64,000 bases of DNA from Amia ocellicauda (taxonomy: Eukaryota > Chordata > Actinopteri > Amiiformes > Amiidae), in assembly GCF_036373705.1 (NCBI RefSeq), contig NC_089851.1, positions 19,969,470 through 20,033,469 of the forward strand, read 5' to 3'. Position 1 is the stretch's first letter. Each line of letters starts with the position of its first letter. Both the position numbers and the translations under genes were made by a program. The notes below the pieces were generated by a model. The model searched no databases. It had not been told where the DNA came from and saw only the letters and a program-made list of their open reading frames with translations. Positions 1 to 64,000 of this stretch are shown one piece after another.

Positions 1-187
1 GCCCTTGCCCAGGGTCTCTTTGCTATCTGCGGCCTCCTGACGGGCTGCTACTTCTGCTGCTGCTTGTGCTGCTGCTGCAACTGCTGCTGCGGAAAGTGTA
101 AACCGCGTGTCCCTGGGGAAGAGGACCCCGACTGCTATGTTTCCCCAGAAGACCTGGAGGAGCAGATTCGCACTGACATGGAGAGAG
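1..187 (+). CDS. dnajc5b: dnajc5b penultimate coding exon (cysteine-string protein beta), 5' end outside window
   Basis: DNAJC5-family co-chaperones activate Hsc70 on secretory and synaptic vesicles and attach to membrane through a palmitoylated cysteine string. Reading frame 1 opens at the window edge and shows the string directly: 13 cysteines in the first 33 visible residues, including [16 protein letters not shown] charged segment with the family motif [11 protein letters not shown] follows. The J domain lies upstream, outside the window. The exon ends at a GAGAG|gtgag donor after one base of the next codon (phase 1), which the next exon completes. The LLTGCYF context before the string and the gene order favour the beta paralogue over DNAJC5. 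Family membership is clear; the paralogue rests on motif recall and synteny. Confidence 0.9.
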
Positions 188-3100
188 GTGAGATCACGGC
201 CCATTTTCGCCGCCGTTAGAGCCTCATCCTGGAGTACAAGCTCATCCTGGTCTCAAGCCCGTGCTGCTCCCAGCTTTGGGCAGCGCAGTCTTGATCGAGC
301 GCTAATGAGGGAGGGTAGGTGAAAGTCATCTGGGGGTAACTCAGTTCTCTGCATCTGAGTGGCCCCTGTGGCTTCTCAGGCACCTGCAGGTTCAGGGAAT
401 TGGCTTTTCTATGTACATTGATTGGTGTGATAGATGGGCAATAGGGGCGCAGGGGCTCGCAGTGGGGAAAAACGCAGATGGCTTTGATGGCGTGCAGGGT
501 GGAGGAAAGGTGCTTTGTCTCATCCCTCCTGAAAGAGCAGTGAGGTCGTAGCCGTGAGTCGAGTGCAGTAATTGTTGATTCCATACTGGCGAGAAAAAGG
601 GTGAAAAATAACTGGAGATTCTAAATGTAATAATAATAGGAAGGGGGAGATGATAAATGGTTACTTTAAAATGTGTCATCATTGCTGTGCTGGAAAGTGA
701 GTAAGAATACCCAAATTAACTATAGTTCAATGCATAATTTAAACGTGACTTCCAATCTGACTAGAAATATGTGCATCACTAAAAACAGCACAGGATCATT
801 TGTCAGTGTTTTAGTCAAAGCAGCGACATTATTTTCAAATAATTTTCCAAATGAGCTGATTCATAAACAAATTATTTGAAAAGACAGCTTTTGACTAAGT
901 ACCCATCAACAAAATCACAGTTCAGCTATTGAAATGCACTTCTTAAGTGTATTTGTCATAGTTCGACTATGATGTGAGGCTTACTAAAGAGTTGAAAATA
1001 TCTATTTTTCCTCCATAAACAAAGTCACCCAGTCAATTAAAATATACTGAAGCTGTATATTTGTGCCAGATGTTTGGATGTGATGTATTATGTTGGTGTC
1101 TGTTAGCAGCATGAGGTTTTTATGGCTCCAGTTGGTCTCCACGAAAACTGATGATTACCTTATGTGAGTCATTACTCAAAATGCGTTTTCATACAAGTTA
1201 TTTTCAGTCATATCACATTCACTGAAATAAACAAGTCTCTTTCCTTTTTCCTGCCAAATTTACATGACAGATGTGTACAGATATTCTTGATGAAAATATA
1301 TTAAAGCACCCCCAAAGACAAGAAGTAAAAATTAGGAAAATATTTCATTTTGAAATACAATAAAATAATGTAGGCTGAACACTTTCAGAGAATGATACAA
1401 ACCACAAATCCAAACCTTACTCCTATAGCTGTAGACCTCAATGACCTTCCCTCTAGACAATTAAACAAAACAATCCAACCTTTTAGACAGATTTCAGTCT
1501 TCACAAATCATTATACAGTAATCCTTTAATTTTCATATATTATTGCTGGGGTAATAAGACCTGCAAAACATAAAACCATCAACACAATATCAACTAAATA
1601 CTGACTCATACCCCTTACATACAATAGGTCATTGGTTTGGTTCAGTTGCCTTTTACTATTGTGGATCAAATATTACATTTCACTGAAGGACTTTTAAAGT
1701 ATAGATCATTTTGGTCACTTATAGAATTTTAAAAGAGAAGTATAACTGCAAAGAGAACCTCAAATTATAGTTTTTGTTTACATTTGAATCAATGTAAATA
1801 TCTTCAGATCTTTTTCATAATTTCATACATTTTAGTTACTGGTATATAATGTTTGTGTATGGAACCTATTTAATTTTGTACATTAGACAATATTTAGACA
1901 AGTTTGGAGTTTAAAAGGAGTTTGGATCATGGCTGCTTTATGTAATAATTGTTTCAAAACAGAGATCCAGGTTAGTCCCTTGTATAAATTATAACATGCA
2001 CCAGATTATGAAAAATGCAATACTCTAAATGTCCAACATATGATTTCTGTGACACCCGGAGCCTAGATGATTGGGTTATTGGCACAGCTGTTAGAAAAGA
2101 GTGTCATTGTAAACACACTGTAAATGGATCTCTGAGGACACCAACTCAGCATCTACTGATTTGTCAAGCTTCTGAAACAACCTACCACTTGTTCTAAGTG
2201 ATTTTGCTGAATGCTGCTGCTTGACATTACATGCTGTGTATGATGTCTCTCCTGTTCTATTGGTGTGCTTCAATAAAGCTCTGGAAGAGGTTTGAGCTGC
2301 ACTCCGTAGCCCTTCAAAATCGACAATTTCTGTCAGCCTTTGCATCTGTGTTTTTTAACTGATATATCCTGTGCTCTAATTATCTGCACCAAAACCCATT
2401 GGTGTTCATCAACAAAACAAAAACAAAAGGCAGGTCTGGGTATTTTAAATTGTTACATATAAATATTTCTGTCATAGTGGTCCAGTGTTATATCCCCACA
2501 CACTGTTCCATGCAAACAACCCCTTTCCACTTCTGGACAGGGAGACAATCCTGAAAACAGATTGTAGATTGTCAGCTTGTGGTATTTAAGCAGATGCTGC
2601 TGATGTATCAATCAGTCCTCCCTGCTTGTGGTGGTGGAGATGAATGCGGTTCTGTCCACTGTGTTATCATGGAGATACCAGCTCTTGCTGAGTGTCTGGA
2701 ATCCAACCACAGCTTAAACTGTTCTCCTTGCCCAAACATGATCACAAAAGTGCCAGGACTGTGTATCTTATTAATGATCTCAAAGTCCTCAAACAAGATA
2801 GCTATACTCTTCTTCCAAAGGCATTTCTCTAATCCATGTATTTATTGCAATATATACATTATAATATATACATTCATGAACACATATGCACATATCATTA
2901 ATCCGTGGTAGAAGATCATGTCAATCACACACAATCTATAGATTAATCAGAGGCTGTGTTTGTATTTTGCTTGTTTTCCTCCAGTTCTCCTGCAATCTTC
3001 ATTTTTTCTTAGCTTGGTAATCAGAAGATTGGCATTGTAGAATCATAGTTAGCCATAGTACTGCACGTTGGCTAGCTAATATGTTTTTGCTTGTTTTCTG

Positions 3101-3238
3101 ATCATTGATTGACTAACTTGATGTTTGTGCAAGTGCAGCCTATACTATATGACACTGCTTGGCATGGTAAGTGTTGGGAAGGTAATTGCATGCTTTTGAA
3201 TAAGTACCATTTTCAAGGACTGCATTTTCTGTTTGCAG
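188..3238 (+). other. dnajc5b: dnajc5b last intron
   Basis: AT-rich intron of about 3 kb between a gtgag donor and a tttgcag acceptor. Short open frames inside it show no family motif and no codon pattern. I see no repeat of known type. Confidence 0.75.
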
Positions 3239-3339
3239 ATGGTGACACCCCCATTGCGCTTCAGCCAACCAGTGCAAGTGAGAAGACACAGCTGATTGGG
3301 GACGGACACCGCAGCTACAACACAGAGTCCTATAACTGA
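3239..3339 (+). CDS. dnajc5b: dnajc5b terminal coding exon
   Basis: The exon starts after a tttgcag acceptor and completes the split codon as Asp. It encodes 33 residues and a TGA stop. The residues DTPIALQP and EKTQLI followed by HRSYNTES match the C-terminal tail of cysteine-string proteins, where a DTP...QP block precedes a ...TQL...SY...T ending. The tail in this family contributes to client and synaptotagmin or SGT contacts. The phase match with the upstream exon and the family-typical stop position make this the true end of the gene. Confidence 0.9.
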
Positions 3340-3375
3340 GGGTGGCAATGGGCAGCTTTTCTGGATTAGGACCAC

Positions 3376-3381
3376 AATAAA
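3376..3381 (+). terminator. dnajc5b: candidate dnajc5b polyadenylation signal AATAAA
   Basis: A canonical AATAAA lies 37 bases past the stop codon. That would give a very short 3' UTR, so a later AATAAA at 4568-4573 may be the main site. Only the hexamers are seen; use is not shown. Confidence 0.4.
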
Positions 3382-4233
3382 CCGCTCTATTTCCCAGTTC
3401 TGCTCCCTTAGACAGTAGTGCTGCTGACCCATCAAAAAGTAATGACATTACTGCGGTTAAGCTTAGTTTAGTGCTCTCTGTAAATAGTGAAGGTCCACTT
3501 GGTTGGCTTAGCACATTTTCTAGTTTTGGCCTTTATGTTTCAGATTGTCACTGGAAATAATCACTCAAACACAAATGGAAGAAGTGTAATTCAATTATAT
3601 TGTGCTTATATTTTGGCCAGATGACTGTTCTTTTTTATAATTAGTAGTATTAGTAGTATAATATAAATGACATATATTGTTACATTTTCAGAATGTACAG
3701 AATTTATTGAAATCAAAAAGGAGTTGTTTAACTTGGCAGAGGTTTACTTGAAAAGACGAACACTGGATTTATCCTTTATTCCATGTAGTTTTTAATTTAA
3801 GGTTGTTGGTAGATGGTGGCTATGTTCTCTTCAGATGTAGTGTAAGAGTATGGTTTCATGAATGGCTGATTATGAGATCTCTCCAATGGTTAGATACTTG
3901 TCTCACTCTATAATGTTTAGACTAAAGCACAGCAAGTGGGAATCAAATCATTGAAAAAGTGACGGATTGGAGCCCAAGATGACCTCTTGCTTGTTTACCA
4001 AGACTATTTTACCATTTCGTTTAATTGAATCAATTCAATATGGCAATACACAAAGTTTTAACCGTCTTATAAAAGTACTGGGCCCATCACAAATCAAAAC
4101 TTCAACCCAGCTGCTCTAAATAATATAAATAAAGTGATGCTTGTTATATTGTGACTGTACACTTTTAGCCAATATTTAAATACAGTCTTCTAATTCTATG
4201 TTATATGCAATATGTTCTTGTCTGACTTTTACC

Positions 4234-4603
4234 CAGGCAGAAGGCTTATTTGGTACGCTTATATGTCTAGGTGGTGTGCTTACATAATCAGCATTAATAA
4301 TTGTATCCATCCAAAGATTTTCCACCACTGATATCCAATTGCAGAGCATTTTCTTTCTCTTTATACCCAATCTTGTATATATTCATTTAAATCTGTTTTT
4401 TTAATCTTCCTCTAATGAGTTAAATTATATTTCAGTTAAAATGTTTTGGAATTGTATTATTGCATTACTCTATGTAAATAGTCAGTTATCTTTCTGGTTT
4501 TAAAGTAAATCAGGAGATGTCTACATAGTAGTGATTAATCTCTTGTGGTTTATGTTATTTAATTGGTAATAAACATGATCAAAGCAAGACTTGTACATTT
4601 CTA

Positions 4604-4669
<66 letters not shown>

Positions 4670-5044
4670 TAGATAGTGTTTGTGTGTGTGTGTTTGTGTG
4701 TGTTGGGGAAATAAAAAATATGTTCCTTGAATGTCCTTAACACTGTAGTCTGTGCCCAGACACTATTGCAAAGCCTGGGTATGGAGCGCCGTTTGTCATC
4801 AATTTGGCCATTCAGCCGGCAGTTTGGCCATACAGTAGTAAATTCATCCAGGAATCTGTCAAGTAATGTATTCATTTGTCTGATTCAGGTGTCAATTAAT
4901 CCATAATTGCATATGCTACTTTATCAACTATGTAATTAATTAATGTGGATATTCATTAACAAACATACAAACTTCCAGACAAACAGACCAACTTCCATAC
5001 AAACTTCAAGACAAAACACTGAACTTCCAGGCAAACTGATTAAC
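4234..5044. other. 811-bp segment unique to the left arm of the foldback
   Basis: The segment is absent from the matching point of the right arm (between bases 5550 and 5551). It is therefore either an insertion into the left arm or a loss from the right. It holds the (AT)n tract, a GT-rich run and the start of a short minisatellite. I see no coding motif and no clear terminal repeats. Confidence 0.6.
4611..4667. repeat. (AT)n microsatellite with GATA/GT tail
   Basis: About 28 uninterrupted AT units, followed by short GATA and TGTG runs. Confidence 0.95.
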
Positions 5045-5103
5045 TCCCAGACAATCAGACCAGCTTCCATACAAGCCAACAAACTTCCAGACGAGCAGAC
5101 CAA
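4966..5103. repeat. degenerate minisatellite (acttccagacaaacagacca-type units)
   Basis: Phrases of the form cttccagacaaacagacc and cttccatacaa recur about four times with drift. The last units lie inside the left foldback arm and are mirrored in the right arm, so the tandem array appears to have grown at the edge of the arm. Confidence 0.6.
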
Positions 5104-5267
5104 CTGTCAATCATGCACTGTGCCAAACCCACTGCAGTCTTTCTAGCCAATAGGAACAGACACGCCTATTTTGACCAATACAAATCCAGCCTCACATAAA
5201 ACGGCTTGGTGATTTTAATTTCCATACAGTTAAACACAGAGAGACACAATAAACACCCTCTCACTTT

Positions 5268-5324
5268 GTATTGCACTTATATTTTGTAAGTCGCCCTGGA
5301 CAAGGGCATCTGCCAAGAAATACA

Positions 5325-5369
<45 letters not shown>

Positions 5370-5370
5370 C
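5268..5370 (+). repeat. SINE/LINE-type 3' tail with (AAT)n microsatellite
   Basis: The phrase gtaagtcgccctggacaagg, then gcatctgccaagaaata and an AAT run, is a 3' tail found in many fish retroposons. It occupies the loop of the foldback. Further copies lie near 24.3, 40.0, 48.0 and 54.3 kb. Confidence 0.7.
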
Positions 5371-5885
5371 TGCAACATTATTGTCTGAAGTCGTTTTATG
5401 TGAGGCTGGATTTGTATTGGTCAAAATAGGCGTGTCTGTTCCTATTGGCTAGAAAGACTGCAGTGGGTTTGGCACAGTGCATGATTGACAGTTGGTCTGC
5501 TCGTCTTAGTTTGTTGGCTTGTATGGAAGCTGATCTGGTTGTCTGGAAGGTAAAAGTCAGACAAAAACATACTGCAAATAACATAGAATTAGATGACTGC
5601 ATTTAAATATTGTCTAAAAGTGTACAGTCACAATATAACAAGCATCAATTTATTTATATTATTTAGTGCAGCTGGGTTGAAGTTTTGATTTGTGATGGGC
5701 ACAGTACTTTAATAAGACGGTTAAAGCTTTGTGTATTGCCATATTGAATTGATTGACTTAAACGAAATAGTAAAATAGTCATGGTAAACAAGCAAGAGGT
5801 CATCTTGGGCTCCAATCTGTCACTTTTTCAATGATTTGATTCCCACTTGCTGTGCTTTAGTCTAAACATTGTAGAGTGAGACAAC

Positions 5886-6120
5886 TTAGAACTTAGTTTT
5901 GGCGTGCACACCATCTCTCTCATGGGCTGATTGACCAATTCTTCCATATCATTAATAAAGCACAGATCAGCAAGCTGAGCCTCAAGATCACGGACTTTGA
6001 TCTCTAGGACTTCAACATGCTGACAGCGTTCACAAATGAAGTCTTCCTGGATTACTTCATCCAGGAAGGCAATCATTCTGCAAACCTGACACTGTAGTGG
6101 CCACATGTTTCTAAATTTAG
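5886..6120 (-). pseudogene. CR1-type LINE ORF1 5' fragment
   Basis: On the minus strand a start at 6106 opens a frame whose first 28 residues carry a CX2C ... CX2C zinc-binding pattern (QCQVC, then ICERC). A heptad-like stretch follows (VEVLEIKVRDLEAQLADL) and then PMREMVCTPK. The latter part matches the 5' end of the CR1 copy near 51.2 kb (PREMVC-like, same flanking DNA), so the two fragments overlap. Homology stops at the outer edge of the foldback arm. This is an inactive fragment. Confidence 0.7.
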
Positions 6121-6719
6121 TAAGTTGTTAGTGCCCTAAAATTGTCTCTTGGCTTTTGTTCCCTAATTCAAATGCTTGACTTTTTCTTTTCCTTTGTTAC
6201 CGAGAAACAGCGCAGCAGGTGCTTAAATACCTTTGTGTTTGGCTTCCTGCTACTAATTGACATCTCACTGACTCACTGACTCCACCTCCAGATTCCTAAA
6301 CTAGGTCAACTTTCCTTCAATCTAGTTACTCTAACCAAAACAGCAGCTGGACTGAATTAACTACAATTAAGACAAAACTAAAAACAAGATTAGGAATGCT
6401 AAGACTGTCTGAAAGTAGAAACACAACTAAATAGCTTTCTCTCTCACCTGTCCTGTGTCTGACTTGGGTAACTCCTAATCACTTAGGATGGCACAGTCTA
6501 CATATAGGCCGTCCTCGGGGGTCATACTGGTCTAATCTCCAGTTCCTTTGATCAGGGCCCCCTCCTTCTCAGGACCTATCTTGCAGTTGGGGATCTAGCT
6601 GAAAAACATTAGCAGGAGAGGCAGACATGGCTTAGTTTGGACTTTGACTGGCCCTGCAGAGTTATGTTCTAATTTCTCCCATCGATTCTCTAGACATTGC
6701 AGTCATTTGAAGACACTCC

Positions 6720-7140
6720 TTAATTATTGGAGATTAGGGGCTGATTTATAGTCACTTACTTGCTGGGTCTGATAACACAGATTCTGAGGTTCTATGGTTT
6801 GGTGCACCTCCACTCGCAGCTGGGCCTCCCGCATTATAGCCAGAAATGAGAGGTCTTCCTGTAAAAGAACTTGGGTCCTTAACTCACGGAGAATAGTAGG
6901 GCCTCTAAGTTCATCAACAAACTGGTACCGCATCACAAGATCAGAATCTCCAAATCCTCTTGGGTCCCTCTTCTGTAGTCTTTTAAATGCCTCCTGCAGT
7001 CTTAATGCAAACTCACTGACATTTTCTTGGGCCTACAATTGAAGTAAGGAGAATGAACAACCGAGACAGGGACCCTATCTAGAAAATATCTCCCCCAAAA
7101 CAGTGAAAATGTTTGCTATTGTGTCACACTCCCTTTCTGG
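6720..7140 (-). pseudogene. relic gag of a Ty3/gypsy-type (PNMA-like) retroelement
   Basis: The minus strand reads VSEFALRLQEAFKRLQK, then a GDSDLVMRYQFVDELRG segment and a LRELRTQVL...A.MREAQLRVE segment. This is the gag capsid pattern shared by gypsy elements and PNMA/Arc-like domesticated genes. Upstream the match continues only with a frameshift and stops (an IFTVLGEIF-like stretch near 7100), so it is broken. Downstream (6480-6700) there may be a decayed zinc knuckle. A gag frame of 70 codons is all that remains. Assignment is by pattern recall, so the exact family is open. Confidence 0.55.
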
Positions 7141-7951
7141 TAGGATTAGAATCTACCTTCCCCTTCTACTTGATTGACCACCAAATTGATCTGTACACTC
7201 TCTGGAACCGCATGTAGTCTCAATGTCACCTGCAATTGTGCTTTCCATTCTGCAAAATGGATCTCAGATTTATCAACTTACAAACTGTTTTAATAGAAAC
7301 ACTGACTATACCAGTACTTTAAAGCTATGCTGCACTTCGTTCTTCATATTAATTGCTTACAGACCAGAGTTAATAAAAGGTCCTTACTGGATTTTGTTCA
7401 AAATGTAACTGGAATAAATATGATTTGATATGATTCACCTGTGATCTGAGGCATAGTTTATTAAAAGGCACTATACAATGTTCAATTGAAAGTGAATTAA
7501 GTGACTTAGGACTGACAGTGACGCTGTCAACTAGAGGGCGACTTTACAAAGTTCATAAATCAACGTATTCTTGCTTTTAAACACATTCCCAGTAAAATAA
7601 TAATAATAAAAGTATTTTCTTCTTCGTGGTAGAAGCTTTACCAATTTTTTTCAACAAATGCATACAGAAACGCACAAAGAAAAACAAATAATTACATATA
7701 CAGAAATGCACCTTCAATACCTCGTGATAGTGTATAGGAATGGTTCATTTTCAAATGCATGAACAACAGCGTGTCATGTTACATGCTATAGAAATTGTAG
7801 CCTACTTTCATTACACCGCATGGAGTGTATTGTATATTTACTATATAGACTAAAGTATATTGTTTAAATCATAATGGTGGTGGGTAATTTTGTTTTGTAT
7901 TTGAAAATTGATTGATCTTATTTATTGATTCATAAAAAGATACAAAGTGAC

Positions 7952-7956
7952 AAAAA
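7952..7956 (-). terminator. Pol III terminator for tRNA-Tyr (T5 on minus strand)
   Basis: Five T residues on the minus strand, eight bases past the tRNA 3' end, fit a standard RNA polymerase III stop. Confidence 0.8.
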
Positions 7957-7964
7957 CATCACCC

Positions 7965-8050
7965 TCCTTCGAGCCGGATTCGAACCAGCGACCTAAGGAT
8001 GCCCGTGTTTCCGCTACAGTCCTCCGCTCTACCAACTGAGCTATCGAAGG
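7965..8050 (-). tRNA. tRNA-Tyr (anticodon GTA), with 13-nt intron
   Basis: On the minus strand the cloverleaf closes with acceptor arms CCTTCGA/TCGAAGG and discriminator A, D-loop GCTCAGTTGGTAGAGC (A box) and T arm GGTTCGAATCC (B box). Anticodon GTA (8015-8017) is followed by G37, and then an intron occupies 8001-8013, just 3' of position 37 as in eukaryotic tRNA-Tyr genes. Without the intron the length is 73 nt. All stems pair, so the gene looks functional. It needs tRNA splicing endonuclease for maturation. Confidence 0.97.
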
Positions 8051-8612
8051 GTTGTGTTAAACATGTGGAAGTATTGGTATTTAAATGAGCTACTACATTA
8101 TACATATGACATGTATATTAAGTACATATTAAGTGAAGTATATAATTATAATTGATATTTCATGAGTATATAAATTATTCGTATTAAGGCGTTCAGGGGC
8201 TGATATTTAATAGTTTGTTAAACAAAGTTGCTAGACCATGCGTAAGAAATATTCGATAATCACGTTAGCCAAATCCATGTTTTGAACAATTGGTATTATA
8301 TAACTTGGATACATAACTAAATAGACCTACTAAAGATCTTTGAAATACAGACTTCATAACAGGAGTTTACATTGTTACACGACATGATCCGTGTTATTAA
8401 AACTAAGTTAGTTCCAACTTCCCTTCTAGCGGGCTGTTGTCGGTTGGGGACTATTTTTGGAGAAGCATTACAAAAGAAAGAAACAAAGAAACACCAGATA
8501 TAACCGATACATTTCAACTAATTATAGGAAATGATATATATTTATGTTTACATATCACAAATCACATTTGCATCAGTATAAGCCATATCCTGTACGCTGC
8601 TTCCTGCAATAA

Positions 8613-8685
8613 GGGGAATTAGCTCAGATGGTAGAGCGCTCGCTTAGCATGCGAGAGGTAGCGGGATCGATGCCCGCATTCTCCA
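8613..8685 (+). tRNA. tRNA-Ala (anticodon AGC)
   Basis: A 73-nt cloverleaf: acceptor GGGGAAT pairs with ATTCTCC, with a G-U at the third pair that is the tRNA-Ala identity element. It has A box TAGCTCAGATGGTAGAGC, anticodon AGC at 8646-8648 in a CTTAGCA loop, and T arm GGGATCGATGCCC. CCA is not counted beyond the discriminator A. The gene is divergent from the tRNA-Tyr gene about 560 bp away. Confidence 0.97.
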
Positions 8686-8688
8686 GGC

Positions 8689-8692
8689 TTTT
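8689..8692 (+). terminator. Pol III terminator for tRNA-Ala (TTTT)
   Basis: Four T residues three bases past the tRNA 3' end. Confidence 0.75.
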
Positions 8693-9999
8693 GCGTCTTC
8701 TTTACCATTTTATAAACGTTTTCAATTAATTCATGAAAATGTATTGATTTATTTAATACACAATACATACAGTGCGAATGAATAAAATGCGGTTTCGTTT
8801 TGGTCAGTTGTTTATTAGGCCAAGCTTCTCGTTTCCCGCTGTATTTGTGCTGATGGTCTTATATTTTTTGCACGTAGCCTTACAACTTTGGAGCTGTTGT
8901 CTTACCTCGGTGTCATGTATAGCAGGGCGCTTAAAAAGCTCTCGGGTTGTTGTGTGGCAGACAGCAAGTGGCAGACGAAATCTGCAATAATTTTAAAAAT
9001 AAACCCGAGAATCCCAGGCATGTTCAAATTTATCCCACACCATCTGCGACGTTACTAATGGCGAACACATCTGCAGGCTACTGAAACTATATCGCTGTTG
9101 TCTAATTGACTTTCTTTAAATAAAACGTGACGGCTCTGCAATCAATTAAGCAAGTCTCCCACTGCTATATCACTATCAGCTGGGTGAAATGTCAGTTGCA
9201 TTACAGTTAGAAAGGCAATGGCAATTTCATTGTAGATAAAATCACGTGAAAAAGTACAATTTACTTTGATAATTGCATCTTATTGTTCTGTTAGTCTTAT
9301 TTTAATAGAGAAAACAGTTTGTTTATTCATACATTTTGAGTTATAAATACTAACCACTTATTTTTCCCCATCACATTTCTGGTGTTTAGCAGCTGAAAGA
9401 CAAACAGGCCCAACATCTGCTTATACAGTTGCTGTAATTGGTATGCAATGTTACTATTATTAGTAAAAGTGTCAAATATCTGATAGTAGTGATGAATGTG
9501 GTTACTTTGTTTGCTAACTTTATTGTATATCCAGAATATGCATTGCATATTTTAATTAGGCTCATTTGGAGACTCAAATATGGGTGTATATCCATGTAAA
9601 ATGACTGTTTTAGTTGTGACTGGACTGACTTCAGCTGTTGGTCTCCTTGAGTGGCTGTGTTTTCTTTGAAACGGGACTGTTTATTTCCCTCCCTTTCAGT
9701 GGCACAGCAGCTGCCAGAGCTTCTCCTCTTGTCATTTTCATATATGGACAAGTCCACATGGCAACCTTTGACGTTGATGCTTCTAAAAACAGCGCTGACA
9801 CTCAGCCGACCGCCAGGCGTTAGGCAATGTGATCTGTGGAGATACTCTGAGGACATTTTCTCCGGGCCCTGGAGTGTGGATTGTTCCAAAGAGACAGCCC
9901 CCCACCCCCACCTGGATACTACTTTGTACAAACTTTTCTCTTTTCTTTTCTGTTTTGTGTTTTTTCCTGAAAGCAACGTTGTGATTGTTCAACAGTGCA
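8693..9999 (+). other. trim55: trim55 upstream/5' UTR region
   Basis: No coding gene is visible. The last 360 bases become more GC-rich and then pyrimidine-rich before the trim55 ATG. They carry two CAGCTG E-boxes (9632-9637 and 9708-9713) and a CArG-like CAAATATGGG near 9577. These fit a striated-muscle promoter but are short motifs. No convincing TATA box or transcription start can be fixed. A non-coding 5' exon may exist here. Confidence 0.4.
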
Positions 10000-10164
10000 A
10001 TGAGTACCTCTCTGGAGTACTCGTTTTCCAAAGAGCAGCAAACCATGGACAATCTGGAGAAACAACTAATTTGTCCCATCTGTTTGGAAATATTTACCAA
10101 ACCTGTGGTCATCCTTCCTTGTCAGCACAACCTCTGTCGTAAGTGTGCCAATGACATCTTCCAG
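10000..10164 (+). CDS. trim55: trim55 coding exon 1 (start, first half of RING)
   Basis: The start is the ATG giving [20 protein letters not shown], which matches the MuRF2 N-terminus. An in-frame ATG five codons upstream is not needed. Zinc ligands Cys25, Cys28, Cys41, His43, Cys46 and Cys49 are present ([18 protein letters not shown]). It ends CCAG|gtatgt, phase 0. Confidence 0.96.
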
Positions 10165-13100
10165 GTATGTATTTTAATAGGCATAGAATACAACTTGATT
10201 TACACCTTGATCTTAGCTTGTTATTGTATGTAGTTGTCATACCTTTTTATCAAAAATATGATCAAATATGAGTAAGACCAGCCACCAGTAAGCAGTTTTA
10301 AGACAACTTATTACATGTTGTAGTTTTTCAAATAAGGCAATTTATAGGGGGGGACTGCATTACATTGTTCTGTAATAAACATATTATTGCTTTCACTTAT
10401 TAGTAAAACCTTATGAAATGTGAAAAACCAGGCCCTTGGTACTGATAACAAAGTACTTTGAATCTGAGATCCATCTAAATACATTTCCCATGATAATTGT
10501 CTATAAAAGTATGATACTAGAAGCTCTGTGTTTCTGTATTGTGTTGCTCTGATTGAGAAACCAGTTTATGGTACAACATTTATGTGATATTGTAGTTATT
10601 CCATTGTATTGCTCTTAAGTGCAGAATAATAAGAACATGATATGCTTGATATTTATGAAAGCAAGCTGATTTCCCAGCTAGAATCCTAGTTTGTGGTTTT
10701 CCTTTTCCTTGCGCAGGCCTCTAATCCTTACTTGCCAACCAGAGGGGGTACAACAGTGGCATCTGGAGGTCGATTCCGATGTCCATCGTGTAGACATGAG
10801 GTTGTCCTGGACAGACATGGGGTTTACGGGTTGCAGAGGAACCTGCTGGTGGAAAACATTATTGATATGTACAAACAGGAGTCCACCAGGTGAGGCACGG
10901 TTCAGAATGATGGGATGTGAAATCAGCCAATCATTGCATCACATTTTTCTATTCCATAGTATTGTAAGACTTTTTTGTTTGTTGTTTTTGCAGTGAAAGG
11001 GAAACAATTATTACATTATTAACATAATACTTTACTTGGAAAGTCTTTCAGAAGAGCAAACTCATTGGTTTTTAAATTACAATAATCTGAATTTCAAATG
11101 TGCACTGTAATAATACAAATAAGACTAATAATCATAATAATATGACTATTCAGGTTCAAAACATATTTTTTGGTTAAAAGTCACCATCAGCAGTCTTATA
11201 CTTTCATTCTACATTAAGCACAGTTTGAGAAGAGACCTGTGTGTTTCAGCAAATCCATAAATTGACATGATTAGTTCACACTTTTTTGAGGTTCTCACTT
11301 ATGTTGCCCAGAGTATTTGTTTATATAAATATATGTATTTATATCACATTTACATCATCAGAAGAAGAAATGTGAGCAATCTTTCCGCTTTTAATGGGAT
11401 TTAAAGGCCAGTTAGGCCTATTTGTAATATCTAGGCAAGAGGAGAGGTTGTAAAACGAGGACAATTTTTTCTTCATTCTGACCTGTCACTTAAGTTAATG
11501 CTCACTCTATTTTCACTTTCCAGTAACAGCTTTCTAGGTGTTTGCTGCATTTTTGAGCTGATAAGTATATATACAGTAAAAACACAACTGAAATAAACCG
11601 TGATCTTATGATGTGATGCCCAAACACATTTCAGTTGAATGACTTTCCTTCCAGGTGGTAAGAACAGAGAGATAGTGTATGTAATTATGTTGAGGATATT
11701 CTGAAACACAAATTGTATAAGACTTTGATATTCTGAAATATGCACAGTAAAGCCTTATAGCAGTATTATACTGGATTCTTTTTTCTTTTTTTACAGTTCT
11801 TAGATGCCCCTCGAGCAGTTTGGATCAGTTATCAGTTAAAATTTTATTTTTCTTTCTTGTTAATAATACCTTATTCAGACCAGTAAGAACTTCTTTTCAA
11901 TCCAAAAAACAAAAACAAAGTTACTCTATATATGTTTACTTATTACATTTGATTAAATACATGGGCCAACTTGTCAGTTAAGGTAAAAACACTGAAACAT
12001 CGAACTGCTCTTGTTTGGACAATGCTTCGATGTAGCTGAGCGTGTTTAGAACTGTCCACTCTGTAGAAGGGCAGTGAGGTCACCCAGTTACAGCCCGGGG
12101 ATGACTCACTTGGCAGGAGGCATGTGGCTGAAGTCCCAGGAGAGCTGAACTCACAGCTGACCTCTTTACAAGGACCTCTCTTTTCTTAGCTGAGTTTTAT
12201 TTTTAATCATAATGATAGCAATTATCAAAATTGCCCCTTAACACTGGAGGGGCACCTGAAGCTTTTCAGATCACTTTGATATAGGCCTACCATTTTCAGT
12301 CCTGACACTTTGGTGTTTGATTTTTAGTTTTTGTATTCCTAATAAATCAACTAAAAGTCTTGAAAGTTTGATTATTATAAAACCGACCACTGCAAGAATA
12401 CTGGGTTAAAACAGTTGGTTCTTTCCCATACATCTAAATATTGTGGTGCTAACTGACAGCTGAGCTCAAACAGATGCTGTAGAGTCTGATCCAGGAATGG
12501 GTCGTCTTATCTGCCCTTCTGATAGGAACAGTGTTGAGGGGGAGGGGATGCAGGGCTGTCACACAAGTGCATCTTTCTCCTGATAATTTAATGGCTGAGT
12601 ACTTAGAATATAAAGCCTCACGGAATGTGTTTCATTTGTAGATACAACATAATTGTGTTAAGTATTAAGTATTTGTTTTCCTTACAAATGTCATTTAGAG
12701 GCAAACATTCTCAAATGAGAAAATCCTTTACCTTTACAAGTCAAGTTATCCTACATTGAACCTCATTGTTTTATTCACAGAGAAACATATTCCAGAAGGG
12801 AATTAGAATTGTGTTAGTGTTAACTGGTCAATTTTTGCTGTTTTATAATCATGTAAAATGCAAAGACAATAGAGTTTTTGGCAATGATTGTAGTGCTCCT
12901 CTTAGTGTTGCATTAAAACATACACAGTCATTTAAAATACTGTAGGCCTTTAAGTTAGTATGTAAGTTGATATGAAAAAAACATTGTTAAAGGAATGATG
13001 TAATAATCAAATTGTTGTGGTAACTATAATGGGAGTGATTTTCTTGAGATGGAATATGATTTATTTGTCACACTTTACAATAATGGGCACTAATTCTTAA

Positions 13101-16100
13101 AGAACTGATGTATGAATACCACATGAATACCTTCTGCACTTCATCTGAGTTCTGCTGTTAATTACATGTATAACAAGGTTAGGGTCAAGGTTAGGGATAG
13201 AGTTACAGACTTGGTTTGGTGTTGGGGCTTATACATGTGATCAGCATTAGAAGGTGGAAGTGCATGCGGCATTTATATATTTTTCCTGTGGGACTCATAC
13301 GTGACTGTAACGTTCAGTGTGGTAAATATGGTTGAACCAATACTTTGGGTTGTTGCCTTTAATCCCTGGTTCTTCAGCAGTAAATCGGGCCCTGAGAGGA
13401 AGCGTGACCAGCCCATGTGTGAGGAGCACGAAGATGAGAAAATCAACATCTATTGTGTGACGTGTGAAACGCCAACCTGCTCCATGTGCAAAGTGTTCGG
13501 GGCTCATAAGGACTGTGAGGTAGCACCTCTCACCAATGTTTACCAACGACAAAAGGTGAGATGTTTGTCTAGTATTATGTCGCTCTATGAATTTATCAAT
13601 CGTTTCTTAGACTTATCGCAGATGCCTGTGCAACACCATAAGGAGATTAATCTGGTGACACACTTTCAAATACAGTTTGTAACACTGAAGGAGGGAGGTA
13701 TGGCAAAATGACAAAATTCTCCCTCTTGCGGCACTTTGACAGTTTAACACTTGGCACTGCTTTGATGCGTTTTGTTTAATTTACAGGGTTCAGAAAAGAT
13801 CACCCACTCAGCCTGCCCACCCAGCCTAACAGGTCCCACACTTTGGTATAATAAATAAATCCATTCTTCATGGAATTTTGCAAAAGGACTATTAATACAT
13901 TATTTCACATAATTGTCCTGGAGAAAATACACTTGAGAAAAATAACAGTCCAACAAAGCCTCAATAGAACCTGAAGCTCAATAGTTCAATGTCTGTTCAG
14001 GGCTTTTAAGCAGTGAGGAAGAGATGAAAAAATGTATTTAACCTGTTGAGAGCACTTCACACACGGCCCTGAGGGCACTGACTGACTTTAACTGATCATT
14101 TAAATAATACCTTGGATGAGAATAGAAAGCATTCTTTGTTCTAGTCTTTAGTCCTGCTTCTCTGCATGTAAGGAAGGGAATGACCCAACTGAAAAGATTC
14201 GTACAGCTGGAAAGGGCTTGCTGGGCACAAATTGTATTTTTTCTGTGCAATTTCATGGGTAAATAATTTAATAATTGCAATAAAAGCAATTCTGATATAA
14301 CTCTCCGAAAGGAGATCTGTTATGTGTATACCAGCAGTGCGTTTTCTTTATTTTTGTTGTCTCCCTCTATCCCTTTCCAGTCTGAACTCAGTGATGGGAT
14401 AGCGATGCTGGTTGGGAACAATGACCGAATTCAGGGCATTATCAGTCAGCTGGAAGAGACCTGCAGAACCCTTGAGGTAGAACTGGCTGTGACTGGTCTT
14501 TCTCCTTCCCTGTAATGTTTGATCTTTTCTCCAAGGATTTGATTGTTTGATTTTATGATGCTGAATTCATATTTCGCTTAAAGAAACGGTGGTAAATATC
14601 ATTTTGTAAATGGAGTTACACTGGTTTGTCCAGGTTACTGATTCCCAACGGATTTAAATATTCATTTGAAAATAGAACCTCGTTTCCCTACAGCCTATAA
14701 TTAATTTTTCTTTTGTCATTTTAATTATCACGTAGACACATCCAAGTATGCAGAGTATGTTCTCACACGGCATTATGCCTAAATTCAGTGGCGTCACTAA
14801 TGTGAAGCCCAAAGACAATTTTCTACTCTCGATGGAATTAAATGAATCTCCTCTTAATTGAATAGATGCCACTGTTTGTGAGCTGTTCATAATTTTTGGT
14901 GAACATTGAATGCAGCGTCAATAAATACTGTTATTAGACTGCTGAAATAAGACATGCGTTTCATACCTTTCTGTGCCAGAATTTAAACGAATGCGACATT
15001 CTAATTATACATTATTGTCATGATTGCCCGTATAGAAGGTTTGTTTGTTTGTTTGTTTGTTTTTTAATTTCTGCTTTCATGAACAGCTCATCTAGCCTTG
15101 AACCTGTAAGGGATGGAGTGAACCACAATATTATATAAAAGTTATTCTTGCTTTTGTCAGATTCTTTCAGGGTGGGTGAAATACTAGGAAGATTTCGTTT
15201 CTGATCAGAGAGTACCCACAGAGGTTCAGGAGCATGAATGAATGAATGACAGCCTAGTCATGTGACCATCCCCAACAAAGGACTGTCATGTACATAATCC
15301 TTTTACACTTTGATGTGTAATATCGGTAATCATACATGTATACTTTCAATGTCTGAAAGGGGAGGTGGATCATCTTATTATTTCACTGATTAAGCAGATT
15401 ATATTTGCCTAATGGAGTATGTGTCTCTGTGATGTTATTTCAAGGTCCTGCTTTGTCCTGCGTCCTAGTCTATATGTCCGCATAATCCCCTGGTGTTCGT
15501 ATTGTTTAGATGGTTGTTCTGTCATTTAACTGACACAGCCTCTAAAAAGCTTGTATAAGCAGACTGCAGTGCAGGGTGATAGTGTTTAATGCAGGGTGTA
15601 GTTATGTAATATGCCTATAGAACTACTGTTCACTAGCCATATCAAGTTTTTGTACATTGAGATGAATAAATTATCTTACAAATTAAAACAAATAAAGTAT
15701 AGGGACCTGTCTGTCCATTTCAAGTATAATTTGAAATTAAACAGAGGAATAAGATAATGAATTACATGTATTTAAATCGGGAAGATGTAGAGCAATGCAA
15801 TATGTAAACATAACTAAATCAGGAGTATAAGCTGTATTCAGAGTTTAGATGTAAATCTATTTTAATGACTTGCCAGGCATAATTTAGGTATATGTGTGGT
15901 TCAGAAATGACTCATAAATCGCATTAAGTGTTAATAGCAGTCACCTCAAGGAGATATATGCCAGGTCCTCTTTATGTGGGTGGTGATAAATTTGTGCCAG
16001 ATACATCCCTGACTTTAAAAATAACTTTTCATACTGAGTGCCTTTTAGTTACTTTCTAGGCTGTTCACACATACGTAGATCTTTAAATAACATCTTTAAA

Positions 16101-19100
16101 AATATTTGAGTCGTAAACTTCCTATTGGCAACACATTGAATATGATATTGTGAGTCATCCTCTCTGTCGTTGTTTACAGAAGTTTCATGGCTGTCTGCCA
16201 ACTCAATAGAAGCTGTGAGGAAAATATTTAAATTAAGTTTCCTGAAACACAGAGACAGACTCAACCACAAAGTATTAAATGCAAACAAATAAAACACTTT
16301 AACAATATTCACTGAAACATGTTACTGTATTACAAAATAGTTTGTATAGAAATCTGCATAAACTTACCATAGGATTTATGGCAAAATTGCCTTGCCAAGC
16401 AAGTGACAATTTCATAATTGTAATTTTAAATATTTGTACAATATAATGGTCAGTCTGTGGACTATACAGCCGTCAGTCTTGATGTATATTAGCTCTTTGA
16501 GCGCTCTGAAGCCCTCAAGTTTAAAAATTGGTATCTTGTAACCCCAGGGGATATCTTAGACTTTTTTGTCCAGCTTTTGGCAATGATACTCAGTAGTTAG
16601 AAACTGTTTTTTGGAGGGAGATATTGTATTCACTAGAAATTCATGACTCATCTCCTCTTACTGCCATTATTTCAACTACTGTCAGACACCTTATTTTTCT
16701 TTAAAAAAGGATATGTTTTTTAAAAAAATGTCCAGATTCTGCAGTGAACACAAAGAATAATACCTTTTTTTTTTGGCTGGAGAATTGCACCTGTGATATT
16801 TAAGAAAATTGTTTTCAGATGCAATTTGGTGTTATGCTACCATTAGAGAGCTACTTCATACTGAGTTTCAGATGACTTTTCACCTTTTACGTTCGCGGTC
16901 ATGACTTCTGTCATTCGAAAAGTCTTTTTTATTTTCTTTTACCATGGGCTTCCATTCAAACATGAAGATATACCTTATAAAAATAACAAATACATTAATA
17001 CTTAAAAAAATAATCTAGAAAACTCTTTCCCATAGGAAAACTGCAGGAGGCAGAAGTCACAGGTTTGTGAAAAGTTCGATTACTTGTATGCGATCCTGGA
17101 GGAACGCAAAGCAGAGATGAGCCAGAAAATTACCTGTGAACAGGAGGAAAAGCTGGACTATGTGCAGAGACTGAAAAAGAAGTATGGGGATCACTTGGAG
17201 GTTGTGTCTAAGATTGTAGAGTCTGGAATACAAACCATGGACGAGCCCGAGATGTCCCTTTTTCTACAGGTACACAAATTGAATTGATTTATTTGTCAAA
17301 TGTAGGCATATCCTTTACTTGTACTAAATGGTTTGCAGATATTTTCAGCAAGGTCTCAGGTGACATATTCAATCCAGCTGTCATTTTGTTCATTTATTGT
17401 TCACTGACAATCAATCTAACCCTTTCTGGATCCACAAATATTATACATTCTCACCACACCCATAATAATAATGCAGGAAAAGACAGGGGAATCATGTCAT
17501 TGGTTTTCATTAGTATATTCAACATCTATTTTTTGATCGGGATGATTGCACATTTCTTCGTTTTGAGGAATAGGGAAGTCTTGACCCACCCTGGTCCTGA
17601 AGGTATTATTGGTTCCAGTATAAATCAATCATGAACATTTAAAAAACGAATTGTGTGTGAATTGTCATTAAGATACTGTTTGGGATGAGAACTCTAGCAC
17701 GCTGCAACCCTCAAAGGCTAGAGCTGGCCATTCAACCAAAATTAACTAATTGCTGGTTAATAACATATATAGTTATTTTAAGGCGGGCTGTAGGTTTCAT
17801 TTCAGAATTGGGGAGGACGCTTTCAATATTAGGGGGGACACCCCAAAATCTACGCCTATGTTTAAAGTCTTTATTAAGATTGAGAGTGATCTATAAATCC
17901 TGAAGGATTATGTCTCTCCAAAATAGTTTACAATCATTTAAATAAGTGGATATTTACTGAGCTCATTAAGTTGTAGAAATAAATACATGTATCCATGCCA
18001 TTGTCTAAATGCCTCACTTCCTGTCAGTGGAGAAGAGTTTCACCAAATTTGTGCAGTTGTGCACAACCAGTTTATTTATTTATTTATTTATTTTAACCAG
18101 AATTTAACTTTTGATTAAACTCCAAATATGTTGGCTGTTCAACAGGTGGCTATATTGGACCTGCATTTATTTTCAAACAATGGTTTAGTAGACAATATTT
18201 TGATAGACAAGGTTTCATTGGAACATATTAACTTCAGTGCTTACCTTATTATTTGAACAAACATAATCAAATACTATTTTAGCTTACTTCATTCTTTTCT
18301 GTTTTTCAGAATTCAAAACCACTGCTACAGAAGTAAGTATTTTATTGTAAAAGTCTATACTTTTAAACATCTCGAACAGCCATTAGTACAGAAAAATACA
18401 TTGCTGTGTTTATTCTTATAGAATTATTGAAGCTTCCAACACGTCTCACCTGGAGAAAGTGGAGCGCGGCTATGAGAACATGGATCACTTTGCCACCAGT
18501 TTTGAAAGAGAAGGGAGGGCCCTCCGGAATTTAGATTTTTTAAGAGGTAAAGATAATAGATTGAAGAGATACATGTGTGTCTTTCTGAAATGTACGCATA
18601 ATTTCAATGCCTGCCAATGGAATATTCATCCCACAGACAGATATTAATTAAATTGAGATGGCACGTACAAACAAAAAAACTTAACCGAATAATAAAACTG
18701 TGAGCAGATGACTAATAGAAAACAGTTTCTCTTGCAATCTGGCCTGTAATATGTGTTTACTTTTTTGCTTTGTCTCCTCATGACTTAAAGATGTTTGTTT
18801 TGGCCTAACAAAAGCAACATATTAACAGGCAATGCTGTCCTATTATGTCAATGTTCTTCTCGTCCCCGTACAGAGGAGGAAGAGGACGAGGAGGAGGAAG
18901 ACGAAGAGGGAGATGAAGAAGGAGAGGGGGGTGAAGAGGTTCACATGGAGCCAGGACAGTCTGAAGGAGAGGTGGGGAGGACAGATGCTGGGGTGCAGCA
19001 GCAGTTGGCCCCACAAACGGAAAGCACTGCTGACACGGCAAGTGCCCCCTCTGTGGAGACTCTGATCAAGCCTCCCGACACACCAGTACAGGTGAGCACT

Positions 19101-20992
19101 CCAGCATTTTACTGTGGTAATTAATAGATTTTTTTTCATGATATAAAATAAGTATTGCATGCTAGGTGTTCATCATCCAACATCACGTTGGATGATGAAC
19201 ACCTAGCATACAATAAATATTTTATATTATGAAAAAAAATCTATTAATTACAACATGTCCTTATGCACCCTCCTTTTCCATAGCCATGATTACCATTTCA
19301 TACCATTTAGGATTAAACTGCAGAATCATTGGCTGAACACACATATCCAGGCATAAAAAAGGTCAATTGAAATGCTAAAAAGGAGGCAGCGACCTATTCC
19401 AGCAACTCAAATAAACACATTTAAATCAGTGAAGTATTCAGTGAGTGACACAGAAGTGTTTAAACTCCTAGGATTAAGTTACAGTTTAATTATCATTGAT
19501 TTAACTCAGATTTTGGACTCTTCCATCCAGATACAATTACCTTTTTACCATTCTTTACATTATAGTCATTAAATAGGGAGCATATACTATGTATATATAA
19601 ACATTTTTAAAACATCTTAATTTGATATCACAAAAGTGAGTATTTGAATGAAGTGTAGGACACAATGTGGCACTACAGTGAATGTAGTGCTATTTCAGTA
19701 CATGAGAAAAAAAACTTCCACTTTTAACCAGCAGCTTCCAGGTGTTTATGCAGTTTGAAAGGAAATAGTTTCTCAGTTTTTGAAGGAACATTCAAAATAA
19801 CATGGCGATAGCTCAGCACAGCAGGAGGGTCCCTGGTGGCCCATATATTTAGCTGATAACCCTTATCAAACTGCATGCTCCATAAAGTATTCACTGCAGT
19901 AATTATCTCCTACTCTCTTGCATGAGTTTAAATTGCATGTCACCTCAAATTAAAAATGTATCAAAGTTTTATCATTCAATCAAACTTAATTTCACACAGA
20001 CCATTTTTCATAGTCATCCCAAAGCACTATCCAAATTAGTCAAGCTACAACAGGAAATGAGGAAAGCAGGAAAGGAACCTGTTGCCACATTAAAAAACAA
20101 ATAAATAAATAAAAACAGACACGATAGGTAACTGGAATCAAAGCTGCAGTAATTTGCACTAATATGATATCCCCAAACAACTACTCATGTATAAAATCTT
20201 CCACAACAACATAGTTCATGTTCATGAAACACCTGCATATCTGAAAAATCTGCCCACATAAATGTTATTATATAGCTTTAGGGTTTAACTTTGTTAACAA
20301 TATGTTTAGAATGTATTTTGATGCATCACTACATTGTTTGCGAGTGACTGGGTGGAGGTCTGCAGTGCAGTGTGGCCTTTCTGACCGGGAGCTGATAATG
20401 AAGGGCAGCATCTGGTTTCTCTTTGATCCTTCCCCCGTTGTCATTAAGGGAGCTGTTGAGCAGAGCACTGTGAAGACTGAAGGACTTCCTACACCTGCCC
20501 CTGCAGAACCCGTGCTGTTTCCTGGTTGGTATAAATCCCACATAGTGCCCACAGCCGGCGCCAGTGCAGGTGAAACCCTGACTAAGGTGGAAACTTCGGG
20601 GACAACGGAAGGAGATAAGCTACAGGATGTAGTTGGACCAGCAGAGAAACAAAGCTTGGCTGGAGCCAATAAGGAGTCTAGCTCATCCACTGCTGCCCCC
20701 CAGGTCAGTTACTAACCTTTGTACCAGCTTCTTCAGCGGCAATTATTATGCCTTATCATAATCTGACCAAGGCCTTCCCCAGTTGCACATCTGTTATAAA
20801 GAGAGGCTCTGGTCAGGCCTTTGCTAGCCCATTCTTAAGAGCCGCTACTTTAAATCACAAATTCAGACACATTATGAGTCTTTCTCTCCAGATTGAGAGA
20901 AACAATCTTCATATTATTCCTTCTGTAATAGTATTTTGTATAAACAGGGTTTATACACATACACACATTATATAGATAGACAGACACACACG

Positions 20993-21049
<57 letters not shown>

Positions 21050-22525
21050 AACTAAATGCAAAGTGAGTGAACAGAAGAAAAATTTACATCAAATCCATAT
21101 TTGGTGTGACCACCCTTTGCCTTCAAAACAGCATCAATTCTTCTAGGTACGCTTGCACACAGTTTTTGAAGGAACTCGGCAGGTAGGTTGGCCCAAACAT
21201 CTTGGAGAACTAAGCACAGTTCTTCTGTGGATTTAGGCAGCCTCAGTTGCTTCTCTCTCTCCATGTAATCCCAGACAGACTCGACGATGTTGAGATCAGG
21301 GCTCTGTGGGGGCCATACCATCACTTTCAGGTCTCCTTGTTCTTCTTTACACTGAAGATAGTTCTTAATGACTGTCGCTGTATGTTTATGGTCGTTGTCA
21401 TGCTGCAGAATAAATTTGGGGCCAATCAGATGCCTCCCTGATGGTATTGCATGATGGATAAGTATCTGCCTGTACTTCTCAGGAGACCATGAATTCTGAC
21501 CAAATCCCCAACTCCATTTGCAGAAATGCAGCCCCAAACTTGCAAGGAACCTCCACCACGCTTCACTGTTGCCTGCAGACACTCATTCATGTACCGCTCT
21601 CCAGCCCTTCAGTGAACAAACTGCTTTCTGCTACAGCCAGATATTTCACATTTTGACTCCTCAGTCCAGAGCACCTGCTGCAATTTTTCTGCTCCTCAGT
21701 TCCTGTGTTTTCATGCATAGTTGATTCGCTTAGCCTTGTTTCCACATTGGAGGTATGGCTTTTTGGCCGCAAGTCTTCCACGAAGGCCACTTCTGAGCAG
21801 ACTTCTCCAGACAGTAGATGGGTGTACCAGGGTCCCACTGTTTTCTGCCAATTCTGAGCTGATGGCACTGCTGGACATCTTCCGATTGCGAAGGGAAGTA
21901 AGCATGATGTGTTTTTCATCTGCTGTAGTAAGTTTCCTTGGCCGACCACTGCGTCTACGGTCCTCAACGTTGCCCGTTTCCTTGTGCTTCTTCAAAAGAG
22001 CTTGGACAGCACATCTGGAAACCCCTGTCTGCCTTGAAATGTCTGCCTGGGAGAGACCTTGCTGATGCAGTATAACTACCTTGTGTCTTGTTGCTGTGCT
22101 CAGTCTTGCCATGGTGTATGACTTTTGACAGTAAACTGTCTTCAGCAGCCTCACCTTGTTAGCTGAGTCTGTTCCTCACCCAGTTTTATTCCTCCTACAC
22201 AGCTGTTTCTGTTTCAGTGAATGATTGTGTTTCAACCTACATATTGAATTGATGATCATTAGCACCTGTTTGGTATAATTGTTTATTCATACACCTGACT
22301 ATATGCCTACAACATCCCTGACTTTGTGCAAGTGAACCTAGAAGAATTCGTGCTGGTTTTGAAGGCAAAGGGTGGTCACACCAAACAAGGATTTGATTTA
22401 GTTTTTTCTTCTGTTCACTCACTTTGCATTTAGTTAATTGATAAATATAATCTATGAACATATCTATTTTTGAAAGCATTCTTACTTTACAGCATCTTTT
22501 CACACCTGCCTACTTTTGCACAGTA

Positions 22526-22572
<47 letters not shown>

Positions 22573-24249
22573 CACACAATATATGAAAACCATAATATCA
22601 AGAAAAAACAATCTTATTTATTTGTTTATTTATGCATTTATATGTCTATCTTTAATAAAATGCATTTAAAAGTTTAATGAATGAAGCATACCGTTTTCTT
22701 GTAGACATGGACTAGTATTATATCTTTTATGTGACCCCTAACATTTTTGTATTGTTGGTTGTTTATTATGAGAATTAGCAGCAGTGTATTGTGGATGACT
22801 GTTTCTGTACTCCCAGCGAGATAAACACTTTAACAGGATCTAATCATTCTGTCTTTCTGAGTGAACTGCTTGTAAGGGAATAATCTACTTATACTGGTGC
22901 ACAATTATTTTTTAGATAATATAACTAATACCATATGTAGTAAAACTATCAAATATAAACAATAATTGGAGTCACAAAATTGTTAAATATAGTTTGTAAT
23001 GAAAACATTTATAATCCATATATATAAATATGCATATACATACAGTGGGTATTCTCTTATTCAGAATATGACCTTATGGGTGTATTATTCCCTGTATTCA
23101 TATAATGAGTAACTCTGCGTTGCTTGCAGGCAATTAAAACTATGATAAGCTAAGCCTTTCTTGTTTCCAGCTGTAAGTTACGACATTTAGTTCAAATCCC
23201 TATTTAAAGTGACAAATCAGGAAAGGTAGAGAGCCAGGCAATGACATTGACATTCTGACAACAAGATACTGTTGTTTCAGTCTGTGAACCTGTGATTTCT
23301 TTAAAAACAACAAGTACTTTATTTCAGATGGGAAGTTCCTCAATTGCACCTTCCACTGCTGCTCTGTTGCTCCAGGTTTAGTCATCTGCAATTGGACAAG
23401 AGCGTTATGATCAGAAAATGCAGTAGATGGAGTCTAGAAGCTTTTGATGTGACTGTTTACTCATGAGTTATTAAAATGATGTATTTTAATATTCTACACA
23501 CATGAAGCTTTAGCATCTTATTTTTTCACAGGAGCTAGCATTCTGGCTGACAGTTCTGGCATTGTTTATTATACTTCGTCAGCTTTGGAGTCAGATTCAG
23601 TGCGCGATTGTTACATTTATGGGTAGGATATTCATTTCAACATTCATTTAAATATTAACTAATTCCTCCAAACATGTAGTTTCTCACTATTATCAGTTTA
23701 CTTCAGGACAAACTGTTGACACAAGACGTTGCAGTAATGCTCTGTAAGATTTGGTGGCTGAATATTAAACTAGTCTTTCATCTGAGTATTTAAAATAATG
23801 GGAAACTACAGTTTTGTAGGGAAGCGCGATCTAATATTCCTAAGTGTTCTTTCGGATAAAAAAGTGGTTTCATCTCAAAGATAATGAATAGAATATGACA
23901 CTTTTTGACAAGTTACTTTCATTCATCTGTTAGAAAAATGTTTTCAAGAGAATCGTGGAATTGCGCGTTAAGTGTTTTTATACTTCTCAACACGTTCTGT
24001 AAGTGTTTTTTAAAGCTGTATGGTCAGTTTGTGAATTTAATGTGTAGGATTGTTCACCCTATTTCCAGTGTTACAGCTCAAGTTAAATATTGAGCTGAAT
24101 GCAACACCCACTGCCAGGATGTGACTATATTTGAACATTGGGCATTTAGATGTATCAGTATCTATTTGGTCAGATATGCTATTTATATTTGATAGTATTG
24201 ATAATCAAACACTTTTCTGCATTTTAAATTGTAAAAAAAATACAGAATA

Positions 24250-24322
<73 letters not shown>

Positions 24323-27300
24323 GATTTCTTAGCAGATGCCCTTGTCCAGGGCGACAAACTATAAGAGCAATATACACCTTGTCTCTCTCTCTCACATACA
24401 CACATACAACCTCCCCAACCCCCTATCCTGCTGTTTTTTGTTCCAACTGAGCACTCAGTTACTTAATTGAACCCTTAATTGAACTAATATTTTTTTTAAT
24501 CTTTTAAATGAGTCTTTTCATTATTTTAAACAGTAGGGGTTTTAAGTTAAGTATAGAATTGTATAAATAACTTATTAAGGAACCAACTCCTTTATTACAC
24601 AATTTATAAAGTCATATCTAAGCAGATTGTTACTTGAGAGTAATTGAGAGCTCATTTGGAACAAAAACAAGCAGTGTAGGGGCTCCTCCAGGACCAGGAT
24701 TGGGAACCACTGTTTTACACCAGTAAATTCCTTGACAGGAGAAATATGATAAATAGTCTGCTGTTCAGATGTCTCTTCTCATTTTGGTAGCTTTCTTAGT
24801 ATTTTAGCTGTGGTGAAAAATTTTGCTTTCTTATTGAAAATATGATGTAAGAAAAGTTGTATAATCTATAGATTCTAGACCAATTAACTATATAGGAATG
24901 TGTACACTGTAAGAAGTTAAAATAAAAATGCAAGTGTAACACATGGCTGCACAGAGACATTTCAAATTCAATAGAAGTTAGGATGGATCATGTGCTGCCA
25001 AATAGATACTCCAAAGACACTCCAAAGCTTACATCTAGAAATAGTGTAGGCTACACTCCCACAAGGAAGATTGAATAGGAAGTTTCAGAAATATGTGAAA
25101 TTGTATTATGCATAAACCTTTTATACAAATTAACCTGGGAGTAAACTCTTTCTTTAGAATTAACAATTCATAAACTAGTGTCAGTCCAAAGTTTTTGAAG
25201 ATTGATGAACATTTAACTGTGACTTACTGTACCTTAATTTCTGCTGCATTTAAATTGTATGTTTAAAAGATTTCCATAATGCGTGATTTAAAGTGAATTA
25301 AATCATGAGCATACAAACACATTATCAGAGTTGCAATTTAAGCATCAATGTCAGTGTATAGTTTCTCCAGGAGTTCCTCCTGTTTCTCGCCTTGAAACAT
25401 CCAACTATGTAACAGGGAGTTTAAATGTCAGAACAGGTTGCTGGCTGTTCTTAAGGCATGTCTGTCAATAAGACTGTACTCAAATAAATAAATAAATAAA
25501 TACATAAATAAATGGATGATGGACAGTATTTCTAAACTCTGTGTGCTTGGTCAAATGTCTGCAGTATATATAGATTCAAAATACAGTGGAGTGTGATTGT
25601 TGGTATACTGAATGCTACTTAAGATGTTTGGAAGAAAACATGAAAGTGTCATTTAAACTTATGAATCAAGGCTCTGGCTTTTCTTGTCTGTTGGAAAAGT
25701 CGCGGTCAGGAGTCTCTTCAAGAATTGGTGTCCTTGTAGGTCACAGACTAGGAAAAGCACTGAACTATGCTTTACAATAAAAGGTCACAAAGCATGATTA
25801 GTGTTGTGGATAATTCCCCTTTGCCCATGATGATATGATACTAAAGCCTCCTACTGTCTGTCCCAGGGCAATAATGCTCTCACCCACTGCAAGGAGTTTT
25901 TTTATATATTTTTTATTAAACAATGTTTAGTTATTAATTCAATATTTGTGTGTGTTCTACCAAACGCCTTGGTCTCAATTCATCTGAGCTACTGTGAAAC
26001 ATGCTTTAAAATGTTAATAGGACAAGTCTTTGAAGCTCCCTAGTCTCCAAATGAAGAGGGAAAAAAAAAACACATGTAGCTGGTCTTATGTTGAGTTGAA
26101 CATAAGTTGAAGTACTCTTCACTGAGACAATTTTTGAATAATTATGTGGGATTCCTCTTTAGAAAATTAATTGCATACAATTGTTCCAATTGAATCTGCC
26201 CCAAAACTTAAAGAAATGCCTGTGAGGTATTGGGCCTGGAAGGTTATTATATCCCCTCCTGAATTAAGTTAATGAGACTGTGATGTATTTTGCAGGATCC
26301 AAACACATAGATCAAAGGGGCATTGTCACACAACACACACACAGATCTCAAATGAGCAATGTTCTAAATTGTTATTACATTAACCTTGTCACAAATTCTG
26401 TATTGCAGTCCATTGAAATAAATAAATATGTGTTTACAAAGCAATTGTTTTAGCCGAAGAAGCAGCAGTGTGATATTATATAATCAAAAATAAAAACATT
26501 GACAAAGCATTTATTTTGTTGCACAGAATACAGCTGAGTGCAATTCTACATGCATCGAAGCGCCAGTAGAAGAAATGTTATGTAATCGAGGTGAGTGGGG
26601 GCCGCCCCTGTAGCTCCCAGAAACAAAGGCATATGCATTGAGCCTTCACAATAGCCCCCCATTGTAGTCTATAGAACAACTACCGCAAGTCCCCGCTAGT
26701 AGCATAAAAACTCTGCTTTATCCTATGCTTTCCTGGACCCCAGAAGCTGGCATTCACTTGCTTCAGCCGCACATCTCACAGCTTCCAGGTGCTGCACAAG
26801 GCATGCTTTAGCCCACGGGCTCCGCACCTCCAGAAGCCGCTATTCACTTGCTTTATCCTTATTCTCTCTGTTCCGTATACAGCGCTGCATTTGTCGCCTT
26901 TCATTTGATCCCATGGAGACGCAAATGGAGAGGCTACATTTTAAACGTGATGTCTTGAATGAGTCTTTATTTATACATGTGTGTATTTATTTCTGTATGT
27001 AGTGTATTTAAGACATCGTAATAGAATGAGGAGGTTCATGTGCTCTTTATGGAAGCTATGCGCCGCCTCCAGAAGCTGCAATACACCTGCTTCAGTCTTA
27101 TATCTCTCAGCTCCCAGGGGCTGCACACTGCATGCTTTATGCCTCCAGCTCGGCGCCTCCAGAAGCCCATGTTGCTTTAGCCTTACAGGTCCCAGTTTCG
27201 TCTCTTACAGCCTCCATTTCTAACATTTTATGTGATCCAATCGAGGGGAAAAAATATAGTCTACATTTTAAACCTGTTGTGTTTTGAAGGTGCCTTTATG

Positions 27301-28901
27301 TAGCCTATATGTGTATATATTTATTTTAATAACTAAGACCACCCAATAACAGGGCCATGCAGAGACATCACATATATCTGACAGATGCGGCCCAATCAAA
27401 GCGCGAGGCTGTTCTGGTTCCGACCCAAAACCCGGCCACTGTCCTCGCGCACAGGGACAAGCAACTTGTTGTTGTCATGAAAACAATGCCTGATGCGTCA
27501 ATCAATGCAGAATATTCGGCTGGCATAATTACAGTATTATTGATATACTCTTGAAAGACACAATAGGGCATCAGTGGTAGAATTTGGGTGGAAAACAGGG
27601 ACGTGAGCCGTTACTAGCCACTGCTGATTCGCCCGACAATTCATCCACAGCCCCGCAGTACAGTCTCCCTCCAAAATTGAGTCTCTGCACGGCCCAGTTA
27701 TTGCGTGGTCTTAGTTATTAAAATAAATAAATACACATATAGGCTACATAAATGCACCTTCAAAACACAACAGGTTTAAAATATTGACTATAATTTTTTC
27801 CCCTCGATAGGATCACATAAAATGCTAGAAATGGAGGCTGTAAGAGATGAAACTGAGACCAGTAAAGCTAAAGCAATATGGGCTTCTGGAGGCGCCGAGC
27901 TGGAGGTATAAAACATGCAGTGTGCAGCCCCTGGGAGCTGAGAGATATAAGACTGAAGCAGGTGTATTGCAGCTTCTGGAGGCGGCGCATAGCTTCCATA
28001 AAGAGCACATGAACCTCCTCATTCTATTACGATGTCTTAAATACACTACATACAGAAATAAATACACACATGTATAAAAAAAAGGCTCCTTCAAGACATT
28101 GCATGTTTAAAATGTAGCCTCTCCATTTGCCTCTCCATGGGATCAAATGAAAGGCGGCAAATGCAGCGCTGTATACAGAACTGAGAGAATAAGGCTAAAG
28201 CAAGTGAATAGCGGCTTCTGGAGGTGCGGAGCCCGTGGGCTAAAGCATGCCTTGTGCAGCACCTGGAAGCTGCGAGATGTGCGGCTGAAGCAAGTGAATG
28301 CCAGCTTCTGGGGGGGCAAGAAAACATAGGATAAAGCAGAGTTTTTATACCACTAGCAGAGACCTGCAGTAGTTGTTCCATAGACTACAATGGGGGGCTA
28401 TATCGTGAAAGCTCAATGTATATCCCTTTGTTTCCAGGAGCTACAGGGGCGGCCCCCACTCACCTTGATTGCATACAAATATCTTGTACTAGGCGCTTCG
28501 ATGCATGTAGAATCGAGATGATCGGGTGAAATTACAGCCTTCATTCTGCACAGCTGAAAATGTATGCAAAGATATAAATGCCTGGGTGGTGAATTATATT
28601 TCCTGTTTGATTGATAACAAATATGTGGTGGTGTGTCTCTTGACATTATGGATTTCTTCAATGTCTGTACTTCATGATTTGTATATTCACACACTGCATT
28701 CATTCGATTTTTCAGCTTACACAACGTTTTGATGAAGGGGATATTTTATGTAATGTTTTTCAGAAGTGAAAAGTGACAGTGTTAGAATGTGTTTTGCATG
28801 AGGAAGAAAGAATAATATGACAGTGTATTCACATTGTTATGTAGACTGTTTGTTGTTCATAACAATGGACAACATACAGTGTTGTTTCAGTAGCTGGTGT
28901 T

Positions 28902-28958
<57 letters not shown>

Positions 28959-29390
28959 AACATACAGTGCTAGATAATTTTTTCCAGGTTTTGTGCAGTC
29001 ATTGCTTAAATGTATCACCCCAAGCTGGTATGTTAGAGGATTTGTAACTAATTGCACAGCACTTATAAGATGGGAAACCTAATTGATTGGTCCTATTAGA
29101 AGTACTTATCCACAGTCCCAAATTATTTTAGACTGTCAGCTTTAACCTTCACTTCAAGAATTAGATAAACTCTTCTGTGTCTATGGTGACCTTGTTGAAG
29201 TGACCTACTCATTGGATGGAGAACTAGACATGTATTTAATTTTATCAAGAGTATACAATTTATTTATGTGTACCCCATTTACTTGTGTATTGGAAAGTAA
29301 TGAAGTGGATGATTTACTGGGCTCTTTCTCTTATGGGTTTCAGGTGATTTTTTCATAGTGATTAGCTTTACAAATATCTATCTATCTGTC

Positions 29391-29473
<83 letters not shown>

Positions 29474-29860
29474 CGTACGTAAGTATGGAATACTCCTTAT
29501 TCCTGCCCTAAACATCACACATTTTACAATTTTGTAAAGCTGTTTACTGTATTAAATACGTTCATGATTGTGTACACATTTTTAGAGGTAGTGCTGTTGA
29601 CTATGGAAAAAATAAAGAAACTAGCACTTGTGTAGTGCTCCATTACTAAATGGGAATAAAATATAATTTCCTTTCATGTCTTTAGGGTGTCTTATAGCAT
29701 ATCAACAATGTTAATGGACTATAAAAACTCAACGATGGCTTTAATTAAACTAAGAGCATCCACACAGGGAATGTTTTATGTGATAGTTGTTTTCCTGGAA
29801 ATCAAAGCCTAAAATACCTGTTAATAATAAAAGAAGCATGAAGAGAGTATCTCAACCTAA

Positions 29861-29946
<86 letters not shown>

Positions 29947-30801
29947 GGGGGGGGTCAAATTAATGTTTTCTTTTAGGTAAATTGAGGAACTAAATTCTAT
30001 CTGACACTGAAACAAGAAACCTACTTTCTTATCCGCAAGCCTTTAGGATGTTAGGGTGCATGCTCTTTGCAGTTGTATGGCATGGCTTCTTCAAGGCATA
30101 CATCACGACACACTGTAGCATGCAGCAATGATTCTCAACACTTCCATGTACTGCTCACAGATGTTCATGCTGTCTCATTCAACTGAATTATATTTTGACA
30201 TGTATTTATTTATATAGTGAGTTAGTAATTTGTTACAGTTCCGCCCAGCAAACTAACACATTTTCAACCAGTCCTGGATAAATCATAATCATATGTAACC
30301 TTGCAGATTATAAACAATTTTAAAACTATAGGCTAAGAAAAATAAATAATATTACAACTACTACTACTCAGATTAATCATATGTGTTGTGGTACTAGTAG
30401 TAGAAATAAGTTTCCATTACATTCTACAGACAAGAGAGAAACTGGTACAACTAACGGCACCTCACAGTTCAATTTAAATTGCATCTATCGTAAATTGTCA
30501 GAGAAAGGCTGTTTTTTGTTTTGTTTTGTTAATTAAGCATACATTTAATGATATTAATTGAAATTCCATTAACAATGTCAGTTTCAATAAATACACAATA
30601 CACCATGATTTGATAGCAATTCTACCTGTAAGTCATCAATGGCATTATTTTTACATTTCCTTCCGTAAACCTATTTTCCAGATTGGTTCTGACGCTGCAG
30701 CGGGTGGACAAGCCGAAAGTCAAGCCAATTCAGAGGAGAAAAGCGGCGACGGACCCCGGCACGTCTTCTCCTTCTCTTGGTTAAACTCGCTTAAAGAGTA
30801 G
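10000..30801 (+). CDS. trim55: trim55 (MuRF2) gene, ten coding exons, 527 residues
   Basis: Muscle RING-finger E3 ubiquitin ligase that acts at sarcomeres and microtubules and signals from titin to the nucleus. Coding exons: 10000-10164, 10717-10889, 13381-13555, 14381-14476, 17036-17269, 18310-18332, 18422-18546, 18874-19091, 20449-20703, 30682-30801. All junctions are GT-AG and phases agree throughout. Domain order: C3HC4 RING (Cys25 to Cys80), MuRF family segment, B-box2 (Cys126 to about 160), coiled coil/COS region (about 172-330), Glu-rich acidic run (about 331-352), Ser/Pro/Ala-rich tail, and a last exon with [11 protein letters not shown]. The 23-base exon 6 and 234-base exon 5 are typical of the TRIM54/55/63 family. 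The long acidic tail and C-terminal motif select TRIM55 (human about 548 residues). No frame break is seen. Confidence 0.96.
10165..10716 (+). other. trim55: trim55 intron 1
   Basis: 552-bp intron, gtatgt donor to gcgcag acceptor. Nothing further is recognised. Confidence 0.85.
10717..10889 (+). CDS. trim55: trim55 coding exon 2 (end of RING, MuRF family segment)
   Basis: Supplies the last RING zinc pair (RCPSC, Cys77 and Cys80) and the conserved [20 protein letters not shown] block specific to MuRF proteins. It ends ACCAG|gtgagg, phase 2. Confidence 0.96.
10890..13380 (+). other. trim55: trim55 intron 2
   Basis: 2.5-kb AT-rich intron. A short GC-richer block near 12050-12180 contains a CAGCTG-type E-box context but nothing decisive. 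I see no repeat of known family. A few AGGTTAGGG-like words near 13180 are too short to matter. Confidence 0.75.
13381..13555 (+). CDS. trim55: trim55 coding exon 3 (B-box2)
   Basis: Encodes the B-box2 zinc ligands: CEEH (Cys126, His129), IYCVTC (Cys138, Cys141), CSMC (Cys146, Cys149) and the AHKDC end. It follows a tandem ...cagcag acceptor. The start at 13381 gives Ser-Lys-Ser-Gly-Pro, and use of the first CAG (start 13378) would add one Ser in frame. It ends AAAAG|gtgag, phase 0. Confidence 0.93.
13556..14380 (+). other. trim55: trim55 intron 3
   Basis: 825-bp intron with no recognisable element. Confidence 0.8.
14381..14476 (+). CDS. trim55: trim55 coding exon 4 (start of coiled coil)
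   Basis: Thirty-two codons, [20 protein letters not shown] onward, the conserved start of the MuRF coiled coil. Acceptor ctttccag, donor CTTGAG|gtagaa, phases 0/0. Confidence 0.95.
14477..17035 (+). other. trim55: trim55 intron 4
   Basis: 2.6-kb AT-rich intron. It holds short simple runs such as (TTTG)n near 15045 and (AATG)n near 15236. No mobile element is recognised. Confidence 0.75.
17036..17269 (+). CDS. trim55: trim55 coding exon 5 (coiled coil)
   Basis: Seventy-eight codons of charged coiled coil. They include [18 protein letters not shown] and end MSLFLQ, as in other MuRF genes, where this exon is also 234 bases. Acceptor cccatag, donor CTACAG|gtacac. Confidence 0.95.
17270..18309 (+). 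other. trim55: trim55 intron 5
   Basis: 1.04-kb intron. It contains a (TTTA)n run near 18070. Open frames here have no family match. Confidence 0.75.
18310..18332 (+). CDS. trim55: trim55 coding exon 6 (23-nt microexon)
   Basis: Encodes NSKPLLQ plus two bases of a Lys codon. The gtaagt donor is near consensus. A 23-base exon at this point is a family hallmark, and the phase (2) is completed by the next exon. Confidence 0.92.
18422..18546 (+). CDS. trim55: trim55 coding exon 7 (COS-box region)
   Basis: Reads [20 protein letters not shown], then DHFATSF..E...LRNLDFLR. This is the COS-box segment used by MuRF proteins for microtubule and sarcomere binding. Donor AAGAG|gtaaag, phase 1. Confidence 0.94.
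18547..18873 (+). other. trim55: trim55 intron 7
   Basis: 327-bp intron with nothing recognised. The preceding intron 6 is only 89 bp. Confidence 0.8.
18874..19091 (+). CDS. trim55: trim55 coding exon 8 (acidic tail)
   Basis: Begins with about twenty almost uninterrupted Glu/Asp/Gly codons (GAG/GAA/GAC run), then a Ser/Thr/Pro-rich tail ending DTPVQ. Human MuRF2 has the same acidic block after LREIDF-type residues. Donor TACAG|gtgagc, phase 0. The donor is followed closely by a long hairpin. Confidence 0.92.
19092..20448 (+). other. trim55: trim55 intron 8
   Basis: 1.36-kb intron holding the 135-bp palindrome listed separately. The rest is AT-rich and unremarkable. Confidence 0.75.
19117..19251. 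repeat. near-perfect 135-bp palindrome (hairpin MITE-like)
   Basis: The arm from ggtaattaatagattttttt to ctaggtgttcatcatccaac is mirrored after a 5-base loop (atcac, 19182-19186) by gttggatgatgaacacctag and onward. Only a few mismatches occur in about 65 pairs. Such compact palindromes are usually hairpin MITEs or young inverted duplications. No clear target duplication is seen, although the TTAAT-containing ends are AT-rich. It begins 25 bases past the exon 8 donor. Confidence 0.9.
20449..20703 (+). CDS. trim55: trim55 coding exon 9 (Ser/Pro/Ala-rich tail)
   Basis: Eighty-five codons. [12 protein letters not shown] matches the conserved DPLFYPSWYKG-type motif of MuRF2 tails, and the exon ends SSSTAAPQ|gtcagt, phase 0. 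The start is set by the cattaag acceptor after a pyrimidine run and by phase. The open frame continues upstream, so the 5' boundary is slightly less sure than the rest. Confidence 0.88.
21003..21046. repeat. (TA)n microsatellite at the left end of the Tc1 element
   Basis: About 22 TA units. They replace the expected outer part of the left terminal repeat of the adjoining transposon. Confidence 0.9.
21047..22530 (-). mobile_element. Tc1/mariner element, DD38E (Intruder-like), decayed, left end lost
   Basis: Inverted ends are visible: aactaaatgcaaagtgagtg at 21050 is mirrored by cactcactttgcatttagtt ending at 22435, and ggtgtgaccaccctttgcct at 21104 has its mirror near 22370. The right end runs on to the terminal cagtactg next to TA at about 22530. 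The matching outer 90 or so bases on the left are missing and a TA microsatellite stands there instead. The transposase gene is on the minus strand. Between the catalytic Asp of QHDND and the Glu of LNIVES I count 38 residues, the spacing of the DD38E group. Confidence 0.88.
21052..22112 (-). pseudogene. Tc1 transposase pseudogene
   Basis: The frame starts with [20 protein letters not shown] and continues through a paired helix-turn-helix DNA-binding region ([20 protein letters not shown], then GRPRKLT) to about 21711. A stop and frame changes follow. The catalytic half resumes at 21582-21052 with [18 protein letters not shown] and [12 protein letters not shown]. The first catalytic Asp context reads WTEES where the family has WTDES. 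Frame breaks plus this change show it is dead. Confidence 0.88.
22529..22565. repeat. (TA)n microsatellite flanking the Tc1 right end
   Basis: About 18 TA units beginning at the TA target of the element. Confidence 0.9.
23328..23375 (+). CDS. trim55: candidate trim55 alternative exon (16 codons)
   Basis: A tactttatttcag acceptor opens a 48-base segment. It reads [16 protein letters not shown] in the phase set by exon 9 (phase 0) and ends CAG|gtttag, again phase 0. The composition (Ser/Ala/Pro) continues the style of the exon 9 tail. The donor is weak (gtttag), and read-through meets TAG after one codon. This is a prediction from splice signals and frame only. Its value lies in pairing with the hydrophobic exon 156 bases downstream. 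Confidence 0.35.
23532..23651 (+). CDS. trim55: candidate trim55 alternative terminal exon with hydrophobic helix
   Basis: A strong attttttcacag acceptor opens, in the frame set by exon 9, 39 codons and a TAA. The first part reads [19 protein letters not shown], a membrane-spanning-like stretch of about 14-18 residues followed by a basic/polar turn and a second apolar tail. An ATTAAA hexamer lies at 23764-23769. If spliced to exon 9, directly or through the 16-codon segment, it would give a tail-anchored MuRF2 of about 527 or 543 residues. A possible donor at 23623 would change only the last residues. It may also be chance in a 10-kb intron. Confidence 0.4.
   Translation, partial: ELAFWLTVLALFIILRQLWSQIQCAIVTFMGRIFISTFI
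24250..24420 (-). repeat. (ATT)n microsatellite and SINE/LINE-type tail, minus orientation
   Basis: About 24 ATT units are followed by agcagatgcccttgtccagg and gcgacaa, the reverse complement of the tail seen at 5.3 kb. The microsatellite sits at the element's 3' end. Confidence 0.8.
24405..24715. mobile_element. degraded hAT-like MITE
   Basis: The right end reads gggctcctccaggaccagga, then ttgggaaccactg, a terminal motif common in non-autonomous fish hAT elements. The left part keeps the subterminal tttgttccaactgagc and cttaattgaacccttaattg phrases, but its terminal repeat is not readable. Confidence 0.5.
26543..28513. repeat. giant palindrome: 824- and 833-bp arms around a 314-bp loop
   Basis: The left arm 26543-27366 starts attctacatgcatcgaagcg. 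It is mirrored over its whole length by 27681-28513, which ends cgcttcgatgcatgtagaat, at roughly 88-90% identity by eye. The inner ends are gccatgcagagac and gtctctgcacggc. Each arm is itself two diverged tandem units about 329 bp apart (cagaagctgg at 26741 and cagaagctgc at 27070), so the order is A-B-loop-B'-A'. The two arms encode the same 80-codon chance frame. I see no target duplication and no transposase. It may be a foldback or long-TIR non-autonomous DNA element; the family is unknown to me. Confidence 0.9.
27367..27680. other. loop of the giant palindrome
   Basis: 314 bp of single-copy, GC-richer sequence between the arms. It contains gcatcagtggtagaattt, which resembles a tRNA A-box, but no B-box follows. 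No protein signal. Confidence 0.6.
28904..28958. repeat. (TG)n microsatellite
   Basis: About 27 TG units with one interruption. Confidence 0.95.
29391..29470. repeat. compound (TG)n(TA)n(GA)n microsatellite
   Basis: Three consecutive dinucleotide tracts within 80 bp. Confidence 0.95.
29864..29943. repeat. compound (GT)n(GA)n microsatellite
   Basis: A GT run is followed by a long GA run ending in a G-rich patch (gggtggggggggg-like). Confidence 0.95.
30682..30801 (+). CDS. trim55: trim55 coding exon 10 (canonical C-terminus)
   Basis: Acceptor ttttccag, then 39 codons and TAG. The terminal [14 protein letters not shown] matches the human MuRF2 ending, so this is the conserved main C-terminus and confirms the long intron. 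Confidence 0.94.
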   Translation: MGSDAAAGGQAESQANSEEKSGDGPRHVFSFSWLNSLKE

Positions 30802-31187
30802 TGTCCCCTTTTCCCAGCCGGCGAGCGCACAGTGAGCCCGTCCATGTGCCGGGGAGCCCTGGTCTACGGGAGACCCTGCTTGAAATATTCCCATATTAAC
30901 CGGTTTGTTTTAAGCTCGATTCCATTGATGGAAAGACGCCTGCAAGACAACGCGCGGTCGGACACAAATCTCATCTGGAACAAATTACGCGACCTTCATG
31001 ATTTAAGAAATCATGTATCTCTCACCAATTAATGTATCCCTCGTCTACACTGTCAACTTTGAGTAACTGTAAAAACAATACTTGTGAATATGCTAATATA
31101 CTACACTTTTACATGCAAGTTTCAAATTGTTAGCACGCAAGAAGTTACACAATAACATGTAAACGTAGCTTCCAAGCTTTTATTAAA
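30802..31187 (+). other. trim55: trim55 3' UTR (probable)
   Basis: The only good hexamer in reach is ATTAAA at 31182-31187, giving a 3' UTR of about 400 bases that ends in the region shared with the convergent crh 3' end. Confidence 0.5.
31179..31187. terminator. bidirectional polyadenylation hexamers (TTTATTAAA)
   Basis: This 9-mer reads ATTAAA on the plus strand (trim55) and AATAAA on the minus strand (crh). A second minus-strand AATAAA lies at 31247-31252, so crh may end earlier. Confidence 0.5.
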
Positions 31188-31246
31188 AAATATAAATATT
31201 AGACATTCTCTTGCACAACAAAAAGTGACTGTTTGCTCATAGTATG

Positions 31247-31252
31247 TTTATT
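31247..31252 (-). terminator. crh: candidate crh polyadenylation signal
   Basis: AATAAA on the minus strand, about 400 bases past the crh stop codon. Confidence 0.5.
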
Positions 31253-31650
31253 ATCAAACGTAAACAAGGTAGAGTACAGTGAAAACTGAATTTCAGAGAG
31301 GAGATCTTTCTGAGTACGGCATCCTGAAATGTGTGAATATCCTACCAAGCTACTTAAAATATACGAATTGGTATTTTTATGAAAAGGTGAGAGGATTTCT
31401 TGTGTAAATGCTACAGTTTTTGTATTAGCACTGTTACAACAGTTATACAAATTAAAATTACATGTATTTTCTTCTTGCATTTATGATACAGTCTGTTCAC
31501 CATCAAGCGGAATACAATTCCTTATCAATTTTTCTTCGTATTGAGGTTTAAAGCTATAAAAAATAAATAATGTAAAAGCAGCACTATGGTATAGAATACT
31601 GTGTTTGTGCTAGATGTACAACTTCTTTGGCCGATGCAATGACGTCATGG

Positions 31651-32151
31651 TTACTTTCCGATGATCTCCATCATTTTCCTGTTGCTGTGTGCTTGCTGGG
31701 CTAACTGCTCCGCCCGAGCCATTTCTAGCACTTCTCTGAGCAGGTGGAAGGTCAGGTCCAGGGAAATGGGGGGCTCTTCGGACCGCTTCCCCCTTTCCAT
31801 CAGGTCTTCAATCTGGTTACCGGAGCTGCTCACAAACCGACTGATGTTACCAACTTTGCCTTGCAAAAGCCGCTGTGTGAGCTGCAGTTGCAGAGCCCTG
31901 TTGACGGTGGTCGAGGAGTCTTCAGGAGAGAGGTTGGCTGTGGACGGTGGGGGGTTCTTGTTGACATTGCCCAGCCGGATGAAGTACTCCTCTCCCAGGC
32001 GCACCAGGACGGGCAGGGGCTGCTGCTGCAGGTCGGACTGGGAGTCGGGAGCGTGTTGGACAGCGCCCGGGCTGTCGAGAGCTCTACATTCATGGCGTGG
32101 TAGAAAGGCAACGAGAAGAACCACGGTAGAAATGAGGAAATTGAGCTTCAT
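31651..32151 (-). CDS. crh: crh, corticotropin-releasing hormone precursor, 166 residues
   Basis: Secreted neuropeptide precursor. Hypothalamic CRH drives pituitary ACTH release through CRHR1. The whole frame lies in one exon. Residues 1-24 form a signal peptide (MKLNFLISTVVLLVAFLPRH, then ECRA). EEYFIRLGN at about 53-61 is the conserved cryptic-region motif. A dibasic site (GKR, ending at 123) precedes the 41-residue hormone at 124-164, which starts SEEPPISLDLTFHLLREVLE. Gly165-Lys166 at the very end supply the amidation signal. The start is the Met before the signal peptide; the open frame extends upstream into the intron without meaning. The hormone differs from the human form as I recall it only at position 38 (Met for Leu). 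The gene is complete and unbroken. Confidence 0.98.
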   Translation of the reverse strand: MKLNFLISTVVLLVAFLPRHECRALDSPGAVQHAPDSQSDLQQQPLPVLVRLGEEYFIRLGNVNKNPPPSTANLSPEDSSTTVNRALQLQLTQRLLQGKVGNISRFVSSSGNQIEDLMERGKRSEEPPISLDLTFHLLREVLEMARAEQLAQQAHSNRKMMEIIGK

Positions 32152-32171
32152 GTCAGGATAGCAACAGGAAT
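32152..32171 (-). other. crh: crh exon 2 5' UTR segment
   Basis: On the minus strand a ttcttctttag acceptor precedes about 20 untranslated bases and the ATG, matching the vertebrate CRH layout of a non-coding first exon plus a single coding exon. Confidence 0.7.
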
Positions 32172-32787
32172 CTAAAGAAGAAAGAGTTATTATATAGTTG
32201 TTTTTGAACACTTCCATTATGTTGTTAGATTTAGGTGTTTTAAAACGCTTATATGTTTGAGTTAAATTAAATGAAACAACAAGGAAAAAAAACTTTATCA
32301 GGGCATGTCTATTTTTCAAGTTCGTTGCATTATTACCATGGATCTGAGATGGTTCTAGCACAATGAAACTAGAGCTGATTATACCTTGCCAGTATGTATT
32401 TAATTAAACATTTATTCATGGACATTCTACACTATGTTGTATACTATATGTTTAAGTTAGCAACTCAAAAAAAATGAATAAAATATAATATTGTAAAGCA
32501 AACGAAATGTACTAACATGCTACTAATCTGACACTTAAGTTTAAGAATCAGGTTGAAGGACACCAAACATAAACTGACAGCAGTACAGTTCACTCAGAAG
32601 TAAATACAGTGCCAAATTAGAAAGGTGAACATAGGTTATAATACTGAAAATGTGCTCAATCTATAAATGTTAACTACTAAGATGACATCTGCAACTGAAA
32701 TGCGCTATAGACAACCTAACAAAATGACATTATCTGTGCTTAAATTAACAAATAAACACATACTTACAAAGTTTTACGTTTTCATAC
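32172..32787 (-). other. crh: crh intron 1
   Basis: 616-bp intron between a CAG|gtatga donor (minus strand, at 32787-32786) and the ctttag acceptor. No element recognised. Confidence 0.65.
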
Positions 32788-32900
32788 CTGAATTAGATCG
32801 GAATGCCAAGTATGCCTGGGCAAGTTGCTGAACAGTTGATAAGAGTCTTCCGTCTTCCAGTTTTGCTACTGATCTGTCATCAACCTGTAAACGGACGTCT
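32788..32900 (-). other. crh: crh non-coding exon 1
   Basis: A spliced 5' UTR exon is inferred between a start site about 25-30 bases past the TATA box and the gtatga donor. The 5' boundary is approximate. Confidence 0.6.
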
Positions 32901-32923
32901 TCAAAGAAAGGCTGGATGTGGGA

Positions 32924-32932
32924 TTTTTATAG
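32924..32932 (-). promoter_or_regulatory. crh: crh TATA box (CTATAAAAA)
   Basis: A strong TATA element on the minus strand in a GC-richer context, correctly placed ahead of exon 1. Confidence 0.75.
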
Positions 32933-33102
32933 CCCAAGACCTGCGCCAAGTGTCATGCTCTGAGCTCAGATCCGGCGCCTGCGCAGTCACTTGAATGGGT
33001 AGACACCTGAATGAACAATGGATTTGAAAAGCTGGTGGGCAAATGTATTCAGCAACACAAGCTCGGATGCCATTATTTCTAAGTGTCTGTCTCATTTCAT
33101 CG

Positions 33103-33110
33103 TGACGTAA
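33103..33110 (-). promoter_or_regulatory. crh: CRE-like site in the crh promoter (TTACGTCA on minus strand)
   Basis: The core TGACGT lies about 200 bases upstream of the inferred start. The mammalian CRH promoter has its cAMP response element at about -220, so position and sequence agree with the known CREB site. A TGTTCT half-site (33169-33174) lies further up and could be a steroid-receptor half-site, but it is too short to weigh. Confidence 0.6.
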
Positions 33111-35597
33111 TTCGACGTGCAACCAGTTCAGCAATTTGGAAGCCCATTGATGATGGCATGTGAATGAATGTTCTCTGGGGGAAAGTTTTGAACAAGAAAC
33201 AAATATTGTTTTTCTTAATTAAGATCCACCTGAGTGTATCTACTATTGTGCGTTTCCCATTTCCACATCAACAACCAGTTTTAGGGAACATGCGTCTGCA
33301 AACCGCATCTCCCACCTGTATCTGTCCATGGTGCTGAAAAGTTAGTTCACATAGGACTGCGGCGATCTAGTGACTGCTCATATAAAAAAGAAAGAAAATC
33401 ATCTATCCTTCATTACGTCTCTCCGTCACTCCTTCAATGCCTTTATAATCACATGAAGAACATGAAAGGACTTAACAAGTACCTTTTCAGGCGAGAACAC
33501 TTCTAATTAAGCAGGTAGATGATGTGCTTTTCTGTCACCTGCGACTTCAAAGCACATCAGTTTATGCGAAGGGCTTGCAACTCACATTTTCCACAGTTGT
33601 GTACGTTTGAAAGGTATATGTCTTTTTTTTCCCCACACAGATTAGCACCCCTGATCCGTAATTGCGGTTATACGATTGAACGTGTGGCAGCTACCTTCTG
33701 TCGGTTTATCATTTGAGTCCTCGATGTGTGTGTGTGTCTGTTTTCTTATTTCCCTTTAAAGTTTTCATCATCACTGGTGGCCAAAACATTTGGAAAAAAC
33801 GAGGATGATTCATTTCGCTCAGAACTGGCTTTAAGTTCTTTGCTCAAAGGAAACCTGCCAGCAAAACTATGTCTTGTTACTTGTTATTTTGCGATTGGCA
33901 GGCGGGATGACATTTTAATTTAGTTTACTTCATTCTTCATACTTCAATTCAGTTTATTTCACTAAGGCCATTCTTACACGTATAAAACTTAATTAGATTG
34001 ATCTTGACCAGTAGTTAAGTACAATTGTATGCATCAGTTAGTAATGTGTTGTTCATACGTTGCCTAAGTTCGTTTTAGTCATAAGTCAGTTTGAAACAAA
34101 CAAACAAAATAACATTAAAAATGCTTGATTGATTTGTGTGCTTTACATGCGTAAGTACATATAAACGCTTGGCGGCGATCTGTGTACATCATCGAGATAA
34201 TGATTTTGGAGGACAAAGCCTGTCGTTCAGATACAGGCATTGTCACAATAGTATGAATTGAATGAATCATATTATACATATATAGTTTTTTTTTTTTTTT
34301 TTTTCCAGTGGAGCAAATTTATGAAACGCACCAAAAGATAATTGTGTTTCACACAGCATCTAGTTTAGCTTCACAGGCGTATTTTTATGTTGGTATAGTA
34401 TAAAGACAGCACATCCAGGTTTGTGCTTAATTCAAGATTGTTATTAGATAGATATAATTAATGTATAAACACACAACAATTGAAGCAACAATGGTTGTTC
34501 TTGGTTGTCTTAGTCCTTCAGATAAAATGAAAAACACATTATTAAGTCACCCAAGAAAAGGATAGAGGAAGTAAGGAAAGATGATTATGAAGTCAAAAAT
34601 GATATCAACCATATTCCCTTAATGTATTAATGTACACTATATGATAGGTTAAATTTAAATGAAGACAACAGTTAGTGTGTATGAGTATGAGATTTAACTT
34701 ATGAAACATTGCTGTTCAGAGTAAGGTTTTGAAAATGTATACCAAGATCATTATTTTCAGCTGTGGGCGAATTGTGACTAAACTGCCCGCTCTGTGGTGC
34801 ATGTATTAGCCTTTTGCAGTGGAAAATGTGGCTGTAAATGGTTTATTAAATCAGATATGCTTCAACCAAATAAAAATAATACATGTATTTCCCCACTTTA
34901 AAGTACAGGGGATTTTAAGTAAATGTATATCAAATATTTTAGCATGCTTGGTAAGACAGTTACCACTGAACCTTAAAGAAAAAGTTAAAGATTTCATCCT
35001 CACTAGCGACATTTTTCTCAGGAAGATTTAAATGAAAATACAGTGAAAATAAGCTTCTTCACCGTGGACTCAGCAAGGCTTTACCATGACAGCTTAGTCC
35101 TCAGTGGACTAGTAAACTCAGCAAGAACAACTTGAAAACCACTGAACCAAGTTCTGAACCAAATGGTGCTGAAGCAGAGCCTCAATAATAGTTTATATGG
35201 TACTTACATCAGGTGCCTGATTAAATCATTTTTATTTCATTAGCAATCTACACCAGGAATAAAACCAACAATGAAGCCCAAGGCTGCATTTACACTGGTG
35301 GGATTAGAGTCTCTGGATATTTCTTGGCGGTGCAAAAGCACCTATACAGTTTTGAGCACTGCTAAGGATCAGGCACCTCATGCAGTGTCATGAAGCTGGC
35401 TTAGAGCCAACCTCACCGCAGTGTAAACATACTTAACTATAAAGAAGTTCATACAGCAGAGAGATGTCAAAAGGCAACACCTCCAATTGACTGTCCCAAA
35501 CCATGAAAATCAGTAACTGATAACAATATCCAGGCAATGTGTGTCTGACCATAAACATATGAAGACATCAGTAATCTTCACTGAAGTGACATTGCAT

Positions 35598-35658
<61 letters not shown>

Positions 35659-38600
35659 CAATAGATTTGGTTTTCAAGTTAAAATTAGGTGTGAAAGGCC
35701 TAAGCTAGCTAAAATGAATATTAAGCATACCTTTCACTCAGAAAACATAACCTCTTGGAAAAACATTCAGAAACTAGTGCATTCTGATGTATTAGTATAT
35801 TTACATGATTTTGTGAGCTTTAGTGTTCCTTTTGACTAGGTTTAGTTTTTGTAAAGTTCTATAGTAAATTGTGAATCAATGTTTTGCCCTGGTGGCATTC
35901 TTAAGAATATTTTGTTCTAGCAAAAATATTTAAGTAACATTAATTTGGAAAAGAAAAGAAAGAAATCTGACACTATATAAAAAAATCTACTCATTTCCTA
36001 GTAAAGAGTTTTGCTGTTCCAAGTGTGTTATTTGCTTATTATTGAAAGCATCATATTCTTTTGGTCAGATATAAATAGAACAGTCTAAGCACAAAACTAC
36101 ACTTTCTATCATTAAGCTAGCAGGTGACATATTATAGGTTGCTATCCTTGAAGGTTTGCAACTCTGAAGACATCACTGACCTTTTCATATGCTGAATATT
36201 TGTATGAAATTGCTATCATTAAAGCTAGGCCATATTGACATATCACAAACTCTTTCTGAAGAAAACTAGTATTAAGAAAACTTAGCTAAGGGGAGGTAAA
36301 ATTTTAAATAATTTTTGTAAGTATTCTGTCAGATTCGCATAATGCATTATTTTCTTTCCTTTCTATGTTTTATTCTTAGATTGTGAGTATTTAATATATC
36401 CTTAACATACCTGTTATTTCAAAACCACTGAATTAAACTGGGTTGGATAAAAGTAACAAGCAGAATTTAAGCCTTAATTTGAAGAAACATTTGGAGAGGG
36501 AAAAACAAAAACAAATTGATGGTCATTAGCAAAAACACAACTTAGTATGTCAATAATTATACTTAAATATAGCGATCAGCCTAAGAGTCAGTGATTTACT
36601 TGTTTTTGAGTAACTGAACCCTTGTAATACTTCAAAATCTCTTTGTGATGTCATGGATTTTAAGACAGTCCTCGGTCAAGTTTGGATTCTGGGTGCTGTC
36701 TGGGTTCCATTTTAAATGGAAATGTAATGTATGTAAATTATAAAATACTGAAATACAGCTGGTCAAATGAGATGGAAAAATAATATAAATGATAAGGTCA
36801 AACACAGAAATGTTACATTAATGATATCTGCATACATTATGATAGAATAACCTCTTGTGTTACATATGTATGAAAATGCTTCTATTTCTGCATAAAGGAT
36901 TATTCTATATTTGACCTTTATTTTTTGATAATCTGTACGAATTATGTATCATAATTAGCTTTTACAACTACATCATATGAATGACTTTTATGGGTGATTT
37001 ATTCATAACCAGACCACCTGAACTCTAACCCTAACCTTTTTAGTTGTTTATTGTTTTACTTCAGAAAAATACTTATTTTACTTTCAGCACTTCTGAAAGT
37101 TATATTCGAGTGTCTCTAGTGGTTTAAATGCCCCCAGTCTGTGTCCCTTAAACCATTCAAAAAATATGTATTTGTTTAGATCCCTTTGGTAATGTTAATC
37201 AATCCCAGGGAAAAAATATTATTGCATGGAAATATGAATATGCATACATATGATTTATCACTTTTCTGACTCTACAATTAAACAACAAATTGCCTTAATT
37301 TTAAGCTCTAATAAATTAGTACATTGGTGCTGTTTTTCATTAGGTGATCTAACAAGTTTGTTCCTTCCTGTTATTTTCATTTCAAAATTGTCATTCTGTT
37401 TAGTTGGCCAATTTCAGATTATTACTTTATGCATATTAATATTTTACTTCATATCAATGTGGAAAACAATAGATAAGTTGTAATTATCTTGGACAAGACA
37501 CTGTGACATCACTTAGATCTGAACTAGTGATGTCTGAACTGTTGGACTCAAGCTGAGCATTTTGGGAACCCACTGATGAATGTGAAACCTCACACCTAAC
37601 AGCTTCTCTTACCTTCCTGCTTCAGAAAAGAGTCCCAACCAAGCATTTCATTTTCCTTGTCTTTTCTTGCCATATTCTGCACCACAGTGTCATTGTCATC
37701 ATTATGAAAGGCACTATACATTCCCTAGGATCTGCAAAAGCTGATAACTGTTGGTTTGAAATGGTGTAATTACTACAATAGCCTACATAAAACAAAGGCT
37801 TTAAAATGCTTTTTGTTTCTATGGAGCAGTCATTTTTCACAACCCATTTAAAAATGTTAAGATTTTTCCTGTGATTAAAGACCAAGCACTTTTCATCCTC
37901 AGCCTAAAACTAAAATACTCTTGGGACATTTTCCCCCATTAAATAAATACAAAACATTTTAGACATAATCGGTTCTTTGTGGTTGAATTTAGAAGGGCTG
38001 TCAAAGTAGATGCCTCCTTAAAATTAATGTTAGGTACATCATTATCTCAGAGTTTCTCACAATTGACTGGATTTATTTACTTAAAAATGTCTTACCTCAC
38101 TTTATTACTTAATGGGCAGAGAGGGGTGAATAATTAATTGTTTTTTCAAATGAATTTGATGTTTGTCATACATTAAAAGTTTTGTTTCTCTTTATGTTGA
38201 AATAATTTGTGTGTTGAAAACTGAGGAGATCCTTCTTCCACAGTTTCTCATAGTTCTGTTATAGTTGTTTCTTACATAGACTTAGACCAAATAATTTTGA
38301 ATTTCTCACTAACTGCAAATTAGAAGCTTGCACCCAGCAGAGTGAATTATATGAGATTAATGGGTGGGTGGAATATCTGATTTGGTGTGGGCCTTGTGTA
38401 ATTTAGTTTTGTCTCATTTGTTTATTTGTACTATAGTTACAAATGCTATTCTTACTTCAGTCAGACAGAAGTATTCAGTCAGATTTCTGAAGTATCTCAA
38501 CAATCGTCTGAGTATGTGTGGCTGAGTGTGTCTGCATTTATTATTGACTGGTAGCATAAGCAATGCTTCACCCTGTATCCTGTAGAAAATAAAAACATAT

Positions 38601-39681
38601 CCTTTGGTGCTTCATGCCATTTTGCATTTCCAATCATATCATTTATTCTTAATATCATATCCCCGATTGCTGATCTTAAATTTACATTTTGCTCAAACAT
38701 CCTGTCAAGATTAGTTTATGTATGCCATGCTGATGGACTTTAAAACATGTCCCCACAAAAGGGGCACAAAAGGATGTACAGCCTTCTGAGCTGCTTCAAA
38801 TAATTCATTACAGACAGTTCATTAGAAAATACGTCATTGCCGCTGTCAATCTGGCTCTCACAGTCAGGCTAGAAAGTGGTCTTTCAAGCTGTGCAATGTT
38901 CAGCACAAGTTTCCATTCTGCTTCGAGAATCTCAATCAGCTGTTGTGTGTGGAACTCTTTCTTTCCTTGGTTTGTGACCTTGAGATTGGGAAATGCTTGT
39001 GCATTCGGCTTCATGTTAACGAACTGCACTTTGCAAAGACCTTCTGAAGGGCACCTAACCTTTATGGAAACAGAAAGGAATCTCCATAGGCATGGCACTT
39101 CACTTGAGAAATCTGCACTTCATAATCACTAGTAGCAGTCAATGGTGCTTGGGTGATAATTATAAGCCAAGTGGAAATGTATACTTTGTCCATCTTGGCT
39201 TTTCTGCTAAATGCAATGCTAATACATTCAAATGCAAATAGGTCTTTGAGAAATAAATAAAAACATACAATTTTACATTTCATTGTAAAATGTAATGTTT
39301 TACATTTCATAGTGTTGTAAAAACTGAGCATAGTTGTTATATTTCTGAGGTATTCTTGAAAGGTTAGTTAGTAACATGAAATTGACAAATATAAGCCACA
39401 ACACGCACACTGGAATCATAGAATATGAGTAAAAAAACCTAAAAGAATAAGAAAGTAAGAAATAAAGATAGACCTGTAATTAGTCTCCTGAAATATACAG
39501 GCATCTGCCTAGTTTTTCAACTGTTGCCCTAAGCGGTTACAAACAAAAAGTTAAGTAGCACTTAATATTAAATATTGGTTATTATGCAGGGTTTCATTTT
39601 GAGCAGCACATAGAAGCATTAAATATTTTCGGAAATAATTTCAAAATTAGTGTAATAGATAAGATGCCATTTGTATATGTA
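33111..39681. other. gene-poor flank upstream of crh
   Basis: 6.5 kb of AT-rich DNA without a credible exon. It contains a T run near 34290 and a (TA)n tract near 35600. Short open frames (for example at 38.8-39.1 kb, minus) have no recognisable domain. Distal crh enhancers could lie here, but nothing marks them in a single sequence. Confidence 0.6.
35600..35655. repeat. (TA)n microsatellite
   Basis: About 28 TA units. Confidence 0.95.
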
Positions 39682-40490
39682 CAGTGGCTATAGGACGTAT
39701 TCAACACTTTCATGTGAGAAAAAATGGGGGGGTGAAAAAACAAATCAATGAAAAATAAAAAAACAAAAAGCCTTAATTAGGTATGTATCCATGGATTTGT
39801 GGTCCAACAAAACAAAACCTTAACTATTTTAGCTTGTGGAGTAGTCAATAGCACTCTGGACTCCTGAGCAGAGGGTATTGAGTTCAATCTCAGGTATAGG
39901 ACATCAGTTAAAAAAAAAAAGAAACAGCTGTACAAATGGGTGATATATAATAATGTGACATTTTTTAACAATTATTAGTCCCCCCGGATACGGCTGTCTG
40001 CAAAGAAATATAATAATCATAATCATAAATGACACAAACCCAGCGCAGCACATCACCCAGGTACCACCATGCCCACTGTGAAGCATGGTGCAGGCAGCAT
40101 GTTATGGGGATGCTTTGTAGTGGCAGCTTGTCATGGCAGAGGTCACAATGGATAGAGCTAAATACAGGGAAAACCTGCTTCAGTCTGCTAAAAAAGACTT
40201 GAGGATTGCTGTCCACCAACCATCCCCATCCAACTTGACAGAGCTTGAACAATTTTTCCAAGAAGAATGGATGAATATTGTTTTTAATTGCTTTAATTGC
40301 TGCCAAAGGTGGTTCTGCCAAGTATTGACTCAGAGGGGTGCATACTTATCTAACCAAGACATTTTTTTCAGTAACTGTTGTTTCACAATAATAAATAATA
40401 ACTTTGTAACTGTTTTATTAATTTTCTTTCTTTCTTTTTTTAATGAAATGCTTTTTTTTAAATTAAACCCATTTATTTTGGTTTAACAGA
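39682..40490 (+). mobile_element. decayed Tc1-type element with SINE insertion
   Basis: The left end cagtggctataggacgtatt follows TA and is a known fish Tc1 terminal motif. Coding traces on the plus strand run from atgcccactgtgaagcatgg (40070) to a C-terminal NLTELEQFFQEEW frame and atacttatctaaccaagaca near 40340. The catalytic block is missing: the coding trace jumps from a SAKKDLR stretch to IAVHQPSPSNLTELE. The right terminal repeat is not found. Confidence 0.75.
39826..40036 (+). mobile_element. tRNA-headed SINE
   Basis: The head has an A-box-like gtagtcaatagcactctgg and a B-box-like gagttcaatctca, followed by a short unique body. The tail is ggatacggctgtctgcaaag with TAATAATCATAATC, the same 3' tail type seen beside the ATT microsatellites elsewhere here. 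It splits the Tc1 relic. Confidence 0.55.
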
Positions 40491-43237
40491 CAGATATATT
40501 AAGTCACCTCTATCTTGGGTAGCTCTGAGTAACAGCCAGGAGTTCTGGACATTCAACTTCATCACCTTCTAATGTGGCTGCCTCTGTGCTCTCCAAGGGG
40601 AAATACAAAATAAACAAGTGCTGAAGTAAATTTAGGCTATTAACGTGCCCTTCCATGACATTATTCAGATTTGAGAGGTCATGGTTTTGTGACCTCGTCC
40701 GAAGGTGGAGAATCAATAATGAACTGATAATATTGTTGTTCGTAAGAGTTGTCTTGGAATACAACAACAACAACATCAGCATCAACAACTATATATATTA
40801 TCATAATAATCATAATCATAATTACTGCATTGGTCATCAAGCATGAATCTTGAAATGTTTTTAACTTTTGTTTCTCTAAATATTGAGTCATCTTTGCATT
40901 ATTTTCCAATTCACTGAAGAATGTTTCATTGCTCCTCTTGGATTGTAATGACTTCCAATCAGCGTAGCTTGCATTCATATAGATTTTTTTTTCCGACTCT
41001 GACAGTGGAAACATTATACAATATTTTTTATATAAGTGAAGAAAATGATAACAAATTCTTATTTTGCTCCTTTTGAAAAATCTAATTGAATATATAGGTT
41101 TGTAATGCAGACCTTGTGCTTTATCTTAAGTTCTGCAACATTCTGGTAAACATTATAACTGTTTGTGAACATGTAGCATCTGTAAATACGTTCATTGTGC
41201 AAATTGTCTAACATCTAACTTTTGTAACCCACAAACTCATCAGAAAATGATTATAGAAGATAATCAGTTTAACATTGGATGGATGATGCCATAATTCTAT
41301 AAACACAACCATCTAATCTATGTAATGTTTACCAGTATCTTTACCATTGTTTTCTTCATGTCCTTGGAGACATTGGTTAGCTACCACCAATTTGTAAAGG
41401 AATACTTTCTCCATGTATCTATTATCTACAGATCAATAGTTACTGACCTAATTCTCTAATTAGAGTTAAGACTTTTCATTAGTCCATTTTCATTGGTCCT
41501 CTGTCAGGGACAAACCACAGTGACGAAAAATCAGTAGAAGATATTTTGTAGGACTGAATTTAAACATAGTTCAAATGTTTCCAGGAATGCTTCATGAGAA
41601 TAAATCCAGTACAATGTTTAGGTATTTTCATGAAGTGAAATTTGAGCCTGCAGCTTCATTTGATGACCTGCTTTGTTTCTGTTTTAGTTTTTTAGTTTTT
41701 TTTTCTGTAATGCTAGTCAACTCATTATTCTATCTATCTATCTTCTACTTTATTTTAAGCTTACAACTCCTTCCTCTGTATCTCTATCTTTAACATTATA
41801 TGTGTTGAGTAGAAAATATGTTGAGCTGCTTTTTTATAAAGTATTAACATGCCAGTAATTGGATTGGTCTCCAATACTTTCAAAAGTACACTATGTTTTA
41901 TTAATATAGTCTATTTCAGTTCACAGAGAACACAAATATCAATAAACATTGTGCTGTGGCATTGTAAATGAGTTTGTTAAAATATGTCTCCTGCTGTTCA
42001 CAGAAGCCTCCTGCTGCTCTGATTTGTCCCAATAGACTGCAGCCCTAGTTACTTGTACAGCAAATCTGTCAGGAAGATTGTGCATTTATTAATATGAGCT
42101 GGTACTTCTAATTGGATTGAATATACTTATAACAGTTACTTAAATGCATCCATTTTAATCACGTTTAAATTGCCCAACACAGATCCCTGGGTGTAATTAT
42201 GAGTTAGAAAATATATAAAGATAATTAAAAGGATCATTAAAATAATTTGTTACAATTTGTCACAGAATTGACTTGTTAAAACATCTATTCACACTAAACA
42301 GTTATAAATGCACCTACTAGAAGTACTTAAGAAGTACACCACCCACCATCGCCACCACATATTCAAAACACTTTTTGTGTGCAACTTTTTGAGTGCATTA
42401 TGGAAAGTTAAGATTTATGTGGTTAAATACTTTTTTTTTTTTTAAAACAACAAAAAGAGATCCAACAAGGACTGGTAAAAAAAAGGGTAATAATTCACTT
42501 TGTTTAAGAACATTTAGATATACACTGTAGATCAAAATACCCAAATATTCAACCTGGAGTCGTCAACTCTTCTACACTCTTAGCAAAGGCATTTAGCAGA
42601 TGAGCTCCTTGAGAGGCCATTTCTCTCCATTTCAGATATGTATAGCAATCCACTTTTAGCTGATCCACTAATCTAATTAACTGATCAAGCCAAAAGCAGA
42701 AGAATCTTGAAACTGAACCAACATTCTTCTGAATATCTTCAAAAGTTCTGGGCATCAACCTAATACTGCAGCTAATTCATTCAAATGGTCAGACCAATAA
42801 AGCAAACTGTTCTCTATAAAATGGGCAAAAGGCCAAGTTTTACAGCCACCAGTAAAATAAGCATGGTTTCATAACCAGTGTTATAAAAATAATTGTAATT
42901 CATGAGCTAAGTCAATCTCTTTTTTTTAAGATTTCCAATTCTTTTTAAAAGACATCATACCTCGGTGGATATATGAGAGATACATTGAAGTCCTTTGACA
43001 TCTGTAGTACTGGGGAAAGAAACTACTTGAATAATAGGGTCAGTGTTCTGGAATGAACTAACAGTAAAAATTAAAATTGTAATTTATTTAAATATAAGGT
43101 TTCTGTTCAGCAGCATTCGTTATAAAAATATATATCTGAAGGTGCCTGATTATTAACCTTGACAGCATAGTGATGAACATAAAACACATACAATGTGGAA
43201 TTTTCATCAGATAGAAAAGCAAGCACTGTGAGAAATG

Positions 43238-43281
43238 TTTATTTATTTATTTATGTATTTATTTATTTATTTATTTATTTT
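43238..43281. repeat. (ATTT)n microsatellite
   Basis: About eleven ATTT units with one variant. Confidence 0.9.
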
Positions 43282-44882
43282 GGTGCAAGCCTCAGTAAAT
43301 ACATACCAGTATTTTTGTGTTGTGTTCCCATAACTAATCCAAACTGTAATTCTTCATCAGAGTACAACTTAATTGAAAAAATATATTCTGTTTTACAGAC
43401 GGTTTTCATTATGTAATATTCAATTTGACATATAAGGTGAAATGTTGGTTTACAAGAGTGTATTGCTCATTACATTTTAATAGATTGAATATTATAGCTC
43501 ATTTTTTCCCTGTCAGGGTTAATCAAGTGTGTTTTATCAGATTCAAGGGATATTTCCTGAAGATTTGAAGGTGCTATCGGAAGTGCAAACCTCATTTCCT
43601 CTTCACCTTAACCAAAGAAATAAGTTGTTAACTGTGTCCAAGACATCTATTCATCACACTGACAAAAATACAACAGAAGGCTGGGCAAGTGGGCATTATT
43701 GATGCAGCCCTAAATATATCAAAAATAGATAAAATTGCATTAGACAAGCATTTCATAATTGCAGAACAAGACTAATTATAAACTACATTTATACTTTCAC
43801 TGCATGAAGGAGTAAATACATTTTCCATCAGAATGAATAAAGACTTAGCATGCCAAAAATCTTTAACTTTGGAAGAACGCCTTGAGATTTCCTTTGTGCA
43901 TTTGTTCTCATCTCTAGCTGTGTCTGAATGTGTTTAATTGAGGACTACAGAGGCATAACATATAAAGTCAAATTATTATTGTCAAATATGTGAGTGGTTC
44001 TTCTAATAAAGACAAATCTCACTTGAAATTTGAATCCTTCCTGTATGTCAATATTCTTGGGAACAAAATATTAAACTTTCAGGACAGCTGTTTGCACACT
44101 TGCATCATTGCATTCTTCATTAGCTCTGGGTGTTAATATAGTAATTACTTGGTGGATACGTCTAACCTTGTTCTTTTAAGTAGTGGCTGTATCAGGTGAC
44201 ACAGAGTGGGGTGTTGTAATAGAAGGCCGTAGGGTGTATTGTGAATTCAAAATACAGCAGTTAACAGATATGCAAGGAAGTATTTATAAACTGAAGTCTT
44301 TTATGATACATGCATGTCTGAAATTCGTTTGTTCTAAACACTAAAGCCAGAAAAGGCTGATTTTGTATTTTCTCACTTCAGGAAACTACATACAGAAATA
44401 GCTTATATGAAATTAAAAATATATTACAATATAAGCATATTTATGGTAATGACATATCATACAAATGCGGGTTTGGCATGTTAACTAACAAAATATGCAA
44501 TTCCTAACATTGTTAAAGTTTATTTGATAGATTATCTACATATGCCAGGAAATAATTAATTTGAGTTGGAATTACTGACATTACTTTCCTCACATCCCAT
44601 ATGCTGTGTGTTCTGAAGTGTTGTTCAAGCAGCCTCCAGTTACACGCAGCATAATACGTTGCAGGGTTAAGGGAAGGGTTATTACAGATCCAGCATCAGG
44701 CTGTATACCTATTTCATGATTGAAAGTGATGTTCACACTAATATTCTAATATGGTCAGTGAGCTTCAAATCTAATGCTCAGATTTAAGATGTGGAAATGG
44801 GCCTGAAGGCTTTTTCATATGTAACATTTCAGACAACTTATAAAGCTGATGTCAGGAACATTTTATTTTGTACCAACTATAT

Positions 44883-44884
<2 letters not shown>

Positions 44885-44953
<69 letters not shown>

Positions 44954-44976
44954 TGATGATTATTATTATTATTATT
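44885..44976. repeat. (GATA)n followed by (ATT)n microsatellite
   Basis: About 17 GATA units, then a short ATGATG junction and seven ATT units. Confidence 0.95.
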
Positions 44977-47938
44977 AAAAGTTAATTGTCCGTTATATAT
45001 TTCTAAATGGTAATGGTTTATCACTGGAAATGTCACTTCCAGAAGGTAAGAAAGTGTACTTTCTTAAATGGATCTCTTAATAAAAAGCATTTATAAATAA
45101 GAAAGCAATTACATATTTCACAATGTTTCAGACAGGAGTAAGAATATGGGAGTGTTAATGAAGTGGAAATGTGAACTAGCTGTTCATGCTGAGGAAAAGT
45201 AAGAATTCAAAACATCTTATAGCAGTTTAAAACCCATTGTGACCTGTGAGCAGATTTTACTTTTTATAGAATAACTGTCAGCAAAGTGCTTCTTTTTTAG
45301 ACCATCTTGATTTGAAAGGAAGGAAGCCATGGAAAATGGTATTTCAGGACAGATATTGCAGTTTCCCCAAACATATGACCTGTGTACATTTTTTTTTAAA
45401 TAACATGTGATGGTTACGTGATGGTACACTGTCTGACTTGTTAATTTATCAGATAGGTGCATTGTTGTGTATCAACCGATTGCACTTAATTGTTGTCCTT
45501 TGAATAGGAAATAAATCATTATTATATACCTGATTTGTCATTAGATCTCTGTTGTTTAATTGATAAACAGACAAGGATTCAAAACTTCAATTTTACAACT
45601 TTAAAGGCAAGTGAGGAGAGCAGAAATCAACATAAGAAATAAAATGAAGTAAACATACTGCATTTGTATATTCAGTGTTTTTAAATAAAACTTTTTTGAA
45701 TCAGAAATCAGAATTTAGAATTAGGTCTTCAGTTTATAAGATTTCCAAAACATTTCCTTTTAGTGTTATCTTTGTGTGTGTGTGCGTGTTTTCCCCTACC
45801 AAAAATTTCAGTGTAAATGTTATCTGGGAAAGTTAATATAACAAGACAGTAAATTACCTTGACTGGGTGGCACACTTGGTATAATAAAATGTCAGCTCCA
45901 GAAACTGAAACCAGCGCAGTGTTGATGTGTTTTGAAGAGGTCAAGTCAAAACTGATCAGATGTTGGGGCACAAAACCAAAGGCGGTATAATCTCTAAAGA
46001 TTGTTTTATTTAACAAAGAAACATTTTTATATTCAATCTAACAAGAACTGTAACCTTTTATGTTCATCCATCTTGAATTATTTTACTGTTGTTGTTTTTT
46101 TATCTCTTAAAACTTTTAATTTAAATAAATACAGAATTGAATGAATGTAATATTGTGTAATGTGTCCATACAGCAAACAACAAAGTGAAACTGATAAAGC
46201 GCATAGCAGAACAAATCTGTCCAGAATAGTCTTTCATTAATATTATCTAATACTATCACGAGTTTTCTTTAAAACTAATTTTTTGGTGTAATTTTAATTA
46301 GCAATTGAGTCCTTGGGTCAATGTCACAGGAAAACACATCAACATAGACCGTATTGAGTCTTGTTATACATATCAAAAGAGCAATGTTTGGAAGCAGGTA
46401 GCAACAATCCCTATGAAGTAAAGTTTCACACATTTTAGAGAAATACAATGCTTAAAAAACAGCTGTTCCTAAATATCCAAATCCATGACTAATGCCTGAT
46501 CAGGAGGCTTATTATAATTAGTGATATTAAAATGTAATAATAAGCAACAAACTACTTATTTTAATTGAAGCCTGTAACCTCTGCAAAGCTTGTCATTTGC
46601 CTGACCAAGACCCTGTGACACAAAATCAATACCTTGTGGCCTTTTCTTCTGCTTGTCTAACAAAAATGTATGGTATGTGATCCCAGCCTCTTTCTGACCT
46701 TTGGGGACTCAATGATGGATGACACAATTCCATATTCATATGAGGGAATTCATTCATAGTTTACACATTTGTACTAAAGTCTAGATGGCATGGCATCTGT
46801 TTTTATAGTGTCCCTGTATTACAGTTTTATCTTGCCACATGAAAGCTAAATTTGGGGAATAACTGGGTATGTTATTCCTGAAGTGTGATTGTGTGGCTCT
46901 AGTTGAAAAATTGGTATATCTTCAGTCATTCATATAAACATGGGGAGATTCATCATGCTGAAATTAATGCAGGATAAAAGAGCCCTAATTCATCTTGGTG
47001 CACTTTTCTGCTTTATATGTGTTGTAAAGATTTTGATATCTCTTATGTTGATCTTATTATCAGTGTACTTATATTATATCTATATCCTTCTCATGAGACG
47101 TCAGTAGCTACTATAATCTACTCTTCAATAACTGAAGAGTTGAGATGAGGGATGTGAGGTCACAGATATGTAGATAGAATAGTTAGTGCTTATAAGATGC
47201 ACAAGATAGCGCCTCTTCATTCAGAGCTTTTACTTACACACTGGTGGAGACCGGAAACTCATAATGCTTCCTCTGTAATAAAAGGAGGATTGAATAAGAC
47301 TCTGAAAGGCACTGTTACTTATATCACTATTTGACAAGAGAGGGCAAGCCCAAGAATAAATCACCTTTATCCTATGGCCTTGTGACTAATCAGCATGCAT
47401 CTAGCCCTCTCACTTGGAAGAAATTTACATAATCTCTCCCACTGTCGATCTTCAGAGTAACTACTTTACGAAACAGTGAATATTTCTCTTACAATGCGGA
47501 TAATGGATTGCAAATGCCACAGTGCACATGACATTATTCATAAAGAAAACTCTGCTGACACATTGAATGAAAAAGACACATCATTATGTATTTTTCTGAA
47601 GATTGTTTGGCCGGAACTTTCTTCCTAAAACATACCAAGAAATGTGACTTTAATTGGTATGTTCATGTATCTCTCTGCCAGTTGAAGCAATAGTCATTAC
47701 CTTTGGAGTTTAATTCTTATGTAGGTTGACCAGAAAATGTCTATCAAATTGTATGGGCATGAGTAATATGGGACTCCTTACGTGACCCTTGGCTGAGCAC
47801 TATAAAAAATCACATCCAACATCAGGCTTTTGCACCCCTTGATCAACCAAGCACCTAAATAGTAGATCTATCATTTCAGTTCCCAAGTAGGGTGATCTCT
47901 AGCAGATGCATACATTCCTTGGCATCAGTCTAATGTCT

Positions 47939-48020
47939 ATTATTATTAAAATTATTCATATTATTATATTTAAATGTATTTAGCAGACACCTTTGTCCAA
48001 AGGTCACAACTTACCTGATA
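47939..48020 (-). repeat. degenerate SINE/LINE-type tail
   Basis: ATT-rich start, then atttagcagacacctttgtc and caaaggtcacaactta, a diverged minus-orientation copy of the tail at 24.3 and 54.3 kb. Confidence 0.55.
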
Positions 48021-50282
48021 TAACAATAATTAACATAAAATATGCTGTACCTGTGTAATGCAATTAGAAAGTAACTAATATGTTAATATCTGGCCTGATA
48101 AAATAACCAGCACGGCTAGCTGATAAACACAGTGAGTGTTGATTTAAATGGGGTTGTAGGCTGATGTAACTGCCAGTTGTGGGCCTTATGTTTAGGGCCC
48201 TGTTAAATGAAAAACGTTTGAGCTGTGAATGGTGCTTGTAGGCATTAGCGGCATTACTGCAAATGGATTTCACTCTGCTAACCTTCCACACAAAATGCCA
48301 TGGGATTGGTCACATACTAGCGGTATTAGATCAAGAAAATACTTGCAATACTTCAAAGTCGTCCTAAAACCTCTCGCAGTTACGCCAATAATGTTAACAA
48401 AGCACATTCAACAAATGTGGAAGAAATACAAGAGTTACATAGTGTAAGCATGGAACCTTGTGCCTTTACAATGAAGTGGCAACTGTCTGGAACACAAATG
48501 TCAGGATAGGTTTTTATTTCATGCCCGAAAGACAAGGACTGAGTGCACTGGATTGACAGGAACAAAAAAAAAGAAAAAAATATAAGAACTGAACAAAATT
48601 AATAAAAACTATTGCCCATTCTCAATATAATATAGAGGGGGAAACAAACTTAATTAAATGATGCAAAATATGCAGTATACAGCCAGAGCTCATTACAATG
48701 ATTACTGCATCCCATCATGCTTCATGTTCGGCCGCCGTTCCATTCACTTTGGAAAAAAAATGTTGGTCAAATCTATCACTGAAGGAAGCTCTCTGGAATT
48801 CAAATGTAACAACATGGTTAATTGTATTGATAATGTATCCATTTTATTGATGTTTCCTGATCAAAAAGTAGTTTTCAGCAACACAGCTTTTAACTCGACA
48901 AGATTTTTTGCTTTTACAGAACGGCATGTCTGTCATATCAGGTCACATGACATAGCCTATATACTACACTGAATCATTCATCGTCATACTGTGTACTGTA
49001 CTACTTAGTAGTCAGAAAATCAGCGTGCAGCGTGCTCAGCAAACCCACATCAGAGCCCTTAATATATAATGGGAGGCTCCTCCCACTAGCTCATACCATT
49101 TTATACTAAAGTTACTATATATATTATTTTACGTTAATTATCACAACAATAGTATATTCAACAGAATATCTTCAAAATTCTGTATGTTTTACTGGTATAA
49201 TTTCATTTAAAAGGATTCAATTATATGTTTATGTTTTCATTTCACAAACTCACCCCTTTTAACATACAATTAGCTTTTTCTTTCAACCTCCAATATTAAT
49301 TTATTTAATGAAGTGTGTGTTCTCCTTAAACCATTACCTTTAATTTGGCGGTTTCAAACAGTAATGATTTTGAATACCAACTCCGAAGGAATTGTATATT
49401 TCAAGCTAAACCATATTCCTTTCCTGAAGTAAAATATTCTCAATTTCACACAGTGTATACCCTGTATGCGATGGATTGATTTCGTTTTGTTTTTTAAATA
49501 CAGTTAAGATCTCATTTATATATATGTTTTATATATATTTAAACCCTTCTATACAGTATTTAACATGTTCACTTGTTGACTTTATTCACTGTGTTTTAAA
49601 TTAAAGTGTTCAGTCAGTAGAGTAAGTTTCATTGTCATGTGAAGGAAGGGTGCATTTTATCGGCAAGATAAAAGTCTGCTGGGGGGCGAGTTCAGCTATT
49701 CACACATTGGCATACCCTCTGTGTCAGTGAAATATAGCATGTTTAGTGTAAAGTGTACATTGGGCCTAACAAATTAGATGTTGCATCTTTATCCATAATT
49801 ATTTTTGATGTGATGGAGCAGTTCAGTTAGAGATTCACTGCAAGCTGTGTTCACAAAACAGGACATGTAATTCCACTTTAGGGACGACTGTTATAGTCCA
49901 GAGTTGGTGTGTTTTGCAGAAGTAGAAAAAGACGAGTCTAGGCTATTTGGACTAGGAAAAACACCTTAGTGTTTGATAGTGACAACACTAACTTCAGGCA
50001 GTGTTGGAATTGTGTCAGAGGTTGTGGGGGCATCCCCAAGGTGGATGGGGGGATAACACTATGAGGTGTAACAAATCTGACATTAATTAAGAAATATATA
50101 TTAGATTACCAAATAAACTGTTGCATAATCAAACAAGCGTTTCCACATGCAGCTTTACAGCCAGCTTATAAGAATGTGTCCATGATGGTATGGGGGGCTA
50201 AACAGGCCATACATCGGATTGCATGCATACTATATTGCTCTGGTCTGTGTGTGTACTCTATTGGTTTCCATGCACGCTAGAT

Positions 50283-50820
50283 GCAAGAGGGGGCATTAGT
50301 GACCACCATTTTTAAATAAGTTAAATTAAAAAGACATAACAGATAGAAACATTGTATTTTTTATTTCCATAACACAATTTCTGTTTGTTGATAATGTGAT
50401 TTATGTGATATTTGCTGAAATCATGAATGCCCTGACTTCAGGGGAAAATACAGATTACATTTCTTTCACAAACTATGCCAAAAATGTTGCTAATGATATT
50501 TACCAAATGTTCCTACTGTAGCTTGACTAACTGTAGATGAATATAATTATGGAATCAAAATAATTATTTGATTATATGAATAAGTAAAAATGTATTTCCT
50601 GCATTTAAAAAGTGTCCTGCTATAATAGTGGTTTGTGTGGAGTACAATTTCAAATTTCTCCAGGAACGTGGCTTTCTATTGGCTAATTATGCCAAGGCAG
50701 TGCAATAAGCTCTATTGTGATGGGCTGACATGATATATATAAGACATCACAAAACCTATTTTTCAAGTGTTTAAAAGTAGCTGGTCACTTATGCCCCCCG
50801 GTCACTAATGCCCACTCTTG
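50283..50820. mobile_element. putative small inverted-repeat element
   Basis: gcaagagggggcattagtga at the left is mirrored by tcactaatgcccactcttgc at the right, about 538 bp apart. There is no internal coding and no clear target duplication. Confidence 0.35.
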
Positions 50821-51275
50821 CCCTCTCGGTTTGCATGTACCATATCGGTTGTTCATGTGACTTAACTGGGCAGGGCAGGACTAGAGTGACAAAGGGAAAT
50901 AAGGTGGAAGCAGCAGTGTGAGCTTTGTCCTTAAATAACACATTACTGAATTACTTACCCACATCATCTGAGCAAGACATTATAGATGACTTTTTAAGTA
51001 TTTATCACATTGTGTCCATGGTTGACACCTATGGGGCCCCGTTTCTGTTAGACATCCTTTTGTGCACGGAGTAGAGCTGTCCCGAAGGGTACATTTTTAC
51101 CTTTGATGGTTTGGAATACATTACCGAATGAAGGTTCGAAGCTTTGTTGGTGCTAATGTGCAAAATTTATCGATGACGTCACATTGTAATCCTAGAGATC
51201 AAGGTTTGTGATCTTGAGGCTCAGCTTGTTGATCTGTGCTGTATTAGTGATATAAAATAATTAGTCAATCAACCC

Positions 51276-51806
51276 ATGAGAGAGATGGTGTGCATGCCAA
51301 AACCTAGGAGAGTTGAGACCGTAGAGCAGGAAAGTGTAGAGAACTGCTGGTTTACAGGGCGTGCAGAACTCATAGAGACATCCCAGGAGCTAGAATTGCC
51401 CAACAGGTTCCAACTGCTGGACACCAAGTTGGACAGTGTCAGCTCAAAGGGTGATGGGGGGGCAGTTGAGCACCAGAGCACCATGGTGCCCACTCCCCCC
51501 CAGAAGAAGGAGGTAGTTATAGTAGGAGACTCAATTCTTAGAGGTGTAGATCACACAGTGTGTTCTAGTGATAAGGAGACCCGCATGGTATCTTGCCTGC
51601 CTGGTGCTCAGGTTGCAGATCTCCCTAAACTAGTAGACGGGCTACTGGTCAAAGCCAGAGGGAATCCACTGGTCATGGTCCACATTGGAACCAATGACAT
51701 AGCAAAAGGTAGGACAGGGGATGAATACAAGTTGAAAGGATACACACAGTTTAGGAGGGACAGGCAAAATCGAAGAGGGGGTGGGGTAGCATTATACAGT
51801 ATGTGA
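51276..51806 (+). pseudogene. CR1 ORF1 esterase domain joined to endonuclease fragment
   Basis: The frame reads KKEVVIVGDSILRGVDHTVC (block I Ser in GDS), then a CLPGAQVADL segment and HIGTNDIAKG (Asn of the SGNH set, GTND), as in CR1 ORF1 esterase domains. It then passes straight into YTQFRRDRQNRRGGGVALYS, an endonuclease motif of ORF2. The intervening end of ORF1 and start of ORF2 have been deleted in frame. Confidence 0.75.
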
Positions 51807-51829
51807 AAAATTACATTGAGGCAGAAGAA

Positions 51830-52377
51830 CTCAAATTAGATCCCAGTAACGGAACAGAATCTTTGTGGGTCAAACTGAACAACAGATCTGGAGGATTAGT
51901 GGTAGAGTGTGTTACAGACCACCCAACTCAGATATTCAGCAAGATGTTGCATTGTACAGTGTAATCAGGACTGCATGTAGCAAGGATGTGGCTGTTATAA
52001 TGGGGGATTTCAATTTTCCTAACATAGACTGGGAAAGCCCGGTTGGGACTACAGAAGCAGAAATAGAAATGGTTGAGATGGTAAATGACTGCTTTCTAAC
52101 TCAATTTGTCAGGGAACCAACCAGGGAGAGGGCATGTATTGACTTGATATTTTCAAATGACCAAGATAGAGTCAGGGGGATAGTAGTTAGAGAACCAATG
52201 GCAAATTGTGATCACAATATGGTTAGCTTTGAGGCATTCTTTCAAAAAACAAGGTCCAAGTCTAAAACAATGGTCTACAATTTTAGAAAAGCAAACCTTG
52301 ACGGTATGAGGCTGCATTTAGAAGAGGTGGACTTAGACTGGAGCACACTGGATACAGATTCAGTTGAAAATGGATGA
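51830..52377 (+). pseudogene. CR1 apurinic-type endonuclease fragment
   Basis: Motifs RVCYRPPNSD, VIMGDFNFPNIDW and IDLIFSNDQD, then NCDHNMVSFE, are the Asp/Asn/His catalytic blocks of LINE endonucleases. It is separated from the preceding piece by a frameshift. Confidence 0.8.
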
Positions 52378-52694
52378 GTATATTTTAAGAATATACTACT
52401 TGAGGCTCAGGAGAAATTTATACCAAAACTTAGCAAATTGAGTACCAGAAATCATTGGCCAAAATGGTTTAATAGAGGTATGCAAAAAAAATCAAGAGAA
52501 AGAAAATGTTGTATAGCGCATACAAAAGGGATGGAGACGAAACAAAATACAAAGAATATGTTGAGCTGCAAAGAGATCTTAAGAAAGGGATCAGGAAAGC
52601 AAAGAGGGAAATAGAAAGAAACAGCTCTTGGAGCTAAAGCTAATGCAAAGAGCTTTTTCAATACTACAACAGCAAGCGGTCAATAAAGGAGGAA

Positions 52695-53676
52695 GTGAAA
52701 CAGATAAAGGGCAAAAACGGATGTATCTTGGAAATCGAACAAGATGTGGCAAATGTTCTAAATATGTATTTCACAGAGGTTTTTACAAAAGAAACAACAG
52801 ATAGCATGCCACAGGTTGACAATCAGTCCAGTCAAACCCTAAGAGAGATCAGGATAAATGAGGAGGAGGTACTAAAGGGACTAGCAGAATTAAAAACAAA
52901 CAAATCACCTGGGCCAGATGGTATATTCCCAACAATACTTAAAGAAATGAGGGAAATGATTTATAGACCGCTAACTCAAATATTCCAAATGAAACTTAGA
53001 ACAGGGGATGTGCCGACTGACTGGAAGACAGCAAATGTCATACCAATCCACAAGAAAGGTGACAAAACTGAGCCAGGAAACTACAAACCAGTCAGTCTCA
53101 CCTGCATCACCTGTAAAATGTTGGAGAAAATTATTAGACAGAAAACAGAGGAGCATCTCAATGAAAACCATATACTTGGAGATAGATGGAGATGGGTTTA
53201 GACGAGGCAGATCATGTCTTACTAATTCATTAGAGTTTTTTGAACATGCAACTGCAGCTGCAGATCATGTGAAAGCATATGATATGATATACACAGTACA
53301 GGCTATTCAAAGGGCCTTAGATAATATTCATTTGTGGGCCAACACCTGGCAGATGAAATTCAATGTGGACAAGTGCAAGGTAATACATGCAGGTAAAAAA
53401 AATATCAACTATAATTACACTATGGGAGGAATAGAACTAGATGAAGTAACACATGAGAAAGACCTAGGAGTCTATGTGGACTCCTCACTTTCTCCATCCA
53501 AACAATGTGGGGAAGCAATAAAAAAGGCAAACACAATGTTAGTGTATATTGTCAAAAGTGTAGAATTTAAAACAAGGGCAGTAATGTTCAGACTGTACAA
53601 TGCACTAGTTAGAGCTCATCTGGATACTGTGGACAGTTCTGGGCTCCACACTTCAAGAAAGATATCGCTGCTCTAG
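52695..53676 (+). pseudogene. CR1 reverse transcriptase fragments, catalytic core deleted
   Basis: The first piece carries NKSPGPDGIFPTILKEM and DWKTANVIPIHKKGDK. A frameshift near 53190 leads to FRRGRSCLTNSLEFFEHATA. That frame jumps from KAYDMIY directly to ALDNIHLWANTWQMKFNVDK, so the LDF(S/Q)KAFD to (F/Y)ADD block is gone. DLGVYVDSSLSPSKQCGEAI and the C-terminal TRGHKWKL...TFKNRLD piece (53786-54046) follow in other frames. Confidence 0.82.
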
Positions 53677-54251
53677 AGGCAGTTCAGAGGAGAGCAACCA
53701 GACTTATTCCAGGTCTGAAGGGAATATCCTACTGAGAGACTGAGGGACCTGAACCTTTTCACCCTGGAACAGAGGAGACTACGTCTTGATCCAAGTCTTC
53801 AAAATCATGAAAGGCATCAACCACATCAAACCAGAGGAGCTTTTCCAGATCAGCAGGGACACACGCACCCGGGGACACAAATGGAAATTGGGCTTCAAGG
53901 CATTCAAAACGGAAAACAGGAGACACGTCTTTACACAGAGAGTCGTCACAATCTGGAACAAACTCCCTAGCGATGTGGTAGATGCTGAAAGTTTGGGAAC
54001 ATTTAAAAATAGACTGGATAGGATCCTTGGATCACTTTGTTATTAATGGACACCAAACGAGCACGATGGGTTGAATGGCCTCCTCTCGTTTGTACACTTT
54101 CTTATGTTCTTATTTTCTTATACCTATCAAACACATTTGTATTATATTGTTTTCCAGTTTAGCTGTATATTGTTCATGGATTCACATCTAAAAATTGTAA
54201 TTGATGATCTTATGTTTAATATACAGTATGTGAGGTCTATTGTATATTTAG

Positions 54252-54252
<1 letters not shown>

Positions 54253-54317
<65 letters not shown>

Positions 54318-54440
54318 TCTTGGCAGACCCCCTTATCCAGGGTGACTTACAAAACATAAGAGCAATACAAAGTGCAATAATACAGTACAGTTCAAAGCAT
54401 AATGCAACTTACAAATTCCAATTTACACAAGTGTATAGGA
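54253..54440 (-). repeat. (ATT)n microsatellite and SINE/LINE-type tail, minus orientation
   Basis: About 22 ATT units, then cttggcagacccccttatcc, agggtgacttac and about 100 further bases (aagagcaatacaaagtgcaa). This is the best-preserved copy of the tail family in the window. Confidence 0.8.
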
Positions 54441-54674
54441 AATATACAGTAAACAATACAAGTCCTACATCCTAGATAGTCCTAGCTAGTCCAGGCATCG
54501 TTAAGAGCTAAGGGAAAGAAGGCATAGGGGAAATCAAAATAAACAATACGAGTACTAGTAATGCAAAGCAAGGGGTACGTCAAAACGTTACATTGAATCA
54601 TTATGTCAAACAGGGGACAGACCTTACAGAAATGAATACATTGTACATATAATAGATTTCATGATACTATAGGG

Positions 54675-54880
54675 CAGGAGTGGCTAACCCTGTTCCTGGA
54701 GAGCTGCAATCCTGCAGGTTTTCCAGGTCTCTCTAAATCACCAATCATTGGATACCTTGAACACAGGGACATTGAGCCTAATTAAGACACACAATTGGTT
54801 CAATTAAGCTGTTAACGATCTGGATTGAACAAAAACCTGTAGACCCTGCAGCTCTCCACGACCAGGGTTAGCCACCCCTG
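54675..54880. mobile_element. hAT-type MITE with perfect 8-bp target duplication
   Basis: A 206-bp element with inverted ends caggagtggctaaccctgtt and its mirror ccagggttagccacccctg. Both sides carry CTATAGGG (54667-54674 and 54881-54888). Eight-base duplications and these ends indicate the hAT superfamily. It is non-coding and non-autonomous. Confidence 0.93.
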
Positions 54881-55131
54881 CTATAGGGTATTAGTTCTAG
54901 TATTTTTTTTTCTAGTTGATTTTAAATATAAAGACAGACTATTTGTCACAATTTTTTTTCTGGCATCTGGCCCTTCACAGTAGTATTTTTTCCAAATAGC
55001 ACCTCACATTGTTAACTAAAGAGACTTTACTAACTTCAAGACATCTATGACATATAGTAATTAAAGTGGTTTGGCTACTAAAAATATATAATCAGGAGCT
55101 GGATGGCCCCAAGAAATTTGGTATTGCTACT

Positions 55132-55134
<3 letters not shown>

Positions 55135-55188
<54 letters not shown>
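55135..55188. repeat. (AT)n microsatellite
   Basis: About 27 AT units. Confidence 0.95.
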
Positions 55189-55194
<6 letters not shown>

Positions 55195-58016
55195 TTAGGA
55201 ACTAGATGGCTCGTAGATATTTTGGCTGATTTTATTACCTGAATCCCTGTCACAACATCCTAGACCTAAGAATAATTAGTGTACTAAATTTGGCTATGTA
55301 ACACATTATTATTATTCCTAATAATTTAATTTAGCTTGACGCCATTATCCAAGATGAAGGTCATACAAGCACTAACATAAAATGTTCTATAGATTATAAG
55401 ATACACACTTTAAAGTTAGGTCTAAAATCACTATACACTCAACATATGAAAACATTAAAAGGTCTACAAGTCAGTGTTAATTTTGGCAGCTATTTTAGAT
55501 TTTGTGTTAGTCTTACTCTTTCAACTAAAATGCTTATCAGTTTTATTCACATTTTAGACATTTCAAATTTCAATAGTTTTAGTTAAGATTAGTCGACGAA
55601 AATGCCTGTTATTTTAGTCTAGTTTTAGTCAATGTAATTTTAGTCCATGTATTTATTTTTTATTTTTGTTAACTTCATTATCACCATTATGGATTATGTC
55701 TGATGGCAGATGATTACATCAAATAGTGGATGGATGCAAAACATAAACATATTGAGTGACTTAATTTGAAATGTATTTGAAATCAAGTCACAAACAGCTA
55801 TTGTAAACTTCACGGTCACAAATTACTGTAATTCACATTATTTTCAGTTTGAAGTCTCTATTGAAAATGTGTGTAATAAGAATAGTCACAAGAACAGTAC
55901 GGAAGCATATAGTGTACTTTATTAAATTGCAAATACAATCCCACAGTTGCATTTTCATGTATGCACGCGTTATTTAGGTCACAATGCAAATACAATCATC
56001 CCATCTGTATTTTTATATTCCAGTATGCACAATTGGGTTACGGCGAGATGGGGAATTGAACACCAGTCTCCTGTGGCAAAATCTTACTGCATCACTAAAA
56101 GGCCTCTAAGCAAGGCTCGTAATCGTTACAATATCATGTTCAAACACGTCCCCCACTGATAAACAAAAGATTGTATGTTTAAAGTGATATAGCATAAGCA
56201 TATCTTTAAGCATGTCACTGAAAATAGGTCGATGACAAATATTTTTCGTCTTTACACTGCTACAAGTGTAATCCAAAGACACATATTTAATATATTGCAG
56301 AATGTGTGCTAGCTAGCTGGATTTACCTCTTAAAAAGACAACAAATAGTAAGAGAGAGGTGCAAACAACAGTACTTATTTGTAGACAGTCAGGCACCACA
56401 CTCCAAAATACTTCTACTCCGAGGCATCCCATCAATCTCCTTTCCCCCATGATCAGCTCCCCCAATCACAGTGCCCACGCCTATCACACATGGAGCTAAC
56501 CTTCGAACTTGGAAACTATAAAAATTCCCCTCAATACATCAGATGCCCAATTTACTTCCCCACCCCCCAACACACACAACTGACTCACACACACTCTGCA
56601 GTCCCTCCGTCTCACATAATAGTCCCAGATGGCTGTATATAAAGCTACCATAAGCTGGAGCCAACACTGCTATGTACACAGTTTTATGACCTGGTCAGAT
56701 GGAAATCTGCTTGTTTTTGTTTATTTTTAATTTAGAAAAGTAAAAGTACCGTGATTCAAGAATATTTCTGTCCGTACATAATAATGTGGTGGTTAATCCT
56801 GGTTCTTCAGTGCCACCATATCTGCGGGTTTTGTTTGAACTGGTATCTTAATATTCTTAAAGCATAATTGCTTAAAGCAGGGGATTTGTTTACGGAATTA
56901 CAGGTTGACCAAAGACAAGACTGTGAATCTTCCTCTTGAATCTAGCAGTGGTTTAGAGCATTGTTTTTATATAATGCACCTCCCTTTTTTCAGGACTAAG
57001 CTAACAAAACCTATTTCCTGGAAAGAAAACATCAGACCCTTTGAAGTACACATTTTCTACTCATTAATGCTCATAGACACTTTTTCATCTATGGCTGGAC
57101 GACTACTTTGCAAAATTTGACATGCATTAGTAGAAGTTATACGTGCATCGCCATGGTAACTAAAGTAAGTGCACAGCTGGAGGCAAATCCTAGCCTCTAC
57201 AATTGAAGAAAGTCCCAGATAGCTCGAAATACTGTATTTCTGTAATAGAGTGACTAAGAGAGGATCTCATTCTGTGGTCAGTGTCAGTGGCCAGAGCATC
57301 AATTGCTTGCTCTGCCAGCTCAGTCTAAGCTGGCCCTTAAATGTATATAAACTTAACTTAAGACTTAACATACAACTCTTCAACAGAGCAGCTTGGGAAG
57401 AGCAGTGAACTTTAGTTGCCTCCAAAGATTATATATTATGTATTATATAGTTTATCATAGAATAAATAATTCTGTAATCGTATAAAACTTCCAAGAACAG
57501 TCATCCAGTTGATGGCCGTGCATTGCATCAAAAATGCTTCAGCTGACCAAACAGTCATACAGCATTGCTGCCATTTGGATCCACTTCACAGATTCTGTTC
57601 AGCTGGCTGCAGGGAATTTAAAGAATATAAAACAAAACTGACATCTGATGCCCGAGACCTCTAAGGAATAATAAATAATTTACCAAACTTTACCAGAGAG
57701 CAAAGAATGCTGGTGTTCTGTAACTGAGGTATAAAACAAACAGGTTTCATTTTAGTTTAAGTTTTAAATGTTTCCCTGTATCTATTATTCAAAGTAGATA
57801 TTTAATGTTGTATTATTGTTACACGTGTTTTAGAGCCATTTAAATTAAGAACCTGGACTGCTCATGGCCATAGAGGAACCAGAGTTGAAAAACACTGGGT
57901 AACACAACATGTAAGGGTGTTTTAAATTTGTACAGAATGCATAATGTGAAAATATACAGTATGAGTATGTGTGTCTACAAAATGAAGTTACAGTCAAGTA
58001 CTTGGTTTGCAATATA
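55189..58016. other. non-coding region between repeats
   Basis: 2.8 kb without recognised genes. Near 57860-57900 a short stretch (gaggaaccagagttgaaaaa) recalls an hAT MITE end but is too short to call. Confidence 0.5.
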
Positions 58017-59335
58017 CAGTTAGGTCCATAAATATTTGGACAGTTACACAATTGTCATCATTTTGTCTCTGTTCACCACCACAATGACAAAAATATGTTC
58101 TTTAAGTGTAGACTTTCAGTTTTAATTTGAGGGTAGTTACATCCAAATTGGGTGAACAGTGTAGGAATTACACCCATTTTTATATGTGATCCCCCCGATT
58201 TTAGGGGCTCAAAAGAATCTGGACAAACTAACTCATGAATTAAATTGTGAGTTTCAATACTTGGTTGCAAATCCTTTGCAGTCAATAACTGCCTGAAGTC
58301 TGGAATCCATAGACATCACCAGATGTTGGGTTTCTTCCCTGGTGATGCTCTGCCAGGCCTGCACTGCAGCGGTCTTGTTCTTGGTGCGTTTTGCCTTCAC
58401 TTTTGCCTTCAGCAAGTGAAATGCATGCTCAATTGGATTCAGGTCAGGTGATTGACTTGGCTATTGCAGATCATTCCATTTCTTCACCTTAAAAAAAGGA
58501 TTGGGTTACTTTCGCAGTGAAGAGTCGAAGAAATCCAGAGAGAGATATATGTTTCCAGTCAAAGGTTTTTTTATTACATGCAGCTGCAAGGAAGAGGTTC
58601 AAGAGGCGATCTCAAGAACAGTCTTAGAGAAGTTACAAACTACAGGCACTTTTATGCAGACCAGCCAGGAGAGAAAGATAACAGGACCCACATGTATGTC
58701 CCGTGATGAGTGCAAGTTCGGATCCGGCCTGACATCTCCTTAGGAAAACCCATATATGGTTAAACCGGGGAAAATTAAAGCATACGTAATGTTTAATATA
58801 AGGGGGGTTTGTACGATGTATCAAGCCCAAATGTCTGGAGAAAACTGGTTCTTATCAGACTCTGTTCCTCTGGGTATCAGGGTTGCACTATGGCACAGTA
58901 CCATAGCACAGCAAGGCCGCGAGACAGTGACCTTGTTTCCAGAGACACACAGGGAAAGAAATGCAGTTCATCATGCTGTATGCTTCAGGTCATTTTCCAT
59001 CTGCACTGTGAAGCGCCATCCAATGAGTTTTGAAGCATTTGGCTGAATCTGAGCAGATAATATAGCCCTAAACACTTTTGTCAGCAATCACATCATCAAT
59101 AAATACAAGGGAACCAGTTCCTTTGGCAGCCATACATGCCCATGCCATAACGTGCTTCACAGATGAGGTGGTATGCTTTGGATCATGAGCAGTTCCTTCC
59201 CTTCACTATACTCTTCATTTCCCATTATTCTTTGTCTCATCTGTCCATAGGATGTTGTTCCAGAACTGTACAGGGTTCTTTAGATGTTTTTTGGCAAACT
59301 CTAATCTACTCTTCCTGTTTCCTGTTTACATCTTG
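58017..59335 (-). mobile_element. Tc1-type relic, right half lost, carrying a nested solo LTR
   Basis: It starts with cagttaggtccataaatatt just after TA, a familiar Tc1-family terminal repeat in vertebrates. On the minus strand the transposase C-terminal region survives: PDLNPIEHAF with the catalytic Glu near 58448, and upstream blocks up to about 59330. Frames are broken and no right terminal repeat remains before the next transposon. The relic is interrupted by a 456-bp insertion. Confidence 0.82.
58519..58974 (-). mobile_element. solo LTR inserted in the Tc1 relic
   Basis: The insert is bordered by gcagt (58514-58518) and gctgt (58975-58979), a 5-bp duplication with one mismatch. On the minus strand it carries CATAAAAG (58649-58656) followed about 80 bases later by AATAAA (58570-58575), the order of a promoter and polyadenylation site in an LTR. 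No internal retroviral or gypsy genes accompany it, so it is a solo LTR if the reading is right. The parent family is unknown. Confidence 0.6.
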
Positions 59336-59376
59336 TATATATTGTATATAAATATTTAGCTCACAATATATATATA

Positions 59377-60519
59377 CACTCACCTAAAGGATTATTACGA
59401 ACACCATACTAATACTGTGTTTGACCCCCTTTCGCCTTCAGAACTGCCTTAATTCTACGTGGCATTGATTCAACAAGGTGCTGAAAGCATTCTTTAGAAA
59501 TGTTGGCCCATATTGATAGGATAGCATCTTGCAGTTGATGGAGATTTGTGGGATGCACATCCAGGGCACGAAGCTCCCGTTCCACCACATCCCAAAGATG
59601 CTCTATTGGGTTAAGATCTGGTGACTGTGGGGGCCAGTTTATTACAGTGAACTCATTGTCATGATTAAGAAACCAATTTGAAATGATTGGACCTTTGTGA
59701 CATGGTGCATTATCCTGCTGGAAGTAGCCATCAGAGGATGGGTACATGGTGGTCATAAAGGTATGGACATGGTCAGAAACAATGCTCAGGTAGGCCGTGG
59801 CATTTAAACGATGCCCAATTGGCACTAATGGGCCTAAAGTGTGCCAAGAAAACATCCCCCACATCATTACACCACCATCTGAATGTCTCAACAGAAATCG
59901 AGACTCATCAGACCAGGCAACATTTTTCCAGTCTTCAACTGTCCAATTTTGGTGAGCTTGTGCAAATTGTAGCCTCTTTTTCCTATTTGTAGTGGAGATG
60001 AGTGGTACCCGGTGGGGTCTTCTGCTGTTGTAGCCCATCCGCCTCAAGGTTGTACGTGTTGTGGCTTCACAAATGCTTTGCTGCATACCTCGGTTGTAAC
60101 GAGTGGTTATTTCAGTCAAAGTTGCTCTTCTATCAGCTTGAATCAGTCGGCCCATTCTCCTCTGACCTCTAGCATCAACAAGGCATTTTCGCCCACAGGA
60201 CTGCCGCATACTGGATGTTTTTCCCTTTTCACACCATTCTTTGTAAACCCTAGAAATGGTTGTGCGTGAAAATCCCAGTAACTGAGCAGATTGTGAAATA
60301 CTCAGACCGGCCCGTCTGGCACCAACAACCATGCCACGCTCAAAATTGCTTAAATCACCTTTCTTTCCCATTCAGACATTCAGTTTGGAGTTCAGGAGAT
60401 TGTCTTGACCAGGACCACACCCCTGAATGCATTGAAGCAACTGCCATGTGATTGGTTGGTTAGATAATTGCATTAATGAGAAATTGAACAGGTGTTCCTA
60501 ATAATCCTTTAGGTGAGTG
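59377..60519 (-). mobile_element. Tc1/mariner element, DD36E (Incomer-like), nearly intact
   Basis: 1,143 bp with short inverted ends (cactcacctaaaggattatt at the left; aataatcctttaggtgagtg at the right) and TA on each side. There is a single long minus-strand transposase frame. It inserted next to, or replaced, the lost right end of the neighbouring Tc1 relic. Confidence 0.95.
59409..60371 (-). CDS. Tc1/mariner transposase (DD36E), 320 residues, internal in-frame deletion
   Basis: Cut-and-paste transposase. It begins MGKKGDLSNFERGMVVGARR, with a bipartite helix-turn-helix region (SISQSAQLLGFSRTTISRVY, then an arginine-rich linker). The catalytic triad is Asp in WSDESRF, Asp in FQQDNAPCH and Glu in PDLNPIEHLWD. 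I count 36 residues between the last two, the DD36E spacing. The frame is open from start to stop. Relatives have about 25 more residues between RHSDG and GGVMMWG, so this copy has lost a loop just after the first Asp. That probably impairs activity although the frame is whole. Confidence 0.9.
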   Translation of the reverse strand: MGKKGDLSNFERGMVVGARRAGLSISQSAQLLGFSRTTISRVYKEWCEKGKTSSMRQSCGRKCLVDARGQRRMGRLIQADRRATLTEITTRYNRGMQQSICEATTRTTLRRMGYNSRRPHRVPLISTTNRKKRLQFAQAHQNWTVEDWKNVAWSDESRFLLRHSDGGVMMWGMFSWHTLGPLVPIGHRLNATAYLSIVSDHVHTFMTTMYPSSDGYFQQDNAPCHKGPIISNWFLNHDNEFTVINWPPQSPDLNPIEHLWDVVERELRALDVHPTNLHQLQDAILSIWANISKECFQHLVESMPRRIKAVLKAKGGQTQY

Positions 60520-60521
60520 TA

Positions 60522-63500
60522 TATATATATATATATTTTTTTTTTTTTAATTATTTTTTTTTTTACATATTTCCTACAAAAAGTAATGGGAAAACAAACA
60601 AGCTGATTACATCTAACTGAATGTGACTTTGGTGATATTAATTATAAACTATGACATCCTAATGAGGCACACTTGTCTTGCAGTGTGGATGACACATATG
60701 TATTGATCCTTACCCCCAAGTTTCTGTTTGTCATTCATAATATAGCTAAGGAATTAAAATTCACCAAACTGATAAAGACGGACCCATGAATGCATTTACC
60801 ATTTTTGACATTTACCTCTAATTGACTGTTGACATTTAATGTCACCAGGTGACATCATTCCCCATAGCAATCACTTACTTAGATGACTTCATGGAACAAC
60901 TGAAAAATAAACAAGCCACTTAATATGATGAGAAGATCAGCAGGTGTCTTATTTAAATGTTTGCCGTGTCTGAGCTAATGTAAGCTATAAGATATGAACA
61001 TTTTAGTTGAATATTTTTTTTCTAGATTTATATTCCTATTCCTGGCTTCTAAGTAATTACAGTAGTTTTATTATGTCGCTGGTATTGAATTATGCCTGTC
61101 TCTCAGCCTATGAATCAGAATATTTGTATTAAATTAAATTTCACATTTTGTTACTTAATCCATTTTAGAATTTTAGTCATCAAAGAATTTAATTTAAATG
61201 TTGGCTGCTATATATGCCTACACTATATTTTTTTTCTATTTAAACAATGTTAGTTAACTTACTCTCTTGGTTAGCTAACATACTTGTGTAGGCCCAAAGG
61301 ACTATGGCTGGGAAGATTATATTTATTATTTAAATCGATAATGTTTTCCCCTTCAAACCAAATAAAGCATTCAATATCTTTACAGAATAACTAAAGACAT
61401 GTTTAGTTTTTTCCAGAAATTTAGCCTAACTCTTCCTACATTATATAATAAGTATGTACTGTAATTGAGAAATTGAGCTAAAAATGCTATTTAACATTAA
61501 AAAATTAAGGATGAAAAGGAGAATCATATTATTTATTGAATGAGATCTTAATGGCATGACTGGTTTTATCCCTTAATTATATTTTCTACTATTTTAAAGC
61601 TGATCCTAATGTTCTGGGGACAGAAAATTATACTTTATTTTAAATGTACCATTTTAAATGTTGTTCCCAGTTCTCCCTAAGAAACATTTTTACTGCATTA
61701 CATTATTGTGAAGAGTATATAAAAAAACAAATGTATTTTCTTGGAATCTTAAGCGTTTTTTGCATGGTTTGAAACTGTTAAAGTTTGAAGTGAAGGATAC
61801 CATGAATGAAGATTTAATGTACAGTATACAGTAGGCATTTCCCAAATATTTGTCATTTCTGCACTACATTGCTACATTATCAAAATTGCACTAATAATGC
61901 CATATATTTTGTCCTATTATCTTTAAACTTTTTCCTTAGAACAGTATATTTACTCTTTACTGGGAAGGTAGCCTTTGTTGAAAGCAGCCATTTATGCAAA
62001 TAAAGCACTTTTTTAGAAGAGGAACTGTGTAGCATATGCATCAGTTATTTATTGTAAAATCGTATGGGGCCTATCTGCCTTTATTATGGATACTCTCATG
62101 TCTTTATTAGAGCATCTCATTACAACAATGTGACATTTGAGGAAAGATCTATTATTTAACAATATCATTAACTGAAGTACAACCTTTCCGAAGTTGACAG
62201 CTACTAATGCTAATGGATCGAATTGCTTTTTTAAGCCAGCATCAATACATTTTTGAAGTGACAAAAGGAAACTTAATAAGATCTTAAGATGTTCTCAAAG
62301 ATGATTATATTGCAAATTCTATTGTTTTATATGCAAAAAAGTCTTCAGAAACATTATTCTTGCAAACAAATTATATCAAAATTATGCCTTGTTATGTTGA
62401 GTCTGTCTTTGCTGATGAATGTAGTGGAAACAAACTAAAAATATTAATTTAGATAAATATCTGGTCAATTAAAATAAGAAAACAACATGCAGTGGGTAGT
62501 ATAATGAAAGGAAAACTGCTATACAAAATAATTTGTCTACCTGTCTGAAGCAAAAAACACTTGTAATAATACATTTGTAAGTTTGGTTAATTTTGTTGAA
62601 AATAAGAATATAAAAGAAGTAACCAATATATTGAAGATATGAGCCAGTCCTTGATCTTTAGTAATACTTCAGCCAAGAGCAGGCTTTAGTACAAGGAGTG
62701 ATGAGTCTAATTCTTCTGGTTTGCATTACTTTGATCTGTTGTTTTTAAGAATTGATTCCAATGTGAATATTGTACAGAAAGGCAGAAAATACGGTGTTAA
62801 ATAGATCTAAAATACTACGGAAATTGCAACTCAAGCACTATATGTGCTGCCCACAGCTTCAAGTAATGGATTACCAGGCTTAATGTGCACCTGAAAACCT
62901 CTTCAGAAGAATAATTAAGCTCAAGTACTAAGGACTTCACTTCACAGGACTGTGTAAGGAAAAGAGGCATGCTGATAATTGTTTGAGGTAAAACTTGTCT
63001 CTGGCAATTTTGATTCTCATGTTGACTAAAGGGGAACTAGCAGAGTCCCTACAGTTATTGGTTTATATATGTTGGTAGAAGTGTATAAGTAAAGTATCTG
63101 TGATGTTTCTGTTCCATGCTATAATTGTAGTAACTTTTGAAACATAAAAGTATTATCTTCATCACAATCATGGCTGTTGAAAATACCCCAAAGGAGAGCT
63201 CTGCTGTCTTTCAGCATGTGACATTTCAACACTTACCAGATAAAAGAAAACACTACATCTAGAAAGCACGGGATCTGTCTTCCCTGCAGCAGCTCAGGTA
63301 ATGAGTCTGTTCAGTGGTAGTGTGATCATATAGCTCCATATTCACCATGATGAGATGGGACAGGGTTTTAAAGTAGCCTTTAAAGAGAAAGACATTCAAA
63401 TTTGAACCCTTTGGCACGTAAGTACACAAATAATTAATTTTAGTTTCTCTTTAAAGTCTAATTTAAATGTGTTTATATAATTTTCTCATTTAAGAAAATG

Positions 63501-64000
63501 TTTAAAAAAGATAAATGCAATAAATATATTTTGCCTGCCAGCTAAAGGAAAGCAGAAAGACACACAAGTGCTTGAGTAATCTGACTGTATTAATCAACTC
63601 ATTCCATCTCTAGCATATACTTCTTCAGTTAATAAACTCTCTAAAAATGCAAATTAGTTGCATATTATGATCCACTTAACAAAATAACTAGAATTGATTT
63701 GTGGAATGAATTCATAAGTGTGTAAATAGACTTTACAGCTTATAAGCATTGTAAGTATGTAAACAAGATCTAACTTTTGTAATAGTCCCCTTTAAAGGAC
63801 CTGCATAATGTTTTCAAATTTGAATATTTAATTTTGCTAGGTTGGCAGGTTTGGATGAAACATGCTGAAATTAAATTATCAACTTTTTACCTGGTGTTCT
63901 TTTGCCTTTTCCAAAATCACAATTAGTCCGCCAAAGATTTGGTCAAAACACCAGCTTAAGAGAAGATTCAGAAATAAAAGCAACAAAAGTCATGTAAGTG
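60522..64000. other. AT-rich region, no gene seen
   Basis: 3.5 kb beginning with TA and T runs. Short open frames lack any domain, and I recognise no repeat family. It may include distal regulatory DNA, but nothing in the single sequence shows this. Confidence 0.5.

Follow-up and report, generated by a model that had tools for sequence, protein, structure and literature searches.

A probable frame-shifting exon of trim55 in Amia ocellicauda that would encode the hydrophobic C-terminus of MURF2B (p60B)

The window analysed here, a stretch of 64,000 nucleotides of Amia ocellicauda DNA (contig NC_089851.1, positions 19,969,470 to 20,033,469), contains, on its forward strand, the coding region of a trim55 gene. 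In a gene model built on GT-AG boundaries, nine exons lie between positions 10000 and 20703 and the last coding exon begins at 30682. The coding part of exon 1 (10000..10164) carries the start codon and the RING (Pfam PF13445, E 1.8e-10 on the spliced protein), the remainder of which is encoded by exon 2 (10717..10889); exon 3 (13381..13555) encodes the B-box, also recognised by Pfam, and exon 4 (14381..14476) leads to exon 5 (17036..17269), which specifies the coiled coil. There follow the 23-nt exon 6 (18310..18332), exon 7 (18422..18546), the acidic exon 8 (18874..19091) and exon 9 (20449..20703), which ends in phase 0 at a strong donor (CAG/gtcagt). Between exon 9 and exon 11 (coding part 30682..30801) lies a further segment of 91 nt (23532..23622), referred to below as exon 10, which is the main subject of this analysis. 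When it is left out, the model gives a protein of 527 residues with the C-terminus FSFSWLNSL, which is the MURF2A (p60A) form.

The spliced protein contains both RING and B-box according to Pfam, and its nearest solved structures include the B-boxes of TRIM63 and TRIM54 (the top three matches to exon 3 are B-box chains of these two proteins) and the coiled coil of TRIM63 (chain 4m3l, matched by exon 5). These matches alone cannot tell TRIM55 from TRIM54 or TRIM63, which share the same RING/B-box/coiled-coil family architecture. Published 19-mers specific to MuRF2 do match the gene: the shRNA target common to MURF2 forms is found at 10864 in exon 2 with three mismatches, and the p60A 19-mer matches the junction of exons 9 and 11 with four mismatches of 19. 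A further published 19-mer, specific to MURF2A, has no match in the window at up to five mismatches. Downstream, trim55 is adjoined on the opposite strand by a crh-like gene (31651-32100, CRF family PF00473, E 1.1e-15), and we take this TRIM55-CRH neighbourhood as support for the identification of the gene as TRIM55/MuRF2.

The window also houses several repeats. A Tc1/mariner-type transposon lies on the reverse strand of the intron that separates exon 9 from exon 10 (21052-22175), its reading frames split over several frames, with a match to Pfam HTH_Tnp_Tc3_2 on 21711-22175. A large imperfect inverted repeat (26579-28475) occupies part of the next intron, which leads from exon 10 to exon 11; five of the eight arm pairs listed are nested blocks of 82-290 nt that are 87-97% complementary, and once transcribed the repeat could form a long hairpin behind the alternative exon. 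Further away, at 59409-60371 on the reverse strand, a Tc1-like transposase frame runs uninterrupted for 320 codons, with HTH and partial DDE_3 matches, and this element could have been active recently. Open frames at 51261-54046 on the forward strand resemble a non-LTR retrotransposon; 52644-53201, the sole piece of them that was scanned, gave no Pfam match.

The first-pass annotation had drawn attention to two acceptor-led segments in this intron, 156 bp apart, starting at 23328 and 23532, both said to continue the phase left by exon 9, and inspection of the frames bore this out. Exon 9 ends in STAAPQ/gtcagt at 20703, in phase 0; segment 1 (23328..23375) supplies 16 codons in that phase, and the frame from 23532 is open for 39 codons up to a TAA ending at 23651. 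Only the first 19 of those 39 make up the peptide that had been quoted for the second segment with a stop to follow. The ATTAAA reported beyond this segment is indeed present, at 23764.

The two segments have splice sites of very unequal quality, as judged by matrices whose scores and ranks are approximate. Of the 623 AG sites that lie between exons 9 and 11, the acceptor of 23532 ranks fourth. Its donor at 23622 (TGG/gtagga), which precedes the TAA at 23651, is a moderate one that ranks 32nd of 605 GT sites. For segment 1 the corresponding ranks are 75 of 623 for the acceptor and 196 of 605 for its weak donor (CAG/gtttag). The whole of this intron was scanned for acceptor/donor pairs 30-300 nt apart enclosing an open phase-0 frame. 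At the two scores of 23532-23622 itself this exon is the only such pair; in dinucleotide shuffles of the intron a pair of this quality was found in one of 60 (five pairs in that one), and none of the 60 yielded a pair that encoded 30 residues or more and whose hydropathy, taken over 15 residues, peaked at 2.4 or higher. At the scores of segment 1 the intron holds 42 phase-0 candidates, segment 1 included, of which four overlap exon 23532-23622. The shuffles gave a mean of 14.1 at these scores (range 5-28), and the excess in the real intron is probably due to its transposons and other repeats. The second segment is more than chance and segment 1 is not; 23532-23622 is very probably a real exon, while segment 1 is probably not an exon.

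Neither the 39-residue tail nor exon 9 joined to both segments matched any Pfam family at E values up to 10. A search of the PDB with the tail returned six sequences, all AlkD, at E 1 to 1.3, which were taken as chance. In the genome (988 Mb, 385 contigs), searches for a second copy of exon 10 gave one match each by DNA and by protein, both at the trim55 locus; this sets the exon apart from TRIM63 (MuRF1) and TRIM54 (MuRF3), although a strongly diverged copy could escape such a search.

The decisive evidence for the second segment is its match to published mammalian MURF2B. The variants of MuRF2 are p60A, p60B, p50A and p27A, of which p60B owes its different C-terminus to an extra exon (PMC7555135). 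MURF2B/p60B, already described from human and mouse, is an isoform of this muscle ubiquitin ligase whose C-terminus is called "very hydrophobic" and carries a motif (LIR) for interaction with the autophagy protein LC3 (PMC3790703, PMC3353113); the human accession is named as AJ431704, the human tail constructs comprise amino acids 505-537, and the LIR that binds LC3 is located at amino acids 522-526 (PMC3790703). An shRNA target of 19 nucleotides is printed in the same paper as matching both mouse and human MURF2B C-terminal cDNA (PMC3790703). At up to three mismatches its sole match in the window is at 23582-23600 on the forward strand (GCTTTGGAGTCAGATTCAG, 16 of 19 bases identical), in frame inside exon 10, and it was matched in none of 100 shuffles. 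The proposal that intron 9 encodes an alternative, hydrophobic MuRF2 C-terminus, which would replace FSFSWLNSL, is upheld by exon 10 and by this match. What cannot be sustained is the accompanying remark that no described isoform of this kind was known.

The three differing bases change one encoded residue, so that LWSQIQ in Amia ocellicauda stands in place of the IWSQIQ encoded by the oligonucleotide, this 19-mer being the extent of the tail comparison. The conservation of exon 10, as judged from one 19-mer, the tail length and the position, is about that of the common MURF2 19-mer in exon 2 (three mismatches) and of the 9/11 junction 19-mer (four), the probe for the latter being the mouse/rat p60A junction sequence from PMC3353113. 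The LWSQI at 23583..23597 occupies positions 18-22 of the predicted tail and would coincide with human amino acids 522-526 if the human tail starts at 505, the human LIR itself presumably being the WSQI stretch. LWSQI is the likely counterpart of the human LC3-interacting region. Acidic neighbours are common in LIRs. The LWSQI motif lacks them, which counts against reading it as an LIR.

If exon 10 is spliced to 30682, its 91 nt, not being a multiple of three, contribute 30 residues and one base, and exon 11 is then read in a shifted frame as D-W-F-stop, giving a tail of 33 residues with LWSQI at 18-22. When exon 10 is skipped, exon 11 is read in the frame IGSDAAAG of p60A, so that under this arrangement the first bases of exon 11 are translated in two frames. 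The p50A and p60A siRNA sequences for mouse/rat have CAGATTGGAT in common on their 3' sides, which agrees with a presumed exon 11 boundary at ATTGG in these species also. Reading through to 23651 would instead give a tail of 39 residues, and inclusion of segment 1 one of 49 or 55. The human construct likewise has 33 residues, and its LIR falls at 18-22 if the tail begins at 505, so the cassette arrangement fits best. The human tail would start at 505 on the grounds that the A and B tail constructs both begin there; construct borders need not equal exon borders, because 497 and 504 have also been used, in a C-terminal deletion (1-497) and for the B antibody (504-536) respectively (PMC3790703).

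The best explanation of these results is that the segment is exon 10 of trim55, that it lies between exons 9 and 11 as the alternative exon of MURF2B (p60B), and that it is a cassette. We put the probability of this reading, cassette structure included, at roughly 0.86, the cassette part depending on a human tail start at 505. The same isoform might alternatively be produced with exon 10 as a terminal exon, read to the TAA at 23651 and polyadenylated after the ATTAAA at 23764, as had first been supposed. The frame is indeed open to that point and the hexamer is there, but AATAAA or ATTAAA occurs in this intron about 0.84 times per 300 nt (28 in total), so that one nearby is unremarkable; the usable donor at 23622 comes ahead of the stop, and the 33 residues of the human tail construct equal the cassette length and not 39. 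This alternative is accordingly unlikely, and exon 10 is most likely, on the comparison with the human construct, a frame-shifting cassette joined to exon 11. A still smaller likelihood attaches to the two-exon arrangement of the first-pass annotation, in which segments 1 and 2, both in phase 0 and 156 bp apart, are spliced together to make a longer tail. Segment 1 has a weak donor and is one of 42 equal candidates, and its inclusion would move LWSQI to tail positions 34-38 instead of 18-22, in a tail for whose 49 or 55 residues there is no room in the 33 of the human construct. That the open frame is a mere accident of the intron seems barely credible: brief open frames bounded by splice-like sites abound there, as the 42 candidates at loose scores attest, but an in-frame match to published MURF2B cDNA, in the sole pair at its own scores, argues strongly to the contrary.

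The exon, its frame, the strength of its splice sites and its match to mammalian MURF2B are read directly from the DNA; the splicing of the transcript in Amia ocellicauda, the binding of LC3 by its product and the function of that product would presumably follow the mammalian pattern. Were exon 10 skipped, exons 9 and 11 would be joined without a change of frame and yield MURF2A (p60A), while inclusion would shift the frame so that exon 11 is read D-W-F-stop. The first 488 residues, identical in the two forms, would be followed either by the 39-residue A tail or by the much more hydrophobic B tail of 33 residues with its LWSQI motif. If C2C12 myoblasts are a guide, the B form may bind LC3 and be placed on vesicles positive for p62, NBR1 and LC3, and the ratio of A to B may shift protein turnover between autophagy and the proteasome. 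In the mammalian work, GFP-LC3 and a GST fusion of the MURF2B tail co-precipitate in RIPA buffer, and tagged human MURF2B is found in mouse C2C12 cells on vesicles with p62, LC3 and NBR1, a location that also depends on the RING cysteines; myoblasts have high levels of MURF2B, and myotubes of MURF2A (PMC3790703). The function published for this tail is to bind LC3 and to localise to autophagic vesicles.

The first-pass annotation had suggested tethering to the sarcoplasmic reticulum or another membrane. It is possible, if doubtful, that the B tail acts as a genuine tail anchor which inserts into the ER/SR, the endosome or the phagophore, whether or not it also binds LC3; this would be compatible with the assignment of the exon to MURF2B. 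Residues 2-20 of the tail have a Kyte-Doolittle mean of 1.78 and a favourable Wimley-White octanol sum of -13.5, and the 15-residue Kyte-Doolittle peak of the B tail, at 2.42, is the highest in the protein, as against -0.17 for the A tail. The finding of MURF2B on vesicles in C2C12 cells (PMC3790703) is consistent with insertion. However, the 19-residue hydropathy of the RING region is higher still (1.85), and the hydrophobic stretch of the tail is interrupted by Arg and Gln. The co-precipitation of the GST-tail fusion with GFP-LC3 in RIPA buffer and the need for the RING cysteines (PMC3790703) likewise argue against an anchor, and insertion of the tail would tend to bury WSQI or to expose it lumenally. 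If the tail spanned a membrane, cytosolic LC3 could probably no longer reach the LIR, and therefore the two properties can be tested against each other. Among the titles and abstract openings returned by a literature search for an anchored or transmembrane MuRF2, none proposes one, and neither "transmembrane" nor "anchor" is used in the examined text of PMC3790703 or PMC3353113. The tail-anchored protein in PMC4354305 is UBE2J1, and the membrane anchor in PMC4771757 is LC3.

Regulation of exon 10 by MBNL proteins may also be envisaged. Segment 1 contains, at 23357-23371, the sequence TGCTGCTCTGTTGCT, in which three YGCY motifs fall within 15 nt, about 160 nt upstream of exon 10. No other such cluster exists between exons 9 and 11; the whole window has seven. 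The density of YGCY near the exon is not raised, with three motifs in the 300 nt upstream and one in the 300 nt downstream, the intron average being 2.98. In mouse, loss of Mbnl1 changes the splicing of Trim55, at the counterpart of exon 10 or at another exon (PMC4356957), and in Mbnl3-deficient hearts the events tested, that in Trim55 included, showed no significant change (PMC4971533). To regard the cluster in segment 1 as an MBNL site acting on exon 10 is speculation. A more elaborate scheme would combine these ideas: the conserved MURF2B tail would anchor the protein in a membrane, its last turn serving also as the LC3 motif, splicing would choose between soluble MuRF2A and inserted MuRF2B, insertion and LC3 binding would be mutually exclusive, and MBNL proteins, acting through the upstream YGCY cluster, would repress the exon during muscle maturation. 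We consider this scheme as a whole improbable.

Exon 10 of trim55 is, then, very probably one more species' copy of the exon of an isoform already known as MURF2B/p60B, and not a new isoform. Its predicted product resembles human MURF2B in having a C-terminus from an extra exon, a tail of 33 residues by construct coordinates, WSQI at the position of the reported LIR, a very hydrophobic character and a matching 19-mer. The exon copy provides a useful point of conservation, and exact splice sites for experiments in fish. Given its source in a ray-finned fish, the MURF2B tail would be about as old as the bony vertebrates, with both WSQI and the alternative exon kept, and such an age would support a real function for this little-studied isoform.
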